Source of the DNA: Betaproteobacteria bacterium
GTDB taxonomy: Bacteria; Pseudomonadota; Gammaproteobacteria; Burkholderiales; Usitatibacteraceae
Direction: 5' to 3'
NCBI GenBank assembly: GCA_016791265.1
Contig: JAEUMY010000023.1
Location: forward strand, 1-64,000
DNA: 64,000 nucleotides
The notes beneath the pieces were generated by a model. The model searched no databases. It was not told the origin of the DNA and saw only the letters and a list, made by a program, of their open reading frames with translations. Below, in pieces: positions 1 to 64,000 of the stretch. Numbering within the stretch: position 1 is the first letter of the stretch; every line of letters begins with the position of its first letter. The position numbers and the translations under genes are program-made.

Positions 1-104
1 TGCAGTTGATCGCCCCGATCGCGATGGAAGAGGGCTTGCGCTTCGCCATCCGTGAAGGCGGGCGTACCGTCGGTGCGGGTGTGGTGTCCAAGATCATCGA
101 GTAA
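1..104 (+). CDS. tuf: Elongation factor Tu, C-terminal end (partial)
   Basis: The first complete codon is at 3 and the frame ends at a TAA at 102-104, giving the last 33 residues of EF-Tu. The end of domain III is recognisable ([18 protein letters not shown] followed by [13 protein letters not shown]). EF-Tu delivers aminoacyl-tRNA to the ribosome as a GTP complex in the cytoplasm. The gene lies directly upstream of rpsJ on the same strand, the usual position of tuf before the S10 operon in proteobacteria. The rest of the gene is outside the window. Confidence 0.96.
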
Positions 105-123
105 CAGAAACACAAGCCCAATT

Positions 124-135
124 GCGAATATTCGC
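124..135. repeat. GCGAATATTCGC palindrome, tuf-rpsJ gap
   Basis: Perfect 12-mer inside a 16-bp palindrome, TTGCGAATATTCGCAA (122-137), in the non-coding gap between tuf and rpsJ. Confidence 0.9.
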
Positions 136-206
136 AAAGGGCTTCTAAATGCAGGCATTAACAGGTTGAAGAGTAGGTGCGGAAGCACCTCTGAAAAGGA
201 AAAGCG

Positions 207-530
207 ATGGCAACAGCTCAACTCGCAAAACAGAAAATCCGGATTCGCCTGAAGGCGTTCGACTATCGGTTGATTGATCAGTCCGCGCTGGAGATCGTCG
301 AGACCGCCAAGCGGACCGGTGCCGTGGTCAAGGGACCGGTTCCCTTGCCCACGCGCATCGAGCGTTTCGACATTCTGCGCTCACCGCACGTCAACAAGAC
401 GTCGCGGGATCAGTTCGAGATTCGCACCCACCTGCGCCTGATGGATATCATCGACCCCACCGACAAGACGGTTGATGCATTGATGAAGCTCGATCTGCCC
501 GCTGGTGTGGATGTAGAGATCAAACTGTAA
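207..530 (+). CDS. rpsJ: 30S ribosomal protein S10
   Basis: 107-residue protein with the S10 signature ([18 protein letters not shown] near the start and a central segment [20 protein letters not shown]). S10 is part of the 30S head and also joins NusB in antitermination complexes. The ATG at 207 follows an AAGGA ribosome binding site; the N-terminus is about four residues longer than in E. coli (103 aa). It is the first gene of the S10 operon here, about 100 bp after tuf, with an iterated palindrome in the gap. The next gene, rplC, is 151 bp away behind its own candidate promoter. Confidence 0.97.
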
Positions 531-534
531 GGGT

Positions 535-563
535 TTGAATTTTCAGGCGGGCCTGTATATACT
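535..563 (+). promoter_or_regulatory. Candidate sigma70 promoter upstream of rplC
   Basis: TTGAAT at 535-540 and TATACT at 558-563 are 17 bp apart, in the unusually long gap between rpsJ and rplC. This may give rplC and the rest of the S10 operon an internal start. The leader to the rplC start would be about 110 nt. It is inferred from the match to the consensus only. Confidence 0.5.
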
Positions 564-681
564 AATGGGCTTGCTTGGGGCTGGGTATGTCGCGCCGGCT
601 TTTTTTGTTAGAAATATCAAGCGGTTCCGCTGGCCAATTGCAGCCGGCACCCGATATCGGGCCAATTAGAAAGGAATGAAG

Positions 682-1341
682 ATGAGTCTAGGTCTCGTCG
701 GCCGGAAGGTCGGCATGACCCGCATCTTTACTGACGACGGCACAGCCGTCCCGGTAACGGTGCTGGACATGTCGGACAACCGTGTCACCCAAATCAAGAC
801 GGCCGAAAGTGATGGCTATAGCGCCGTCCAGGTCGCATTCGGCAAGCGACGCGCGTCCCGCGTCAACAAGGCTGTCGCTGGCCATCTGGCCAAGGCTGGT
901 GTTGCACCCGCCGCACTGCTGAAAGAATTTCCCGTCAAGGCGGAAGCGCTGGGCGAACTAAAGGTCGGCAGCGCACTGTCCGTTGAGATTTTTCAGGTTG
1001 GTCAGAAAGTCGACGTCACTGGCACCAGCATCGGCAAAGGCTATGCAGGTGTGATCAAGCGTCATAATTTTTCCTCCAACCGCGCCTCGCACGGTAACTC
1101 GCGTTCGCACAATGTGCCTGGCTCCATCGGCGCCGCTCAGGATCCCGGTCGCGTGTTTCCGGGAAAGCGCATGTCAGGTCACTTGGGTGATGTGAAGGCA
1201 ACCATCCAGCTACTGGAAGTTGCGCGCGTCGATGCCGCTCGCCAGCTACTGCTGGTGAAGGGTGCCGTTCCTGGCGCCAAGGGTGGCAATGTCGTGGTCC
1301 GTCCCAGCGTGAAGACGCCGCTGAAGAAAGGGGCCAAGTGA
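682..1341 (+). CDS. rplC: 50S ribosomal protein L3
   Basis: 219 residues beginning [16 protein letters not shown], the usual start of proteobacterial L3, with the conserved loop ([15 protein letters not shown], residues about 139-153) that reaches toward the peptidyl transferase centre. Two ATGs lie six bases apart, at 676 and 682. The AAGGA at 671-675 abuts the first and stands six bases from the second, so 682 is chosen. L3 initiates 50S assembly. Its TGA overlaps the rplD ATG by one base (TGATG), implying translational coupling. Confidence 0.96.
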
Positions 1342-1973
1342 TGGAACTCAAACTGATCAATGACAAGGGTGCCGCCAATGGCACCGTTGCCGCATCGGCG
1401 GAACTGTTTGGGCGTGACTACAACGAGGCGCTGATCCATCAAGTTGTCACTGCATATCAGGCCAATGCCCGCTCTGCCAATCGCGCGCAGAAAGACCGTG
1501 CCGAGGTCAAGCACTCAACCAAAAAGCCTTGGAGACAAAAGGGTACAGGCCGTGCTCGTGCTGGTATGACTTCGTCACCGTTGTGGCGAGGCGGTGGTCG
1601 TATTTTCCCGAATTCGCCTGACGAAAATTTCTCGCAGAAGGTGAACCGAAAAATGTATCGCGCCGGCATCGCCGCGATCCTGTCCCAGCTTGTGCGTGAA
1701 GATCGTCTGTCCGTGGTGGAGAGCATGAGCCTGGAAGCGCCGAAGACCAAGCTGCTGGCGACCAAGCTCAAGGGCATGGGTCTCGCCACCGACAACGCCG
1801 GCGTGCTGATCATCACCGATGTGCTGGATGACAACCTGCTCTTGTCGTCGCGCAATCTGCCCCATGTCATGGTGCTCGAGGCCAAGCATGCCGATCCCGT
1901 CAATCTTGTCCGCTTCTCCAAGGTGCTGCTCACCAAGGGAGCGGTCAAGCAGTTTGAAGAGGTGCTGGCATGA
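1341..1973 (+). CDS. rplD: 50S ribosomal protein L4
   Basis: 210 residues starting [10 protein letters not shown]. The loop [14 protein letters not shown] (about residues 57-70), which lines the exit tunnel, is intact. L4 is a primary 50S assembly protein, and in enterobacteria it represses its own operon; whether this applies here is unknown. It overlaps rplC by one base and rplW by four bases (ATGA), so all three are probably translationally coupled. An in-frame GTG three bases upstream is rejected because the ATG overlaps the rplC stop in the usual coupling arrangement. Confidence 0.96.
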
Positions 1974-2290
1974 GCAACGTCAAGACCCAAGAACGCCTCC
2001 TGACCGTTCTGCTGAAGCCGATCATTTCCGAGAAGGCCACCTTCGTCGCAGATCGCAACAAGCAAGTTGTATTTGAAGTGCTGCAGGACGCCACCAAGGC
2101 CGAAGTCAAGGCTGCGGTTGAGCTGCTCTTCAAGGAGCAGAAGGTGGAAGTTGCCAGCGTGAATATCGTGAATCTCAAAGGCAAGCCGAAGCGCCACGGG
2201 CGTTTCGAGGGCCGTCGCAACAATTCCAAGAAGGCCTACGTGTGCTTGAAGGGCGACGGCGACCTGAATTTTGTTGAGGGGGTGGCATAA
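1970..2290 (+). CDS. rplW: 50S ribosomal protein L23
   Basis: 106 residues of the L23 family ([17 protein letters not shown] at the N-terminus and [13 protein letters not shown] at the C-terminus). L23 sits at the exit tunnel, where trigger factor and SRP dock. It overlaps rplD by four bases at its start and rplB by one base at its end (TAATG), so the S10 operon is very tightly packed here. Confidence 0.96.
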
Positions 2291-3120
2291 TGGCGCTCGT
2301 CAAAATGAAACCGACCTCGCCCGGCCGTCGTTCGATGGTTCGCGTGGTCAACAAGGACCTGCACAAGGGTGCGCCTTTCGCTGCGCTCGTTGAATCACAA
2401 AAGCGCGGTTCCGGCCGCAACAGCAAAGGCCATATCACCACGCGTCACAAGGGTGGCGGACACAAGCACCACTACCGCATCATTGATTTTCGTCGCAACA
2501 AGGACGGCATCGTGGCGAAGGTGGAGCGTATTGAGCATGATCCGAACCGTAGTGCCCATATCGCGCTGCTGTGCTATGCCGATGGCGAGCGTCGGTACAT
2601 CATCGCGCCCAAAGGCGTGACGGTGGGCCAGCAGATCTTGAGCGGTCCCGAGGCGCCCATCAAAGTGGGCAACACGCTGCCGCTGCGCAACATCCCGGTG
2701 GGTTCCACGGTGCATTGCGTGGAGATGCTGCCGGGCAAGGGCGCGCAGATTGCCCGCTCTGCCGGTGCTTCGGTGCAGCTTCTTGCGCGCGAAGGCGAGT
2801 ATGCACAGCTTCGCGTTCGCTCCGGCGAAATCCGCAAGGTGCATATCAACTGCCGCGCAACCATCGGCGAAGTGGGAAATGGTGAGCATGGCCTCCGTGT
2901 GATCGGCAAGGCAGGCGCCAACCGCTGGCGTGGTATCCGACCGACGGTGCGCGCGATCTCCATGAACCCGGTCGATCACCCGATGGGTGGTCGCGGCAAC
3001 GGTGGCGGTGGCTGGCACCATCCTGTGTCCCCGTGGGGCCAGGCTGCCAAGGGTCTCAAGACCCGTACCAACAAGCGCACGCAATCGATGATTGTGCGCA
3101 GCCGTCACAAGAAAGCGTAA
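2290..3120 (+). CDS. rplB: 50S ribosomal protein L2
   Basis: 276 residues with full-length L2 features: the RNA-binding domain with [16 protein letters not shown], and the C-terminal segment [14 protein letters not shown] that contains the histidine needed for peptidyl transferase assembly. L2 is required for subunit joining. It starts inside the rplW stop codon and is followed 11 bp later by rpsS. Confidence 0.97.
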
Positions 3121-3131
3121 TCGAGGTCGCC

Positions 3132-3419
3132 ATGGCACGTTCCATTAAAAAAGGCCCGTTCGTTGACGGCCACCTGATGCAAAAAGTCGAAGCCGCCCAG
3201 ACGGTCAAAGACAAGCGCCCGATCAAGACCTGGTCGCGGCGTTCAACCATCCTGCCCGACTTTGTCGGCCTGACCATTGCCGTGCATAACGGGAAGCAGC
3301 ACATCCCAGTGTATGTGAGCGAGAACATGGTCGGACACAAGCTGGGCGAATTCGCCGTCACGCGTCTCTTCAAAGGCCACCCGGCCGACAAGAAGGTCGC
3401 GGCGCCGGCCAAGAAGTAA
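3132..3419 (+). CDS. rpsS: 30S ribosomal protein S19
   Basis: 95 residues: [15 protein letters not shown] followed later by the S19 signature [13 protein letters not shown] and a lysine-rich tail. S19 forms a complex with S13 in the 30S head and binds near the A-site tRNA. The ATG at 3132 is the conserved start; in-frame codons further upstream lie inside rplB. An AGGAGAGA ribosome binding site for the next gene, rplV, follows the stop. Confidence 0.96.
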
Positions 3420-3430
3420 GGAGAGACGAT

Positions 3431-3769
3431 ATGCAAGTCTCAGCCAATCTTTACGGCGTGCGTCTGTCGGCTCAGAAGGGCCGTCTGGTCGCGGATTTGA
3501 TTCGCGGCAAGAAAGTGGACCACGCACTCAACATCCTGGCCTTCTCCCCGCAGAAGGGCGCCACCATCATCAAAAAAGTGCTGGAGTCCGCTATCGCGAA
3601 CGCCGAGCATAACAATGGCGCCGACATCGACGAGCTGAAGGTTTCACGCATCATGGTCGAAAAAGGCCCGGTGCTGAAGCGTTTCACCGCGCGCGCCAAG
3701 GGCCGCGGAAACCGCATCATCAAGCCCACCTGTCATGTGTTCCTGACGGTTGGCGACGGCAAGCAATAA
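3431..3769 (+). CDS. rplV: 50S ribosomal protein L22
   Basis: 112 residues with the L22 pattern: a globular part ([21 protein letters not shown]) and the extended beta-hairpin (about residues 80-95, [18 protein letters not shown]) that reaches into the exit tunnel, where macrolide resistance changes occur in other species. Spacings to rpsS (11 bp) and rpsC (9 bp) are short, and each gene has a clear AAGGAG-type binding site. Confidence 0.96.
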
Positions 3770-3778
3770 GGAGCGACG

Positions 3779-4501
3779 ATGGGACAAAAGATTCATCCGA
3801 CCGGCTTCCGTCTCGCGGTCACCAAGAACTGGACGTCCAAGTGGTACGCCAACAGCAAGAATTTCCCGCTGATGCTGGCCGAGGACATCAAGGTCCGTGA
3901 GTACCTGAAGAAGAAGCTGGCCCACGCTTCCGTCGGCAAGATCATCATCGAGCGTCCGGCCAAGAACGCCAAGATCACGATTTACTCGGCCCGTCCGGGT
4001 GTGGTGATCGGCAAGAAGGGCGAGGACATCGAAACGCTGCGCGCCGATCTCGGCAAGCTGATGAGCGTGCCGGTGCATGTCAACATCGAAGAAATCCGCA
4101 AGCCTGAAGTTGACGCCCAGCTGATCTCCGACTCCATTACTGGCCAGTTGGCCAAGCGCGTGATGTTCCGCCGTGCCATGAAGCGCGCGATGCAGAACGC
4201 CATGCGTCTCGGCGCCCAGGGTATCAAGATCATTTCGTCCGGTCGTCTGAATGGCGCCGAAATCGCGCGCACCGAGTGGTACCGCGAAGGCCGTGTGCCG
4301 CTCCATACGCTCCGCGCTGATATCGACTACGGCTTTTCCGAAGCCCGCACCACGTACGGCATCATCGGCGTAAAGGTTCTCGTCTACAAGGGCCAGATCC
4401 TCGCCAAGGGCGAGCAGCCGGCCACACCTGAGCCCGCTGCCGTACCTGAGCAGCCGCGCCGTGGCAGAAAACCAGGAGTGAAAAATGCTGCAGCCAGCTA
4501 G
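3779..4501 (+). CDS. rpsC: 30S ribosomal protein S3
   Basis: 240 residues. The N-terminal KH domain carries the GxxG-type segment [13 protein letters not shown] (about residues 75-87) and the C-terminal S3 domain contains [18 protein letters not shown]3 lies at the mRNA entry channel and helps unwind mRNA. The C-terminal tail is Pro/Ala/Glu-rich ([18 protein letters not shown]) and poorly conserved in the family. Its last 17 bases overlap the start of rplP in another frame. Confidence 0.96.
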
Positions 4502-4898
4502 AAGGAAATACCGCAAGGAGCAGAAGGGCCGCAACACCGGCGTCGCCACCCGTGGCGCCAAAGTGTCCTTCGGTGAATTCGGCCTCAAGGCCATCGGCCG
4601 TGGTCGTCTGACCGCACGTCAGATCGAAGCTGCCCGTCGCGCAATGACCCGTCATATCAAGCGGGGCGGCCGCGTGTGGATTCGCATTTTCCCCGACAAG
4701 CCGATCTCCAAGAAGCCTGCCGAAGTCCGCATGGGTAACGGCAAAGGTTCGCCGGAGTACTTCGTGGCCGAGATCGTGCCGGGCAAGGTTCTGTACGAGA
4801 TGGACGGCGTTGATGAGAAGTTGGCGCGTGAGGCATTTGCGCTGGCTGCCGCCAAGCTGCCCATCAAGACGACCTTCGTGCATCGTCTGCTGGGTTAA
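4485..4898 (+). CDS. rplP: 50S ribosomal protein L16
   Basis: 137 residues starting [17 protein letters not shown], the standard L16 N-terminus, with the conserved [20 protein letters not shown] segment. L16 contacts the A site and the L7/L12 stalk base. The start overlaps the end of rpsC by 17 bases, with an AGGAG site at about 4473-4477 inside rpsC, so coupling is likely. Confidence 0.96.
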
Positions 4899-4913
4899 GA
4901 AGGAGCTACGAAC

Positions 4914-5108
4914 ATGAATCTCAAGGAAATGCGGACCAAGTCCGCCGATGACCTGAACAAGGAATTGCTGGATCTGCGCAAGGCCCAGTTTGGCCTGCGC
5001 ATGCAGCAAGCCACCCAGCAGCTCACCAACACCAGCGAGCTGGGCAAGATGAAGCGCGACATCGCGCGCGTCAAGACCGTGCTGAACGAGAAGTCGAGGG
5101 CCGCCTGA
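4914..5108 (+). CDS. rpmC: 50S ribosomal protein L29
   Basis: 64 residues forming the two-helix L29 fold: [18 protein letters not shown] and a second helix with the signature [22 protein letters not shown]29 lies at the exit tunnel beside L23. AAGGAG precedes the start. The stop overlaps the rpsQ ATG (TGATG). Confidence 0.95.
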
Positions 5109-5383
5109 TGACAACCATCGCCACTGAAAGCAAATTGAAGCGCACGCTGACCGGCAAGATTGTCAGCGACAAGATGGACAAGACGGTCACGGTGCTCGTC
5201 GAGCGTCGCGTGATGCACCCGGTGCTGGGCAAGGTTGTGCGTCGGTCCAAGAAGTATCACGCTCACAGCGAGAACAACGAGTTCAAGGCGGGTGATGTGG
5301 TGCAGATTGAAGAGACGAAGCCGATCTCGAAGACGAAGGCCTGGAAAGTTTCCAAGCTGGTTGAGAAGGCACGCGCAGAGTAA
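5108..5383 (+). CDS. rpsQ: 30S ribosomal protein S17
   Basis: 91 residues of the OB-fold S17 family, with [23 protein letters not shown] and the later segment [19 protein letters not shown]17 is a primary 16S rRNA-binding protein. Here it is the last gene of the S10 operon and is followed at once by a strong terminator. In most relatives rplN of the spc operon follows within a few hundred bases, but here rplN is 6 kb away. Confidence 0.96.
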
Positions 5384-5402
5384 TTCGCGCAATTTGCGCT
5401 TG

Positions 5403-5436
5403 ATTGAAAAGGCCCGCATTCGCGGGCCTTTTCAAT
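5403..5436. terminator. Bidirectional terminator after rpsQ
   Basis: A stem of about 15 bp (left arm 5403-5417, loop ATTC at 5418-5421, right arm 5422-5436) with a GC-rich core GGCCCGC/GCGGGCC, flanked by A4 and T4. It serves both rpsQ on the plus strand and the cystathionine gamma-lyase gene ending at 5451 on the minus strand. Confidence 0.9.
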
Positions 5437-5450
5437 TGGGTTACCTGGGA

Positions 5451-6605
5451 TTAGCCCAGCGCCTGAAGTATGTCTGCTTTCAGATCGGCAATGTCCTCAA
5501 TACCCACCGACAGGCGAACCAGTCCGTCGCTGATGCCCAGCTCCTTGCGAATATTCGCGGGGATGGAGGCATGGGTCATGATCGCCGGATGTTCCGCCAG
5601 GCTCTCCACGCCGCCCAGGCTCTCGGCACATGCGAATATTCGCAGACGTTCAAGGAACTGTCGGGACTCATTCAAGCCGCCTTTCAGCACGAAGGTGATC
5701 ATGCCGCCGAAGCCATGCATTTGCCGCTTCGCCAATGCATGCTGAGTGTGAGACGCCAACCCAGGGTAGTAGACGCGTTCGACCGCAGGCAGCGTTTCCA
5801 GCCACGCTGCGATCTCTGCTGCGCTTTCGCAGTGGCGCGCCATGCGCAAGGGAAGCGTCTTCAAGCCGCGCAGTGCGAGGAAACTGTCAAAAGGACCCAA
5901 GATGCCGCCTACGGCGTTCTGCAGGAAAGCGAGCTTCTCAGCCATCGCACCCTGCTCTCGCACAATCACCATGCCGCCCACCATGTCGGAATGACCGTTG
6001 AGATACTTCGTCACCGAGTGAACGACGAGATCGAAGCCATGGTCCAGTGGGCGCTGGATCCAGGGAGTGGCGAAGGTATTGTCAGCGACCGCGATCAATT
6101 TGTGCTTGCGCGCAATCGCGGCGACTGCGGCGAGATCAACAAGCTTCAACAGAGGGTTGCTGGGCGACTCCACCCATATCATGCGCGTGTTGGGTCGAAT
6201 GGCGGCCTCGACACGCGCTGGGTCAGTCATGTCCAGGAAAGTGAACTCCAGACCTGCGGATACCTTTCGTACGCGCTCAAACAGTCGATAGGTGCCGCCA
6301 TATAAATCGTCCAGCGCGATGACATGGCTTCCGGTCTCGATCATGTCCAGAATGGTCGCGGACGCGGCCAAGCCCGAAGCGAATGCGAAGCCCTGCACAC
6401 CGTTCTCGAGATCCGCCACACAACGTTCGAAGGCCATGCGAGTCGGATTCTGCGTTCGCGCGTACTCGAAACCCTGGTGCATACCAGGACTCTTCTGTGC
6501 ATAGGTCGAAGTTGCGTAGATAGGCTGCATCACCGCGCCTGTGCTGGGGTCATGCTGCTGGCCTGCATGTATGGCACGCGTGGAAAAAGCTGTGGACTTG
6601 GTCAT
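5451..6605 (-). CDS. Cystathionine gamma-lyase / gamma-synthase family enzyme
   Basis: 384-residue PLP enzyme of the Cys/Met metabolism family. Visible motifs are YARTQNPTR (about 48-56), the PLP-binding serine region ASGLAASATI and the Schiff-base lysine in SVTKYLNGHSD (Lys200). The gene follows cystathionine beta-synthase by 31 bp on the same strand. That pairing favours gamma-lyase (cystathionine to cysteine, 2-oxobutyrate and ammonia; reverse transsulfuration) over MetB gamma-synthase, but sequence alone does not settle it. The ATG at 6605 is chosen; an in-frame TTG at 6620 would only add residues encoded by the palindrome. Three copies of the iterated palindrome lie in or against this gene. 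Confidence 0.88.
   Translation of the reverse strand: MTKSTAFSTRAIHAGQQHDPSTGAVMQPIYATSTYAQKSPGMHQGFEYARTQNPTRMAFERCVADLENGVQGFAFASGLAASATILDMIETGSHVIALDDLYGGTYRLFERVRKVSAGLEFTFLDMTDPARVEAAIRPNTRMIWVESPSNPLLKLVDLAAVAAIARKHKLIAVADNTFATPWIQRPLDHGFDLVVHSVTKYLNGHSDMVGGMVIVREQGAMAEKLAFLQNAVGGILGPFDSFLALRGLKTLPLRMARHCESAAEIAAWLETLPAVERVYYPGLASHTQHALAKRQMHGFGGMITFVLKGGLNESRQFLERLRIFACAESLGGVESLAEHPAIMTHASIPANIRKELGISDGLVRLSVGIEDIADLKADILQALG
5547..5558. repeat. GCGAATATTCGC palindrome in the gamma-lyase gene
   Basis: Perfect 12-mer read as Ala-Asn-Ile-Arg (IPANIRKEL) in the host protein. Confidence 0.9.
5632..5643. repeat. TGCGAATATTCGCA palindrome in the gamma-lyase gene
   Basis: Perfect 14-mer (5631-5644), 85 bp from the previous copy and in a different reading frame (Arg-Ile-Phe, LRIFACAES). 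Confidence 0.9.
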
Positions 6606-6606
6606 G

Positions 6607-6618
6607 GCGAATATTCGC
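6607..6618. repeat. GCGAATATTCGC palindrome before the gamma-lyase start
   Basis: Perfect 12-mer occupying the ribosome-binding region, ending one base before the ATG of the gamma-lyase gene on the minus strand. Confidence 0.9.
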
Positions 6619-6636
6619 AATAGGGATTGAAGGGCG

Positions 6637-8016
6637 TCACTGCATGCGGCGGCGCAGATAGTTCAACATGTCATAGCGGGTGATCAGGCCCAGAAACTGG
6701 TCCCCCTTCTCCACGATGGCGACATGGCCGCGGTCGAAAATAGGTAGCAGTCGGGACATGGGCGAATCCACTTGCAGCGTGTCCAATCGGGCGGTCATCG
6801 CCTCGCGCACGGGCGCGCGGAAGCGCTGCTCGTCGGCATAGACCGACAACAGAATGTCCGACTCGTCGATGATGCCCACCACCTTGTCGTTCTCAAGCAC
6901 CGGTAGCTGCTGGAAGTCGTAGAGCTTCATTCGCGCATAGGCTGTCTGCAGCGTGTCGTCGGGTCGGATGGTGATCGTGGCGCGGTCATGGTGGTGGCGC
7001 GCGATCAGGTCGGACAGATCGCCCTTGTCTTCCCGCTTCAGAATGCCCTGATCCGTTAGCCAGTAGTCGTTGTACATCTTTGAGAGGTACTTTCCTCCGA
7101 CATCGCAAACGATGGTGACCACACGCTTGGGCGAGGTCTGCTCGCGGCAGTAGCGCAATGCGGCGGCCAAGAGCGTACCGGACGAAGACCCGCCCATGAT
7201 GCCTTCCTTCTGCAACAGCTCGCGTGCGGCCAGCATCGCCTCGCCGTCCGACACGTAGTAGCCCCGCCGCGCGAGCTTGATGTCCAGATTGGCAGGCACA
7301 TAGTCGCCGCCGATACCCTCCACCAGCCAGGAGCCGCTCGGGCTGTGCTTGCCGGTATTGACCAGGTCGGCAAGGATCGATCCCTTGGGGTCAGCCAACA
7401 CCATCTCGGTAGACGGCGATACGCGTGCGAAGAACCGGCCCAAGCCGGTCAAGGTGCCGCCCGAACCTACGCCACACACGACGGCGTCGACGCGGTGTTC
7501 CAATTGTTCCCACAACTCAGGCGCTGTCCAGGTCTCGTGCGTCTCCGGATTCGCAGGATTGGAGAACTGATCGATGCAGTGAGCGCTTTTGCCTGCGGCC
7601 AGCATTTCGGCGGTGATGCGCTTGGCCATATCCTGGTAGTACTCGGGATGACCCTTGCTCACGTCGGATCGAGTCATGACAATTTCTACGCCCATCGCCC
7701 GGAGATGAAAGATCTTCTCCTGGCTCATCTTGTCCGGAATCACCAGCAAGAGCTTATAGCCCTTGTGAATGGCCGCAAGCGCCAATCCGAGGCCGGTGTT
7801 GCCCGCCGTCGCTTCGACGATGGTGCCGCCGGGTTGAATCTTGCCGGCCTTCTCCGCCGCTTCAATCATGCGCAAGCCGATGCGATCCTTGATCGAGCCG
7901 GCGGGATTGTTGCATTCAAGTTTCGCGTACAGCTCGCAGGGGCCGGTGTCGAGATTGCGCAGACTAACCAGCGGGGTATTGCCGATCAGATCGAGAATGT
8001 TGCCGTGACGAGACAT
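6637..8016 (-). CDS. cbs: Cystathionine beta-synthase with C-terminal CBS domains
   Basis: 459 residues. The N-terminal fold-type II PLP domain (about 1-320) has the lysine motif NNPAGSIKDR (Lys43), the Asn loop EATAGNTG and the Gly-rich phosphate loop GVGSGGTLTG. The C-terminal part (about 335-459) is a tandem CBS (Bateman) pair, containing QQLPVLENDKVVGIIDESD and a final FLGLITRYDMLNYL. It condenses serine (or O-acetylserine) and homocysteine to cystathionine. With the gamma-lyase downstream it forms a complete reverse transsulfuration pair converting homocysteine to cysteine. No N-terminal haem domain is present. The Bateman module suggests adenosine-ligand regulation, which is inference. 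Confidence 0.93.
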   Translation of the reverse strand: MSRHGNILDLIGNTPLVSLRNLDTGPCELYAKLECNNPAGSIKDRIGLRMIEAAEKAGKIQPGGTIVEATAGNTGLGLALAAIHKGYKLLLVIPDKMSQEKIFHLRAMGVEIVMTRSDVSKGHPEYYQDMAKRITAEMLAAGKSAHCIDQFSNPANPETHETWTAPELWEQLEHRVDAVVCGVGSGGTLTGLGRFFARVSPSTEMVLADPKGSILADLVNTGKHSPSGSWLVEGIGGDYVPANLDIKLARRGYYVSDGEAMLAARELLQKEGIMGGSSSGTLLAAALRYCREQTSPKRVVTIVCDVGGKYLSKMYNDYWLTDQGILKREDKGDLSDLIARHHHDRATITIRPDDTLQTAYARMKLYDFQQLPVLENDKVVGIIDESDILLSVYADEQRFRAPVREAMTARLDTLQVDSPMSRLLPIFDRGHVAIVEKGDQFLGLITRYDMLNYLRRRMQ

Positions 8017-8094
8017 GGTGTGGAGTTCTCCCTGGGCGCTCGCCGCGCGGCTTGTGGCTGCGGGGGCGGGGTTGGATTTGAAAAGTGCGCCATT

Positions 8095-8979
8095 CTACGC
8101 CGCGTGGGACGCCTCGCGATTCGGCGCCACGCCCAGCACCAATGACATGCCGGCGAGAATCGTGCCAGCGCCAAGCAGTGTCGTCAGGTCGACCGTTTCG
8201 CCCAAGAACACCACACCCCAGCCTACGCCGAAGACGGGGATGAGAAAGGTGACCGAGATCGCCTTGGTTGGGCCGATATCGCGGATCAGCTTGAAGTAGA
8301 TGACATATGCGATGCCGCTGCAAACCACCGCCAGAGCAGCGGTTGCCAGCACAACCGTCGTGGGCGGCCAGGCTGTGGGTAGGCTGGGTGCTGCGAAGAG
8401 AGTGAGTGGCAACGCGGGGAGCAGCAATGTGCCGGCCGCAAGCCCCGTATTGGGAGCGTCCCCGAGGTGTTTTTTCGTGTGGACCGCAAAATAGCCGTAC
8501 GACGCCGTTGCCAATATGCAGGCGCCCGCCGCCAGAAGCAATTCAGTCGTGATCGCCACCGGCCCCAAGCGGACCAGAATCGCAACACCGATAAAGCCCA
8601 ACGCGATGCCGGCCAGCTTGCGTCGAGACAATCGCTCCCCCAACAACGCGGCGGAGAAGAGCGCCCCGAAGAGTGGAGACAGTGCATTGAGTACGGCGCC
8701 GTAGCTCGCAGGCAGTGTTTTCATGCCGTATCCGATCAGACTGAACGGAATGGCCGAGCTCAACGCGCCGAAAAAGAGATATTGCTTCCACCACTTGCGC
8801 ATGCCGAGTGGACTGCCAACCAGCAGTGCGTAGCAGCAAAGCAGCAGGCCGCCAGTCAGCATCCGTATCCAGGCGGTCCCCATGCCGCCCAGCACCGGCG
8901 CCACGACGCGCATCAGCGCATAGGAACCTCCCCAAATGGCGGCGAGGAGTATGAGGCCAAGCAGGTCTTGTCTTCGCAT
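8095..8979 (-). CDS. EamA/DMT-family transporter
   Basis: 294-residue integral membrane protein with about ten hydrophobic segments arranged as two EamA repeats (first repeat AAIWGGSYALMRVVAP; second repeat ending TVDLTTLLGAGTILAGMSLVLG). Such proteins export metabolites such as amino acids, but the substrate cannot be read from sequence. The ATG at 8979 (MRRQDLLGLILL) starts directly before the first membrane segment; upstream in-frame codons run into the palindrome and are rejected. It stands 78 bp upstream of cbs on the same strand, so export of a sulfur amino acid is a possibility only. Confidence 0.87.
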   Translation of the reverse strand: MRRQDLLGLILLAAIWGGSYALMRVVAPVLGGMGTAWIRMLTGGLLLCCYALLVGSPLGMRKWWKQYLFFGALSSAIPFSLIGYGMKTLPASYGAVLNALSPLFGALFSAALLGERLSRRKLAGIALGFIGVAILVRLGPVAITTELLLAAGACILATASYGYFAVHTKKHLGDAPNTGLAAGTLLLPALPLTLFAAPSLPTAWPPTTVVLATAALAVVCSGIAYVIYFKLIRDIGPTKAISVTFLIPVFGVGWGVVFLGETVDLTTLLGAGTILAGMSLVLGVAPNREASHAA

Positions 8980-9061
8980 GGTGTGTGACCCGACTGCGGA
9001 GCCGCGAGTGTAACCATGATCAAGCCCGACCTCGCCCCGAATCTTGCTGTGACGAACCATT

Positions 9062-9073
9062 GCGAATATTCGC
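9062..9073. repeat. TTGCGAATATTCGCAA palindrome, intergenic
   Basis: Perfect core within a 16-bp palindrome (9060-9075) between the sigma factor and the EamA gene. Confidence 0.9.
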
Positions 9074-9117
9074 AAGTGCAGCGGTAGACGGTCGAGCCGT
9101 AGGTCTGTGATCCGTGT

Positions 9118-10344
9118 TCAGGACAACTCTTGCAGGCGTCGTTCAATGTACTTGCGTTCACCCGCATTTCGAACCAGGTCCAGTGCTTGCAAGTAGTAAC
9201 TCCGCGCGGCCGATGCATTGCCCGCTCTGCGGTGAAGCTCCGCCTTCGCTGCTGGCAGAAGGTGGTACGTTGATAGATCGCCGTTGCTCTCGATTTGTGT
9301 GATCCACGCGAGTCCGGCATGCAAGTCGCCCGCCATCGCCAGCGCAACTGCGGCATTGAGTTGCACCACGGGCGTGTCCAAGTGACGAAGCAGCGCGCCG
9401 TAGAGCGCAGAAATCTGCGGCCAGTCCGTTCCCGCCGGAGACCTTGCTTGCGCATGCAGCGCGGCGATGGCGGCCTGTATTTGATACGACCCGGGCTGTC
9501 GCGCGAGCATTGCGCTGTCCAGCAAGGCGAGGCCCTCCCGTATGCGCGCCTGATCCCAGGCGGCACGATCTTGTTCTTCCAGAGGGATCAGCGATCCGTC
9601 GTCGGCTTCTCGCGCCGCCCGTCTGGCGTCGTGCAACAGCATCATCGCCAGAAGACCACGCGCCTCGGGCTCCCTCGGAAGCAGCTCGACGAGCAATCGA
9701 CCCAGCCGAATGGCCTCGACCACCAGATCGGGCCGTGTCAGCCGCTCGTGCGACGTCGCACTGTAACCTTCGTTGAACAAGAGGTAGACGACGGCGAATA
9801 CTGCGGCGAGACGCTCTGGAAGTTCGACTTCAGTGGGCACCACGTAGGGGATTCGGGCAATCGCAATTTTTCGCTTTGCGCGCACGATCTTCTGCGCTGT
9901 CGTCGGTTCCGGCTCAACGAACGCGCGCGCGATTTCTGCGGTGCTGAGCTGGCATAGCAGGCGAAGGGCGAGCGCGGTCTGACCCGATTGCGCCAGCGCC
10001 GGGTGGCAACAGGTGAATATGAGGCGCAGTCGATCATCGGGGAGCGGGCCGGTCTCGGTGAGTTCCTTATGCGGAGCCGGCAACTTGCTCAGCACATCTT
10101 CACCGTTGGGATCCATCTTTCCGCCTCTTCGCAGAAGATCGATGCCGCGATTGCGGGCAACCCGGGCGAGCCAAGCTGCTGGATTGTCCGGCATTCCGTC
10201 CGCAGGCCAAGACTGCAGCGCTTTGGCGTATGCGTCCTGCAAGGCTTCTTCCGCGACACCGAGGTCGCCTAGGCGTCGAATCAGACCTGCCAAGATGCGC
10301 GCACCTTCGCGGCGATGGACGGTCTCAATGGCTCGACGAAGCAT
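9118..10344 (-). CDS. ECF42-type RNA polymerase sigma factor
   Basis: 408 residues from the ATG at 10344 (a TTG at 10365 would add seven). The first 160 residues hold sigma region 2 (VAEEALQDAYAKALQSWP and NPAAWLARVARNRGID) and region 4 (LRLLCQLSTAEIARAF). The remaining 240 residues are a helical TPR-like extension ending QALDLVRNAGERKYIERRL. A long C-terminal extension plus a neighbouring DGPF protein is the hallmark of group ECF42, where the extension replaces an anti-sigma factor in controlling activity. The trigger is unknown. The DGPF gene lies 62 bp upstream on the same strand. Confidence 0.88.
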   Translation of the reverse strand: MLRRAIETVHRREGARILAGLIRRLGDLGVAEEALQDAYAKALQSWPADGMPDNPAAWLARVARNRGIDLLRRGGKMDPNGEDVLSKLPAPHKELTETGPLPDDRLRLIFTCCHPALAQSGQTALALRLLCQLSTAEIARAFVEPEPTTAQKIVRAKRKIAIARIPYVVPTEVELPERLAAVFAVVYLLFNEGYSATSHERLTRPDLVVEAIRLGRLLVELLPREPEARGLLAMMLLHDARRAAREADDGSLIPLEEQDRAAWDQARIREGLALLDSAMLARQPGSYQIQAAIAALHAQARSPAGTDWPQISALYGALLRHLDTPVVQLNAAVALAMAGDLHAGLAWITQIESNGDLSTYHLLPAAKAELHRRAGNASAARSYYLQALDLVRNAGERKYIERRLQELS

Positions 10345-10406
10345 TTGGGCTTTCCGCAGGGGCAACGTCCTCGGGGCGTATCAGCGACGCAACCGAGGAC
10401 ATCAAG

Positions 10407-10772
10407 TCAGCCCTTGTTCGCGGCCTGATTGTCCGTCTGCGGACGAATCTCAATGGCGCCGTTCAGCGCGGTCGGAATCTTCGCCGCCCACTTGATAGCG
10501 TCGTCCAAGTGGGGCACGTCAATGAGGTAGTAGCCGCCTAGCTGCTCCTTTGTCTCCGCGAACGGGCCATCGGTGGTCAGGACCTTGCCATTTCTGACGC
10601 GCACCGTGGTTGCCGTCGCCACGGGCGCCAGCTCCGATCCGCCCATCAGCGCGCCGGAGGCCGCGAGTTCATGGGTGTAGTCCATGTAGTCCTTGTAGAC
10701 CTGCTTGATCTGGGATTCCGACATGGCGGACCAGGTTTTCTCGTCGCTGTAGATCAAGAGCATGTATTGCAT
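10407..10772 (-). CDS. YCII-related DGPF-domain protein
   Basis: 121 residues with the YCII/DGPF alpha-beta fold: MQYMLLIYSDEKTW at the start and the diagnostic TDGPFAETKEQLGGYYLID (DGPF at residues 68-71). The biochemical role of the family is not established. It is the standard partner and target gene of ECF42 sigma factors, and here it is the first gene of the DGPF-sigma pair. The ATG at 10772 is preceded by AAGGG. A candidate ECF promoter lies about 85 bp upstream. Confidence 0.88.
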   Translation of the reverse strand: MQYMLLIYSDEKTWSAMSESQIKQVYKDYMDYTHELAASGALMGGSELAPVATATTVRVRNGKVLTTDGPFAETKEQLGGYYLIDVPHLDDAIKWAAKIPTALNGAIEIRPQTDNQAANKG

Positions 10773-10857
10773 GGTGTTTTCCCTTTGGAAAGTGTCAAAA
10801 AAGGTGGAGTACCCCGCCAGACCAAAAGGTACTACTTCGGTCCTTGGGCACCAAGTT

Positions 10858-10884
10858 GACGAATGGCGCCCATGAGAATCGACA
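10858..10884 (-). promoter_or_regulatory. Candidate ECF42-dependent promoter of the DGPF gene
   Basis: On the minus strand, TGTCGA (10884-10879) and CGTC (10861-10858) are 17 bp apart. This matches the -35 and -10 elements I recall for ECF42 target promoters (TGTCGA and CGA/TC). It would place the sigma factor in an autoregulated operon with its DGPF partner. Confidence 0.55.
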
Positions 10885-11040
10885 TTCAACCGGGCCGAAA
10901 TATATTTATCTTTCCAATCAAACGGTTGTGGGCGCTGCCCGGCTTGTGCGGGCCTTCCCTCGACCGGGTTTCAAATATGACGTGGGGGTCTGTCCTTTGC
11001 TGTCAGGCACCGCATGCCCATGATTAGTCTGCAAAAGTGC

Positions 11041-11070
11041 TTGTCAGCCTGTGAAAACTTCTTCTATAAT
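11041..11070 (+). promoter_or_regulatory. Sigma70 promoter of the spc operon
   Basis: TTGTCA at 11041-11046 and a perfect TATAAT at 11065-11070, 18 bp apart, 275 bp upstream of rplN. It is the best sigma70 match seen in the window. It is needed here because the spc operon is physically separated from the S10 operon. Confidence 0.8.
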
Positions 11071-11076
11071 CGCAGT

Positions 11077-11344
11077 CTTTGCTGCTTCCGGCCTGGGCTT
11101 CGATGGCCGGGAGTCCAATCGGCTCTCAAGGGAAAACCTTGGAGACGGCTCGCGAGTCTGCCGAAGCCGCCTGGAAAATCTATGTCTTCCAGGCTTTAAG
11201 CGAACGAGCCCAAAAGCAGTATTTCAGCAGTAGGCAATACCTAAACCCGCTTGTCGTCTCCTTGGGGATGGCGAGCCAGAACGGATCCAAAACTGGGCCG
11301 CAGTCATGGTTGTCCATGGCGCGGGTTAAGTTGGAGAGAGAAAA
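11077..11344 (+). other. Long untranslated leader of the spc operon
   Basis: About 268 nt lie between the expected transcription start and the rplN ATG with no convincing reading frame. Several complementary segments are visible by eye (for example GGCCTGG near 11091 and GGCCGGG near 11105). The stretch 10773-11040 upstream holds only the candidate ECF promoter. A regulatory role for the leader is inference. Confidence 0.45.
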
Positions 11345-11713
11345 ATGATCCAGATGCAGTCGATTCTCGACGTGGCCGACAATACCGGCGCACGGTCGGT
11401 GATGTGTATCAAGGTCCTGGGCGGCTCAAAGCGCCGTTACGCAGGGATCGGTGATGTGATCAAGGTCAGCGTGAAGTCCGCTGCGCCTCGCGGTCGCGTC
11501 AAGAAGGGCGAGATCTACAACGCCGTGGTGGTTCGCACCGCCAAGGGCGTTCGCCGCAACGATGGTTCGCTGGTGAAATTCGACACCAATGCGGCCGTGT
11601 TGCTCAACCCCAAGCTCGAGCCGATCGGCACGCGCATCTTCGGGCCCGTGACGCGTGAATTGCGCACGGAGCGCTTCATGAAGATCGTGTCCCTGGCTCC
11701 CGAAGTGCTGTAA
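11345..11713 (+). CDS. rplN: 50S ribosomal protein L14
   Basis: 122 residues starting [21 protein letters not shown], the invariant L14 N-terminus, with the later signature [16 protein letters not shown]14 forms intersubunit bridges with 16S rRNA. It opens the spc operon; the start is preceded by GAGAGA and rplX follows 12 bp after its stop. Its distance of 6 kb from rpsQ is unusual. Confidence 0.96.
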
Positions 11714-11725
11714 GGAGCATTGGCC

Positions 11726-12061
11726 ATGAACAAGATTCGCAAGGGCGACCAAGTGGTCGTCACCACTGGCAAGGACAAGGGCAAGCGCGGCACTGTGCTT
11801 CGCGTCGTGCCTGACACCGAGAAAATCGTTGTCGAAGGCATCAACCGGGCTAAAAAGCATCAGAAGCCGAACCCGATCAAGGGTCTCACCGGCGGCATCG
11901 TGGACAAGGAAATGCCGATCCACGTGTCAAACGTTGCCATCTTCAACGCCGCGACGGGCAAGCCCGATCGCGTCGGTTTCAAGTTCCTCGCCGCCCAGGG
12001 TGGAGAGAAGCCTCGCAAGGTGCGCTTCTTCAAGTCCAACGGCGAAGTTGTCGACGCATAA
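11726..12061 (+). CDS. rplX: 50S ribosomal protein L24
   Basis: 111 residues with an N-terminal KOW motif ([22 protein letters not shown]). L24 is one of two assembly initiators of the 50S subunit. The ATG at 11726 stands eight bases after AAGGAG (11712-11717); a TTG six bases upstream gives poorer spacing. The stop is followed by AAGGAG for rplE. Confidence 0.95.
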
Positions 12062-12074
12062 GGAGCGCATGAAC

Positions 12075-12614
12075 ATGGCTCGCCTGCAATCCTATTACAA
12101 AGAGACCGTTGTGCCGCAGCTGATCAAGCAGTTCGGTTACAAGTCGGTCATGGAAGTGCCGCGCATCACCAAGATCACGCTGAACATGGGCGTTGGCGAG
12201 GCTGTCGCGGACAAGAAAATCATGGAACACGCGGTCGGCGACATGCAAAAGATTGCCGGCCAGAAGCCCGTGGTCACCAAGTCGAAGAAGTCGATCGCTG
12301 GCTTCAAGATTCGTGACGGTTACCCCATCGGCTGCATGGTCACCCTGCGCGCCGGTCGCATGTATGAGTTCCTGGATCGTCTGGTGACGATTTCACTGCC
12401 TCGTGTTCGCGACTTCCGCGGCATCTCCGCCAAGTCGTTTGATGGTCGCGGCAACTACAACATGGGTGTGAAAGAGCAGATCATTTTCCCCGAGATCGAG
12501 TACGACAAGATCGACGCGATCCGCGGCATGAACATCTCCATCACCACCACCGCGAAGACGGACGAAGAAGCCAAGGCGCTTCTTTCCGCCTTCAAGTTCC
12601 CTTTCAAGAATTGA
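12075..12614 (+). CDS. rplE: 50S ribosomal protein L5
   Basis: 179 residues, the same length as E. coli L5, with the signature [16 protein letters not shown] and a central [17 protein letters not shown]5 binds 5S rRNA and contacts P-site tRNA. Two ATGs exist, at 12069 and 12075. The spacing from AAGGAG (12060-12065) favours 12075 (MARLQSYYK). Confidence 0.96.
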
Positions 12615-12621
12615 GGTTGAC

Positions 12622-12927
12622 GTGGCCAAACTCGCACTGATCAATCGCGAAGAGAAGCGTCGCAAGCTCGTCGCCAAGTTCGCTGCCAAGCGCGCCGAAC
12701 TCACCAAGGTCATCAACGACCAGAGCCTGCCCGAGGAGGAGCGCTACGCCGCTCGTCTGAAGTTGCAGGCCCTGCCGCGCAACGCAAACCCGACCCGCCA
12801 GCGCAATCGCTGCGCCATCACCGGCCGCCCCCGTGGCGTGTTCCGCAAGTTCGGCCTGGCTCGCTTGAAGCTTCGCGACATCGCGATGAAGGGCGAAATT
12901 CCCGGTCTGACCAAGGCAAGCTGGTAA
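12622..12927 (+). CDS. rpsN: 30S ribosomal protein S14
   Basis: 101 residues starting from GTG at 12622 ([16 protein letters not shown]). This is the long, zinc-free S14 type: the C-terminal signature is [21 protein letters not shown], with a single cysteine in place of the CxxC pairs of the short form. S14 is a late-assembling head protein. AAGGAG for rpsH overlaps the stop. Confidence 0.95.
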
Positions 12928-12938
12928 GGAGTCCCTAC

Positions 12939-13334
12939 ATGAGCATGAGTGATCCCATTGCAGACATGCTGACCCGCATCCGCAACGCGCAAGCGACGGA
13001 AAAGGCCACGGTCAGCGTTCCCTCCTCCAAGGTCAAGCTGGCCATCGCCAAGGTCCTGAAAGACGAGGGTTATATCGACAACTTCGCGGTGCGTGAGAAC
13101 GAAGGCAAGCCCGCGCTTGAGATCGCTCTCAAGTATTACGCTGGCAAGCCCGTGATCGAAAAGATTGAGCGCGTGTCCCGTCCGGGGTTGCGCATCTATC
13201 GCGGCAGCGACGCCATTCCCCAAGTCATGAATGGTCTGGGTGTGGCCATCGTGTCCACGTCCAAGGGTGTGATGACAGACCGCAAGGCGCGCCAGACGGG
13301 CGTGGGCGGCGAAGTCCTCTGCATCGTGGTGTAA
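12939..13334 (+). CDS. rpsH: 30S ribosomal protein S8
   Basis: 131 residues, [18 protein letters not shown] to the C-terminal [10 protein letters not shown]8 binds the central 16S domain and, in enterobacteria, represses the spc operon by binding mRNA near rplE; I see no proof of that here. The ATG at 12939 is seven bases from AAGGAG, better than the in-frame ATG at 12945. Confidence 0.96.
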
Positions 13335-13345
13335 GGGAGAGACAC

Positions 13346-13879
13346 ATGTCACGTATTGGTAAGGCTCCCATTACTCTGCCCGCAAAGGTCGAAGTGGCCA
13401 TTAGTGCTCAGGAAATCAGCGTCAAAGGCCCAATGGGCACGTTGAAGCAGGCCGCGAGCAAGCTTGTCATGGTCAAGAAAGACGGCGATAAGCTGGTGTT
13501 CGAGGCGGCGGACGGCTCCAAGCAAGCCAACGCCATGTCAGGCACGCTGCGTGCGCTTGTTGCCAACATGGTTCAGGGCGCGGACAAGGGCTTCGAGAAG
13601 AAGCTGACGCTGGTTGGCGTGGGCTACAAGGCGCAGGCTCAAGGCAGCAAGCTCAATCTGGCGCTGGGCTTTTCACATCCGGTCGTTCATGACATGCCTG
13701 AAGGCGTGAAGTGCGAGACGCCCATCCCCACCGAAATCGTCATCAAGGGCGCCGACAAGCAGAAGGTCGGCCAGGTCGCCGCTGAGATTCGTGCGTACAA
13801 GCCGCCAGAGCCGTACAAGGGCAAGGGCGTGCGCTACAGCGACGAAAAAGTGGTCATCAAAGAGACCAAGAAGAAGTAA
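13346..13879 (+). CDS. rplF: 50S ribosomal protein L6
   Basis: 177 residues with two L6 domains. The C-terminal signature [20 protein letters not shown] and the N-terminal [17 protein letters not shown] are typical. L6 supports the GTPase-associated centre. It is preceded by GGGAGAG and followed 9 bp later by rplR. Confidence 0.96.
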
Positions 13880-13888
13880 GAGGCAGCC

Positions 13889-14245
13889 ATGACAGACAAA
13901 AATACTTCACGCCTGCGCCGCGCCGCCAAAGCCCGCGCAGTCATCGCCCGCATCAAGGCCGTGCGTCTTTCGGTGCATCGCACCAACTCGCACATCTACG
14001 CCCAAGTCATTGATGCGACGGGGGGCAAGGTTCTTGCCGCGGCGTCCACGGCGGAGAAGGCCTTGCGTGCGCAGTTGAAGAACGGCGGAAACAAGGAAGC
14101 TGCGGTGCTGGTCGGCAAGGAAATCGCCGCTCGCGCCAAGAAGGCGGGCGTCGAGACCGTTGCGTTTGACCGCAGCGGCTACGCCTATCACGGCCGCGTT
14201 CAGGCATTGGCCGACGCCGCGCGTGAAGGCGGACTGAAGTTCTAA
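13889..14245 (+). CDS. rplR: 50S ribosomal protein L18
   Basis: 118 residues with an arginine-rich N-terminus and the L18 core ([18 protein letters not shown] and [20 protein letters not shown], residue 100 onward). L18 binds 5S rRNA together with L5. The C-terminus [10 protein letters not shown] is canonical. Confidence 0.96.
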
Positions 14246-14276
14246 TCGCCCAGACCGAAAGAGCGAGACCAAGACT

Positions 14277-14786
14277 ATGGCAAAGACTGATATGCAAGAC
14301 GACAAGGGCGACGGCCTGCGCGAGAAGATGATTTCCGTGAATCGCGTCACCAAGGTGGTGAAGGGCGGACGGATTCTAGGTTTCGCAGCGCTGACCGTCG
14401 TGGGTGACGGCGATGGCGCTGTCGGCATGGGCAAGGGCAAGTCGCGCGAAGTCCCCGTTGCCGTGCAGAAGGCAATGGAATCAGCGCGCCGCAACATGCG
14501 CAAAGTCGCCATCAAGAACGGCACCATCCATCACGAAGTGTTGGGCAAGCATGGTTCGACCACGGTGATGATGAAACCGGCGCCTGAAGGTAACGGCATC
14601 AAGGCCGGCGGCGCCATGCGCGCGGTGTTCGAGGTGATGGGTATCACCAACATCTCCGCCAAGTGCCACGGCTCGACCAATCCGTACAACGTGGTTCGCG
14701 CCACGCTGGACGGTCTGGCTCAGCAGATGCGCCCGTCCGAAATCGCCGCCAAGCGCGGCAAGTCCGTTGAAGACATCCTGGGGTAA
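14277..14786 (+). CDS. rpsE: 30S ribosomal protein S5
   Basis: 169 residues. The double-stranded RNA-binding N-terminal domain contains [19 protein letters not shown] and the C-terminal domain contains [19 protein letters not shown]5 affects decoding fidelity and mRNA unwinding. The binding site before the ATG is weak (GAGCGAG), unlike most genes in the cluster. Its stop is separated from rpmD by only three bases. Confidence 0.96.
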
Positions 14787-14789
14787 GCC

Positions 14790-14975
14790 ATGGCTGCCAA
14801 AAAAACCATCAAAGTCACGCTGGCCAAAGGCTTGCGCGGCACCATCGAAAAGCATCGCGCCACTGTGCGCGGTCTGGGCCTGCGTCATCGCGAGCATACC
14901 GTCGAGCTGGAAGACACCCCGGCAGTGCGCGGCATGATCAACAGGGTGAGCTACCTCGTCAAAGTCGTGGCCTGA
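14790..14975 (+). CDS. rpmD: 50S ribosomal protein L30
   Basis: 61 residues of the short bacterial L30 family ([20 protein letters not shown], then [20 protein letters not shown]). The lysine run is encoded by AAAAAA. It is placed between rpsE and rplO as in other proteobacteria. Confidence 0.94.
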
Positions 14976-14991
14976 GTCACTGGAGCATCAC

Positions 14992-15438
14992 ATGGAACTG
15001 AATACCATCAAGCCCGCCGAGGGCTCCAAGAAAGAGCGCCGCCGCGTCGGTCGTGGCATTGGCTCCGGTCTGGGCAAGACTGCGGGTCGTGGCCACAAGG
15101 GTCAGAAGTCCCGCGCCGGTGGCTTTCACAAAGTGGGCTTTGAGGGCGGCCAGATGCCGCTGCAGCGCCGTCTGCCGAAGCGCGGCTTCATTTCGTTGAC
15201 CCGTTACGACACCGCCGAAGTGCGGCTGGGTGACTTGGCAAAGTTGAAAGCCGATGCCATCGACCTCATGGTGTTGAAGCAGGCTGGCATCGTGCCTGCC
15301 GGCGCGTCACAGGCCAAGGTCATTCTGGCAGGCAAGCTGGACAAGAAGGTGAAGATCGTGGGCCTCGGCGTCACCAAGGGCGCCAAGGCAGCCATCGAGG
15401 CCGCCGGCGGCACCATCGAAGCGACGCCTTCGGCTTGA
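14992..15438 (+). CDS. rplO: 50S ribosomal protein L15
   Basis: 148 residues with the glycine/lysine-rich N-terminal extension ([18 protein letters not shown], then [10 protein letters not shown]) that threads into 23S rRNA, and the C-terminal globular part ending in [10 protein letters not shown]. It is followed by an iterated palindrome and then secY. Confidence 0.96.
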
Positions 15439-15447
15439 TTCTGAACT

Positions 15448-15459
15448 GCGAATATTCGC
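15448..15459. repeat. TGCGAATATTCGCA palindrome before secY
   Basis: Perfect 14-mer (15447-15460) between rplO and secY. Its last A forms the first base of the AAGGA ribosome binding site of secY. Confidence 0.9.
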
Positions 15460-15471
15460 AAGGATAACGAT

Positions 15472-16791
15472 TTGTCTTCCAACCCCATCGCAGCAGTCAG
15501 CCAGCTCGGAGACTTGAAGCGCCGCCTGTGGTTTCTGGTGGGTGCCATCATCGTCTTTCGCATCGGCACGCACATCCCTGTGCCGGGCATTGATGCGAAC
15601 GAGTTGACCAAGCTGTTTCAGCAGTCCGGCAACATCCTGGGCATGTTCAACATGTTCTCGGGTGGCGCGCTGGAGCGGTTCTCGGTGCTGGCGCTCGGCA
15701 TCATGCCGTACATCTCGGCTTCCATCATCATGCAGTTGATGACGGTGGTCGTGCCTTCGCTTGAGCAGCTCAAGAAGGAAGGCGAAGCCGGCCGGCGCAA
15801 GATCACCCAGTACACGCGCTATGGCACGCTCGCCCTGGCGTTGTTCCAGGCTTTCGGCATCGCCATCGCATTGGAATCCCAGCCCGGTCTGGTTCTGGAA
15901 CCCGGTCTCATGTTCCGGCTGACGACGACCATCACATTGGTGACGGGCACCATGTTCCTGATGTGGTTGGGGGAGCAGGTGACCGAACGTGGCATCGGCA
16001 ATGGTATTTCCATCCTGATTTTCGCCGGCATTGTGGCGGGCATGCCCTCGGCTATAGGCGGCACGCTGGAACTGGCGCGTACAGGTGCGATGTCCATTCC
16101 GGTGGTTCTGCTTATCGTGTTGCTCGTGGTCGCGGTCACCTATGCCGTGGTGTTCGTGGAGCGTGGCCAGCGCAAGATCCTCGTGAATTACGCCAAGCGC
16201 CAGGTCGGGAACAAGCTGTATGGCGGCCAGTCTTCGCATCTGCCGCTGAAACTCAACATGGCGGGTGTGATCCCGCCGATTTTCGCGTCGTCCATCATTC
16301 TGTTCCCCGCCACCGCCGCCGGCTGGTTTGGAACGGGTGCGGAAAGCATGACTTGGCTGAAAGACGTGGGCGCGGCGCTGTCACCGGGTCAGCCTTTGTA
16401 CACCGTGTTGTATGCGGCGGCCATCGTGTTCTTCTGCTTCTTCTACACGGCGCTCGTCTTCAACTCGAAAGAGACGGCTGACAACCTGAAGAAGAGCGGT
16501 GCCTTCGTCCCGGGTATTCGTCCGGGCGAACAGACCGCGAAGTTCATCGACAAGATACTAATGCGCCTCACGCTGGTCGGCGCCGCCTACATCACGGCCG
16601 TCTGTCTGCTGCCAGAATTTCTGCGCATGCAGTACAACGTTCCGTTCTATTTTGGTGGCACGTCGTTGCTGATCATCGTGGTCACCACCATGGACTTCAT
16701 GGCGCAGTTGCAGGCGTATCTGATGACGCACCAGTACGAAAGCCTGTTGAAAAAGGCGAACTTCAAGGGCGCCGGTTTCCCGGTTCGCTGA
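15472..16791 (+). CDS. secY: Protein translocase subunit SecY
   Basis: 439 residues, about ten transmembrane segments, the pore of the Sec translocon in the inner membrane. Visible features are the N-terminal [20 protein letters not shown], the plug-region [20 protein letters not shown], and [16 protein letters not shown] in cytoplasmic loop C4. The start is the TTG at 15472, supported by AAGGA at 15460-15464 with seven-base spacing; no suitable ATG exists. The palindrome touches the binding site, so binding there could influence translation, which is speculative. Confidence 0.95.
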
Positions 16792-16804
16792 GGCACAGGA
16801 CTGA

Positions 16805-17023
16805 ATGGCAAAAGAAGAAACGATTCAGATGCAAGGAGAGATCCTGGAAACATTGCCCAACGCGATGTTCCGGGTGAAGTTGGAAAACGGTCATGTGGTG
16901 CTTGGACACATTTCCGGAAAGATGCGCATGCACTACATCCGCATCCTGCCGGGAGACAAGGTGACGGTGGAATTGACGCCGTACGACTTGACCAAGGCAA
17001 GAATCACGTTCCGCGCCAAGTAG
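16805..17023 (+). CDS. infA: Translation initiation factor IF-1
   Basis: 72 residues, an S1-like OB fold: [20 protein letters not shown], followed by [24 protein letters not shown]-1 blocks the ribosomal A site during initiation. Its position between secY and rpmJ is typical of betaproteobacteria and absent in gammaproteobacteria such as E. coli, so it is a useful taxonomic marker. Confidence 0.96.
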
Positions 17024-17049
17024 CGCGCTGGGAATCAAGGAGCAAGAAA

Positions 17050-17163
17050 ATGCGAGTGCAAGCTTCCGTTAAGAAAATCTGCCGCAAGTGCAAGGTCGTG
17101 CGGCGCAAGGGCGTCGTGCGCGTGATCTGTACGGATCCGCGCCACAAGCAGCGCCAAGGTTAA
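17050..17163 (+). CDS. rpmJ: 50S ribosomal protein L36
   Basis: 37 residues, [20 protein letters not shown] to the C-terminal DPRHKQRQG. The zinc ligands Cys11, Cys14, Cys27 and His32 are all present (C-x2-C-x12-C-x4-H), so this is the zinc-binding form. AAGGAG stands at 17038-17043. It lies between infA and rpsM. Confidence 0.95.
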
Positions 17164-17191
17164 TTTCAGGTATTCCGGATAGGCGAAGATC

Positions 17192-17554
17192 ATGGCCCGT
17201 ATCGCTGGTGTAAACATCCCCAATCATCAACACGCCGAAATCGCGCTGCAGGCGATCTATGGCATCGGTCGCACGCGCGCGCAGAAAATCTGCGCCGATG
17301 CTGGCGTGAACAAGTCGGCCAAGATCAAGGATCTGTCCGACACCGAGATGGACAAGCTGCGCGAGCAGATCGGCAAGTACGCCGTCGAGGGCGATCTGCG
17401 TCGCGAAGTGTCCATGAACATCAAGCGCCTGATGGATCTCGGCTGCTACCGCGGCCAGCGCCATCGCAAGGGGCTGCCAGCGCGCGGTCAGCGCACGCGC
17501 ACCAACGCGCGCACCCGCAAGGGCCCGCGCAAAGCCATTCGTCTGGCGAAGTAA
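17192..17554 (+). CDS. rpsM: 30S ribosomal protein S13
   Basis: 120 residues starting [20 protein letters not shown], with the helix-two-turn-helix [11 protein letters not shown] and the C-terminal basic tail [19 protein letters not shown]13 contacts the P-site tRNA and bridges to the 50S. It opens the alpha operon segment after rpmJ. Confidence 0.96.
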
Positions 17555-17572
17555 GCATAGGAACACAACATC

Positions 17573-17968
17573 ATGGCCAAACCCACCGTCGCCACGCGCG
17601 TCCGCAAGAAAGTCAAGAAGAACGTCTCCGAGGGCATCGCCCACGTGCATGCGTCCTTCAACAACACCATCATCACCATCACCGACCGCCAGGGTAATGC
17701 CCTGTCGTGGGCCACCTCCGGCGGCGCCGGCTTCAAGGGCTCGCGCAAGTCCACGCCGTTCGCCGCCCAGATGGCTGCGGAGCAGGCTGGCAAGGTTGCG
17801 TTGGAGTGTGGCGTGAAGAATCTGGAAGTGCGCATCAAGGGCCCCGGCCCCGGCCGCGAGTCGGCTGTCCGCGCGCTGAACGCACTGGGCATGAAAATCG
17901 TGTCCATCGCCGACGTGACGCCGGTGCCACACAACGGCTGCCGTCCGCCCAAGCGCCGTCGCATGTAA
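17573..17968 (+). CDS. rpsK: 30S ribosomal protein S11
   Basis: 131 residues with the S11 core ([38 protein letters not shown]) and the invariant C-terminus [19 protein letters not shown]11 lies on the 30S platform near the E site. It is preceded by ATAGGAA and followed by AAGGAG for rpsD. Confidence 0.96.
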
Positions 17969-17986
17969 GGATCAAGGAGAACTACC

Positions 17987-18607
17987 GTGGCTCGTTATAT
18001 TGGACCCAAGTGCAAACTGTCCCGCCGTGAAGGCACCGACCTCTTCCTGAAGAGCGCGCGCCGTGGCCTGGACACCAAATGCAAGATCGAATCACGCCCC
18101 GGTCAGCATGGCGCGAAGCAGACGCGCGTATCGGAGTACGGCGTGCAATTGCGTGAAAAGCAGAAGATTCGCCGCATCTACGGCGTTCTCGAGCGCCAGT
18201 TCCGCGGATACTTCGCGGAGGCTGAGCGTCGCAAGGGCGCGACCGGCGAGAATCTGTTGCAGCTTCTGGAGTCGCGTCTGGACAACAACGTTTACCGCAT
18301 GGGCTTCGGCTCCACGCGCGCCGAGGCGCGTCAATTGGTGAGCCATGGCGCCGTGCTGGTGAACGGGAAAGCAGTCAACATTCCCTCCTACCTGCTGCGC
18401 GCCAATGATGTGGTGACGCTGAAGGAGAAGGCGGCGAAGCAGTTGCGTGTTCAGGATTCGCTCAAGCTGGCTGAGTCCAACGGCTTCCCGAGCTGGGTCG
18501 AAGTTGATGTCAAGAAGGTCTCCGGCGTGTTCAAGTCCGCTCCGGACCGTTCAGAATTTGGTGCCGACATCAACGAACAGCTGGTGGTCGAACTTTATTC
18601 CAAGTAA
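17987..18607 (+). CDS. rpsD: 30S ribosomal protein S4
   Basis: 206 residues from a GTG start ([20 protein letters not shown]), eight bases after AAGGAG. The S4 RNA-binding domain ([20 protein letters not shown], about residues 95-114) is intact. S4 is a primary 16S binder and, in E. coli, represses the alpha operon. A strong hairpin lies between this gene and rpoA. Confidence 0.96.
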
Positions 18608-18617
18608 TCGCGCTTGA

Positions 18618-18646
18618 CCGCCAGCCCGCCATGCGCGGGCTGGCGG
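18618..18646 (+). promoter_or_regulatory. 12-bp hairpin between rpsD and rpoA
   Basis: Perfect arms CCGCCAGCCCGC (18618-18629) and its complement (18635-18646) flank a five-base loop. No U tract follows, so it is unlikely to be a complete terminator. Attenuation, RNA processing or mRNA stabilisation ahead of rpoA are possible. Confidence 0.6.
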
Positions 18647-18677
18647 CTATTCCATTTTCAGGACCGAGGCCAAATAC

Positions 18678-19658
18678 ATGCAAAGCAATGCTACGACCTT
18701 CCTCAAGCCGCGCATCATCGACGTCCAGAACATCTCCCCGTCCCATGCGAAGGTGTTCATGGAGCCGTTCGAGCGCGGTTACGGCCATACGCTCGGTAAC
18801 GCTCTTCGTCGCATCCTGCTGTCTTCCATGCCCGGCTACGCACCCACCGAGGTGAAAATCTCGGGCGTGTTGCATGAGTACTCCACCATTGAGGGCGTGC
18901 AGGAAGATGTCGTCGACATTCTCCTGAACCTCAAGGGTCTGGTGCTTAAGCTGCACAACCGCAACGACGTCACGCTCAAGCTGAAGAAGTCCACACCCGG
19001 CCCCATCACGGGCGCCGACATCGAGCAGATTCATGATGTCGAGATCATCAATCCTGATCACGTCATTGCCAATCTGACCCCTGGCGGCAAGATCGAGATG
19101 CAGATCAAGGTCGAGAAGGGCCGCGGCTACGTGGCAGCGACCGCCCGTCGCGCCGACAATGACAGCCGTTCCATCGGTTCCATCCTGCTGGATGCGTCGT
19201 TCTCGCCTGTGCGTCGCGTGAGCTACGCCGTGGAAAGCGCGCGTGTCGAGCAGCGCACGGATTTGGACCGTCTGGTGATGGATATCGAAACCAACGGCGT
19301 CATTGAGCCGGAAGAGGCGGTGCGGTACGCCGCCCGCGTGCTGGTGGATCAGCTCTCGGTATTTGCCGACCTGCAGGGCACGCCCATGCAGCTTGAAGAG
19401 GCCAAGGCGCCGCAGATCGACCCCATCCTGTTGCAGCCGGTGGACGATCTCGAACTCACCGTTCGCTCCGCCAACTGCCTCAAGGCCGAGAACATTTACT
19501 ACATCGGCGACCTCATCCAACGCACTGAGAACGAGTTGCTGAAGACCCCCAACCTGGGTCGCAAGTCACTCAACGAAATCAAGGAAGTGCTCGCATCCAA
19601 GGGCCTGACCCTCGGCATGAAGCTGGAAAACTGGCCTGTTGCCGGCCTGTCCAAGTAA
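18678..19658 (+). CDS. rpoA: DNA-directed RNA polymerase subunit alpha
   Basis: 326 residues. The N-terminal assembly domain holds [20 protein letters not shown] (about 31-50) and the C-terminal domain (about 245-320) holds the UP-element and activator surface ([35 protein letters not shown]). Alpha dimerises to start RNA polymerase assembly. It lies between rpsD and rplQ in the standard order, with a 12-bp hairpin upstream and a 26-bp palindrome just after its stop. Confidence 0.97.
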
Positions 19659-19664
19659 ATCCCG

Positions 19665-19690
19665 CGGCGATGCGAATATTCGCATCGCCG
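19665..19690. repeat. 26-bp perfect palindrome built on the iterated motif
   Basis: The core GCGAATATTCGC (19672-19683) is extended symmetrically by seven bases on each side (CGGCGAT and ATCGCCG), directly after the rpoA stop. It is the longest perfect palindrome on this motif in the window. In RNA it would form a hairpin followed by TTCTT, so it could also reduce read-through into rplQ. Confidence 0.9.
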
Positions 19691-19760
19691 TTCTTCAAAA
19701 CCCATAACAACAACAAGGCCGGTTTCAACCACAAGGCCAAGAGACTGAAAGGAAACAACC

Positions 19761-20153
19761 ATGCGTCATCGTCACGGACTTCGCAAGCTCAACCGCACCA
19801 GCAGCCATCGCTTGGCCATGCTGCGCAACATGACCAACTCGCTGTTCCAGCACGAGGTTATCAAGACCACGCTGCCCAAGGCGAAGGAACTGCGCAAGGT
19901 TGCCGAGCCCCTCATCACGCTGGGCAAGGACGCCACGCTGGCCAACCGCCGTCTGGCCTTCGCCCGACTGCGTGATCGCGACATGGTCGGCAAACTGTTC
20001 AATGAACTCGGCCCTCGCTACAAGGCGCGCAACGGCGGCTACCTGCGCATCCTGAAAATGGGATTTCGCGTGGGTGACAACGCGCCGATGGCGCTCGTCG
20101 AGCTGGTGGATCGTCCTCAGGTTGAAGAGGCAGCGGAAGGCAAGGCAGACTAA
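19761..20153 (+). CDS. rplQ: 50S ribosomal protein L17
   Basis: 130 residues beginning [20 protein letters not shown], the invariant L17 start, with [18 protein letters not shown] and a variable acidic C-terminus. It is the last gene of the alpha operon and is followed by a variant palindrome (GCGAGTATTCGC, 20163-20174) and a terminator. Confidence 0.96.
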
Positions 20154-20184
20154 GCAGCCGTTGCGAGTATTCGCACTGAGTAAT

Positions 20185-20208
20185 AAGGCCGGGACAACCG
20201 GCCTTTTT
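20185..20208 (+). terminator. Terminator of the alpha operon
   Basis: Stem AAGGCCGG (20185-20192) with its complement at 20198-20205 and a five-base loop, running into a T tract (20204-20208). Confidence 0.9.
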
Positions 20209-20231
20209 ACTTTCTGAGCACCAACTAAAGC

Positions 20232-20885
20232 TCAAACGCGCTCGCGATCGGCCCAGTTCGCGGCGAAGCGATTCAACTCGCTGGCGCTCTTCAATCCGAG
20301 CTTTTGCTTCAGATTGGCCCGATGCGCCTCGATGGTTTTCACGCTTCGATTCAGCTTGGTCGCGATCTCGCTCGAGCCCAATCCGAGGCCGATCATGCGG
20401 AGTACCTCGTACTCGCGGTCGGTGAGGTTTGAGAGCACCGAAACCTGCTGCTGCGGCGCGCTGCCACGCATTTTCTGCAGCAACAGAGCCTGCATGCGGT
20501 CCGACAAATAAACCTCGCCCCCCATGATCTTGCGGATGGCGCTGATCACCTTGTCGGTCGCCTCCTGTTTCATGATGTAGCCCTTGGCGCCGGCACGGAA
20601 GGAGCGCTCGCCGTGAATCAACTCGTCGTGCATGCTGATCACCAGCACCGGCACGTCAGTCTGGCGACTGGCCATGGTCTTGATGAGCTCAATGCCCGAG
20701 AGCCCGGGCAGCGAAATGTCGGTGATGAGAAGGTCGGGCTTGATGCCTTCCTGCATCTGATCCAGCGCCGCTTCAGCCGACTCCGCGAGATAGGCCACCT
20801 CCATGTCCGACTCGCTGTTGATCAGCTGGGTCAGTCCATGCAGGACGATGGCATGATCGTCCACCAGCATGATTTTGGCTTTCAT
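20232..20885 (-). CDS. NarL/FixJ-family response regulator
   Basis: 217 residues. The receiver domain (1-120) has the acidic pair DD (9-10), the phospho-acceptor Asp56 (DLLITDISLPG), Ser84 and Lys101. The C-terminal LuxR-type HTH (about 150-212) contains LTDREYEVLRMIGLGLGSSE and NRSVKTIEAHRANLKQKLG. It binds DNA after phosphorylation, presumably by the kinase encoded immediately upstream: the kinase TGA and this ATG overlap as ATGA. Target genes are unknown. Confidence 0.93.
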   Translation of the reverse strand: MKAKIMLVDDHAIVLHGLTQLINSESDMEVAYLAESAEAALDQMQEGIKPDLLITDISLPGLSGIELIKTMASRQTDVPVLVISMHDELIHGERSFRAGAKGYIMKQEATDKVISAIRKIMGGEVYLSDRMQALLLQKMRGSAPQQQVSVLSNLTDREYEVLRMIGLGLGSSEIATKLNRSVKTIEAHRANLKQKLGLKSASELNRFAANWADRERV

Positions 20886-23800
20886 CCGTTCTCCCAAGTT
20901 TTGGCCGGCGCGAAGGCATCGGCATCAACAGGCAGTGCCACGGCGATTTCGGTTCCACCGCCGGGCCGCCTTGAAACAGACAGCGACGCACCCAGAACGC
21001 CGCTGCGATATTTTATGCTGTGCAATGCCGAGTCGCTGAGCGGCTCCGCGTCGTGCGCGCGAATGCCGATGCCGTTGTCAATCACCGCGAGCCGGGTCTC
21101 GCCGCCCAGCGCGGTGAGCTCGATCATGATGGTCTTGGCCTTGCTGTGCTTGAGCGCATTGTTCACCGCTTCCTGCGCGATTCGATACAGGCCACGGGCA
21201 ATCAACGTGTCGGTGATGCGCGGATCGCCATCGCACTCGAAGCGGCACTCGATCATCCCCAGGCTGTTCACGTCATCGGCGAGTTGCTGCAACGCCTCCA
21301 CCAGTCCTTCCGGGCCCATGATGTGTGGCGACAGGCCGTGCGAAATGAGGCGGGTCTGGCGAATCGTCTCGTTCACCAGCGCATGGACGCGCGCCGCATC
21401 AGCCGCCTCGGGAAGGCTCTTCTCCGCGAGCTTCTTCTGCAGGGTCTTCGCGAGCAACGCGGTGCCGGTCAGGTTTTGCCCCAGCTCATCGTGCAGCTCC
21501 AGGCCGACCTGCGCCAATTCTTTCTCGATGGCGAGCAAGAGGCGGCGTTCCAGCTCACGCCGGCGCTGCGCCTCACGGCTCAATTCCGCATTCACATCGG
21601 AAAGCTGACGGGTCCGCTCGGCCAGGTCCAGCTCATACTTTTTCTGCTGGGTGATGAAGCGGCCAATGCCGCGGTAGCCGCGAAATTTTCCATCATCGTC
21701 GTAAAAGGGTTCACCACTGATGCTCGTGTATTCCAACATCCGCCCCTTCTCCGGGTCGACCATCGTGATCACCAGGTCCTTGAACGGCCGCCGAGCGGCG
21801 ATGTCCGCCTTGTGCGCCTCCCACACATCCGACGGCGCGTGATAGAACGGGTTTTCCCAGCGACGCGTGCCAATGGAGCGAGGCACTATGCCGAGGTACT
21901 TTTGCGCCCCCATGGAGAGTTGAGTGAAACGGTGCTCGCTGTCCGTTTCCCAATACAGGTCGGAGGTGAACTCGATGATGCGGCGGAAGCGCTCCTCGCT
22001 CTCGCGGAGTGCGGCCACCGCGCGGCGACGCTCGGTCACATCGCGGGAGCTGGCCTGGATGTGGATGATGCGCCCGTCCCGATCATGCACCGATGCCGCC
22101 AAACACTCGAGCCACAAGTAATGCCCGGCCTGGTGGCGATAGCGGAACTCCGCATGCAGCTCGACGCGGCCCAGGCGCAGTTGGCGCTCGAACTCCGTGC
22201 GCAGGGCCGTCACGTCGTCGGAGTGGATCCAGTGGTAGAAGTTGAGACCGACAATGTCCATCGGCGCATAGCCGGTGATCCGCTTGAAGGAGTGCGAGGC
22301 GAATCGAAGCGTTCCATCCAGCTCGTGCAGGCTGACCAGGTCGCGCATGTTGTCCGACAGCACGCGATACTCGCGCTCACTGTCCGCCAGCCGGAGCTGC
22401 GCCTCTTTGATGAGCGTGATGTCCTGGATCGTGCCATGCACGACTTCCGCTCGGCGCGCGCTGCTCAACTGCGCCTCGGTGCGCGTGCGCAGCCAGCGAA
22501 TGCGGCCGGCCGGCGTCTGCACACGGTATTCGCCTTCCGCCACCTGCCCATCGAGCACGCGGCGAAATGCCGCGTTGACCTGCTCGCGATCCTCCGGGTG
22601 AATCAGCCCGGTGAGCACCGACGTGCCGGTATCCAGTGCCAGCGGCCCGCGCAGCTCGAGAATCTCGCGCGCCTCTTCGGAAAAGACGATGCTGCCTCTC
22701 GACACGTCCAGTGACCAACTGCCCAGGCGCGCCACGCGCTGGGCCGTCAGAAGATTGCGCCGACTGTCCGCCAGCGCCGACTCGGCGACCTCTCGCTGAT
22801 GCAACTGGCGTGCGAACATGCCCGTGAAAAGCAATATGGCGATGGACAAGCCCAGCGTCACTGCGGCGATGTAAGCCGCCTGGGTCATGAGCCCGGCGCG
22901 CGCTTCGTCGGCGTTGCGTGAGACGACCATCAAAAGCGGCGTGCCAGCCACGCCGCGCGACGACATGTAGACATCCCGGTTCATCAAGATCGACGGATTG
23001 CGGCTAAAGCCGGGTGCGCCGTCGGCGATCCGTTGGAAGGTGGGGTGCTCCGCGAAATGCGTCTGCGGCAGCTCGGCTACGGGCGGATATGTGAAGATCG
23101 CCATCCCCTCGGTCGAAAACAGCGCGATCCGACCCTCATGGCCCAGTGACAGGTTCTGGTAGTTCTGTCGATCCAGCGCGACGCCGGCAACCAAATAGCC
23201 CAGCAGCCGCTTGCTCCGATCACGTATCGGCGCGCTGACGGGCAGCACGGGGCGACTGTCGTTGGCCAGGCGGCGCGGAAGGTGCGCCTTGAATCCAGAC
23301 TGCGAATATTCGCGATGGATCTTCTCGAGATCAGTCGGCGACAAGGGAGCGCTGCCGCGAGCCGAAGTGTTGGACACTCTACTTGGGCTTTGGGAATCTT
23401 CTTCCGTCTGGAACGCCTTCAACTGTCCCGTCAGATCCAGCCAGGCCACAAAGCGGAGCGGGCTCGCGCCCGGCAGGCTGTCCCGCAATACCGCCTCCGC
23501 CTGTTCCCGGCCTCGCAAGTTGCCGGTGAGCGGTGCGCTCCCCATCTCGTCGGCCATGGCGGCGAGAAGTCCTTGCGCGGCGCGCACTTCTCCTGCCTGA
23601 TGATCTGACAGGAGTGCGGCGAGATTTCCCAGCTCAAGCTCAATGGCCTGCATCGCATTGCGCTCGAACTGGCGATAAAAGCCGTAGGCGAAAAGGATGA
23701 TGCAGGCGATGATGAGCGAGGCGAACAGCCACAACATGCGGCTATTGGAAAAACCAACTGCGAACTCGATGGGCTCGTGCGCCGCGTCCGCTGACGACGC

Positions 23801-23920
23801 TGAAGTGGCGGTCGCGTGCGATCCCGTTGGCCCGCCAGCGACAGGTGGGGCGACAGGCCCCGCCAAGGGCGCTGCGGACGTGGTGGAAAGTGGGCCGGAA
23901 GTTGGTGCGGTACTGCTCAT
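20882..23920 (-). CDS. Multi-PAS sensor histidine kinase (NarX/HisKA_3 type)
   Basis: 1012 residues. A Pro/Ala/Ser-rich N-terminus (1-55) precedes a membrane segment (61-80), a periplasmic sensor of about 265 residues, a second membrane segment (about 350-370), three PAS domains (about 390-505, 515-632, 643-760), a short coiled coil, a HisKA_3 box (VGLELHDELGQNLTG, His810) and a HATPase domain (ALKHSKAKT and VIDNGIGI). It phosphorylates the co-encoded regulator, which it overlaps by four bases. The ATG at 23920 is chosen; a longer reading from 24034 lacks support. The ligand of the periplasmic part is unknown. One palindrome copy lies in the sensor domain. Confidence 0.9.
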   Translation of the reverse strand: MSSTAPTSGPLSTTSAAPLAGPVAPPVAGGPTGSHATATSASSADAAHEPIEFAVGFSNSRMLWLFASLIIACIILFAYGFYRQFERNAMQAIELELGNLAALLSDHQAGEVRAAQGLLAAMADEMGSAPLTGNLRGREQAEAVLRDSLPGASPLRFVAWLDLTGQLKAFQTEEDSQSPSRVSNTSARGSAPLSPTDLEKIHREYSQSGFKAHLPRRLANDSRPVLPVSAPIRDRSKRLLGYLVAGVALDRQNYQNLSLGHEGRIALFSTEGMAIFTYPPVAELPQTHFAEHPTFQRIADGAPGFSRNPSILMNRDVYMSSRGVAGTPLLMVVSRNADEARAGLMTQAAYIAAVTLGLSIAILLFTGMFARQLHQREVAESALADSRRNLLTAQRVARLGSWSLDVSRGSIVFSEEAREILELRGPLALDTGTSVLTGLIHPEDREQVNAAFRRVLDGQVAEGEYRVQTPAGRIRWLRTRTEAQLSSARRAEVVHGTIQDITLIKEAQLRLADSEREYRVLSDNMRDLVSLHELDGTLRFASHSFKRITGYAPMDIVGLNFYHWIHSDDVTALRTEFERQLRLGRVELHAEFRYRHQAGHYLWLECLAASVHDRDGRIIHIQASSRDVTERRRAVAALRESEERFRRIIEFTSDLYWETDSEHRFTQLSMGAQKYLGIVPRSIGTRRWENPFYHAPSDVWEAHKADIAARRPFKDLVITMVDPEKGRMLEYTSISGEPFYDDDGKFRGYRGIGRFITQQKKYELDLAERTRQLSDVNAELSREAQRRRELERRLLLAIEKELAQVGLELHDELGQNLTGTALLAKTLQKKLAEKSLPEAADAARVHALVNETIRQTRLISHGLSPHIMGPEGLVEALQQLADDVNSLGMIECRFECDGDPRITDTLIARGLYRIAQEAVNNALKHSKAKTIMIELTALGGETRLAVIDNGIGIRAHDAEPLSDSALHSIKYRSGVLGASLSVSRRPGGGTEIAVALPVDADAFAPAKTWENG
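23302..23313. repeat. GCGAATATTCGC palindrome in the histidine kinase gene
   Basis: Perfect 12-mer read as Glu-Tyr-Ser (HREYSQSG), in the periplasmic sensor region. Confidence 0.9.
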
Positions 23921-24006
23921 GGGGCGAGAATAACAGCCCTTTGCGTCGCACGGGAGGCGACACGCGCGATGGATTTCTCTCTCAGCAAAACACCTAGAAT
24001 CGGCTC

Positions 24007-24157
24007 GGGAAATGGCGGTGGCGCACTCGGGCATTTCGCCCGGCGATTTTCGTCCTGAGCCTGATTTACCCCCTGTCGCACCGCGACGACAATGGCATCG
24101 CAGTAATTTCCATTTCCCCTTCAGCCCGCATGCAACAGCAACGCGGGCTTTTTTTTT
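24007..24157 (+). ncRNA. Possible small RNA ended by an orphan terminator
   Basis: A strong plus-strand terminator (stem 24123-24129 with 24143-24149, then T9) lies between two minus-strand genes, where no plus-strand protein gene ends. Upstream are a -10-like TAGAAT (23995-24000) with a weak -35, and two more hairpins: CGGGC (24028-24032) with GCCCG (24038-24042), and a GTCGC/GCGAC pair near 24085. This suggests a transcript of about 150 nt. No known RNA family was recognised and the promoter is weak. Confidence 0.35.
24123..24157 (+). terminator. Orphan plus-strand terminator
   Basis: AGCCCGC (24123-24129) pairs with GCGGGCT (24143-24149) across a 13-base loop, followed by an uninterrupted T run to 24157. 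On the minus strand it lacks a T tract, so it does not serve the glycerate kinase gene. Confidence 0.75.
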
Positions 24158-24177
24158 CGCCCTTAGATCGGCGGCCG

Positions 24178-25479
24178 CTACTGGACCAGGATGATGCGGT
24201 AATCGTTCACGTTCGTGCGGGTCGGTCCCGTGACCACCAAGTCATCCAGCGCGTGAAAAAACGTGAAGGCGTCGTTCCGAGCCAGACACTTCGAACCGTC
24301 CAGACCCTTGGCTGCCGCGCGGACGAGCGCGTCGGGAAATAGAAGCGCGCCCGCGTTCTCCTCCGAGCCGTCGATGCCATCGGTATCGCACGCCAGCGCA
24401 TGCACGCCGGACGTGCCGGCCAGCTCGATGCCTAGCGACAGCAGAAACTCGCTGCATCGCCCACCGCGTCCGGGCAGTTGATTGCGCTCTGCTGGCTGGC
24501 GAAGCGTGACGGTGGTCTCACCGCCGGAAATCAACGCCACCGGCGGTTTGATCGGATGATGATATTGCTGAATCTGCCGAGCAAGCGCGGCGTACACCTT
24601 CGCCACTTCCGCCGACTCGCCGGTGACGCTGTCGCCAAGAATCATCGGCGCGACGCCGCGCTGTTGCACGTAGGCGGCCGCCATGGCGAGACTCGCATGC
24701 GCGGTGGCGATGACGCGATTGTCCACTCGCCGGAAGGCGGCATCGCCGGGTTTGGGCGACTCTGGCACCTCGCCTCGCGCGCCGCGCGATAGATAGCGCG
24801 CCACCGAAAGCGGCGGGGTGACGCCGTGGTAGTTGATGATGTCGAGCGCATCCTGAAAGGTCGACGGGTCGGCCGCGGTTGGGCCTGACGCGATGTGCGT
24901 CGGATCATCACCCGTGACATCGGAAATGATGAGTGAAACAATGCGCGCCCGCGTCAACGCGGCCAGGCGGCCACCCTGGATGCGCGAGAGATGTTTCCTA
25001 ACCGTGTTCATTTTCTGGATCGGCGCGCCGCAGCGCAGCAGCTCGCGCGTGACGTCCTTCAAGTCGGCCATGGTGACGCCGTCCACGGGCAGCGAAAGCA
25101 GGCTCGATCCGCCGCCGGAAATGAGCGCCAGCACCAGGTCATTCGGCCCCAGCGCCGCCACAGAGTCATGAATCTCGCGCGCAGCGGCTTCACCCTGCGC
25201 ATCCGGCACCGGGTGTCCGGCCTCGACCACGCGGATGCGTCTCAGTGGCAGCCCATGGCCATATCGGGTGATGACCACACCCGTGACTGGCACGGCGTCG
25301 GGATAGCTGTCCTCCACCGCCTTGGCCATGCTGGCCGCGGCTTTGCCGGCGCCAATGACCAGCAGCTTGCCGCCGGCGAAGGTTGAAGGATCGGGCAGAT
25401 GCTTCGGAACGATCTGCAGCGGGTCGGCCGCATTGAGCGCCGCCTTGAAGCTGCCGATCAGAAGCTCGCGAACGTTCAT
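24178..25479 (-). CDS. Glycerate 2-kinase (MOFRL family; formerly hydroxypyruvate reductase TtuD)
   Basis: 433 residues with the two-domain MOFRL kinase structure. The N-terminal part includes KLLVIGAGKAAASMAKAV and [15 protein letters not shown], and the C-terminal MOFRL part includes ALISGGETTVTL and ALACDTDGIDGSEENAGA. It phosphorylates D-glycerate to 2-phosphoglycerate, as in the glyoxylate/tartronate and serine routes. No related pathway gene is adjacent, so its pathway here is open. The ATG at 25479 fits the family N-terminus (ELLIGSFKAALNAADP). Confidence 0.88.
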   Translation of the reverse strand: MNVRELLIGSFKAALNAADPLQIVPKHLPDPSTFAGGKLLVIGAGKAAASMAKAVEDSYPDAVPVTGVVITRYGHGLPLRRIRVVEAGHPVPDAQGEAAAREIHDSVAALGPNDLVLALISGGGSSLLSLPVDGVTMADLKDVTRELLRCGAPIQKMNTVRKHLSRIQGGRLAALTRARIVSLIISDVTGDDPTHIASGPTAADPSTFQDALDIINYHGVTPPLSVARYLSRGARGEVPESPKPGDAAFRRVDNRVIATAHASLAMAAAYVQQRGVAPMILGDSVTGESAEVAKVYAALARQIQQYHHPIKPPVALISGGETTVTLRQPAERNQLPGRGGRCSEFLLSLGIELAGTSGVHALACDTDGIDGSEENAGALLFPDALVRAAAKGLDGSKCLARNDAFTFFHALDDLVVTGPTRTNVNDYRIILVQ

Positions 25480-25526
25480 GGCCGATTCATTCTTGTGTGC
25501 CGCGGGAATGTCGCATTCTAGCGCCG

Positions 25527-25955
25527 CTAAGATCGTTCAAACTTGATGGACAGCACGATGGAGCTCTGGGTCCGTTCCACGCCGTCAATGCGACCAATGC
25601 GGTCGAGCACTTCGTCCATGGCCTGGGTGGACTCGGTTTCCACCATTGCGAGATAGTCGAACGCGCCGGAGAGCGCATAGGCGCCGCGAATATTCGCAAG
25701 CGACTTCAAGTCACGCATCACGGCCTCAGCCCGTTTGGGGTTCACGGCCATGAGGACATGGGCGGTGATGGAGGGGCGCCGCGCCGGATTTCCCAGTTTG
25801 ACGGTGTAGCCCTCGATCACGCCTGCCGCTTCAAGACGCCGGATGCGTTCCTGAACGGTGTTTCGGGCCACTCCCAATTTGCGGGCCAGTGACGAGGTGC
25901 TTTCGCGGGCGTCGGCCTGGAGAAGGGCGAGGAGTTCGAGGTCTTTAGGGCTCAT
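25527..25955 (-). CDS. Lrp/AsnC-family transcriptional regulator
   Basis: 142 residues. The N-terminal HTH (SPKDLELLALLQADARESTS followed by LARKLGVARNTVQERIRRLE) and the C-terminal RAM ligand-binding domain (about 65-140, ending IVLSIKFERS) are complete. It is divergent from the lysine 6-dehydrogenase-like gene, with a 15-bp inverted repeat over its own start, so it probably controls the lysine genes and itself; the effector may be lysine (inference). The ATG at 25955 is the family start. One palindrome is read as ANIR. Confidence 0.92.
   Translation of the reverse strand: MSPKDLELLALLQADARESTSSLARKLGVARNTVQERIRRLEAAGVIEGYTVKLGNPARRPSITAHVLMAVNPKRAEAVMRDLKSLANIRGAYALSGAFDYLAMVETESTQAMDEVLDRIGRIDGVERTQSSIVLSIKFERS
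25686..25697. repeat. GCGAATATTCGC palindrome in the Lrp-type gene
   Basis: Perfect 12-mer read as Ala-Asn-Ile-Arg (LANIRGAY). Confidence 0.9.
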
Positions 25956-25997
25956 ATTGAGCAGAATGTACAGTGAAACCGGCATTCTGCTCAATAT
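25954..25997. promoter_or_regulatory. Inverted-repeat operator in the lrp / lysine gene gap
   Basis: Arms ATATTGAGCAGAATG (25954-25968) and its exact complement (25983-25997) are 15 bp each, 14 bp apart. The left arm covers the start codon of the regulator. A second inverted repeat, CCTGCAAT (26001-26008) with ATTGCAGG (26016-26023), follows and shares the ATATTG/GCAG elements. A TTGACA (26031-26036) lies just beyond, toward the dehydrogenase gene. This is probably the operator of the divergent Lrp-type protein. Confidence 0.75.
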
Positions 25998-26089
25998 CTA
26001 CCTGCAATCAGCCATATTGCAGGCTGCATTTTGACAGGCCAGCTAAGTATGCTTTCGTCCATCGAATCAACACTCTGGAGGGCCACACC

Positions 26090-27208
26090 ATGACCAAACT
26101 CGTACTGCTCGGCGCCGGCAAAATCGGCGATGCCATCGTCCATCTGCTCTCGCAAACCGGCGACTACCAGATCACGGTGGCTGACAGCGATCAAGCCCGC
26201 CTCGACCTCATTCCCGAAAAGTCGGCCAGGCGCATCAAAGCCGACATCCGCGATGCCGCCACGCTGAAGTCCATCCTGACCGGTCAGGACGTGGTGCTCT
26301 CCGCCTGCCCGTACTACCTCACGCCGGTCATCGCCGCGGCCGCCAAGGAATGCAAGGTGCATTACCTCGACCTCACCGAGGACGTGGAAAGCACCCGCAC
26401 TGTGCAAAAACTGTCCGAAGGCGCCGACCGTGCCTTCATCCCGCAGTGCGGTCTCGCCCCCGGCTTCATTTCCATCGCTGCTCATGACGTCGCCAAGCGC
26501 TTCGACGAGCTGCGTGAAGTGAACATGCGCGTGGGCGCGCTGCCGCTCTATCCCACCAATGCGCTGAAGTACAACCTGACCTGGTCCACTGACGGCCTGA
26601 TCAACGAGTACTGCAATCCCTGCCTCTCCATCCGTGACGGCCAACAGATCGAGACGCTGCCGCTGGAAGAGATGGAGCACTTCTCGCTGGAAGGCGTGGA
26701 CTACGAGGCCTTCAACACCTCCGGAGGCCTCGGCACGCTGACCGAGACACTCCACGGCAAGGTCGAGAACCTCAACTACAAGACCGTGCGCTATCCCGGC
26801 CACCGCGACATCATGAAGATGCTGGTGCGCGACCTGCGTCTGGATCGTCGCCGTGATCTCTTGAAGGATGTGATGGAAGCCGCGATTCCGATGACGTTGC
26901 AGGACGTCGTGCTGGTGTTCGTCACCGTGAGCGGTCTGAAGAGCGGCCGCCTGATGCAGGAAACCTTTGTGCGCAAAATCTATGCCCAGCAGGTGGCCGG
27001 CAAGCTGCTCTCCGCCATCCAGCTCACCACGGCGTCGGGCATCTGCACCATGGTCGACATGCTGGTAAGCGGCAAGCTGCCGCAGGCCGGCTTCGTGAAG
27101 CAGGAGCAGGCGTCGCTGGATGACTTTCTCGCCAATCGCTTCGGCAAGTACTACGGCAACGAGTACACTGGCGCGCCGGCTGGCAAGGCATTGCTGGCTG
27201 CGGCCTGA
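26090..27208 (+). CDS. Saccharopine dehydrogenase-family protein, probable lysine 6-dehydrogenase
   Basis: 372 residues. An N-terminal Rossmann domain (MTKLVLLGAGKIGDAIVHLL, GxGxxG at 8-13) is followed by a saccharopine dehydrogenase-type C-terminal domain (CGLAPGFISIAAHDVAKRF; YPGHRDIMKMLV). In this family, lysine 6-dehydrogenase oxidises the epsilon-amino group of lysine to allysine, with NAD. The next gene encodes the enzyme that oxidises allysine, which strongly supports the assignment. The ATG at 26090 follows GGAGGG. Divergent from the Lrp-type gene with operator repeats between them. Confidence 0.82.
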   Translation: MTKLVLLGAGKIGDAIVHLLSQTGDYQITVADSDQARLDLIPEKSARRIKADIRDAATLKSILTGQDVVLSACPYYLTPVIAAAAKECKVHYLDLTEDVESTRTVQKLSEGADRAFIPQCGLAPGFISIAAHDVAKRFDELREVNMRVGALPLYPTNALKYNLTWSTDGLINEYCNPCLSIRDGQQIETLPLEEMEHFSLEGVDYEAFNTSGGLGTLTETLHGKVENLNYKTVRYPGHRDIMKMLVRDLRLDRRRDLLKDVMEAAIPMTLQDVVLVFVTVSGLKSGRLMQETFVRKIYAQQVAGKLLSAIQLTTASGICTMVDMLVSGKLPQAGFVKQEQASLDDFLANRFGKYYGNEYTGAPAGKALLAAA

Positions 27209-27218
27209 TACTTCCTTC

Positions 27219-27320
27219 CCCTTCGGTCGGGACTGCGTCCAGCGGAAGTCCGGTGGACTTCCGCTGGACGCCGCAGGCGGTCCCGAAGGGATTCAGTTTT
27301 CGCCCAGGGCGAAAACTGAA
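27219..27320. repeat. Double hairpin element between the lysine genes
   Basis: Two near-perfect inverted repeats in tandem. The first has arms TCCAGCGGAAGTCC (27238-27251) and complement (27255-27268), within wider partial complementarity (27219-27233 with 27280-27291). The second has arms TTCAGTTTTCGCCC (27292-27305) and complement (27307-27320). A degenerate copy of the iterated palindrome (AATATTCGC, 27322-27330) follows. It resembles a REP-like intergenic element; no second copy is seen in the window. Confidence 0.7.
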
Positions 27321-27347
27321 CAATATTCGCAGTGATGAAAGGCTGTC

Positions 27348-28859
27348 ATGCACATCGAATCCCTCCTTTCCCAACTCGGCGTTGACCTCAACTCCCACAC
27401 CGGCAAAGGCGTCATCGCCCGCACACCGGTGGACGGCACCGTGTTTGCAGAGCTCGCCGCCAACACGCCCGAAGAAGTCGCCAGGGCCGTTGAAGCCGCG
27501 CATCAGGCTTTCCTCGCCTGGCGCGTCATCCCTGCGCCCAAGCGCGGCGAGCTGGTGCGAATATTCGGAGAAGAACTGCGCGCCGCCAAGGAGCCGCTCG
27601 GCAAGCTTGTCTCCATCGAGTCCGGCAAGATCTACCAGGAAGGCCTGGGCGAGGTGCAGGAGATGATCGACATCTGCGATTTCGCCGTCGGTCTCTCGCG
27701 TCAACTCTACGGCCTTACCATCGCGTCCGAGCGGCCCGGACATCGGATGATGGAGACCTGGCATCCGCTGGGCGTGTGCGCCGTCATCAGCGCATTCAAC
27801 TTCCCCGTCGCTGTGTGGGCGTGGAATGCGGCATTGGCTTGGGTGTGCGGTAACTCGGTGGTGTGGAAGCCTTCCGAGAAGACGCCGCTCACCGCGCTCG
27901 CCTGCCAGAAGCTGTTCGACAAGGCGCTCGCTCGCTATGCCGCCGCAGGTTTTGCCGCACCCGATGGCCTCTCCGCCGTCGTGCAAGGACCACGCGCAGT
28001 GGGTGAGACGCTGGTCGATCATCCGCGCACTGCGCTGGTGTCTGCAACCGGGTCGACGCGCATGGGCAAGGAAGTTGCCGCCCGGGTCGCGCCGCGTTTC
28101 ACGAAGACCATTTTCGAGCTGGGTGGCAACAACGCCATGATCGTCGCTCCCACCGCCGATCTGGAGCTGGCGGTGCGCGCGATCACGTTCTCGGCGGTTG
28201 GAACAGCCGGCCAGCGTTGCACGACGCTTCGCCGGCTGATCGTGCATGAGAGCTTGCATGACACGCTGGTCGAGCGCCTGAAGAAAATTTACGCAGGTGT
28301 GCCGGTCGGCAATCCGCTGGAAGCCGGCACGCTGATGGGTCCGCTCATTGACGAAGCATCATTCAACGGCATGCAATCCGCGCTGGATCAGGCGCGTGAT
28401 CAGGGTGGCAAGGTGTTCGGCGGCGAGCGTGCGCTGGCGGATCAGTTTCCCAACGCCCACTACGTGCGTCCTTCCATCGTCCTGATGCAGCAGCAGAGCA
28501 ACGTGGTGTGTCACGAGACCTTCGCCCCCATTCTGTACGTGATGAAGTACCGCGACCTCAACGAAGCCATCGCGCTGCAGAACGCCGTGCCGCAAGGTTT
28601 GTCGTCATCGATCTTCACCAACGATGTGCGCGAGGCGGAGCTCTTCATGTCAGCGGCCGGCAGCGATTGCGGCATCGCCAACGTCAACATCGGCCCGTCC
28701 GGTGCCGAGATCGGCGGCGCGTTTGGTGGCGAGAAGGAAACGGGTGGCGGCCGCGAGTCGGGTTCGGATTCGTGGAAGGCCTACATGCGTCGCGCCACCA
28801 ACACTGTGAACTACTCGCGTGAGCTGCCGTTGGCGCAGGGGATCAAGTTCGAGATTTGA
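27348..28859 (+). CDS. Alpha-aminoadipate-semialdehyde dehydrogenase (ALDH7 family)
   Basis: 503 residues. The ALDH motifs are the NAD-binding SATGSTRMGKEV, the catalytic Glu in FELGGNNA and the catalytic Cys in GTAGQRCTTLRR. The C-terminal segment FGGEKETGGGRESGSDSWK, followed by AYMRRATNTVNYS, is the hallmark of ALDH7 enzymes (AmaB, antiquitin) that oxidise alpha-aminoadipate semialdehyde (allysine) to 2-aminoadipate. With the upstream dehydrogenase it gives a two-step lysine-to-aminoadipate route in the cytoplasm. A one-mismatch palindrome (27557-27568) falls in VRIFGEEL. Confidence 0.92.
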   Translation: MHIESLLSQLGVDLNSHTGKGVIARTPVDGTVFAELAANTPEEVARAVEAAHQAFLAWRVIPAPKRGELVRIFGEELRAAKEPLGKLVSIESGKIYQEGLGEVQEMIDICDFAVGLSRQLYGLTIASERPGHRMMETWHPLGVCAVISAFNFPVAVWAWNAALAWVCGNSVVWKPSEKTPLTALACQKLFDKALARYAAAGFAAPDGLSAVVQGPRAVGETLVDHPRTALVSATGSTRMGKEVAARVAPRFTKTIFELGGNNAMIVAPTADLELAVRAITFSAVGTAGQRCTTLRRLIVHESLHDTLVERLKKIYAGVPVGNPLEAGTLMGPLIDEASFNGMQSALDQARDQGGKVFGGERALADQFPNAHYVRPSIVLMQQQSNVVCHETFAPILYVMKYRDLNEAIALQNAVPQGLSSSIFTNDVREAELFMSAAGSDCGIANVNIGPSGAEIGGAFGGEKETGGGRESGSDSWKAYMRRATNTVNYSRELPLAQGIKFEI

Positions 28860-28871
28860 ATTGGCACAGCT

Positions 28872-29171
28872 TCACCAACGGTCATCCTCGCGCTGGTGCC
28901 GCATCGCCAAGATCGTCACGGTCTTGGCGTCTTCGATCTCGAATAGCGCCACGTAGCCTGAATGGCCGAACGGGATGATCAGCTCCCGCAGTCGGGGGTG
29001 CGACCCGGAGGCCTTGCGGCAGGTGAACGGCGAGTGCGTGAGGATTTCGAGCGAACGCTGAATGGCCGACAGCGCCTTTTCCGCCGCGACGAAATCGCGC
29101 TCAATCAGCCATTCGTACAGCCGGATCAAGTCCGCTTCCGCCTCTGGCGTGAAGCGGATGCGGAATGGCAT
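28872..29171 (-). CDS. RelE/ParE-family toxin
   Basis: 99 residues: MPFRIRFTPEAEADLIRLYE, central RLRELIIPFGHSGYVALFEI and C-terminal VTILAMRHQREDDRW, a full ParE-type plasmid stabilisation fold including the common C-terminal RHxRE(D) motif. Depending on type it would inhibit gyrase or cleave ribosome-bound mRNA; sequence does not tell which. It starts one base after the antitoxin stop, the usual antitoxin-toxin order. Confidence 0.87.
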   Translation of the reverse strand: MPFRIRFTPEAEADLIRLYEWLIERDFVAAEKALSAIQRSLEILTHSPFTCRKASGSHPRLRELIIPFGHSGYVALFEIEDAKTVTILAMRHQREDDRW

Positions 29172-29172
29172 A

Positions 29173-29454
29173 TCACTCCGCTTTCGATGCGCGAGCGCTG
29201 CGCGCTTTGCTGAGCCTCGCTTCCAACTTCTTGAGAACTGAAGAGGCGCTGGAGTACTTGCCAGTCCGGCGAGCCTTCTCTCCGGACGCCAACCCGCGCG
29301 CAATGAAGTCATCTTGCGCACGTCGGCGCTCGATATTGAGCGTCAGCGACTCCAGCATGAACGCTGACAGCGTTTCTCCATCGGCAAGCAACTTCTCGGC
29401 GCTGTCACGCAACTCGGGGCTCACGCGGAGCGGGGGTAGGGCAGCAGTTCTCAT
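29173..29454 (-). CDS. Putative antitoxin of the RelE/ParE pair
   Basis: 93 residues from the ATG at 29454 (an in-frame ATG lies nine to twelve bases upstream). The N-terminus MRTAALPPLRVSPELRDSAE followed by LSAFMLESLTLNIERRRAQ looks like a ribbon-helix-helix domain; the C-terminus is Lys/Arg/Ala/Ser-rich. It is assigned as antitoxin because of its size, order and 1-bp spacing to the toxin. The pair lies between the lysine and threonine genes and is unrelated to either. Confidence 0.75.
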   Translation of the reverse strand: MRTAALPPLRVSPELRDSAEKLLADGETLSAFMLESLTLNIERRRAQDDFIARGLASGEKARRTGKYSSASSVLKKLEARLSKARSARASKAE

Positions 29455-29507
29455 CTCTGGCTCCATGCATCGCAAATGCAATGCATGTTATCACGTCGCC
29501 CTGTGAT

Positions 29508-30464
29508 TCAAGCCGCCTTCTGCGTACTCACGCGAATATTCGCAAGCATGTCCTTGACCATCGCGGACAGGTCGTATCGCAGCTTCCATCCCCAGTCGGC
29601 TCGCGCGCGCGAGTCGTCAATCGATGCCGGCCATGAATCGGCGATGGCCTGACGGAAATCCGGCTTGTAACTGATCTGGAAGCCCGGAATGTGCTTCGCC
29701 ACTTCCGCCGCGATCTCTTCAGGCGTGAAGCTCACCCCCGCCAGATTGTAGGAACTGCGGATGCGAATATTCGCAGCAGGCGCTTCCATGAGTTCAATGG
29801 TTGCGCGAAGCGCATCGGGCATGTACATCATCGGCAGCGCGGACTTGGGACCGAGGAAACACTCGTATCGGCCTGAGGCTTTGGCCTGATAGAAGATGTC
29901 CACGGCGTAGTCGGTCGTGCCACCACCGGGTGGGGTCTTGTAGCTGATGAGGCCGGGGTACCGGAGGCTCCGCACATCGACGCCGTACTTCTGGAAGTAG
30001 TACTCGCACCAGCGCTCGCCCGCCAGCTTGCTGATGCCATAGACGGTGTTGGGATCCATCACCGTGTCCTGCGGCGAATATTCGCGAGGCGTGGTGGGGC
30101 CAAACGCGGCGATGGAGCTGGGCCAGAAAACGCGGCCGACTTTCTCGTGGCGTGCCACTTCGAGCACGTTTAGCAGCCCCGCCATATTGAGCTGCCAGGC
30201 GAAGAGCGGGTCACGCTCACCGGTGGCGGAGAGCACGGCGGCCAAGTGATAGATCTGGGTAATGCCGAGTTCCTTGACGATGCGGGTCAAGAGCTTCTTG
30301 TCCGTCACGTCGAGGAAGTAATAGGGATGACCCACCACCCGACCAGACAGCGCAATGTCCGCGGTGATGACATGCTGCGCGCCGTGTTTGACGGCGAGCG
30401 CCTCGGCCAACTCGGAGCCAATCTGGCCGTTGGCGCCGATGATGAGAATGCGTTCGGTGCTCAT
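29508..30464 (-). CDS. L-threonine 3-dehydrogenase, epimerase (extended SDR) type
   Basis: 318 residues. The Rossmann motif is [15 protein letters not shown] (GxxGxxG about 9-15), and the active site has the SSIAAFG serine and YGISK. The sequence resembles the short-chain UDP-glucose epimerase-like threonine dehydrogenases and not the zinc Tdh of E. coli. It oxidises threonine to 2-amino-3-ketobutyrate with NAD. It overlaps glycine C-acetyltransferase by four bases (ATGA), which supports the assignment. Three palindrome copies occur in this one gene, two as ANIR and one as EYS. Confidence 0.88.
29532..29543. repeat. GCGAATATTCGC palindrome, threonine dehydrogenase gene
   Basis: Perfect 12-mer read as ANIR near the C-terminus (LANIRVST). 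Confidence 0.9.
29763..29774. repeat. TGCGAATATTCGCA palindrome, threonine dehydrogenase gene
   Basis: Perfect 14-mer (29762-29775) read as ANIR (AANIRIRS). Confidence 0.9.
30074..30085. repeat. GCGAATATTCGC palindrome, threonine dehydrogenase gene
   Basis: Perfect 12-mer read as EYS (PREYSPQD). Third copy in the same gene, in a different frame from the other two. Confidence 0.9.
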
Positions 30465-31663
30465 GCCTTGCCTCCGATGATGCCGAGATCGGTGCCGGCC
30501 TGCTTGAATACGGCCACGGCTTTCTCCAGATGGTGCCGCTCGTGTCCCGCCGAGATCTGCACGCGGATACGCGCCTGGCCCTGGGGCACGACGGGGTAGA
30601 AGAAGCCCACTGCGTACACACCCAGTTCCAGGAGGCGCTTGGACAGCGCCTGTGCCTTCACCGCGTCGTAGATCATGATGGGTACGATGGGGTGCTCGCC
30701 GGGCTTGATGTCGAAGCCGGCCTCCTGAATCGCGGCGCGGAAGTAACGCGTGTTCTCTTCCAGCTTGTCGCGCAGCGCGGTGGACTCGGACAGCAAGTCG
30801 AGCACGGCGATGGATGCGCCGGCGATGGAGGGCGCCAGCGTGTTGGAGAAGAGATACGGACGTGAGCGCTGGCGCAACAGCTCCACAACCGGTGCCTTGG
30901 CTGCGGTGAAGCCGCCGGACGCGCCGCCCAGCGCCTTGCCGAAGGTGCCGGTGATGATGTCGATCCGGCCCATCACGTTGCGGAATTCATGCGTGCCGCG
31001 ACCGGTCTTGCCCATGAAGCCTGAGGCATGGCATTCGTCAATGCCGACCAGCGCGCCGTACTGGGTGGCAAGGTCGCAGATCGTGTCCAGCTGCGCGATG
31101 GTGCCGTCCATGGAGAACACGCCATCGGTGAAGATGATCCTGCTCCGCGCACTCGATGCTTCCTTGAGGCAACGCTCCAGGTCGGCCATGTCGTTGTGCG
31201 CGTAGCGCAGGCGTTGCGCCTTGCACAGCCGGATGCCGTCGATGATGGAGGCGTGGTTGAGCGCATCGGAAATGATCGCGTCCTGCTCGCCAAACAGCGG
31301 TTCAAAGAGCCCGCCATTGGCGTCAAACGCCGCAGCGTAGAGGATGGCGTCTTCCATGCCGAGGAAGTCGGCAATCTTGCGTTCCAGCTGCTTGTGCAGA
31401 TCCTGCGTCCCGCAGATGAAGCGCACTGAGGAGAGGCCATAGCCGTGCGTATCGATGGCGTGCTTGGCGGCGGCAATGGCCTTCGGGTGCGAGGAGAGAC
31501 CGAGATAGTTGTTGGCGCAGAGGTTGATGACGTGCGCACGCTCGGTCGTGTCGATATCGGCGGCTTGCGGCGTGGTGATGATTCGCTCGGTCTTGAACAG
31601 GCCGGCACTGCGAATATTCGCGAGTTCCGCGTCAATATGAGAGTAGAAAGTGGTTGTTGTCAT
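30461..31663 (-). CDS. kbl: Glycine C-acetyltransferase (2-amino-3-ketobutyrate CoA ligase)
   Basis: 400-residue PLP enzyme of the alpha-oxoamine synthase family. Visible are [14 protein letters not shown] (about 47-60), [10 protein letters not shown] and the Schiff-base Lys243 in [10 protein letters not shown]. It splits 2-amino-3-ketobutyrate with CoA into glycine and acetyl-CoA. With the overlapping dehydrogenase downstream it completes threonine to glycine conversion. A tight promoter region with repeated TATATTGA precedes it. A palindrome copy is read as ANIR near the N-terminus. Confidence 0.94.
31610..31621. repeat. GCGAATATTCGC palindrome in kbl
   Basis: Perfect 12-mer read as ANIR (ELANIRSAG), about 14 codons from the start. 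Confidence 0.9.
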
Positions 31664-31677
31664 CGGCTATTCGCTTG

Positions 31678-31710
31678 TTCAATATATTGAATTGCAGTGC
31701 AGTATATTGA
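31678..31710. promoter_or_regulatory. Operator-like repeats upstream of kbl
   Basis: A 14-bp palindrome TTCAATATATTGAA (31678-31691) and two direct TATATTGA copies (31683-31690 and 31703-31710) exactly 20 bp apart, two helical turns. The intervening GCAGTGCAG echoes the ATATTGA/GCAG elements at 25954-26023, so the same Lrp-type protein may act here. A-T rich compared with the surroundings. The rest of the gap (31711-31846) shows nothing else. Confidence 0.55.
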
Positions 31711-31846
31711 TAAACGTGCATTTCTTCCAGATGTGCATGATCTGTCCCGCGAGGTGGAGTTCTCGCGGCATGCCGAGCGTCGTCCTGATCAGGTTCGGTG
31801 ACAGAACCGCTGCAAAAGGGGCGGAAGTCCGACTAGGCCAGGCGGC

Positions 31847-33229
31847 CTAAGCCGGAACGGGCTTCAGTCCATCGAGCAGGGTGGGCAGCAGCTCGGAGAC
31901 CGTGGGATGAATCGGCATCGCTTGCTGGATGGCGGTGTAGGGAAGGTCCGCGTACATGATTCGCAGGATGGACTGCACCACTTCATCGGCGGACAGACCG
32001 AGCAGGGTGGCGCCCAGAATGCGCTTTGATTCGGCATCCACGACAACCTTCATGAATCCCTGAGTTTCGCCAGCCTCGCGGGCGCGTCCCACCCGGGTCA
32101 TGGGCATTTTGGCCATGAGCAGAGGGCGCCCGGTGGCTTGCGCCTGCTCGAGTGTCATGCCGCAACGGCCCAGTGGCGGATCGGTAAAGAGTGCGTAGGT
32201 GGCAATGCGGTCAGAGACACGGCGTCGGCCCTGATCGAAGAGATTTGCCGCCACGATCTCGTAGTCATTCCACGATGTGTGGGTGAAGGCGCCACGGCCG
32301 TTGACGTCTCCCAGTGCCCAGACGCCCGGGACACTGGACTCCAACTGCTCATTCACGATGATGTACCCGCGCTGGTCCGTCTGGATGCCTGCGGCGTTCA
32401 AATCCAGCGTATCCGTATTGGGACGCCTTCCGGTGGCAACCAGCAAGTGGGATCCCTCCAGCTGCGGTGTGCCTGGGCCGCATGATAGGCCGACAGCGAT
32501 GCGCTCCCCCCGCTTCTCGACGGACAGACACTGCGCGCCGGTCTGCACCTTGACTCCCTCGCGCTCAAGTATGGCCCGAACTTCATCGCTGACGTCTTCA
32601 TCCTCGCGGCTGATCAGGCGCGGCCCCATTTCGCATACCGTGACCTCGCTCCCGAAGCGCCGGTACATTTGCGCGAACTCCAGACCGATGTAGCTCCCGC
32701 CAATCACCATCAGGTGCTCGGGCAATTCTTCCAGCTCCATCATGCCGATGTTGTCGAGATACGGAACCGATTCAATGCCGGTCAGCCCCGGTGTCGAGGG
32801 GCGGCCGCCGACGTTGATGAAGATTCGTGGCGCGCTGAGGACTTGTCCGTTGACCTCAACGTCATGCGGGCCCACGAATTTGGCGTGGCCACGGATCACG
32901 CTGACATTCTTGGCTGCGTGCATCCAGTCGCCCACACCCTTGCGCGATGCGCCGACAATGGCATCTTTGCGCGCCTTGACGCGGCGCATGTCCACGTCGA
33001 TGGTTCCGCTGACTGTCACGCCGAAGTCCTTCGCACGCTTGGCGATGTGTGCCGCGCGCGCAGAGGCAACCAGCGTCTTGGTGGGGATGCACCCGTTGTT
33101 GACACAGGTTCCGCCCATTTCCCCGGCTTCAATAAGGACGGTTTCCAGTCCCTCTCGGCCACAGCGCGCGGCCATGGCGGGGCCGGCTTGCCCGGCGCCG
33201 ACAACAATGGCATCGATGGTGCGGGTCAT
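31847..33229 (-). CDS. Pyridine nucleotide-disulfide oxidoreductase (mercuric reductase / Lpd-like)
   Basis: 460 residues. The FAD motif is AIVVGAGQAGPAMAARCG, the redox-active disulfide is GGTCVNNGCIPTK (Cys42, Cys47), the NAD(P)H motif is MVIGGSYIGLEFAQMY, the second FAD motif is VPGVWALGDVNG and the dimerisation domain ends with AMPIHPTVSELLPTLL. The fold is that of class I disulfide reductases. The mercury-binding C-terminal cysteine pair and N-terminal MerA domain are absent, so mercuric reductase activity is unlikely. The substrate is unknown. The ATG at 33229 is the family start; the longer open frame to 33796 is spurious. Confidence 0.88.
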   Translation of the reverse strand: MTRTIDAIVVGAGQAGPAMAARCGREGLETVLIEAGEMGGTCVNNGCIPTKTLVASARAAHIAKRAKDFGVTVSGTIDVDMRRVKARKDAIVGASRKGVGDWMHAAKNVSVIRGHAKFVGPHDVEVNGQVLSAPRIFINVGGRPSTPGLTGIESVPYLDNIGMMELEELPEHLMVIGGSYIGLEFAQMYRRFGSEVTVCEMGPRLISREDEDVSDEVRAILEREGVKVQTGAQCLSVEKRGERIAVGLSCGPGTPQLEGSHLLVATGRRPNTDTLDLNAAGIQTDQRGYIIVNEQLESSVPGVWALGDVNGRGAFTHTSWNDYEIVAANLFDQGRRRVSDRIATYALFTDPPLGRCGMTLEQAQATGRPLLMAKMPMTRVGRAREAGETQGFMKVVVDAESKRILGATLLGLSADEVVQSILRIMYADLPYTAIQQAMPIHPTVSELLPTLLDGLKPVPA

Positions 33230-33334
33230 GGTGTTCTCCCTCTGAGAGCGTATCAGTCGCCGTTGTGATGCCCAGCTTACAGCGATTGTGGCGACCTGAA
33301 CGGAGGGCGGGCAGTCGACAGAGTCTTCGACATG

Positions 33335-33360
33335 CTGAACACGGATTCGAAATACTGAAC
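33335..33360. promoter_or_regulatory. Candidate direct-repeat operator in a divergent gap
   Basis: CTGAAC occurs at 33335-33340 and 33355-33360, 20 bp apart, between the flavoprotein and the XRE-cupin regulator. It could be the regulator's binding site. The evidence is weak. Confidence 0.25.
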
Positions 33361-33415
33361 TCTGTACACTTGCTCCCGATTCTCCTTCTATCCGACAGTC
33401 CCATTGCCCGTTCCC

Positions 33416-34033
33416 ATGGCCCGAACCAGCAGAACAGTCACCCAGTCCGGCACCAAGCCATCGCTGAAGGCCGCAACCAGGCAGCCGCCGAAGGTGGGCG
33501 ATACCATTCAACTGCTGCGTCAACAGCGTCAGCTCTCCTTGGAGGAGTTGTCGCACATGGCTGGCGTATCGAAGTCCATGCTGTCGCAGATCGAGCGCGA
33601 CAAGGCCAACCCCACCATCGCGCTGGTGTGGCGCCTGGCCAATGCGCTGGGTGTGGAGATGCAGGAGATACTGGTGGGCAAGGGGGCGGACGAGCCGGCC
33701 ATCACCGTGCTTGGGGCGCATGCGACGCCGACCATGAAAGGCATCGATGAACGCTGCTCGTTGAAGATCCTGGGGCCGCTGGATCTGGCCGGTCACTTCG
33801 AGTGGTATGAGCTCTCCATCGAGGCCGGCGGAGAACTCGTCTCACAGCCCCATGCGCCCGGTGCGCGCGAGCATCTGACTGTCCTGCACGGCACATTCGA
33901 AGTGGAAGCGGGCGCCGGCAAGCAGAAGCTGAAACACGGCGAGACCGCGCGCTATGCCGGTGACCAGCCGCACGCGATCCGCAATGTCGGCAAGGGGCCC
34001 GCCGTGGGATTGCTGGTGGTGATCAACCCCTGA
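33416..34033 (+). CDS. XRE-family regulator with C-terminal cupin domain
   Basis: 205 residues from the ATG at 33416 (a TTG at 33404 adds four). The N-terminal HTH_3 domain (about 28-82: LRQQRQLSLEELSHMAGVSK, SMLSQIERDKANPTIALVWR) is followed by a cupin domain (about 110-205: HAPGAREHLTVLHGTFEVEA and DQPHAIRNVGKGPA). Such proteins bind small ligands through the cupin and often control an adjacent gene. Here the divergent neighbour is the disulfide reductase. The ligand is unknown. Confidence 0.9.
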   Translation: MARTSRTVTQSGTKPSLKAATRQPPKVGDTIQLLRQQRQLSLEELSHMAGVSKSMLSQIERDKANPTIALVWRLANALGVEMQEILVGKGADEPAITVLGAHATPTMKGIDERCSLKILGPLDLAGHFEWYELSIEAGGELVSQPHAPGAREHLTVLHGTFEVEAGAGKQKLKHGETARYAGDQPHAIRNVGKGPAVGLLVVINP

Positions 34034-34042
34034 TTGCGGCTT

Positions 34043-34054
34043 GCGAATATTCGC
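34043..34054. repeat. Extended palindrome in a convergent gap
   Basis: Perfect core within an 18-bp palindrome (34040-34057) between the stops of two convergent genes. It might also act as a weak terminator hairpin. Confidence 0.9.
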
Positions 34055-34066
34055 AAGGACAGTGCT

Positions 34067-34740
34067 TTACTCCATCTCGAAGCGAATGCCGAAGCTGGTC
34101 CAGCGGCCATCGCGGCCACCATTGCGTTCCTGTCCGATCGATGCGGTGAGCTGCACCTTCTTGTTCACGATCCAGTAGCGTCCGCCAATCTGCGCGGCGG
34201 TGGGTTCGCCCTTCGTGCCGAACACTTCGCCGACCAGCGTCACGCGATCATTGAGGTCGTGCTCGATGGCAGCGGCGAGAAATCGCTTCCACTTGCCTTC
34301 GGCGCTATTTCGCGTGCCGCCGGCATTGACGCTCCAGGTGGTCTTGTCCACGGTGCCGGTGAGCGGCACCGTGACAAAGTTGTCACGCTCGGCGGCGCGC
34401 TCAGCGCTGCCTTTCAGCCGAATGGTGCCCAGTGCGATGCCCAGGGCCAAACCTTCCGGTTCTGATTCCCACAAGGTCTTCTTCACCTGAAACAGCCAGC
34501 GCTTCTCGGTGGGTGAGTCATCGGGGCGCGCATGCAGGAAACCCAGTTGCATCTCGCTGTTGAATAGCAGGTTGCAGGCCGGCAACACATCCCGCTCGGT
34601 GGAACGGCGAAAGTTGCGTTGCTCGATTTCGAGCTGACAGGCGCCGGGCGCCAAGGTGCCGGCGTCTTCCGTGACCAGCGGCGGCGCGGCCAATACGGGT
34701 GTGGCGAAGAGGGCGAGTGCGAATATTCGCAGACAGTTCT

Positions 34741-34744
<4 letters not shown>
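34067..34744 (-). CDS. Secreted or outer-membrane protein of unknown function
   Basis: 225 residues. The signal peptide is [20 protein letters not shown] (cleavage near residue 19-20). The mature part has alternating hydrophobic segments, several ending in aromatic residues ([18 protein letters not shown]), and the last residue is preceded by a beta-type strand, suggesting a small beta-barrel. I do not recognise a named family. Its ATG overlaps the uvrA TGA by four bases, so it is probably cotranscribed with a DNA repair gene, which is unusual. The palindrome encodes part of its signal peptide. Confidence 0.7.
34719..34730. repeat. TGCGAATATTCGCA palindrome in a signal peptide
   Basis: Perfect 14-mer (34718-34731), read as RIF in the signal peptide (LRIFALAL). 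Confidence 0.9.
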
Positions 34745-37587
<2,843 letters not shown>

Positions 37588-37733
37588 GCGTAGCAATCGT
37601 GCCTTGGGTGATGCGTTCGTGAGAGCCGCTGGCGCCCGCGCGCAGATTGTGCGGAGGCCCGTCAGAGGCGAAAAAGCAACCTGTTATCATACTTGATGCA
37701 TTGCAACATTCCCATGCGTTTCATTGAATTGCC

Positions 37734-38987
37734 TTGACGCCTCCTGACACCGCTGTGTCCGCAGCTTCCACCGGAACCCCTGCCGGAGACCCCGCCCCGA
37801 ACGAGCCGACGAACGACCGCATGACCCCTGCGGAAGTGCGGGCTGCGACCAGCCTTGCCGCCATCTACGGGCTGCGGCTGTTCGGCATGTTCATCATCCT
37901 GCCGGTGTTCGCGCTCTGGTCGGCGGAGTTGCCCGGCTGGGACAAGGCCTGGGTCGGCCTGGCACTGGGTATTTATGGATTCACGCAGGCACTGCTGCAG
38001 ATACCGTTCGGCTGGCTCTCCGACCGGATCGGTCGCAAGCCGGTGCTCTATGTCGGGTTGGCGGTGATGGCGCTGGGCAGTTTCGTCTGTGCCGTCTCGA
38101 CCAGCGTGGCGGGTGTGGTCATCGGCCGCATGCTCCAGGGCGCCGGCGCCATCTCCTCCGTGACCATCGCCATGACGGCTGACCTCACGCGGGAAAGCCA
38201 GCGGACCAAGGCGATGGCGCTGATCGGCATCACCATCGGACTCGCCTTCGCCTTGTCGTTCGTGGTCGCGCCATTCCTGGCCGCGCAGATCGGCGTGCCC
38301 GGCATTTTTGCCTTGACGGGCAGCCTTGCGCTCGCCGCCATGGCGGTCGTGCGCTACCGCGTGCCCGATGTTGCGGAGGGTGGCGCACGGGAACCTGTCC
38401 GCTGGTCCCTAATCCTGGCCGACGGTCAGCTCATGCGGCTCAACTTCGGCATGTTCACGTTGCATGCCATCCTGATGGCGTTATTTCTGGTTGTGCCGTT
38501 TGATCTGGCGGCAACCGGGCTGGCGGCCGCCGATCATTGGATGTTCTATCTCGGCGTCATCGCCCTGTCGCTGGCTCTGGTGGCACCCGTGATTCGCGCC
38601 GGCTGGGCTGAACGCCATGTCCTCGCTTTGGCTGCCGGACTCATGCTGCTCTGTCTGCTGGCTCTGGCGATCCTGCCGCGAGGTCTCTGGGCAACCGCCT
38701 GCATGCTCACGCTGTTCTTCGCCGCGTTCAATTTGCTGGAGGCCAAACTCCCCGCATTGGTGTCGGTGCGGGCCCCTGCAGGCGCCAAAGGGTCCGCGTC
38801 CGGCGTCTTCGCCAGCCTCCAATTCCTTGGCATCTTTGCTGGCGCGAGTGCGGGCGGTCTGATCGCCCAGAATGTCGGAAACGTTGCGGTATTATGGTTT
38901 TGCGTCATCCTGTCCGCCCTGTGGTTCATCGCAGCGCTCGGTGTCGAGCCAGTGCGGGCGGATGTCAACGTGACAAATTCAATCTAG
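37734..38987 (+). CDS. MFS transporter
   Basis: 417 residues from a TTG at 37734; a shorter form from the ATG at 37821 (388 aa, [20 protein letters not shown]) is equally possible because neither has a clear binding site. About twelve membrane segments and the MFS loop motif [16 protein letters not shown] (between helices 2 and 3) are visible. It is a proton-coupled drug or metabolite exporter by family. The uvrA-MFS-ssb order is common in betaproteobacteria. The substrate is unknown. Confidence 0.85.
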
Positions 38988-38997
38988 GGAGCAGGTC

Positions 38998-39471
38998 ATG
39001 GCATCAGTCAACAAGGTCATTCTCGTCGGCAATCTGGGCCGCGATCCGGAAACACGCTACATGCCTGACGGCGGTGCCATCACCAACGTGTCCATTGCCA
39101 CCACTAGCAAATACAAGAACAAGAGCGGCGAAATGGTCGAAGAGACCGAGTGGCACCGGGTCAGTTTCTTCGGCCGTCTGGCCGAGATCGCGGGGGAATA
39201 CCTCAAGAAAGGCCGCCCGGTCTACATCGAAGGCCGGCTGAAGACCCGCAAGTACACCGACAAGGATGGCGTGGAGAAGTACGCCACCGACATCATCGCC
39301 AATGAAATGCAGATGTTGGGCTCTCGCGAAGGGATGGGTGGGGGGGATGCCGGGGCGGGTGGCTTTGACCGCGCCGAGCGCGGAACTTCTGCTGGCGGCG
39401 GGGCCTCCAAGCCGGCACAGAAGGGTGGCGCGTCCAAATTTGATGACATGGATGATGACATCCCGTTCTGA
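38998..39471 (+). CDS. ssb: Single-stranded DNA-binding protein
   Basis: 157 residues. The OB fold (1-110) starts [20 protein letters not shown] and contains [21 protein letters not shown] Gly-rich linker leads to the acidic tip DDMDDDIPF, which recruits repair and replication partners. It covers single-stranded DNA during replication, repair and recombination. It is preceded by AGGGAGCAGG and sits 10 bp after the MFS gene. Confidence 0.96.
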
Positions 39472-39514
39472 TCGCCGTTAAAGAGTCTGTCGCCCGCAAC
39501 GAAACGACTTGAAG

Positions 39515-39535
39515 TCGGGGCTTTTGCCCCGATTT
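39515..39535 (+). terminator. Probable terminator of ssb
   Basis: TCGGGGC (39515-39521) pairs with GCCCCGA (39526-39532) across a four-T loop and is followed by a short T run. Moderate strength. Confidence 0.6.
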
Positions 39536-39548
39536 CGCATGGCAGCTT

Positions 39549-39560
39549 GCGAATATTCGC
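39549..39560. repeat. TGCGAATATTCGCA palindrome between ssb and htpX
   Basis: Perfect 14-mer (39548-39561), 21 bases upstream of the htpX start. Confidence 0.9.
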
Positions 39561-39581
39561 ATTCACTCACAAGGACCTGAA

Positions 39582-40466
39582 ATGAAACGCATTGTGTTGT
39601 TCCTGGCCACCAACCTGGCTGTGATGCTCGTGCTGGGCATCGTCCTGAACGTGCTGGGCGTCAACCGCTTCATCAGCGCCCAGGGGCTGAACATCCCCAT
39701 GCTCATGGTGTTCTCGCTGATCGTGGGTTTCACCGGCGCGTTCATCTCTCTCTTGATGTCCAAGCCGATGGCCAAGTGGTCCACCGGCGCCCAGGTCATC
39801 GACAGTCCGCGCAATGCCGATGAGCAGTGGCTGGTCAGCACCGTGAAGCGCCTGTCGGACAAGGCTGGCATCGGCATGCCCGAGGTTGCCGTCTACGAAG
39901 GTGAGCCCAACGCGTTTGCGACGGGTGCCTTCAAGAACTCGTCGCTGGTTGCCGTCTCCACCGGCCTGCTGAATTCGATGACCAAGGAAGAGGTCGAGGC
40001 CGTGCTTGCGCATGAAGTGGCGCACATCGCCAATGGCGACATGGTCACCATGACGCTCATCCAGGGCGTGGTCAACACGTTCGTGGTGTTCCTGTCCAAG
40101 GTCGTGGGCTACATCGTCGACCGCGTGGTGCTGAAGAACAACAGCGACGCGCCGGGCATCGGTTACTACGTGACCGACATCGTCTGCCAGATCGTGTTCG
40201 GCATCCTCGCGTCGGTGATCGTGGCCTGGTTCTCGCGCTGGCGTGAGTATCGCGCCGATGCAGGCGCCTCCGCCCTGATGGGCACCCAGCGTCCGATGAT
40301 CGCCGCACTTCAGCGATTGGGCGGCATGGAGCCGGGTGAGTTGCCCAAGTCCATCCAGGCTGCCGGCATCAGCGACAAGCCGGGCTTCATGGCGCTCTTT
40401 TCCAGCCACCCGCCCATAGAAGCCCGCGTGGCGGCGCTGCAGAACTGGCGTCCCGGCCAGCAGTAA
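39582..40466 (+). CDS. htpX: Membrane zinc metalloprotease HtpX
   Basis: 294 residues of peptidase family M48. Two N-terminal membrane segments (about 4-22 and 34-53), the zinc motif HEVAH (in [13 protein letters not shown]), two further membrane segments, and the third ligand region [13 protein letters not shown] are all present. It degrades misfolded inner-membrane proteins, complementing FtsH. The length equals the E. coli protein. AAGGA precedes the ATG. Confidence 0.95.
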
Positions 40467-40500
40467 AAAAATCCGCGCTGTCCGGAAGGGCAGCGCGGAT
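40465..40500 (-). terminator. Minus-strand terminator, downstream of the nucleoside transporter
   Basis: A 10-bp stem (40471-40480 with 40491-40500) is followed on the minus strand by a run of Ts (complement of the A run at 40465-40470). It abuts the htpX stop. Confidence 0.7.
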
Positions 40501-40560
40501 CAAGTCCACACAGAGGTTTCGCCGCAAATTCTCGCAGGCGATTCTTACAGGGCTGTGAAC

Positions 40561-40593
40561 AAGAAAAGAGGCTGCAGCGCAGCCTCTTTTCTT
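40561..40593. terminator. Bidirectional terminator between htpX and the nucleoside transporter
   Basis: 15-bp perfect stem: AAGAAAAGAGGCTGC (40561-40575) with its complement at 40579-40593, loop AGC. The A/T-rich outer part supplies a U-rich tail in both directions. Confidence 0.85.
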
Positions 40594-40623
40594 TGGGTGA
40601 TGCCGGTGAGTGGTATTTGCAGG

Positions 40624-41871
40624 TCAGAGCGTCGTCGCCACCAGTGCGCCGCACAGGCAGGTCGCCAACGTGCCAGAAATGATCGACTTCCAGCCGAGTT
40701 CCAAAATCTCCAGTCGGCGTTCTGGAATCATCATGATCATGCCGCCGATCATGATGCCCAAGCCCGCGAAATTGGCGAATCCGCATAGCGCGTAGGTCAT
40801 CACTAGACGGCTGTTGGCCGACAACGCCTCGGGCGGCAGCTTGGCCATTTCCAGATAAGCCACGAATTCGTTGAGTACCGTCTTGGTGCCGAGCAGTGCG
40901 CCGGCCGCCTGGCTCTCGGCCCACGGCACGCCGGTCAGCCATGCCAGTGGCGCGAAGAGCAAACCGAACGCGCCTTGCAGCGTCACCGTCGAGCCATCCG
41001 GCCATGTGAAGAGCCCCAGCCCCTGATTGGCCAGACTCACCAGCGCCGACAGGACCAACAGCATCGCGGCGACGTTAATCGTCAATTGCACGCCGTCGAT
41101 GGTGCCGCGACTGATGGCATCCATGCTGTTGCCCGCCGGTGACGGCTCGAGCAACCCGCCCGCCGTCGCATCTTTGTCTGAAGGCACCATCAGCGCCGCC
41201 AGCGCGATGCCGGCGGGCGCGCTGATGACGGATGCGATCAGGATGTGACCGAGTGCGTCGGGCACGATCTTGCCGATGGCTGCCGCGTAGAGCGCCATCA
41301 CCGTGCCGGCCGTGCTCGCCATGCCGCAGGTCATCACCATGAAGAGTTCGCCCCGAGACAGGCGCGCGAGGTAAGGCCGAATGAGCAGCGGCGCCTCCAC
41401 CATGCCGAGGAACACGTTGGCCGCCGTCGACACGCCCACGGCGCCGCCGACCCCAATCGACTTCATGAGCACCCAGGCGGCGGCGTTCACCACCAAGGGC
41501 AGAATGCGCCAGTAAAAGAGCAGCGCGGACAGCGCGCTCACCACCAGAATGAGCGGCAGCGCCTGGAAGGCCAGCACGAATGTCGAGCCGGGGCCGGTGG
41601 TGGCGAACGGCGCGGGGCCGCCGCCCAGGAAGCCGAAGACGAACGCCGTGCCATCCGATGTCGCTCGTTGCAGCGCGATGAGCGCGTCATTGAGGCTGCT
41701 GAACAACAGTCGCGCCGGTGGAAACTTGAGCGCGACGAGGCCCAGCACGACAAACAAGACCAAGGCGCTACCGACGGTGCGCCAGGACACGCCACGTCGG
41801 TTTTCGCTGATCAGCCAAGCGAAGACGAGCATGATCGTGGCGCCCACGAACCCCTGCAAAGCGATAGACAT
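40624..41871 (-). CDS. Nucleoside transporter, NupC/CNT family
   Basis: 415 residues starting MSIALQGFVGATIMLVFAWL, with about nine hydrophobic segments and the CNT signature regions FLGMVEAPLLIRPYLARLSR (gate loop) and GTKTVLNEFVAYLEMAKL, followed by TYALCGFANFAGLGIMIGG. CNT proteins import nucleosides with protons or sodium across the inner membrane. It is divergent from a TonB receptor, and a 5'-nucleotidase that would make its substrate lies next along. The start is set at 41871, before the first membrane segment. Confidence 0.92.
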   Translation of the reverse strand: MSIALQGFVGATIMLVFAWLISENRRGVSWRTVGSALVLFVVLGLVALKFPPARLLFSSLNDALIALQRATSDGTAFVFGFLGGGPAPFATTGPGSTFVLAFQALPLILVVSALSALLFYWRILPLVVNAAAWVLMKSIGVGGAVGVSTAANVFLGMVEAPLLIRPYLARLSRGELFMVMTCGMASTAGTVMALYAAAIGKIVPDALGHILIASVISAPAGIALAALMVPSDKDATAGGLLEPSPAGNSMDAISRGTIDGVQLTINVAAMLLVLSALVSLANQGLGLFTWPDGSTVTLQGAFGLLFAPLAWLTGVPWAESQAAGALLGTKTVLNEFVAYLEMAKLPPEALSANSRLVMTYALCGFANFAGLGIMIGGMIMMIPERRLEILELGWKSIISGTLATCLCGALVATTL

Positions 41872-42270
41872 AGGCTGAGCTTCCTTCCCTGAGTGGCGGC
41901 GGCCTCGCGCCCGCGCGCGGCGGATTCGCATGGACCGTCTGTTCGTCTGGGCCGATTGTCCTGCCAAATCGGCGGCCGGCAAAAGCCGGGAAGGATGGCA
42001 GCACGCGCCCCAAATTGCAACGCGAACGGGTCAACGCCTTATCCGCCAGACAACTTTCGCAACAAATCAGGATGGTTTAAGCTGGCTGTCACGGAACTGC
42101 AACAAAGTCTCATTAGTCTTCAGCAAGTTTCTGTTTCTTCCCGTTTTTTCCGCGCAATCCAGTCGTTCCAGCTTGCGCGCCAAATCATAAAGAGGGCGGG
42201 CGGCGGCCTCAACAAGGCGCTGACTCGTTTTGCCAGAACGCATTCACAACCAATCCAGGGAATATTCGCC
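41872..42270. other. Divergent regulatory region, nucleoside transporter / TonB receptor
   Basis: 399 bp without a supported gene. It contains the Pho box at 42086-42103 and, just before the receptor ATG, a one-mismatch palindrome (42258-42269). The part nearer the transporter (41872-42080) shows no clear signal. Confidence 0.5.
42086..42103 (+). promoter_or_regulatory. Pho box (PhoB binding site)
   Basis: CTGTCAC (42086-42092), four bases, then CTGCAAC (42097-42103), matching the direct-repeat PhoB consensus of two 7-mers CTGTCAT spaced by 4 bp. A third weaker 7-mer TCTCATT follows after four more bases (42108-42114). It is oriented toward the TonB receptor gene, 168 bp from its start. Phosphate-starvation control is inferred. 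Confidence 0.65.
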
Positions 42271-45200
42271 ATGAGGAAAAGTGATCGGATTCGTCTTTCC
42301 ACGCTCGTGTTGAGCGTGGGCCTCGCGCTGGGCACGCTGCCCGCGCTCGCGCAAAACACCACCGCGGCCGTGGGCGGGCGCATCACCAGCACCGACGGCA
42401 AGCCGACGGAAGGCGCATCGGTCACCATCACTCACGTCGAGTCCGGCACGTCCAACAATGTCCTCACCGATGCCAACGGGCGCTACTCGGCGCGCGGTCT
42501 GCGCGTGGGCGGCCCGTACACCATCACCATCACCAAGGGTGGCGTCACCGAGAAACGCGAAAACGTCTATCTGGTGCTGGCAGAGACCGCGGCCATCGAC
42601 GCCGTGCTGGGTGCGCCCAAGGCGGAGAAGATCGAGATTTCCGCTGCCGCGCTCTCCGACCGCTTCGACAGCGCCGCGATGGGTGCTGGCACCAACATCG
42701 GTCGCGAGCAGCTCGCCGCGCAGGCCTCCATCGGCCGCAATCTGCAGGACTATGCCCGCCAGGACCCGCGCCTCGCGCAGACCGACAAGGAGCGCGGCGA
42801 GATCTCCGCGCTGGGCCAGAACACCCGCTTCAACTCCATCACCATCGACTCGATGACGACCAACGACACCTTTGGTCTCGAGGCGAACAATCTGCCGACG
42901 CTGAAGCAGCCGGTCTCCATCGACGCCATCGAATCGGTTCAGGTGAACCTGTCCAATTTCGACGTCACGCAAAAGGGCTACACGGGCGCCAACATCAACG
43001 CCGTGACCAAGAGCGGCACCAACGAATTTCACGGCAGCGTGTATTTCGTGACGCGCGACGAGAAGTTGGCCGGCAAGCGCTTCAACCAGACGACCAACAC
43101 CTACTTCGACGCGCCGGTGTTCAAGGAAGAGACCAAGGGCGTGACCCTGGGCGGCCCGATCATCAAGGACAAGCTCTTCTTCTTCGCGTCCTATGAAGAC
43201 TTCGTGAGCTCGCGCGGCCGTCCCAATTTCGGCCCGATCGGCAGCACGTTCACCAACGTGAGCATCACCCAGAGTGCGATTGATCAGGCCATCGGCATCG
43301 CTCGCAACACCTGGAGCATGGATGTGGGCACTTCGACCGTGCCCCAGGATCTCGAACTCACCGTCAAGGACACGCTGCTCAAGCTCGACTGGAACATCAA
43401 CAACGACCATCGCGCCAGCGTCCGCTACACCAAAACCGAGCAGGCCGAGCCGAACCTCGCGGGCTTTTCCGCAACAGGCCTTTCGCTCAGCTCCTGGTGG
43501 TACAACCAGATCAAGGAAATCGAAGGCCTCGTCGGCCAGTGGTTCGCCGATTGGTCGCCCAACCTCAGCACCGAGGTCAAGCTGTCCAAGCGCGATTACG
43601 GCGTCGTCCAGCCGGCGGTCAACGGCGCGCGCCTGCCCGCCATCGGACTGCGCTTCGAAGGCACGCCGCCAGGCGGCGTGGGCAGTACCAACAACCGCTT
43701 TCTGAACATGGGCACCGAATTGTCCCGCCACTTCAACGTGCTGAACACCAAGACGAAGGACGCGTACTTCGGTGGCAACTGGCGACTCGGTGAGCATGAG
43801 GTGAAGGGTGGCGTCGACTATGCCGACAACGATGTCTTCAATGCTTTCCTGCAAAACGTGAATGGCAACTACACGTTCGGCTGCGCGGCCGGTGCCAACA
43901 CCGCGGCGCAGTGCGCGGCCATGACGCCCGAGCAGCGCGATGCGGCCGTCCTCGAGAATTTCCGCCTGGGTATTCCCATCTCCTACACCGTGCAGTTGCC
44001 ACTCGCGGGGCGCACGCTCGCCGACGGCATCGCAACGTGGAGCTACGCCAACACTGGCCTCTTCCTGCAAGACACCTGGGCATACAACCCGAATTTGAGT
44101 TTCACCTTCGGTGTGCGTGTCGACCGCCAGAGCGTGCCGACCAAGCCCATCGCCAATCCGGGCGTGGCGGCGGCCAAGGTGGCTGGCAACATTTCGCCCA
44201 CCGGCGTCATCACGCGCGACAGCGGCGGCTTCGGACTCGACAACACCGTGACGCTGGACGGCAACAGCCTGCTTCAGCCGCGCTTTGGCTTCAACCTGAA
44301 CCTGAGCGAGCCGGGCACGCGGCGCCAGCTCCGTGGCGGCTTCGGTCTGTTCCAAGGTGCGGCGGCCAACGTGTGGCTCTCCAATCCGTTCAGCAACACC
44401 GGCATGGCTGTGGGCCAGCTGAATTGCACCACGGCGACGGATTGCGCCGCGCGCAACGTGCGCTTCAGCCCGAATCCCGACGCGCAGCCGGGTCTGACCG
44501 GCACGCCGCCATCGCCGAACGTGGACATGCTCGCGTCCGATCTCGAACAGCCGTCCGTGTGGAAGATGAATCTCGCTTTCGATACCGAACTGCCCGAGCT
44601 GCCCTTTTTCGGCAAGCTGACCGCAGGTGTCGAGTGGATCCGCACCGCCGTGAACAGCGGTATCTACTATCGCCACTTGAACCTCGGCGCCCCCACGGCG
44701 ACGGGTCGTGACGGACGCAGTCTGTACTACACCCCCCAGACCTATTCCATCAACTGCTGGACCGGCAGCAACTTCAATACCACCGGCACGGGCTGCGCGG
44801 GCGGCCGCAACCGCGCGCTCAGCAATCCACTCTTCAACAACGTGTTCGAAGCCGCCAAGACCAAGAAGGGCGGCGGCGAGGCGGTCACACTGTCGGTCGA
44901 GCGCCCGCTCTCGCGGGGCTGGGGCTGGAATCTGGCCTACACGTACAGCCGCTACAGCGAAGTGAGCCCGCTCACGTCGTCGACATCGAACTCGCAGTGG
45001 CTCAACAACAACATTTTCAACGTCAACGAGAACGTCGCCGGCCCGTCCAACTACAACACCCGCGACCGCATCAACGGCAGCTTCACCTGGTCCAAGGCCT
45101 TCTTTGGCAAGAACAAAACCACCTTTGGTATTTTCTACGAAGGCCGCTCCGGCAAGCCGTATAGCTGGACCTATCTCAACGATCTGAACGGTGACGGCAT

Positions 45201-45657
45201 CGGCGGCAACGACCTGATGTACATCCCGTCCGCGCCCGGATCGGGCGACGTGGTGTTCCGCGGCGGTCAGGCTGAAGAGGACCGTTTCTGGGAAGTCGTC
45301 AACGGTGATCGCGCGTTGCGGTCCGCGCGTGGCGGCATCGTCGGCAAGAACAACAGCTATGGTCCGTGGGTGAACACCTTCGACGTGCGCATGGCGCAGG
45401 AGCTGCCCGGCGCGATGAAGGGGCACAAGCTCTCGCTCGTGTTCGACATCCTCAACTTCGGCAACATGCTGAACAAGAAGTGGGGCCGCATCGAGGAAAT
45501 CACCTTCCCCTCCAATCGCAGCTTTGTGAACTTCAACGGTCTCGACGCCAATGGCCGCTACATTTACAGCCTCGGTTCGACGGAGCAGTTGGTCGTCCGC
45601 CAGGCCTCGGGTGAGTCGCAGTGGGCCGCGCAAATGACGCTGCGTTACGAGTTCTGA
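42271..45657 (+). CDS. Oar-like TonB-dependent outer-membrane receptor
   Basis: 1128 residues. Signal peptide 1-28 (LSVGLALGTLPALAQ), a carboxypeptidase-regulatory-like domain (about 30-105, GGRITSTDGKPTEGASVTIT), a plug domain (about 130-250) and a long beta-barrel ending with aromatic Phe (MTLRYEF). The Oar-like type typically imports large or complex substrates, and in several proteobacteria is induced by phosphate limitation. A Pho box upstream and a 5'-nucleotidase downstream suggest a role in phosphate-compound uptake. The palindrome variant covers its ribosome binding region. Antisense open frames here are shadows. Confidence 0.9.
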   Translation: MRKSDRIRLSTLVLSVGLALGTLPALAQNTTAAVGGRITSTDGKPTEGASVTITHVESGTSNNVLTDANGRYSARGLRVGGPYTITITKGGVTEKRENVYLVLAETAAIDAVLGAPKAEKIEISAAALSDRFDSAAMGAGTNIGREQLAAQASIGRNLQDYARQDPRLAQTDKERGEISALGQNTRFNSITIDSMTTNDTFGLEANNLPTLKQPVSIDAIESVQVNLSNFDVTQKGYTGANINAVTKSGTNEFHGSVYFVTRDEKLAGKRFNQTTNTYFDAPVFKEETKGVTLGGPIIKDKLFFFASYEDFVSSRGRPNFGPIGSTFTNVSITQSAIDQAIGIARNTWSMDVGTSTVPQDLELTVKDTLLKLDWNINNDHRASVRYTKTEQAEPNLAGFSATGLSLSSWWYNQIKEIEGLVGQWFADWSPNLSTEVKLSKRDYGVVQPAVNGARLPAIGLRFEGTPPGGVGSTNNRFLNMGTELSRHFNVLNTKTKDAYFGGNWRLGEHEVKGGVDYADNDVFNAFLQNVNGNYTFGCAAGANTAAQCAAMTPEQRDAAVLENFRLGIPISYTVQLPLAGRTLADGIATWSYANTGLFLQDTWAYNPNLSFTFGVRVDRQSVPTKPIANPGVAAAKVAGNISPTGVITRDSGGFGLDNTVTLDGNSLLQPRFGFNLNLSEPGTRRQLRGGFGLFQGAAANVWLSNPFSNTGMAVGQLNCTTATDCAARNVRFSPNPDAQPGLTGTPPSPNVDMLASDLEQPSVWKMNLAFDTELPELPFFGKLTAGVEWIRTAVNSGIYYRHLNLGAPTATGRDGRSLYYTPQTYSINCWTGSNFNTTGTGCAGGRNRALSNPLFNNVFEAAKTKKGGGEAVTLSVERPLSRGWGWNLAYTYSRYSEVSPLTSSTSNSQWLNNNIFNVNENVAGPSNYNTRDRINGSFTWSKAFFGKNKTTFGIFYEGRSGKPYSWTYLNDLNGDGIGGNDLMYIPSAPGSGDVVFRGGQAEEDRFWEVVNGDRALRSARGGIVGKNNSYGPWVNTFDVRMAQELPGAMKGHKLSLVFDILNFGNMLNKKWGRIEEITFPSNRSFVNFNGLDANGRYIYSLGSTEQLVVRQASGESQWAAQMTLRYEF

Positions 45658-45676
45658 TGCGCATCGCCTGACCGCG

Positions 45677-45704
45677 ACGGCGCCGATAGCGATATCGGCG
45701 CCGT
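45677..45704 (+). terminator. Hairpin between the TonB receptor and the 5'-nucleotidase
   Basis: Perfect 12-bp arms ACGGCGCCGATA (45677-45688) and its complement (45693-45704) with a GCGA loop, followed by TGTCCTTT. The weak T tract allows read-through, so it may attenuate and not fully terminate. Confidence 0.6.
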
Positions 45705-45754
45705 TGTCCTTTCCGGCGCATGGCTGACGCGTCGCCCACATCGGGAGCCTTTGC

Positions 45755-47446
45755 ATGAGATCAGATCACGCATTCGCGATAGTGCGAATATTCGCGGCAA
45801 TCTTGGCGACACTGCTGGCGGGCTGCGCGCCTCAGCTCACCCGCACCGAGCCTGTTTCGCTGCGACTCATCGCCTTGAACGACTTTCACGGCAATTTGAA
45901 AACGCCTGGCGCGTTGCGGCTGCCGGATCCCAAGGAGCCTGGCAAACAGCAGCTCGTCGTCGCAGGCGGCGCGGCCCATCTCGCCACCGCGATCGCGTCG
46001 CTCAGGAAAGACACACCCAACAGCATCGTCGTTGGCGCCGGCGACCTCATCAGTGCCAGTCCGCTGATTTCCTCGCTGTTCAACGACGAGCCCACCATCG
46101 AGGTGCTGGATCGCCTGGGCGTGGACATCTCCTCTGTGGGCAATCATGAGTTCGATCGCGGCAAGACCGAGCTGTTGCGACTGGTCAACGGGGGATGTCT
46201 CGCCGAAGGGTGCATCACCGGTTCGCCCTACAGCGGCGCCCGCTTCCGCTATCTCGCGGCCAACGTCATCGAAACCGCCACAGGCCGATCCGTGCTGCCC
46301 GCCTATGAAATTCGCAAGGTGGAGGGCGTGCCGGTGGCGTTCATCGGCATGACCCTCAAGTCCACGCCGGCAGTCGTGACCCGTTCAGGTGTCGCCGGCC
46401 TGCGCTTTGACGATGAAGTCGAGACAGTCAACACGCTGGTGCCCAAGCTGCGCGCGGAGGGTGTGGAAGCCATCGTGGTGCTGATCCACGAAGGCGGCTT
46501 TGTGAAAGGCGCCTGGGATGATCCGGCCTGCCCCGGCTTCAACGGGGAGATCGTCGAGATCACCCGCCGATTCGACAAGGCCGTGGATCTGGTCGTGAGC
46601 GGGCACACCCATCGCGCCTATGCCTGCAAGGTCGACGGTCGCTGGGTCACCAGCGCCGGCGACTATGGCCGCTTTCTCACCCGCATCGACCTCAAGCTAT
46701 CGCCGCTGACGCGCGACGTGGTCAGCATCGAGGCGAAGAACATCCTGATCGACATTCGCGAATATTCGCCTGATCCCGCTGTCGCCGCGCTCATCGACAA
46801 GTACGACAAGCTGGCCGCGCCTCGGGCCAATCGCATCGTCGGCTATTTGAAAGGGGAATTGCTTCCCGTGGCCAATGACGCGGGCGAAAGCGCGCTGGGG
46901 AACTTCATCGCCGATGCGCAGCTCGCCGCGACGCGGGTCGCGGGCGCGGAAGTCGCCTTCATGAATCCCGGTGGCGTGCGCGCCGCGCTGTCGCCAAAGC
47001 AGCCGGATGGCGGCATCACCTACAGCGACATCTTCTCCGCGCAACCATTTGGCAACACGCTGGTGACGATGTCGCTCTCGGGCGAGCAGATACTGCGCAT
47101 TCTGGAGAACCAGTTTCCGCGCGAGGCGGACGGGTTCAGGCGCGTGCTGTCTGTTTCCGATGGCTTCACCTACGTCTGGGACAACGCCCGGCCGCACGGC
47201 AGCAAAGTGGTGTTCGAGTCAGTCCGACTGAGTGGGCAGCCGCTGGATAGAGCGAAGCGCTATCGAGTCACGGTGAACAGCTTCATGGCCGACGGCGGCG
47301 ATGGCATCACGCTCTTGCGTGAAGGGACGGACCGCGAAGGCGGCATGCTGGATCTCGACGCGCTGGAAAACTGGCTTCGCGCCAAGGGCAGCCGGGAGAG
47401 TCCCTTCGCGACCGCGCCTCTCACGCGCATCAAGCGCCTCAACTGA
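45755..47446 (+). CDS. 5'-nucleotidase / UshA-like lipoprotein
   Basis: 563 residues. The lipobox LLAGC (Cys24) predicts an anchored periplasmic or outer-membrane protein. The calcineurin-like metallophosphatase domain has LNDFHGN, VGAGDLI, GNHEFDRG and SGHTHRA motifs, and the C-terminal 5'-nucleotidase domain has FMNPGGVRA and GDGITLL. It hydrolyses nucleotides to nucleoside and phosphate outside the cytoplasm, supplying both to transporters. It lies 97 bp after the Pho-boxed TonB receptor. Palindrome copies are in the signal peptide (RIF) and at IREYSPDP. Confidence 0.93.
   Translation: MRSDHAFAIVRIFAAILATLLAGCAPQLTRTEPVSLRLIALNDFHGNLKTPGALRLPDPKEPGKQQLVVAGGAAHLATAIASLRKDTPNSIVVGAGDLISASPLISSLFNDEPTIEVLDRLGVDISSVGNHEFDRGKTELLRLVNGGCLAEGCITGSPYSGARFRYLAANVIETATGRSVLPAYEIRKVEGVPVAFIGMTLKSTPAVVTRSGVAGLRFDDEVETVNTLVPKLRAEGVEAIVVLIHEGGFVKGAWDDPACPGFNGEIVEITRRFDKAVDLVVSGHTHRAYACKVDGRWVTSAGDYGRFLTRIDLKLSPLTRDVVSIEAKNILIDIREYSPDPAVAALIDKYDKLAAPRANRIVGYLKGELLPVANDAGESALGNFIADAQLAATRVAGAEVAFMNPGGVRAALSPKQPDGGITYSDIFSAQPFGNTLVTMSLSGEQILRILENQFPREADGFRRVLSVSDGFTYVWDNARPHGSKVVFESVRLSGQPLDRAKRYRVTVNSFMADGGDGITLLREGTDREGGMLDLDALENWLRAKGSRESPFATAPLTRIKRLN
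45784..45795. repeat. GCGAATATTCGC palindrome in the 5'-nucleotidase signal peptide
   Basis: Perfect 12-mer read as RIF (IVRIFAAIL). Confidence 0.9.
46758..46769. repeat. GCGAATATTCGC palindrome in the 5'-nucleotidase gene
   Basis: Perfect 12-mer read as EYS (IREYSPDP), a different frame from the copy in the same gene's signal peptide. Confidence 0.9.
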
Positions 47447-47502
47447 TCGCCCAGTTCAAACATCAAGTCGCGGGGCTGCCTTGCGCAGTTCCGCAGGATC
47501 AA

Positions 47503-48507
47503 TCAGTCGGCGACTTTGAGCATGATCTTGCCGATGTGCTGCGAGCTCTCCATGAGGCGGTGGGCTTCGGCTGCTTCATGCAATGCGAATATTCGCTTCA
47601 CCACCGGCTTGATCCTGCCGGCCACGATCAACGGCCAGACATTCTCGCGTAGCGCGAGAGCGATGGCCGCCTTTTGCTGATCAGGTCGCGCACGCAGCGT
47701 GGAGCCGGTGAGCGTCTGGCGTTTCAGCATCAGCATCACCAAGTCCAGCTCCACCTTGCTCCCTTGCAAGAATGCGATCTGACAGAGTCGTCCCTCGATG
47801 GCCAAGAGCTTCAGATTCTTCGCGACATAGTCGCCACCGACCATGTCGAGAATGACATTGATGCCGCCCTTTCCAGCGCGCTCTTGCGTCGCGGCAAACC
47901 AGTCTTCGGCTTTGTAGTTGAAGACATGATCCGCCCCCATCTGTTTGCAGAACGCAGCTTTCTCTTCATTGCCCACCGTGGTGAAGACTTCAGCGCCAAA
48001 CGCCTTGGCCAGTTGGATGGCAGTGAGGCCGATGCCTGACGAGCCGCCATGCACCAGAAATTTGTCGCCGGCCTTGAGCTGGCAAGTGTCGAACACGTTC
48101 ACCCAGACGGTGAAGAAGTTCTCCGGCAGCGAGGCCGCTTCGGTGAGCGACAGCCCCGACGGTACCGGCAGGCAATGCAGCGCAGGTGCCACGCAGTATT
48201 CCGCGTAGCCGCCGCCGGGTGTCAGCGCGCACACCGCATCGCCCGCCTTCCATGTGTCGACACTCGCGCCTACGGCGACCACTTCACCCGCCACTTCCAG
48301 GCCCAGCACGGGTGAGGCGCCAGGCGGCGGCTTGTAACTACCCTGGCGTTGAGCCACATCTGGTCGATTGACGCCGGCTGCGGACACGCGAATCAGCACA
48401 TCCTGCTCACCCGGAACGGGCAGCGGCCCTGTTTTCAACTGCATGACCTCGGGCGCGCCTTGGGCAGGTAGATCGATGTAACGCATCGTGGCGGGAAGGT
48501 TGGGCAT
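47503..48507 (-). CDS. NAD(P)H quinone oxidoreductase, zinc-free MDR family (PIG3-like)
   Basis: 334 residues of the medium-chain dehydrogenase/reductase superfamily. The catalytic domain includes AGVNRPDVAQRQGSYKPPPG and the Rossmann domain includes VHGGSSGIGLTAIQLAKAFG. The zinc-ligand residues of alcohol dehydrogenases are missing, as in quinone oxidoreductases. It reduces quinones or enals with NADPH. The start at 48507 is probable; an in-frame ATG seven codons in (MRYIDLP) is possible. A palindrome is read as RIF (KRIFALHE). Confidence 0.88.
   Translation of the reverse strand: MPNLPATMRYIDLPAQGAPEVMQLKTGPLPVPGEQDVLIRVSAAGVNRPDVAQRQGSYKPPPGASPVLGLEVAGEVVAVGASVDTWKAGDAVCALTPGGGYAEYCVAPALHCLPVPSGLSLTEAASLPENFFTVWVNVFDTCQLKAGDKFLVHGGSSGIGLTAIQLAKAFGAEVFTTVGNEEKAAFCKQMGADHVFNYKAEDWFAATQERAGKGGINVILDMVGGDYVAKNLKLLAIEGRLCQIAFLQGSKVELDLVMLMLKRQTLTGSTLRARPDQQKAAIALALRENVWPLIVAGRIKPVVKRIFALHEAAEAHRLMESSQHIGKIMLKVAD
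47585..47596. repeat. GCGAATATTCGC palindrome in the quinone oxidoreductase gene
   Basis: Perfect 12-mer read as RIF near the C-terminus. Confidence 0.9.
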
Positions 48508-48648
48508 GGCGAACGGGAATCCTCAAGAGGGCGTTGCAGGGTGAATCGCGATTGTAGACAACTGACTCGACCGCTTGCCAGGGCCGCACAGCCACGCGAT
48601 GATAGCCCTGTCATTTTCCGGTCCACATATTCTGCATCAACGTCCACC

Positions 48649-49719
48649 ATGAAATCTCGCGTCAAAACGCAACCTTCGGCTTCGCCAGCATCAACGCGAA
48701 AGTCCCGCCGTGCCCATGGCGGCGTTACTTTGCAGGACGTTGCGCGGCTGGCCGGGGTGTCCCCCATCACCGCATCACGCGCCATCAACCAGCCCGATGT
48801 GGTTTCCGAAGACGCGCGAGAACGCGTGCAGCGCGCGATTCGCCAAACCGGCTACACACCCAACCTTCTCGCTGGCAGTCTTGCCTCCAGCCGATCACGG
48901 TTGGTTGCCGTCGTTGTCCCCACGCTCACCGGGCCGATGTTCATGGAGACGATCCAGGCGCTGACCGAGCGGCTTGCGGAAGTTGGTTACCAGGTGATCA
49001 TCGGACAAAGCGGCTACGACAATGCGCGCGAGGACGAACTTCTGAACGCGATCATCGGTCGCCGCCCCGATGGCATCGTGCTCACGGGAGTTGCGCACTC
49101 CGCCAAGGGCCGCGTGCGCCTCGCTGGTGCTGGCATCCCGGTGGTCGAGACCTGGGATTTCATTCCCACGCCCATCGACATGCTGGTTGGCTTTTCGCAC
49201 GACTCCATCGGGCCAGAGGTCGCGGCGTTCCTGCGCCAGCGCGGGTGCAAGCGCGTCGCCGTCCTGAGCGCGGATGACGAACGCGCCGTGCGTCGGGCAA
49301 AGTCCTTCGCCGCTGCGGCGCATGCGCTACGCATCACGGCGGGCAAGACGGCGAATTCCTCATGCGAATGGCTACCAGCGCTGACGTCGCTGGGCGTGGG
49401 CCGGCGCGGATTCGCCGCGTTGTTCGAACGCCTGCCCAAGCTGGATGGTGTGTTCTGCAGTTCCGATGTCGTGGCCCAGGGCGTATTGGCGGAAGCGCAG
49501 GCGCGCGGACTGCGTGTACCGGAGGACTTGGCTGTCGTTGGCTTCGGCGATCTGGCTTTCGCACCGGACCTGCATCCGCCGCTCACCACTGTGCGCGTGG
49601 ACGCCAATGAGATGGGCCGCATCGCTGGCGATCTGATCCTGAAGCGTGTGGCCGGCGAGTCTGTCAAGACGCGCTTGGTGGATGTGGGCTTTTCAATTGT
49701 CGAGCGCGGGAGCGCCTGA
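48649..49719 (+). CDS. LacI-family regulator 1 (near ketoglutarate semialdehyde dehydrogenase)
   Basis: 356 residues from the ATG at 48649. The HTH (TLQDVARLAGVSPITASRAI, about residues 24-43) and a periplasmic-binding-like effector domain with GIVLTGVAHSAK and VFCSSDVVAQGVLAEAQARG are present. A palindromic operator at 49803-49818 overlaps the promoter of the next genes, so it probably represses dehydrogenase and kdgD until a sugar acid is present. It resembles GntR-type LacI proteins. Confidence 0.9.
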   Translation: MKSRVKTQPSASPASTRKSRRAHGGVTLQDVARLAGVSPITASRAINQPDVVSEDARERVQRAIRQTGYTPNLLAGSLASSRSRLVAVVVPTLTGPMFMETIQALTERLAEVGYQVIIGQSGYDNAREDELLNAIIGRRPDGIVLTGVAHSAKGRVRLAGAGIPVVETWDFIPTPIDMLVGFSHDSIGPEVAAFLRQRGCKRVAVLSADDERAVRRAKSFAAAAHALRITAGKTANSSCEWLPALTSLGVGRRGFAALFERLPKLDGVFCSSDVVAQGVLAEAQARGLRVPEDLAVVGFGDLAFAPDLHPPLTTVRVDANEMGRIAGDLILKRVAGESVKTRLVDVGFSIVERGSA

Positions 49720-49788
49720 CCCTTTCAATTTGCGTGGCGCCTGCCGGAGGTTTGGCTGGCTCAGCGGTACCCAGGCCGGCATCCGGGC

Positions 49789-49818
49789 TTGACGGCATTG
49801 AAATGATAGCGCTACCAT
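49789..49818 (+). promoter_or_regulatory. Promoter and LacI operator before the dehydrogenase-kdgD genes
   Basis: TTGACG (49789-49794) and TACCAT (49813-49818) are 18 bp apart. The palindrome ATGATAGCGCTACCAT (49803-49818, one mismatch between arms) overlaps the -10 element, the classic layout for repression. The likely binder is LacI-family regulator 1, whose gene ends 84 bp upstream. Confidence 0.7.
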
Positions 49819-49848
49819 TTTGGACAATCAAATGAGGAGCGATCTGGC

Positions 49849-51279
49849 ATGAGGCCGAACTACGTGGGGGGCGCTTGGGTGGCCGCGCAACAGTCCGCAC
49901 CCAATATCAACCCGTCTGACATCAAGGACGTGATCGACGAATACGCTTCTGGCGACGCCGCGTTGGTGGATCAGGCCGTGCAGGCGGCGCGCGCGGCGTT
50001 TTCCGCCTGGGCGCGATCTGGTCCGCAGGTGCGAGCGGATGCGCTGGACATCATCGGCAGCGAAATACTGGCCCGCCGGGCGGAGCTGGGGGATCTCTTG
50101 GCCCGCGAGGAGGGCAAGACCCTGCCCGAGGCCATTGGCGAAGTCACGCGTGCCGGGCACATATTCAAATTCTTCTCCGGTGAAGCCCTGCGCCCACATG
50201 GCGAGCTTATGCCTTCCGTGCGGCCAGGCGTCCAGGTCGAGATCACGCGCGAAGCGGCGGGTGTCGTTGGGCTGATTGCGCCATGGAATTTTCCGATTGC
50301 CATTCCGGCCTGGAAAATCGCGCCAGCCCTCTGCCACGGCAACTGTGTGATATTCAAGCCCGCCGATCTGGTGCCAGGCTCGAGCTGGGTGCTTGCCGAC
50401 ATCATCAGCCGTGCCGGGCTGCCGGACGGGGTGTTCAATTTGGTGATCGGGCCAGGCTCGCTGGTGGGAAACGCGATGGTCAATCATCCCGGCATCGACG
50501 CGATCAGCTTCACCGGCTCGGTGTCCACCGGTGAACGGATCGCACGCGCAGCTATCGAGCGCCGTGTCAAGGTGCAATTGGAAATGGGCGGCAAGAATCC
50601 GTTGGTGATCGTCGACGACGCAAGTCTTGAGCAAGCCGTTGAAGTCGCGATCCAAGGTTCGTTCTACTCAACCGGGCAGCGCTGCACCGCATCCAGCCGT
50701 GTCATCGTGACCGCCGGAATTCACGATGCATTCATGCGGCGGTTCACCGAACGAGCGAAGGCGCTCGTTGTGGGTGATGCGCGCGACAAGGCCACGCAGA
50801 TCGGCCCGGTGGCCAGCGAGGCTCAACTTGATCAGAACCTTCGCTACATCGAAATCGGAAAGTCAGAAGGCGCAAAGCTGCTCTGTGGTGGGGAGCGCAT
50901 CAGCGGCAAGACCGACGGCTACTACTTCACGCCGGCTGTCTTCGCAGAGTGCAGCAACAGCATGCGCATTTCACAGGAGGAAATCTTCGGGCCGGTGGCC
51001 TCGGTGATCCGCGCCGCAAACTACGACGAGGCGTTGGCGATGGCCAATGACACACCATTCGGCCTATCCGCAGGCATTTGCACAACCTCTCTCAAGCTCG
51101 CGACGGACTTCAAGCGCAATGCCCAGGCCGGGATGGTGATGGTCAACGTGCCCACTGCGGGCGTGGACTATCACGTGCCGTTCGGTGGACGCAAAGGATC
51201 CAGCTACGGGACGCGCGAGCAGGGTCGCTACGCAGCCGAGTTCTTCACCACGGTGAAGACAGCCTACACCGGGCTCTGA
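49849..51279 (+). CDS. Alpha-ketoglutarate semialdehyde (2,5-dioxopentanoate) dehydrogenase
   Basis: 476-residue ALDH. Motifs: [18 protein letters not shown], the NAD-binding [12 protein letters not shown], the catalytic Glu in QLEMGGKNP and the catalytic Cys in [11 protein letters not shown]. The C-terminal [20 protein letters not shown] is of the KGSADH type. It oxidises 2-oxoglutarate semialdehyde to 2-oxoglutarate. The gene is immediately upstream of kdgD, which makes that semialdehyde, so the two form the last steps of hexarate breakdown. GAGGAG precedes the ATG. Confidence 0.9.
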
Positions 51280-51311
51280 ACCGGGCACTTCACACAACAC
51301 AGGGAAATTTC

Positions 51312-52223
51312 ATGCACCACGATGAACTGAAGAAGATTCTGGAAGCAGGGCTGTTGTCCTTCCCATTGACAGATTTTGATGAGCAAGGCCGGTTCAACAA
51401 GACCACTCATGTCAAGCGCCTTGAATGGCTGATGCCATATGGTGCGTCAGCGCTATTCTCGGCAGGTGGCACCGGCGAGTTCTTCTCGCTGGAACCTGGC
51501 GAATATTCGCAAGTGGTGGGGACGGCGGTGGACACCTGTCGTGGCAGGATACCCATCATCGCAGGCGCTGGCGGTGGCACGTCGCTTGCCATCAAATATG
51601 CGCAAGAAGCAGAGCGCCTTGGTGCGCAAGGCATTCTGCTGCTGCCCCACTACCTCACCGAAGCCCCGATGGACGGCATCGTCGCGCACGTGAAAGCCGT
51701 CTGCAAGAGCGTCAGGTTCGGCGTGATCATCTACAACCGCGCTGCGTGCCGCCTGGATGCGGAAGCATTGCAGGAGCTGGCCGATGCATGCCCCAACTTG
51801 ATTGGCTTCAAGGATGGATTCGGCGAGATCGAATCCATGGTGACCATTCGCCAAAAGCTGGGTGACCGGTTTGCCTACCTGGGTGGATTGCCAACGGCGG
51901 AACTCTACGCGGCGCCATACAAGGCCATGGGGGTGCCGGTGTACTCATCCGCCGTGTTCAACTTCATTCCCAAGACGGCGGTCGACTTCTACAAGGCGCA
52001 TGCGGCCGGTGACACTTCGACAACCAATCACCTTATAGAAAGCTTTTTCCTGCCGTACGTGGCACTGCGCAACCGCAAGGCCGGTTACGCCGTCAGCATC
52101 GTGAAGGCTGGCGCGAAACTGGCAGGCCACGACGCCGGCCCGGTGCGTTCACCGCTCGTGGATTTGAGTGATGCCGAGGTGGAAATCCTGTCCGCGCTAA
52201 TGAAGCCGCTGGGTTCGCAATAG
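51312..52223 (+). CDS. kdgD: 5-dehydro-4-deoxyglucarate dehydratase
   Basis: 303-residue TIM-barrel aldolase-family enzyme. The Schiff-base Lys167 lies in IGFKDGFGE, Tyr141 in IIYNRAA, and the GTGEFFSL loop is at 53-60. It removes water and CO2 from 5-dehydro-4-deoxyglucarate to give 2-oxoglutarate semialdehyde, the substrate of the upstream dehydrogenase. AGGGAAA precedes the ATG at 51312, 33 bases after the previous stop. A palindrome is read as EYS (PGEYSQVV). Confidence 0.95.
51499..51510. repeat. GCGAATATTCGC palindrome in kdgD
   Basis: Perfect 12-mer read as EYS. Confidence 0.9.
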
Positions 52224-52331
52224 ACGTGCTGCAGCGGCTCTGACGATTCCGTGTTCGACTATCAGAGAGCGGCGATGCTCAGGCCCGCCGCCAGGCATCG
52301 GCATAGGACTGCTTCGGCCTGAGCAGTGGAG

Positions 52332-52367
52332 AAAAAAAGAGCGCCGGCGTGAGTGAACGCCAGCGCT
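52332..52367 (-). terminator. Terminator of the uronide TonB receptor
   Basis: On the minus strand an 11-bp stem with one mismatch (52367-52357 with 52350-52340) is followed by seven Ts (complement of 52332-52338), 28 bp after the receptor stop. Confidence 0.85.
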
Positions 52368-52394
52368 GGAGGGGCGCGTCAACAGGAGAAGTGC

Positions 52395-55106
52395 CTAGAA
52401 TTTCACATCCAGACGCAAGGTCAGGAAGCGGAACGCATCGCGCTCCGGTCTCCAGGCGGAAATGGAGACTGTCGCGGGAAGCGCTGCTGACCCTCGATAT
52501 GCTGGGGTGGAACCGAAACCGTTGATGACGTACTGGCGATCGAACAGGTTTTTCACCAGCAGAGTCAGCTTGTAGCGGTCCTTCTTGTCTCTGATCCCCA
52601 ACCCCAGATCCACGATCGTGTACTCGGGAGCGCGGCTGTCAGGGTCCTGAATGATATTCGTGATGATGCTGCTCTGATGCTTCAGATTGCCATTGATGAA
52701 AGCGTCAAACGGCATGTTTGCCATGCGGATGTCATAACTTCCGCTGATGACCACCTTGTGCCGGGGCGCGTTGAACATTGGCGCACCAGACAGATCTTGC
52801 ACACCTTGGGTGTCGCCTGCGAATGCTGGAAAACAGTTGCTATTGCGACCAGCAATCGATCCATTCGCGGCAAAGATTGTCGTGCCAACCCGGACGTTTC
52901 CGGAGTCGTTGTAGCAAGCGGCTGATTTCCACTCCTGGATGCGGGCTTCTGTGTAGGCATAGCTAAGACTCATGCTGAAGTCGCGCGTCAGTTGCGCGTT
53001 CATGTCGAGCTCGAATCCGCGAGTGCGGATCTTCGGCAAGCTTGAGAGCCGCGTAACCGTGCCCGCCCCTTCACCCAAGCTCACTGTCATGGCCTGCTGA
53101 TAGTCCCGAAACTCGGTATTGAACACTGAGGTTGCGATCGAGACCCTGTCGTCCAGCAGATTGGCCTTGAGGCCCATCTCGGTCGAGAACGCTTCCTCTG
53201 GAGGCACCGGCGCCGACGTGTTCGAGCTCAGTCCACTCAGCAGGTCATAGGCGATACCCTTGTGTCCGGTGGCCAGCATGACATAGCCCATCCAATTTGA
53301 ATTGAACTGCCTTTGCAGACTCAACTTGCCGGTGATGGCCCTGTCCTTCTCCGAAGGCACGGAAAACACGTTGGTTGCCGCAGCGCCAGGCGTGAACGTG
53401 TCCCGTGTGGCCTGGGTGAAGAAGTTTCTGGCGAAGTTGTAGCCTGATTTCTCCCACGCGACGCGCGCACCGGCAAGCAACGTGTAGCCTGGTGTGAATT
53501 CCCAGGTCGCCTGTCCGAAAATCGCTTTATTGTCATGATAGACGTCGGCGATATACACGACGGGGCTGCCTACGGATGAGCTGGAACATGCTGTGGGCGG
53601 CCGGCAGTCCCCGCGATTGAAGTAGCGATCAGTCTCGTCCTTTGCAATCCAGACCCCGGCCAGATAGCGGAAAGCGCCAGTGTCGGGTGACACCAGTCTG
53701 AATTCCTGCGTGCGTGTGGTGATGTCATAGGTGCCCTGTTGCGGGTTGCCCACGCTTACGGGAATGGTGAGGATCGAACTCCCTGTCACCGGCGCAGTCG
53801 TCGGCACGACCTGCACAGGAACGTCGCCAAAGTCGCGGTCTAGAAAATCTTTGGCATTGAACTTGTCGAATGACGTGATCGACATGAGCGTGGCGTCGTT
53901 CGGCAAGGCATAGGTGAGCTTTGCGCCCACCCCTTTATTGGTTGACTCCAGGCCCCCAGGGTGGTCGCGGCGTATGTCGCGATTCCACTCTGTCGGATTG
54001 ATCCCCGCCAGCGCCACGGATGCCGGGATCGCGTTGATGGAGCTCGCGGTGGCCGGGAATCCGCCCGGGCTATTGGCGGGAATCAGAAATACGGGCAGCG
54101 ACGATCCGCCGGGCCCCAATGTGTTGACTCCGCCTGCCCCGCCCTGCTGACGCTCGCCGATGGCGCCCTGGGTTGCGGCATTGGTGCCGGTATTTCTGAT
54201 TGCGAACTGCCGAAGCGCGGTGGGGCTTCTGGTATTGCTTGAGTCGTTGTAGTAGGGCATGACATCGACATCCAGGCCGCCCGCCGGCCGCCATGCCAGC
54301 TTGGCCATGAAAGTCTTGCCTCGCGAACCGTTCACCTTTTGGCCCGTTGTGAGGTTGTTCAAATTGCCGGGGAAATCAGCATGGCTGGCGGCGAAGCGCA
54401 GCCCCAGCCCTTCATTGAGGTATCCGCCGTAGGAGACGCTGTAGCGCCTCTCGCCATCGTCCGTGGTCAAGAGAGTGGCTCGCCCCTGCGGCGGCCCGCT
54501 GATCGGCTTGGTCACGATGATGAGGCCTCCTGCGATCGCGGACCGCCCGAAAAGCGTGCTCTGTGGACCTTTCAGAACTTCAACCCGGGCAATGTCGGCG
54601 AGATCGCGAAATGCCTGAAATTGATTCGCAATGGGGATGTCGTCCATGATGACCACCACGTCACCCTCGACACCAATGCTGTTGGTTTGGGTGCCCACGC
54701 CGCGCATGGAAATCGTGTTGTTCGCGCTGGTGGTTCCGGTGTTCACGTTCAGAGCGGAGCTCAGCGAGACGATGTCCTCCATCTCTCGCACATTGTTGCG
54801 CGCAATCACCTCCTCGGCGAGTACGGAAATGGATAGCGGCACGCTCTCCAATTTCTCCACTCGCTTGTTGGCGGTCACGACGATTCTCTGCAGCTTGCCG
54901 TCTTCCGATTTGGCGTCCTCATTCGTGGTGGCCGGCTTGGGGGTGGTCTGCGCTGGCGTCTGCGCGATCGCCGCGCTGAACGGAATTGCGATGCCAGCGG
55001 CGAGGCTGATGGCCAGCCCCACCGCTCTTGCAAGAGGCTTTCGCCTTGCGGTGAGCGTGTCAAGTTGCGCGGGCTGAGGTTGATTTTCGGGTCGATTGGG
55101 TTTCAA
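52395..55106 (-). CDS. TonB-dependent receptor (uronide uptake candidate)
   Basis: 903 residues from a TTG at 55106. This start is supported by GAAGGAGAGG just before it and by a signal peptide (LARAVGLAISLAAGIAIPFS then AAIAQ). Longer in-frame extensions would run into the upstream gene. The plug has QRIVVTANKRVEKLESVPLS and VEVLKGPQSTLFGRSAIAGG, and the barrel ends TLRLDVKF with the terminal Phe. It belongs to a polysaccharide-utilisation-like cluster with a putative secreted lyase and hexuronate genes, so oligouronide import is likely but unproven. A 12-bp-class operator is upstream of the preceding gene. Confidence 0.9.
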   Translation of the reverse strand: MKPNRPENQPQPAQLDTLTARRKPLARAVGLAISLAAGIAIPFSAAIAQTPAQTTPKPATTNEDAKSEDGKLQRIVVTANKRVEKLESVPLSISVLAEEVIARNNVREMEDIVSLSSALNVNTGTTSANNTISMRGVGTQTNSIGVEGDVVVIMDDIPIANQFQAFRDLADIARVEVLKGPQSTLFGRSAIAGGLIIVTKPISGPPQGRATLLTTDDGERRYSVSYGGYLNEGLGLRFAASHADFPGNLNNLTTGQKVNGSRGKTFMAKLAWRPAGGLDVDVMPYYNDSSNTRSPTALRQFAIRNTGTNAATQGAIGERQQGGAGGVNTLGPGGSSLPVFLIPANSPGGFPATASSINAIPASVALAGINPTEWNRDIRRDHPGGLESTNKGVGAKLTYALPNDATLMSITSFDKFNAKDFLDRDFGDVPVQVVPTTAPVTGSSILTIPVSVGNPQQGTYDITTRTQEFRLVSPDTGAFRYLAGVWIAKDETDRYFNRGDCRPPTACSSSSVGSPVVYIADVYHDNKAIFGQATWEFTPGYTLLAGARVAWEKSGYNFARNFFTQATRDTFTPGAAATNVFSVPSEKDRAITGKLSLQRQFNSNWMGYVMLATGHKGIAYDLLSGLSSNTSAPVPPEEAFSTEMGLKANLLDDRVSIATSVFNTEFRDYQQAMTVSLGEGAGTVTRLSSLPKIRTRGFELDMNAQLTRDFSMSLSYAYTEARIQEWKSAACYNDSGNVRVGTTIFAANGSIAGRNSNCFPAFAGDTQGVQDLSGAPMFNAPRHKVVISGSYDIRMANMPFDAFINGNLKHQSSIITNIIQDPDSRAPEYTIVDLGLGIRDKKDRYKLTLLVKNLFDRQYVINGFGSTPAYRGSAALPATVSISAWRPERDAFRFLTLRLDVKF

Positions 55107-55210
55107 TTTCCTCTCCTTCAACAGTGGGATTTGGTGCTGTGCCTGGCTTGCCGGCCGATTGGAATCAGCGCTTGTTGGTTTCGTCGCGCAGGTCGCGGCG
55201 CGCGCTGGAG

Positions 55211-57094
55211 TTAGCGATAGTTCAGTGTCCAGCTGACGCTGAGCGGTTTCGCGAAGATGAATCGTCCCCGGGAGCAGGAAATGATCGTGCGCATCGGACC
55301 GGTCGGTGACTGGAAGTCGGCTTCTCCCTCGGATGATCGCGCGGTGCATCCCTCGAGGCCGCTCACGCTGAAGCGCGTAGCGGCGCCGGACTTGAATGTG
55401 AAAGATGATCCAGCCTGCTTGGCATCCTCGGAGAAGCTCAGAAAGTCCAGCGTCAGACTGTCGATGGCGAGGGAGTCTGCGGCCGTGAACCGATCGGTTC
55501 GAGTGACTGTCCCCTTTGAAAACTGATAGCTGGTCTCGACGCGGATGCGTGGGTCCGGGCGCGGTGCCTGGTCGCCGACGCGATTGAGCTCGGTTTGCGT
55601 GTAGTTGACCTGATGACCTGAAGGTGTCCGAGTCGCCTTGATGCCGCGAATGAACACAGTGGGCAGAAGCACCGACCCGTCAGCCAGCGTGAATTTGGGA
55701 GTGAGCTGGGCATATGCCGGTCCGCTGTCAGCAACACCGGCCACCAAGCCCTCAGAGTAGGGCAGTGGATAGTAGGGGCTGTTTGCGTGCTGTCCCGCCG
55801 CGCCATTGACCATCAACAGGCTGAAGGTACGAGCACCGTCGCGAACAACCGCGAGAGCGCGGTCGTACTCGCCCTTGGCGAACCAGTTCAGGGTGAATAG
55901 AGGTTGCGTGCGCACGATCCATGCGCCGAGATCAGTTGCGGGACGCGCATCGCGCATGCCGGCCGCATTCCAGTGCTGGTTCGTCGCCACGTACTGGTGT
56001 AGCAGCGACAGGTTTTCGCCCAGGATACGGTGCTTGCCCCGGTAAGCATCCGTGCGCCGGCCTTTGCCCCATAGGTCGACAGAGCGCATGCTTGTGTCAT
56101 GCCAGAACGCCAGATATCTTTCCGCGATACGCACCGAGTAGGCGTAGGCGTATTTCTTCTCCTCGGGATTGAGTACGCCGAGGCGCGCCGATATGGATAG
56201 GATTTCCAATGCCGATGTGTCAGCGTATGCGCCGATACTGCGCCCGAAGCTGAACCCATGGCCGTCGGTGTTGGCGAGGGAAAGTGTGATCTTCGCCGCC
56301 TTGCCCAGCAGGGTCAGGAGCTCTGGCGGCACATCAAGTTCCGCTTCCACGAAGCGCTGGCAAAGCTCGGCGATGAGCAAGATGCTGTACCGATCGAATC
56401 GACCCTGCCCTTCGGTCTCGTCGGAGAAGCCGTACTGCGAATATTCGCGATAGTGGTTGAGTGTCTTGAGCAGCAATGCATCGGCGCCGGAGGAGTCCTC
56501 CCATCCCATCAGCACCCGTAGCCGTGCCACGCTAAAGGCCACGCCATAGTAGTTGGCCGGCAGATTGATCAGGGTGTGGCTGGCGGGGTTGACGAAGTGA
56601 CGCCAATCGAGCTTTCGCTTCAGCGTGTCCAGTGTTTGCGCATCAACTGCGCGACTCAGCAGCCCCGCCTTTCTCAAGCGATTCAGCGCAGACAGGTAGT
56701 AGTAGATGCCCCAGGTCTCGTTGTCCATCGCGAGGGTGACGCGCGCGACTTCCTGGTACTGGCGCAGGCGATCTGGCAGGCTTGAATCCAGACTTGGGGT
56801 TTCGACCAGAACGTGCGCCATCCCGATGGCGATTTTCCCGGGCAGAAACTTGTCCCTGCTACGCAGGACGGCGACGCCATCGAGTTTCGCCGCCTCCTTC
56901 TCCGAAGCGAGCAAGTTGAAGTAGTCGCCCAACATGGGCAGCATTTTCTGCGTGACGATGCGGTCTAGGCTGTTCTCCGCGCGGTGCGTCTCCGCACGGG
57001 CGGGCGCAATCCAAATTGCCGCAGCCAGTGAAATGCAAGTCGCGATCCGGTGAAAGGCATGCGAGCCGAGCGTCAAGGATGAGTATGTGTTCAT
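55211..57094 (-). CDS. Secreted putative polysaccharide lyase of unassigned family
   Basis: 627 residues from the ATG at 57094. The signal peptide ends PARA (about residue 34). The first 400 residues are rich in amphipathic helices (WGIYYYLSALNRLRKAGLLS; YSILLIAELCQRFVEAEL), consistent with an alpha/alpha toroid, and conserved-looking aromatic/His segments include HTLINLPANYYGVAFSVARL, NTDGHGFSFGRSIGAYADTS and ENLSLLHQYVATNQHW. The C-terminal third is beta-rich (RVETSYQFSKGTVTRTDRF). I cannot match it to a named family. Location between a TonB receptor and uronate genes and under the LacI-2 operator suggests a uronic-acid polysaccharide lyase or hydrolase. Confidence 0.6.
   Translation of the reverse strand: MNTYSSLTLGSHAFHRIATCISLAAAIWIAPARAETHRAENSLDRIVTQKMLPMLGDYFNLLASEKEAAKLDGVAVLRSRDKFLPGKIAIGMAHVLVETPSLDSSLPDRLRQYQEVARVTLAMDNETWGIYYYLSALNRLRKAGLLSRAVDAQTLDTLKRKLDWRHFVNPASHTLINLPANYYGVAFSVARLRVLMGWEDSSGADALLLKTLNHYREYSQYGFSDETEGQGRFDRYSILLIAELCQRFVEAELDVPPELLTLLGKAAKITLSLANTDGHGFSFGRSIGAYADTSALEILSISARLGVLNPEEKKYAYAYSVRIAERYLAFWHDTSMRSVDLWGKGRRTDAYRGKHRILGENLSLLHQYVATNQHWNAAGMRDARPATDLGAWIVRTQPLFTLNWFAKGEYDRALAVVRDGARTFSLLMVNGAAGQHANSPYYPLPYSEGLVAGVADSGPAYAQLTPKFTLADGSVLLPTVFIRGIKATRTPSGHQVNYTQTELNRVGDQAPRPDPRIRVETSYQFSKGTVTRTDRFTAADSLAIDSLTLDFLSFSEDAKQAGSSFTFKSGAATRFSVSGLEGCTARSSEGEADFQSPTGPMRTIISCSRGRFIFAKPLSVSWTLNYR
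56437..56448. repeat. GCGAATATTCGC palindrome in the putative lyase gene
   Basis: Perfect 12-mer read as EYS (HYREYSQYG). Last perfect copy in the window. Confidence 0.9.
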
Positions 57095-57399
57095 CGTTCG
57101 CTTGATAGGGGAGGACGCTGAATTTCGTGGTGCGGGCACTTGGTGGGACACCGACTTCAGTCTTGCAACTTCGATCGAGCTGCGATCAGCAAGCGCCGTG
57201 CTACGCGTGCAGTCCGGCGAGCGCTGCCACTCGAAGGCATTTTTCTGTTGCGATTTCACTGGCTGCGTCTCTCCACGTTTTTCGCTGATGCTTGCCGCTG
57301 CCGACGCGCGAATGGGTGTGTGACAGGGCTCCTGGCCGCGAGCGGCACAGTGCTGACCTCTTTGTCCGCGTCACCAATCAGCTACCACCCACCTGCTGG

Positions 57400-57411
57400 T
57401 GAAACGTTTTC
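57400..57411. promoter_or_regulatory. LacI-2 operator O1
   Basis: TGAAACGTTTTC with core AAACGTTT (57402-57409), placed at the expected +1 of the lyase promoter. One of four sites with this core. Confidence 0.7.
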
Positions 57412-57413
57412 GT

Positions 57414-57442
57414 AAATTAGCTCTCTCGCCGGGAATTGTCAA
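57414..57442 (-). promoter_or_regulatory. Sigma70 promoter of the lyase-TonB receptor genes
   Basis: On the minus strand TTGACA (57442-57437) and TAATTT (57419-57414) are 17 bp apart. The AAACGTTT operator lies just downstream, at the expected start of transcription. The leader to the lyase gene is about 310 nt. Confidence 0.75.
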
Positions 57443-57584
57443 CCAGTGTGATGAGGCTTGAGAGGTTGCTGCCGAGAGCGGAGGAGTTGATGTCAGATAA
57501 TGTAATTAAATATCAATACCTTAAATGCTTGCCCATGCAGACATTGTGAGCACGAGTGGCACATTGCCTATCAAGCGTATAAAG

Positions 57585-57596
57585 AAAAACGTTTAC
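57585..57596. promoter_or_regulatory. LacI-2 operator O2 (auxiliary)
   Basis: AAAAACGTTTAC with core AAACGTTT (57587-57594), 185 bp from O1 and 54 bp past the end of the LacI-2 gene. The distance would allow a DNA loop with O1. Confidence 0.55.
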
Positions 57597-57647
57597 CTTT
57601 TTGATGGAAACAAGTTTCCCGCCACCATTCGAGATGGCAAACGCGCT

Positions 57648-58742
57648 TCAGGTGCGACGGTAAGCAGGCTTGCAGGAGGCCAGCACTGCTGCGCTGGTTG
57701 GTTTGGCGCGGCGCGGTTTGCCCTGTTCGCCAGCTCTCGCGGGCACGCTGACGCGCAGCCGTGTGGATTCGCGGATGACCAGCCGAGGCTCAAGCGTGAT
57801 GTGTTCCACGGTAGTGGGAAGATCACCGGCGATGTGACGGAAAAGAAGGCGCATGCCTTCTTCGCCAAGGCGCTCACTTTGGGTATCGACAGTCGTCAAC
57901 GCCGGACTGGTGTAACGGCTGAACGGAATGTTGTCGATTCCAACCACTGACAAGTCTTCAGGGATGGACATGCCCAGAGATCTGGCCACGCCCATGAAGC
58001 CGATGGCTACCATGTCGTTGTAGCAGATGACCGCGTCGGGCTTGGATTTGCGGAGCAGAACGCTGGAGCAGACGCGTTCGCCTTCGGCCATGGTCGGCCC
58101 GCGCACTTCGTGCCGGGTAAGGGGAAGGCCGTGCGCCTCCAGGCAATCCACCAATCCGCGCATGCGCTCGCGGTCAGGGCGCGCCGGGGCAAAGCCGATG
58201 TATGCAATGTTCCGGTGGCCTTGCTTGACCAGCATTTCAGCGATCATGTACGCCGCAGCGTAAGCATCAATGCCGATACTCGGCACTCCTTTCGGGCCGG
58301 GCCGCCCGGAAAATACCACGGGCTTGCCGTAGCCCAGAATGCGGTGGAGCTGGTCTTCCGGCATGCGCGTGCTGACCACCAGGCCGTCCACGCGTCGGCT
58401 GAGCGCGTCAAGGAGTTCATCCTCGCGCGCCTGGCTTTCCTCGGTGTCCACAAACAGCAGGTTGTATCCGTGCTCCAGCGCGACGCGATTGGCACCCTTC
58501 ACGATGTTGGTGAAGTGTGGATTGCAAATATCCAGGATGGCAACGCCTACCGAACCTGTCTTTCCGGTGATCATGCTCCTGGCCAGTGGATTGCTCTGGT
58601 AGCCCAGCTTGTCTATCGCAGCCTGGATGTTGTGCTCGACCGCGGGTGTGAAGCGCTGCGCGCCGTTGATGTACTTCGAGACAGTGGCGATGGAAACACC
58701 AGCATTGGCGGCAACATCGCGTATGGTTGGGTTTTTTCGCAT
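57648..58742 (-). CDS. LacI-family regulator 2 (hexuronate regulon)
   Basis: 364 residues from the ATG at 58742 (MRKNPTIRDVAANAGVSIAT, the LacI HTH), with the effector domain containing VGVAILDICNPHFTNIVKGA and DAVICYNDMVAIGFMGVARS, and a basic C-terminal tail. It lies between the lyase-receptor genes and the divergent uronate operon. The four AAACGTTT operators around it, one just upstream of its own start, make it the probable repressor of both; the inducer is likely a uronate or oligouronide (inference). Confidence 0.9.
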   Translation of the reverse strand: MRKNPTIRDVAANAGVSIATVSKYINGAQRFTPAVEHNIQAAIDKLGYQSNPLARSMITGKTGSVGVAILDICNPHFTNIVKGANRVALEHGYNLLFVDTEESQAREDELLDALSRRVDGLVVSTRMPEDQLHRILGYGKPVVFSGRPGPKGVPSIGIDAYAAAYMIAEMLVKQGHRNIAYIGFAPARPDRERMRGLVDCLEAHGLPLTRHEVRGPTMAEGERVCSSVLLRKSKPDAVICYNDMVAIGFMGVARSLGMSIPEDLSVVGIDNIPFSRYTSPALTTVDTQSERLGEEGMRLLFRHIAGDLPTTVEHITLEPRLVIRESTRLRVSVPARAGEQGKPRRAKPTSAAVLASCKPAYRRT

Positions 58743-58745
58743 GAG

Positions 58746-58757
58746 ATAAACGTTTTC
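58746..58757. promoter_or_regulatory. LacI-2 operator O3 (autoregulatory)
   Basis: ATAAACGTTTTC with core AAACGTTT (58748-58755), four bases upstream of the start codon of the regulator gene. Confidence 0.65.
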
Positions 58758-58862
58758 CGTACTAGTGGGTTCGGACTGACCGGTTGAGGCGGGAGACGGG
58801 AGCAAGCGGCAGCAAGCGTACACAGAATTCACGACTCATGGGAGCTACTCCATTAGATCGTC

Positions 58863-58891
58863 TTGACAGTCAGGCGCGTGATTGGCAATAT
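58863..58891 (+). promoter_or_regulatory. Promoter of the uronate operon
   Basis: TTGACA (58863-58868) with a weak -10 CAATAT (58886-58891) 17 bp downstream. The operator O4 follows at once. The gap 58743-59044 between the divergent genes also holds O3 and nothing else recognised. Confidence 0.6.
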
Positions 58892-58894
58892 GTG

Positions 58895-58906
58895 GAAAAC
58901 GTTTTC
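58895..58906. promoter_or_regulatory. LacI-2 operator O4
   Basis: Perfect 12-bp palindrome GAAAACGTTTTC at the expected +1 of the uronate operon promoter, the same layout as O1. Confidence 0.8.
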
Positions 58907-59044
58907 TTCATGTCGCCGTGTTTTGCGATGCAGCCCTAAGATTCGCGCCTGCGGGCCGCGCTAGCCTGGCACCCGCGCTGCGCGAGAAAGCGCCGACACG
59001 CAAACCGCGAGCGCCGCTCACCAATTACAGGATGGACAGATTCC

Positions 59045-59857
59045 ATGGCACACGACAAAGCATACGCTCGCTTGCTTCTCACCGGCGCCAGCGGCGGACT
59101 GGGCAAGGTGTTGCGCAAAGGGTTGAAGCCAATGGCTCGGACTCTCAGATTGTCGGATCGTGTTGGTTTGGAGCCGCCTGAGGAGAACGAGGAAGTCGTG
59201 CTGTGCGATCTGGCCGACCGCTCGGCTGTGCAGAATTTGGTGGCGGGCGTGGACGGCATCGTTCACTTCGGCGGCATTTCGCTCGAAGATCGGTTCGACC
59301 CGATCCTCCAATCCAATATCGTCGGCGTATTCAACCTCTATGAAGCGGCACGGAAGCACGGGGTTGCTCGAGTGGTGTTCGCCAGCTCCAATCATGTCAC
59401 TGGTTTCTATAAGCAGACTGAACGCATCGATGCCGCGGCACCCGTGCGCCCCGACGGGCTGTATGGCATCAGCAAGTGCTTCGGTGAAAATCTGTCGCGC
59501 TACTACTTTGACCGCTATGGCATCGAGACTGTCTGCCTGCGCATCGGCTCATCGTTTCCGGGAGTGAAGGATCGCCGCATGCTGGCGACGTTTCTCAGCT
59601 ATCGCGACTTGGTCGAATTGGTGCGCTGCGCACTGTTCACGCCGGTAGTGGGGCACACGATCGCCTATGGCAATTCAAACAACCGCGATAGCTGGTGGGA
59701 CAACCGGCTGTCGGCGCATCTGGGATTCGTGCCGCAGGATTCGGCTGACGATCAGCGGGCTCACGTCGAGGCCAATGTACCGCTGCCGGCGGAGAATGAC
59801 CCAGCACGCGTGTATCAGGGCGGCGCATTCGTGGCGGCGGGCCCATTTGATGAGTGA
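59045..59857 (+). CDS. udh: Uronate dehydrogenase
   Basis: 270-residue SDR enzyme. The NAD motif is TGASGGLGKVL (14-20), followed by VHFGGIS, the SSNHVTGFYK serine region, and the catalytic pair Tyr140 and Lys144 in YGISK. These, and IGSSFPGVKDRRMLATFLS, are typical of Udh. It oxidises galacturonate or glucuronate at C1 to the aldaro-lactone using NAD. It is the first gene of an operon with a lactonase and a TRAP transporter, behind operator O4. Its last eight bases overlap the next gene. Confidence 0.93.
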   Translation: MAHDKAYARLLLTGASGGLGKVLRKGLKPMARTLRLSDRVGLEPPEENEEVVLCDLADRSAVQNLVAGVDGIVHFGGISLEDRFDPILQSNIVGVFNLYEAARKHGVARVVFASSNHVTGFYKQTERIDAAAPVRPDGLYGISKCFGENLSRYYFDRYGIETVCLRIGSSFPGVKDRRMLATFLSYRDLVELVRCALFTPVVGHTIAYGNSNNRDSWWDNRLSAHLGFVPQDSADDQRAHVEANVPLPAENDPARVYQGGAFVAAGPFDE

Positions 59858-60833
59858 TCGCATCTCGGTCGACCGCATCACCGAGCCTGTCGATGCCGTG
59901 GGCGAATCGCCCATCTGGCGCGAAGGCGAAGCCGCGCTCTACTGGGTGGACATCACAGCGAGCCGCATACATCGCCTGGAGCTGGCCAGCGCGAGGCGCG
60001 ATAGCTGGCGGACTCCGGAGCAGATCGGATGCATTGCCTTCGACACATTTGGCGATCTCATTGCCGGCATGGAAACAGGCATGTTCCAGCTAGCCTTGAA
60101 GGCGGATGCCAGAGTTGAAGCGGTATGTGTTGCCGCCCCCGATTTTCCATTCGCCGACATGCGCTTCAACGACGGCCGGTGCGATCGCCAGGGACGCTTC
60201 TGGGCCGGAACCATGCACAAGAACATGGCTTCGGCCCACGCTGTCGGGGCGCTCTACTGCTTGCACCCGAACCTTGTCCTCTCCGAGCCGGTGGTTACCG
60301 GACTGGTCACGCAGAATGGCCTTGCCTGGTCGCCGGATGGGCGGGTGATGTACCTCGCCGACTCCCACCCGACCGTGCGCAAGATTTGGTCGTTCGACTA
60401 TGACATCGAAAATGGCCGGCCACGCAACCGCCGCCTGTTCGTCGACATGAACCTGCATCCCGGCCGACCGGACGGTGCGGCTGTCGACGTTGATGGCTGC
60501 TATTGGATATGCGCCAACGATGGAGGCATGCTGCACCGGTTCACGCCGGCGGGCGCACTGGATCGCAGCATTCCGCTTCCCGTGAAAAAGCCGGCCATGT
60601 GCGCCTTCGGCGGAGCGAAAATGGACACTCTGTTCGTGACGTCCATCCGCCCGGTGGCGGCAGCCGATCTGGCTGACCAACCGGATGCCGGCGCCGTGTT
60701 CGCATTGCAGCCGGGCGTGCAAGGCCTGCAAGAAGCGCCATTCCACGCACCCGCCGCCTTCAGCGCGACTATTGCGCGGGGTGGAAAAGGTGAGGTGAGT
60801 GCGATCCGCCAGCCTGATCTGACGGGGAAATGA
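59850..60833 (+). CDS. SMP-30/gluconolactonase family lactonase (aldarolactone hydrolase candidate)
   Basis: 327-residue six-bladed propeller. The metal-binding segments SPIWREGEAALYWVDITASR, FNDGRCDRQGRFWAGTMHKN, TQNGLAWSPDGRVMYLADS and HPGRPDGAAVDVDGCYW are present. It would hydrolyse the lactone made by uronate dehydrogenase to galactarate or glucarate. It overlaps udh by eight bases (ATG at 59850). The specific lactone is inferred from context. Confidence 0.88.
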   Translation: MSDRISVDRITEPVDAVGESPIWREGEAALYWVDITASRIHRLELASARRDSWRTPEQIGCIAFDTFGDLIAGMETGMFQLALKADARVEAVCVAAPDFPFADMRFNDGRCDRQGRFWAGTMHKNMASAHAVGALYCLHPNLVLSEPVVTGLVTQNGLAWSPDGRVMYLADSHPTVRKIWSFDYDIENGRPRNRRLFVDMNLHPGRPDGAAVDVDGCYWICANDGGMLHRFTPAGALDRSIPLPVKKPAMCAFGGAKMDTLFVTSIRPVAAADLADQPDAGAVFALQPGVQGLQEAPFHAPAAFSATIARGGKGEVSAIRQPDLTGK

Positions 60834-60876
60834 AGAAATCGCATCACAAACGAACCGCAATACCGAGGAGAACAGC

Positions 60877-61872
60877 GTGAATTCATTCATCGGCCTAGGC
60901 AAGCGCATGGCAGTGCCGACTTTCGTGGCACTGTCGATGGCGCTGGCGACGCCTACGCAGGCGCAAACCACTTTCAGGTCCGCCGACGTGCATCCGGCGG
61001 ACTATCCGACGGTGGCCGCGGTGAACTACATGTCCACACTCATCAAGGAGCGCAGTGGCGGACGCCTTGCGATCCGCGTGTATCCGTCCGGCAGCCTGGG
61101 AACGGAAAGAGACAACATCGAGCAGCTCAAGATTGGCGCGCTCGACATGATGCGTATCCATGTGAGCCCGATGAACAGCGTGGTGCCGGAAACGCTGCCG
61201 ATATCGCTGCCATTCATCTTCCGTTCGACCGAACACATGCGCAAGGTGCTGGATGGCCCGCTGGGCGATGAAATCCTGGCTGCGATGGAGTCACAGGGCT
61301 TCGTGGGGCTGGCGTTCTACGATAGCGGCGCGCGGTCCTTCTACACCGCGAAGAAACCGATCAAGACGATCACGGACATGAAGGGCATCAAGGTGCGTGT
61401 GCCGCAATCCGATCTCTTCGTCGACATGGTCAAGGCCCTGGGCGCCAACCCGACACCAATGCCGTTGGGCGAGGTCTATACCGCGCTGAAGACTGGCATT
61501 GTCGATGCCGCCGAGAACAACTGGGCGTCCTATGACACCTCCCGCCACTTCGAGGCGGCCAAGTACTACAACCTGAGCGAACATTCGCATGCCCCCGAGC
61601 TGCTGGTGTTCTCCAAGCGCGCCTGGGACAAGCTCTCCAAGGATGACCAGGCCCTGATCCGCAAGGCCGCGAAGGACTCGGTCCCGCACATGCGAAAGCT
61701 CTGGGATGAACGTGAAACAAAGGCGCGCAAGACCATCGAGGCCGCCGGCAGTCAGATCACCAAGGTGGAAAACCGTCAGGCCTTCGTCGATGCGATGAAG
61801 CCGGTTTATGCCAAGTACGCCAGCGCGCCGAAGCTCGCGGCCATGGTGAAGCGCATCCAGGACACGCAATGA
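60877..61872 (+). CDS. TRAP transporter solute-binding protein (DctP family)
   Basis: 331 residues from a GTG preceded by GAGGAG. Signal peptide ends near TQAQ (about residue 28). Typical DctP features: YPSGSLGTERDNIEQLKIGA, GIKVRVPQSDLFVDMVKALG with the carboxylate-binding Arg, and PLGEVYTALKTGIVDAAENN. It captures an organic acid in the periplasm for the DctQM membrane proteins. Given the operon, uronate or its oxidation product is the likely ligand. A one-mismatch palindrome (61577-61588) lies in SEHSH. Confidence 0.93.
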   Translation: MNSFIGLGKRMAVPTFVALSMALATPTQAQTTFRSADVHPADYPTVAAVNYMSTLIKERSGGRLAIRVYPSGSLGTERDNIEQLKIGALDMMRIHVSPMNSVVPETLPISLPFIFRSTEHMRKVLDGPLGDEILAAMESQGFVGLAFYDSGARSFYTAKKPIKTITDMKGIKVRVPQSDLFVDMVKALGANPTPMPLGEVYTALKTGIVDAAENNWASYDTSRHFEAAKYYNLSEHSHAPELLVFSKRAWDKLSKDDQALIRKAAKDSVPHMRKLWDERETKARKTIEAAGSQITKVENRQAFVDAMKPVYAKYASAPKLAAMVKRIQDTQ

Positions 61873-62411
61873 TCGAATCACAGGATCATGGGGCGCCAAC
61901 CGCGACGCGTGCTGCGCAGTCGCCATACACCACCGTCTGCAAGTTGCTGGCGGGTGCGGGCCTAGTGGTCGCGGTGACCGGTCTCGTTGTCATCATTGGC
62001 ATCGTTGCCTGGCAGGTGTTCGGGCGCTACGTGCTGAACGACAGTCCGACCTGGACTGAGAACCTCGCGCTGGTGATCGTGTTGTACGTGACACTGATCG
62101 GCGCCGCCGTTGGTGTCCGCGACGCGGGGCATATCGGGATGGATTCCCTGTTAACCCTGGTACCGGAAAGCCCGCGGCGCTACATCAGCATGGTCATTCA
62201 GGTGCTGGTGGCCGCGTTTGGCGTTGGCATGGTCTGGAACGGCGCGATCCTTGGTGTCTCGGTCGCACCCTACAAGCTTGCCAATCTCGACCTCTCCGAA
62301 GCGTCACGCTACGTTCCGCTGGTGATCTCCGGCGCGCTCATCGTCCTGTTTTCGATCGAGCACCTGATCGCGCTCATCAACCGCACCGAAGTGGAGCCGA
62401 CATGGCGCTGA
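61869..62411 (+). CDS. TRAP transporter small membrane subunit (DctQ family)
   Basis: 180 residues with four membrane segments (VVAVTGLVVIIGIVAWQVFG onward) and the DctQ motif FGRYVLNDSPTWTENLALVI. It overlaps DctP by four bases (ATGA) and DctM by ten, so the three subunits are coupled. Confidence 0.92.
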   Translation: MIESQDHGAPTATRAAQSPYTTVCKLLAGAGLVVAVTGLVVIIGIVAWQVFGRYVLNDSPTWTENLALVIVLYVTLIGAAVGVRDAGHIGMDSLLTLVPESPRRYISMVIQVLVAAFGVGMVWNGAILGVSVAPYKLANLDLSEASRYVPLVISGALIVLFSIEHLIALINRTEVEPTWR

Positions 62412-63685
62412 CCGTCCTCGCCTTGAGCTTCCTGTTCCTGCTCATCCTGGGTGTGCCGGTGGCGTTCGCCATCGGCATCTCCTCCATCTGCGCAATCCTC
62501 GTCGAGGGTCTGCCCATCGCCGTGCTGTTCCAGCAGATGATGTCGGGGATGAACGTCTTCTCGTTCCTCGCCATTCCGTTCTTCATTTTCAGCGGCGAGC
62601 TCATGCTCCACGGCGGGATCGCGGAACGAATCGTCGCGCTTGCCCGCTCGGTCGTTGGACACATACGTGGCGGGCTCGGCATGTCCAATGTCGTGGCCTG
62701 CACGCTGTTCGGTGGCGTGTCCGGCTCGCCGATCGCGGATGTGTCGGCGATGGGTTCGGTGATGATCCCCATGATGAAGAAGGAGGGCTATCACACCGAC
62801 TATGCCGTCAACGTGACGACCCATGCCTCGCTGGTGGGTGTTCTCATGCCGACCAGCCACAACATGATCATCTACTCGCTGGCGGCCGGTGGCACGGTTT
62901 CCATCAGCGCTCTCATCGCTGCTGGCATCGTGCCCGCGCTGGTGTTGACGGCTTGCATGCTGGCGGCAGCCTATTTCGTCGCCGTGAAGCGTGGCTATCC
63001 CCCGGGCGTGTTTCCAGGCTGGAACGTGATCCTGATCACGCTCGTGGCTTCTCTGCCTGGCCTGCTCATCATCGCCATCATCCTGGTGGGCATACTGTCT
63101 GGCGTATTCACGGCCACCGAGTCGGCAGCTGTGGCGGTGGTGTACTCGATGCTGCTGACGCTGCTTGTGTATCGCAGCATGACCTGGGCCAAGTTTCGTC
63201 ACGCGGCTGCGAAGGCGGTCAAGACGACCGGCGTGGTGTTGCTCCTGATCGGTGTGTCGACCATGTTCCAGTACTTGCTGGCGCTTTACCAGGTCGCCGA
63301 GCTGGCCGGGCAGATGATGGCGTACATCTCGACCAATCCACTGGTCATTTTCCTGATGATCAACATCATCCTGTTCTTGTTGGGCACGTTCATGGACATG
63401 GCGGCGACCATCCTGATCTGCACGCCGATTTTCCTGCCCATCGCGGCGAATCACGGAATGGACCCGGTTCAGTTCGGCATCGTGATGCTGGTGAACTGCG
63501 CGCTGGGATTGAACACGCCGCCCGTTGGTACCACGCAATTTGTCGGGTGCGCCATCGGAGGGATTTCGGTGAGCGAAGTCATGCGTACCATCCTGCCGTT
63601 CTACATCGCGTTGCTAGCCACGCTGTTGGCCGTGACCTATGTGCCAGCCTTCTCGCTCTGGTTGCCAAAACTCTTGATGAGCTGA
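62402..63685 (+). CDS. TRAP transporter large membrane subunit (DctM family)
   Basis: 427 residues with about twelve membrane segments, starting MALTVLALSFLFLLILGVPV. The family motif GGVSGSPIADVSAMGSVMIP is present, and the C-terminal half has the LGLNTPPVGTTQFVGCAIGG segment. It is the sodium- or proton-driven translocation channel partnering DctQ and DctP. It ends the operon. Confidence 0.93.
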   Translation: MALTVLALSFLFLLILGVPVAFAIGISSICAILVEGLPIAVLFQQMMSGMNVFSFLAIPFFIFSGELMLHGGIAERIVALARSVVGHIRGGLGMSNVVACTLFGGVSGSPIADVSAMGSVMIPMMKKEGYHTDYAVNVTTHASLVGVLMPTSHNMIIYSLAAGGTVSISALIAAGIVPALVLTACMLAAAYFVAVKRGYPPGVFPGWNVILITLVASLPGLLIIAIILVGILSGVFTATESAAVAVVYSMLLTLLVYRSMTWAKFRHAAAKAVKTTGVVLLLIGVSTMFQYLLALYQVAELAGQMMAYISTNPLVIFLMINIILFLLGTFMDMAATILICTPIFLPIAANHGMDPVQFGIVMLVNCALGLNTPPVGTTQFVGCAIGGISVSEVMRTILPFYIALLATLLAVTYVPAFSLWLPKLLMS

Positions 63686-64000
63686 CCCCGGACAAGCATT
63701 TGGGCCAGCCAGGCGTAGCCGCGCTCTCCGTAGCTGTCTGTCGCAGTCTTTGCTCGCCCCGATGGCATGTCCACTTTTTTCCGGCGCGGCCGGTTGCATG
63801 GTCGCCCTATCCAGCGGTCCGGGGCGGCAAGGAGCGCACTCGCCAGGCGCTCTGCACTGCGGGCGAGCATGGCCTAGGCGGATGCATCCCGGCTCGGCAT
63901 GCGATGCAATGTCATTTGCGTTGCGGTTCTCGCTGGTCACGCGCAGGCGATGGATTGTGTCCCCAGTTGCCGGTGATGGCATTCACGCCATCCGCGGCTT
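63686..64000. other. Terminal non-coding stretch
   Basis: 315 bp to the window edge. No open frame looks like a known protein and no terminator is clear. A short inverted repeat GATGGC/GCCATC flanks ATTCAC near 63976-63993. It may hold the end of a gene beyond the window. Confidence 0.4.

Follow-up and report, generated by a model that had tools for sequence, protein, structure and literature searches.

Lyases of several families that combine an α/α toroid with β-sheet domains are the closest described systems to the protein reported here. The PL33 lyase BtPL33HA (BT4410) has a toroid and β-sheet domains, and N238, Y291, and H444 have been proposed as its catalytic set (PMC11848413). The corresponding sets are N240, Y294, and H424 in PL12, N192, Y246, and H401 in PL35, and N186, Y239, and H405 in PL39 (PMC12088678). 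Dermatan sulfate epimerase 1 (PDB 6hzn) carries out a related C5-proton chemistry on a two-domain fold, and epimerises its substrate instead of cleaving it (PMC11848413). The PL5 alginate lyases (PF05426) consist of a single toroid domain without a β domain.

The 64-kb stretch of DNA that was analysed (the window) encodes a 627-residue protein, here called the target, that is likely to be a uronic-acid polysaccharide lyase working like the PL33/PL12-type lyases. Comparison with the described systems revealed that (i) the predicted target has toroid and β-sheet domains, as PL33 does, and is similar to it in length (approximately 617 residues in PL33); (ii) the Asn–Tyr spacing of the target (N181–Y236, 55 residues) compares with 53 in PL33, 54 in PL12, and 53–57 across PL33, PL12, PL35, PL39, and PL17; (iii) the Asn–His distance is 255 residues in the target (N181–H436) and 206 in PL33 (N238–H444); (iv) the toroid lyases PL15, PL17, PL35, PL39, and PL8 have the same kind of catalytic residues as the candidates in the target (PMC12088678); (v) the target, with two domains and no PF05426 match, differs from PL5; and (vi) its two-domain model resembles dermatan sulfate epimerase 1. 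The fold matches of two models, the conservation at even helix ends, the Asn–Tyr spacing, the PL5-type and GH88 genes beside relatives, and the shared operators together make a lyase likely, which supports the sequence-only reading of a secreted polysaccharide lyase as a predicted activity.

Gene, protein family, and sequence searches

The minus-strand open reading frame coincides exactly with 55211–57094 (627 codons). An alternative GTG start at 57259 would give a protein of 682 aa; the ATG at 57094 is favoured because a signal peptide, read by eye as MNTYSSLTLGSHAFHRIATCISLAAAIWIAPARA/E and ending APARA/E, begins right at this ATG. The full-length relatives (35%–54% identity) and 97 invariant positions show that the gene is real. 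Cys583 and Cys607 in the β part are invariant in the 11-member alignment (A2, target included), which fits an exported protein. Helices are predicted up to residue 396 and strands from residue 412, approximately the same in both models, and the helix-rich N-terminal two thirds and β-rich C-terminal third read from the sequence are thus borne out.

The family comprises 11 proteins, and the relatives align with the target over most of its length. The two Massilia relatives (L002 and L003) are 53%–55% identical, the relative from Asticcacaulis sp. AND118, annotated “hypothetical protein”, 44%, that from a further genome in the class (G635) 40%, and those from Burkholderia, Caballeronia, and Paraburkholderia 33%–38%. 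Further relatives occur in a genome from the window’s own bacterial family (G021, locus L004) and in another Burkholderiales genome (G289, locus L010) with a Massilia-like gene order. The family is rare, being found in 4 of 399 genomes of the order, the window’s own counted in. The N-termini of the Burkholderia and Caballeronia members read by eye as lipoprotein signals.

The target protein had no Pfam or NCBIfam match up to E = 10 and no meaningful phmmer match among PDB sequences, and the 11-member family profile retrieved no PDB chain. Searched individually, all 11 members lacked a meaningful match to named families of Pfam and NCBIfam; weak matches to BRK, DUF7345, and a His-rich family, in 1 or 2 members each, were taken as chance. 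PL33 chains of the PDB were not retrieved at E ≤ 10 by phmmer or by the family profile, no member matched PF07940 (Hepar_II_III, the PL12/PL21-type heparinases), and the target and its family had no Pfam match to PF05426 (PL5-type) or PF07470 (GH88/GH105). No sequence match to PL12, PL15, PL17, PL35, PL39, or PL8 and no sequence similarity to dermatan sulfate epimerase 1 was found. The hhalign comparison of the family with PF07940 and PF05426 proteins from the same genomes detected no relation, and a local hhalign stretch with GH88 (64% probability over 97 columns only, from shallow alignments) was set aside. No relatives were found in IMG/VR and phage records, and Rfam gave nothing in the target region. 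The lack of a family signature noted from the sequence alone thus holds for Pfam, NCBIfam, and PDB sequences, in which no convincing match to a non-carbohydrate family was found either. By sequence comparison, the target belongs to none of the families tested, and its family is probably new as judged against Pfam, NCBIfam, and PDB sequences.

Predicted fold and candidate active site

Only three sequences entered the structure prediction, and the 2 models are therefore weak (pLDDT 53.6 and 55.6; pTM 0.47 and 0.49). In Foldseek searches against the PDB at E ≤ 0.001, all 14 matches of the first model were PL33, PL12, PL15, or PL8 lyases, and all 18 of the second were PL12, PL33, PL15, PL8, or PL39 lyases or dermatan sulfate epimerase 1, with alignments covering both domains in either model. 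PL33 was the best fold match along with PL12, whose heparinase III (HepC of Pedobacter heparinus; 4mmh and 4mmi) ranked top for the second model; PL15, PL17, PL35, PL39, and PL8 gave two-domain matches in one or both models. The structural check proposed with the sequence-only reading thus places uronic-acid polysaccharide lyases first, in low-confidence models. The global TM-scores of the Foldseek matches are low (0.2–0.3), as expected if the models misplace the 2 domains relative to each other. VIA-align 2 gave Z values of 12–14 for the two-domain lyases and the epimerase, with an rmsd near 20 arising from domain placement; many single-domain α/α barrels reach similar or higher Z values. The toroid-only VIA-align lists are full of (α/α)6 enzymes, including GH154, sugar epimerases, GH48, and GH105, so the toroid by itself does not discriminate between lyase and hydrolase, and the two-domain match tells more. 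Prediction supports for the target a fold of an (α/α)6 toroid and an antiparallel β-sheet with a cleft between the domains, which places it provisionally, at a pLDDT of 54–56, in the class of (α/α)n-toroid and β-sheet lyases.

In toroid enzymes, the substrate cleft lies at the N-terminal ends of the even helices. With the helix numbering of the first model, invariant residues occupy 36 of 90 positions at the N-terminal ends of even helices and 13 of 90 at those of odd helices (p = 2e-4, Fisher), and the invariant polar and aromatic residues number 21 at even and 6 at odd ends. Invariant at the even ends are N125, W128, N181, Y182, D225, E226, R232, D234, R235, Y236, R285, Y290, W342, R346, D349, Y351, and R352. 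We propose Asn181, Tyr236, and His436 as a candidate catalytic set. A second invariant pair, N125–Y182, has a spacing of 57 and fits too, so spacing by itself does not settle the choice. His436 lies early in the β domain; 7 of the 11 members have it, and the 4 Burkholderia-type members carry Asn instead. For these 2 reasons, the catalytic assignment is put forward as a proposal.

Neighbouring genes and operators

The target lies among genes for uptake and uronate metabolism (Table 1). The true start of the TonB receptor is probably further in than its ORF start. Of the neighbours named in the sequence-only reading, KdgD and the TRAP proteins DctP and DctM hold at the NCBIfam cut-offs, and “uronate dehydrogenase” is a name that we infer, the best NCBIfam match (Azf) being far below its cut-off. 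Farther away, at 41893–45657, lies the gene of another large outer-membrane protein of the TonB type, whose N-terminus looks carboxypeptidase-regulatory-like by eye; a gene for a 5'-nucleotidase-like protein follows, and neither is a uronate gene.

Table 1. Coordinates of the target, its neighbours, and operator-like sites in the window
Feature	Position	Strand	Remarks
Second LacI-family regulator	48541..49719	+	Adjoins aldehyde dehydrogenase/KdgD pair
Probable alpha-ketoglutaric semialdehyde dehydrogenase	49849..51279	+	Best NCBIfam match, below cut-off
KdgD, 5-dehydro-4-deoxyglucarate dehydratase	51078..52223 (ORF)	+	Passes NCBIfam cut-off; family match from residue 81
TonB-dependent receptor	52395..55349	-	Directly downstream of target; ORF overlaps target’s end
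Target, candidate uronic-acid polysaccharide lyase	55211..57094	-	627 aa; signal peptide; toroid ~76–400; β domain ~412–627
LacI-type operator core AAAACGTTT	57402..57410	-	Upstream of target
LacI-type operator GAAAAACGTTTACC	57584..57597	+	Upstream of target
LacI-family regulator	57648..58832	-	Start probably near 58742 at MRKNPTIRDVA
LacI-type operator GATAAACGTTTTCC	58745..58758		At probable lacI start
LacI-type operator GGAAAACGTTTTCT	58894..58907		Between lacI and udh
Udh-like NAD-dependent dehydrogenase	59045..59857	+	Epimerase family; presumed substrate
SMP-30/gluconolactonase-like lactonase	59667..60833 (ORF)	+	Clear match; SGL domain from residue 78
TRAP solute-binding protein DctP	60877..61872	+	Passes NCBIfam cut-off
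TRAP small permease	61869..62411	+	By position and sequence; no NCBIfam match
TRAP large permease DctM	62402..63685	+	Passes NCBIfam cut-off

The relative in the window’s own bacterial family repeats the set of TRAP, SMP-30-like, Udh-like, LacI, and target genes, judged by sequence resemblance. In Massilia locus L002, the gene order is GH88 (PF07470), TonB receptor, Udh-like, LacI, target, and a PL5-like lyase (PF05426), and L003 has the same order by eye. The L002 PL5-like lyase matches PDB chains 7wxj (E 5e-67) and 7fhu, the latter of which we take to be Smlt1473. Hyaluronan, poly-glucuronate, and alginate are substrates of the Smlt1473 lyase (PMC8511899). The Asticcacaulis relative has a PF05426 lyase encoded immediately upstream and a GH88-DUF4861 protein immediately downstream; its locus also holds GH2, GH3, a further PF05426 protein, and two copies of kduI. 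The G635 relative (L016, G635:C6:114000-132000) is surrounded by 3 large PF05426 proteins with extra unassigned regions and a 536-aa protein without a Pfam match, with an ABC transporter and an epimerase-family gene after them; the locus could serve synthesis instead of degradation. PL5 enzymes encoded next to the family member in several genomes probably share its polymer substrate.

GH88 enzymes take off the unsaturated uronate left by lyases, and, of the contextual evidence, their presence beside relatives argues most strongly for elimination chemistry. Profile searches found no KduI in the L002, L003, and G289 genomes, though GH88 and PL5-like genes are present there. The Burkholderia-type loci L008, L009, L011, and L012 encode lipoprotein-like members with Asn in place of His436 and show no uronate genes nearby (by eye); these relatives may have a different substrate or role.

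The motif AAAACGTTT has 5 matches in the 64 kb, compared with 0.2 expected, and all lie inside 57402–58905. Two precede the target, one is at the lacI start, and the remaining 2 are the strand matches of a palindrome between lacI and udh. The same core occurs between udh and lacI in four related loci (L002, L003, L014, and L015). It also precedes GH88 in the Massilia loci and the target relative in L014. Judging from these operator-like sites, a single LacI-type repressor probably controls the target, the TonB gene next to it, and the Udh-SMP30-TRAP genes. No such operator was found near KdgD and the aldehyde dehydrogenase, whose neighbour is another LacI gene. The earlier claim that one repressor controls the set therefore stands for part of it, namely the target, lacI, and the Udh-SMP30-TRAP genes.

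Proposed activity, product route, and alternative readings

From these comparisons we infer the chemistry, catalytic residues, substrate, and uptake as follows. The exported target would bind a uronic-acid polymer in the interdomain cleft; our best guess, from the PL5, GH88, and Udh neighbours, is a polymer rich in glucuronate. Asn181 and nearby invariant Arg residues would neutralise the uronate carboxylate, and Tyr236, helped in most members by His436, would abstract the C5 proton and donate a proton to the departing glycosidic oxygen (β-elimination). The TonB receptor and TRAP transporter would import the products, and the genes would be induced jointly through the LacI repressor acting on AAACGTTT sites.

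Several observations count against a lyase: (i) the low model confidence, TM-scores of 0.2–0.3, and lack of a profile-level sequence relation to lyase families; (ii) the second Asn–Tyr pair and the variation of His436; and (iii) the Burkholderia-type members without nearby uronate genes. In addition, profile searches of the home genome (approximately 90% complete) found no PF05426, GH88/105, KduI, or PF07940 gene, so the usual route of lyase products is not visible there. Its one PF04295 protein scores 149 bits against a galactarate dehydratase cut-off of 731, and its one MR_MLE protein above cut-off is best named Ala-Glu epimerase, below that family’s cut-off; that is to say, no clear aldarate dehydratase was found among the PF04295 and MR_MLE proteins checked. 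The missing route could reflect unrecognised oligomer-finishing enzymes, genes in the unassembled tenth, a hydrolase, or direct oxidative entry.

On direct oxidative entry, the target would be an exolytic lyase of a new family, and the unsaturated uronate that it sets free would open to 4-deoxy-5-ketouronate, to be oxidised at C1 by the Udh-like enzyme to 5-keto-4-deoxyglucarate, the substrate of KdgD. Such a pathway would reach alpha-ketoglutarate in few steps and bypass GH88, KduI, KduD, and aldarate dehydratase, and the lack of GH88, KduI, and a clear aldarate dehydratase in the home genome is consistent with it. Against it stand the lactonase gene that adjoins the dehydrogenase and the incompleteness of the genome, and we regard the route, whose oxidation step is chemistry on paper, as doubtful.

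The target could instead be a glycoside hydrolase built on a toroid, such as a glucuronidase, and release saturated uronate for the dehydrogenase, lactonase, and KdgD to process. A saturated uronate would fit the Udh-like and SMP-30 genes, the home genome’s lack of GH88 and KduI agrees with this reading, the toroid alone also matches hydrolases and other barrels, and the invariant acids D225, E226, D234, and D349 are present. However, the two-domain Foldseek matches at E ≤ 0.001 contain no hydrolases, and relatives adjoin GH88 enzymes, which need lyase products; a hydrolase is thus unlikely. Less probable still is a role as a uronyl C5-epimerase, modifying the polymer without cleaving it as dermatan sulfate epimerase 1 does: that enzyme is among the fold matches and the G635 locus could be read in this way, but most other genomes have the target among genes for degradation and uptake that are controlled by a sugar-type repressor. 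We give the least credence to a non-catalytic polysaccharide-binding protein or inactive lyase relative, which would account for the difference in His436 between branches but not for the clustering of invariant polar and aromatic residues in the predicted cleft, as in an enzyme.

If the target is a lyase, this family, unnamed in general libraries, would extend a well-studied fold class by an enzyme whose specificity has yet to be defined and which occurs in several proteobacteria and, as probable lipoproteins, in Burkholderia and Caballeronia. Uronic-acid lyases are applied in the breakdown of exopolysaccharides and biofilms and in the preparation of defined oligosaccharides. The cluster of AAACGTTT-core operators, conserved in position in relatives, offers a handle for defining the regulon, and the pairing of the target family with PL5 and GH88 genes points to a common polymer. 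A set of proteins now annotated as “hypothetical” would become testable by one simple assay.
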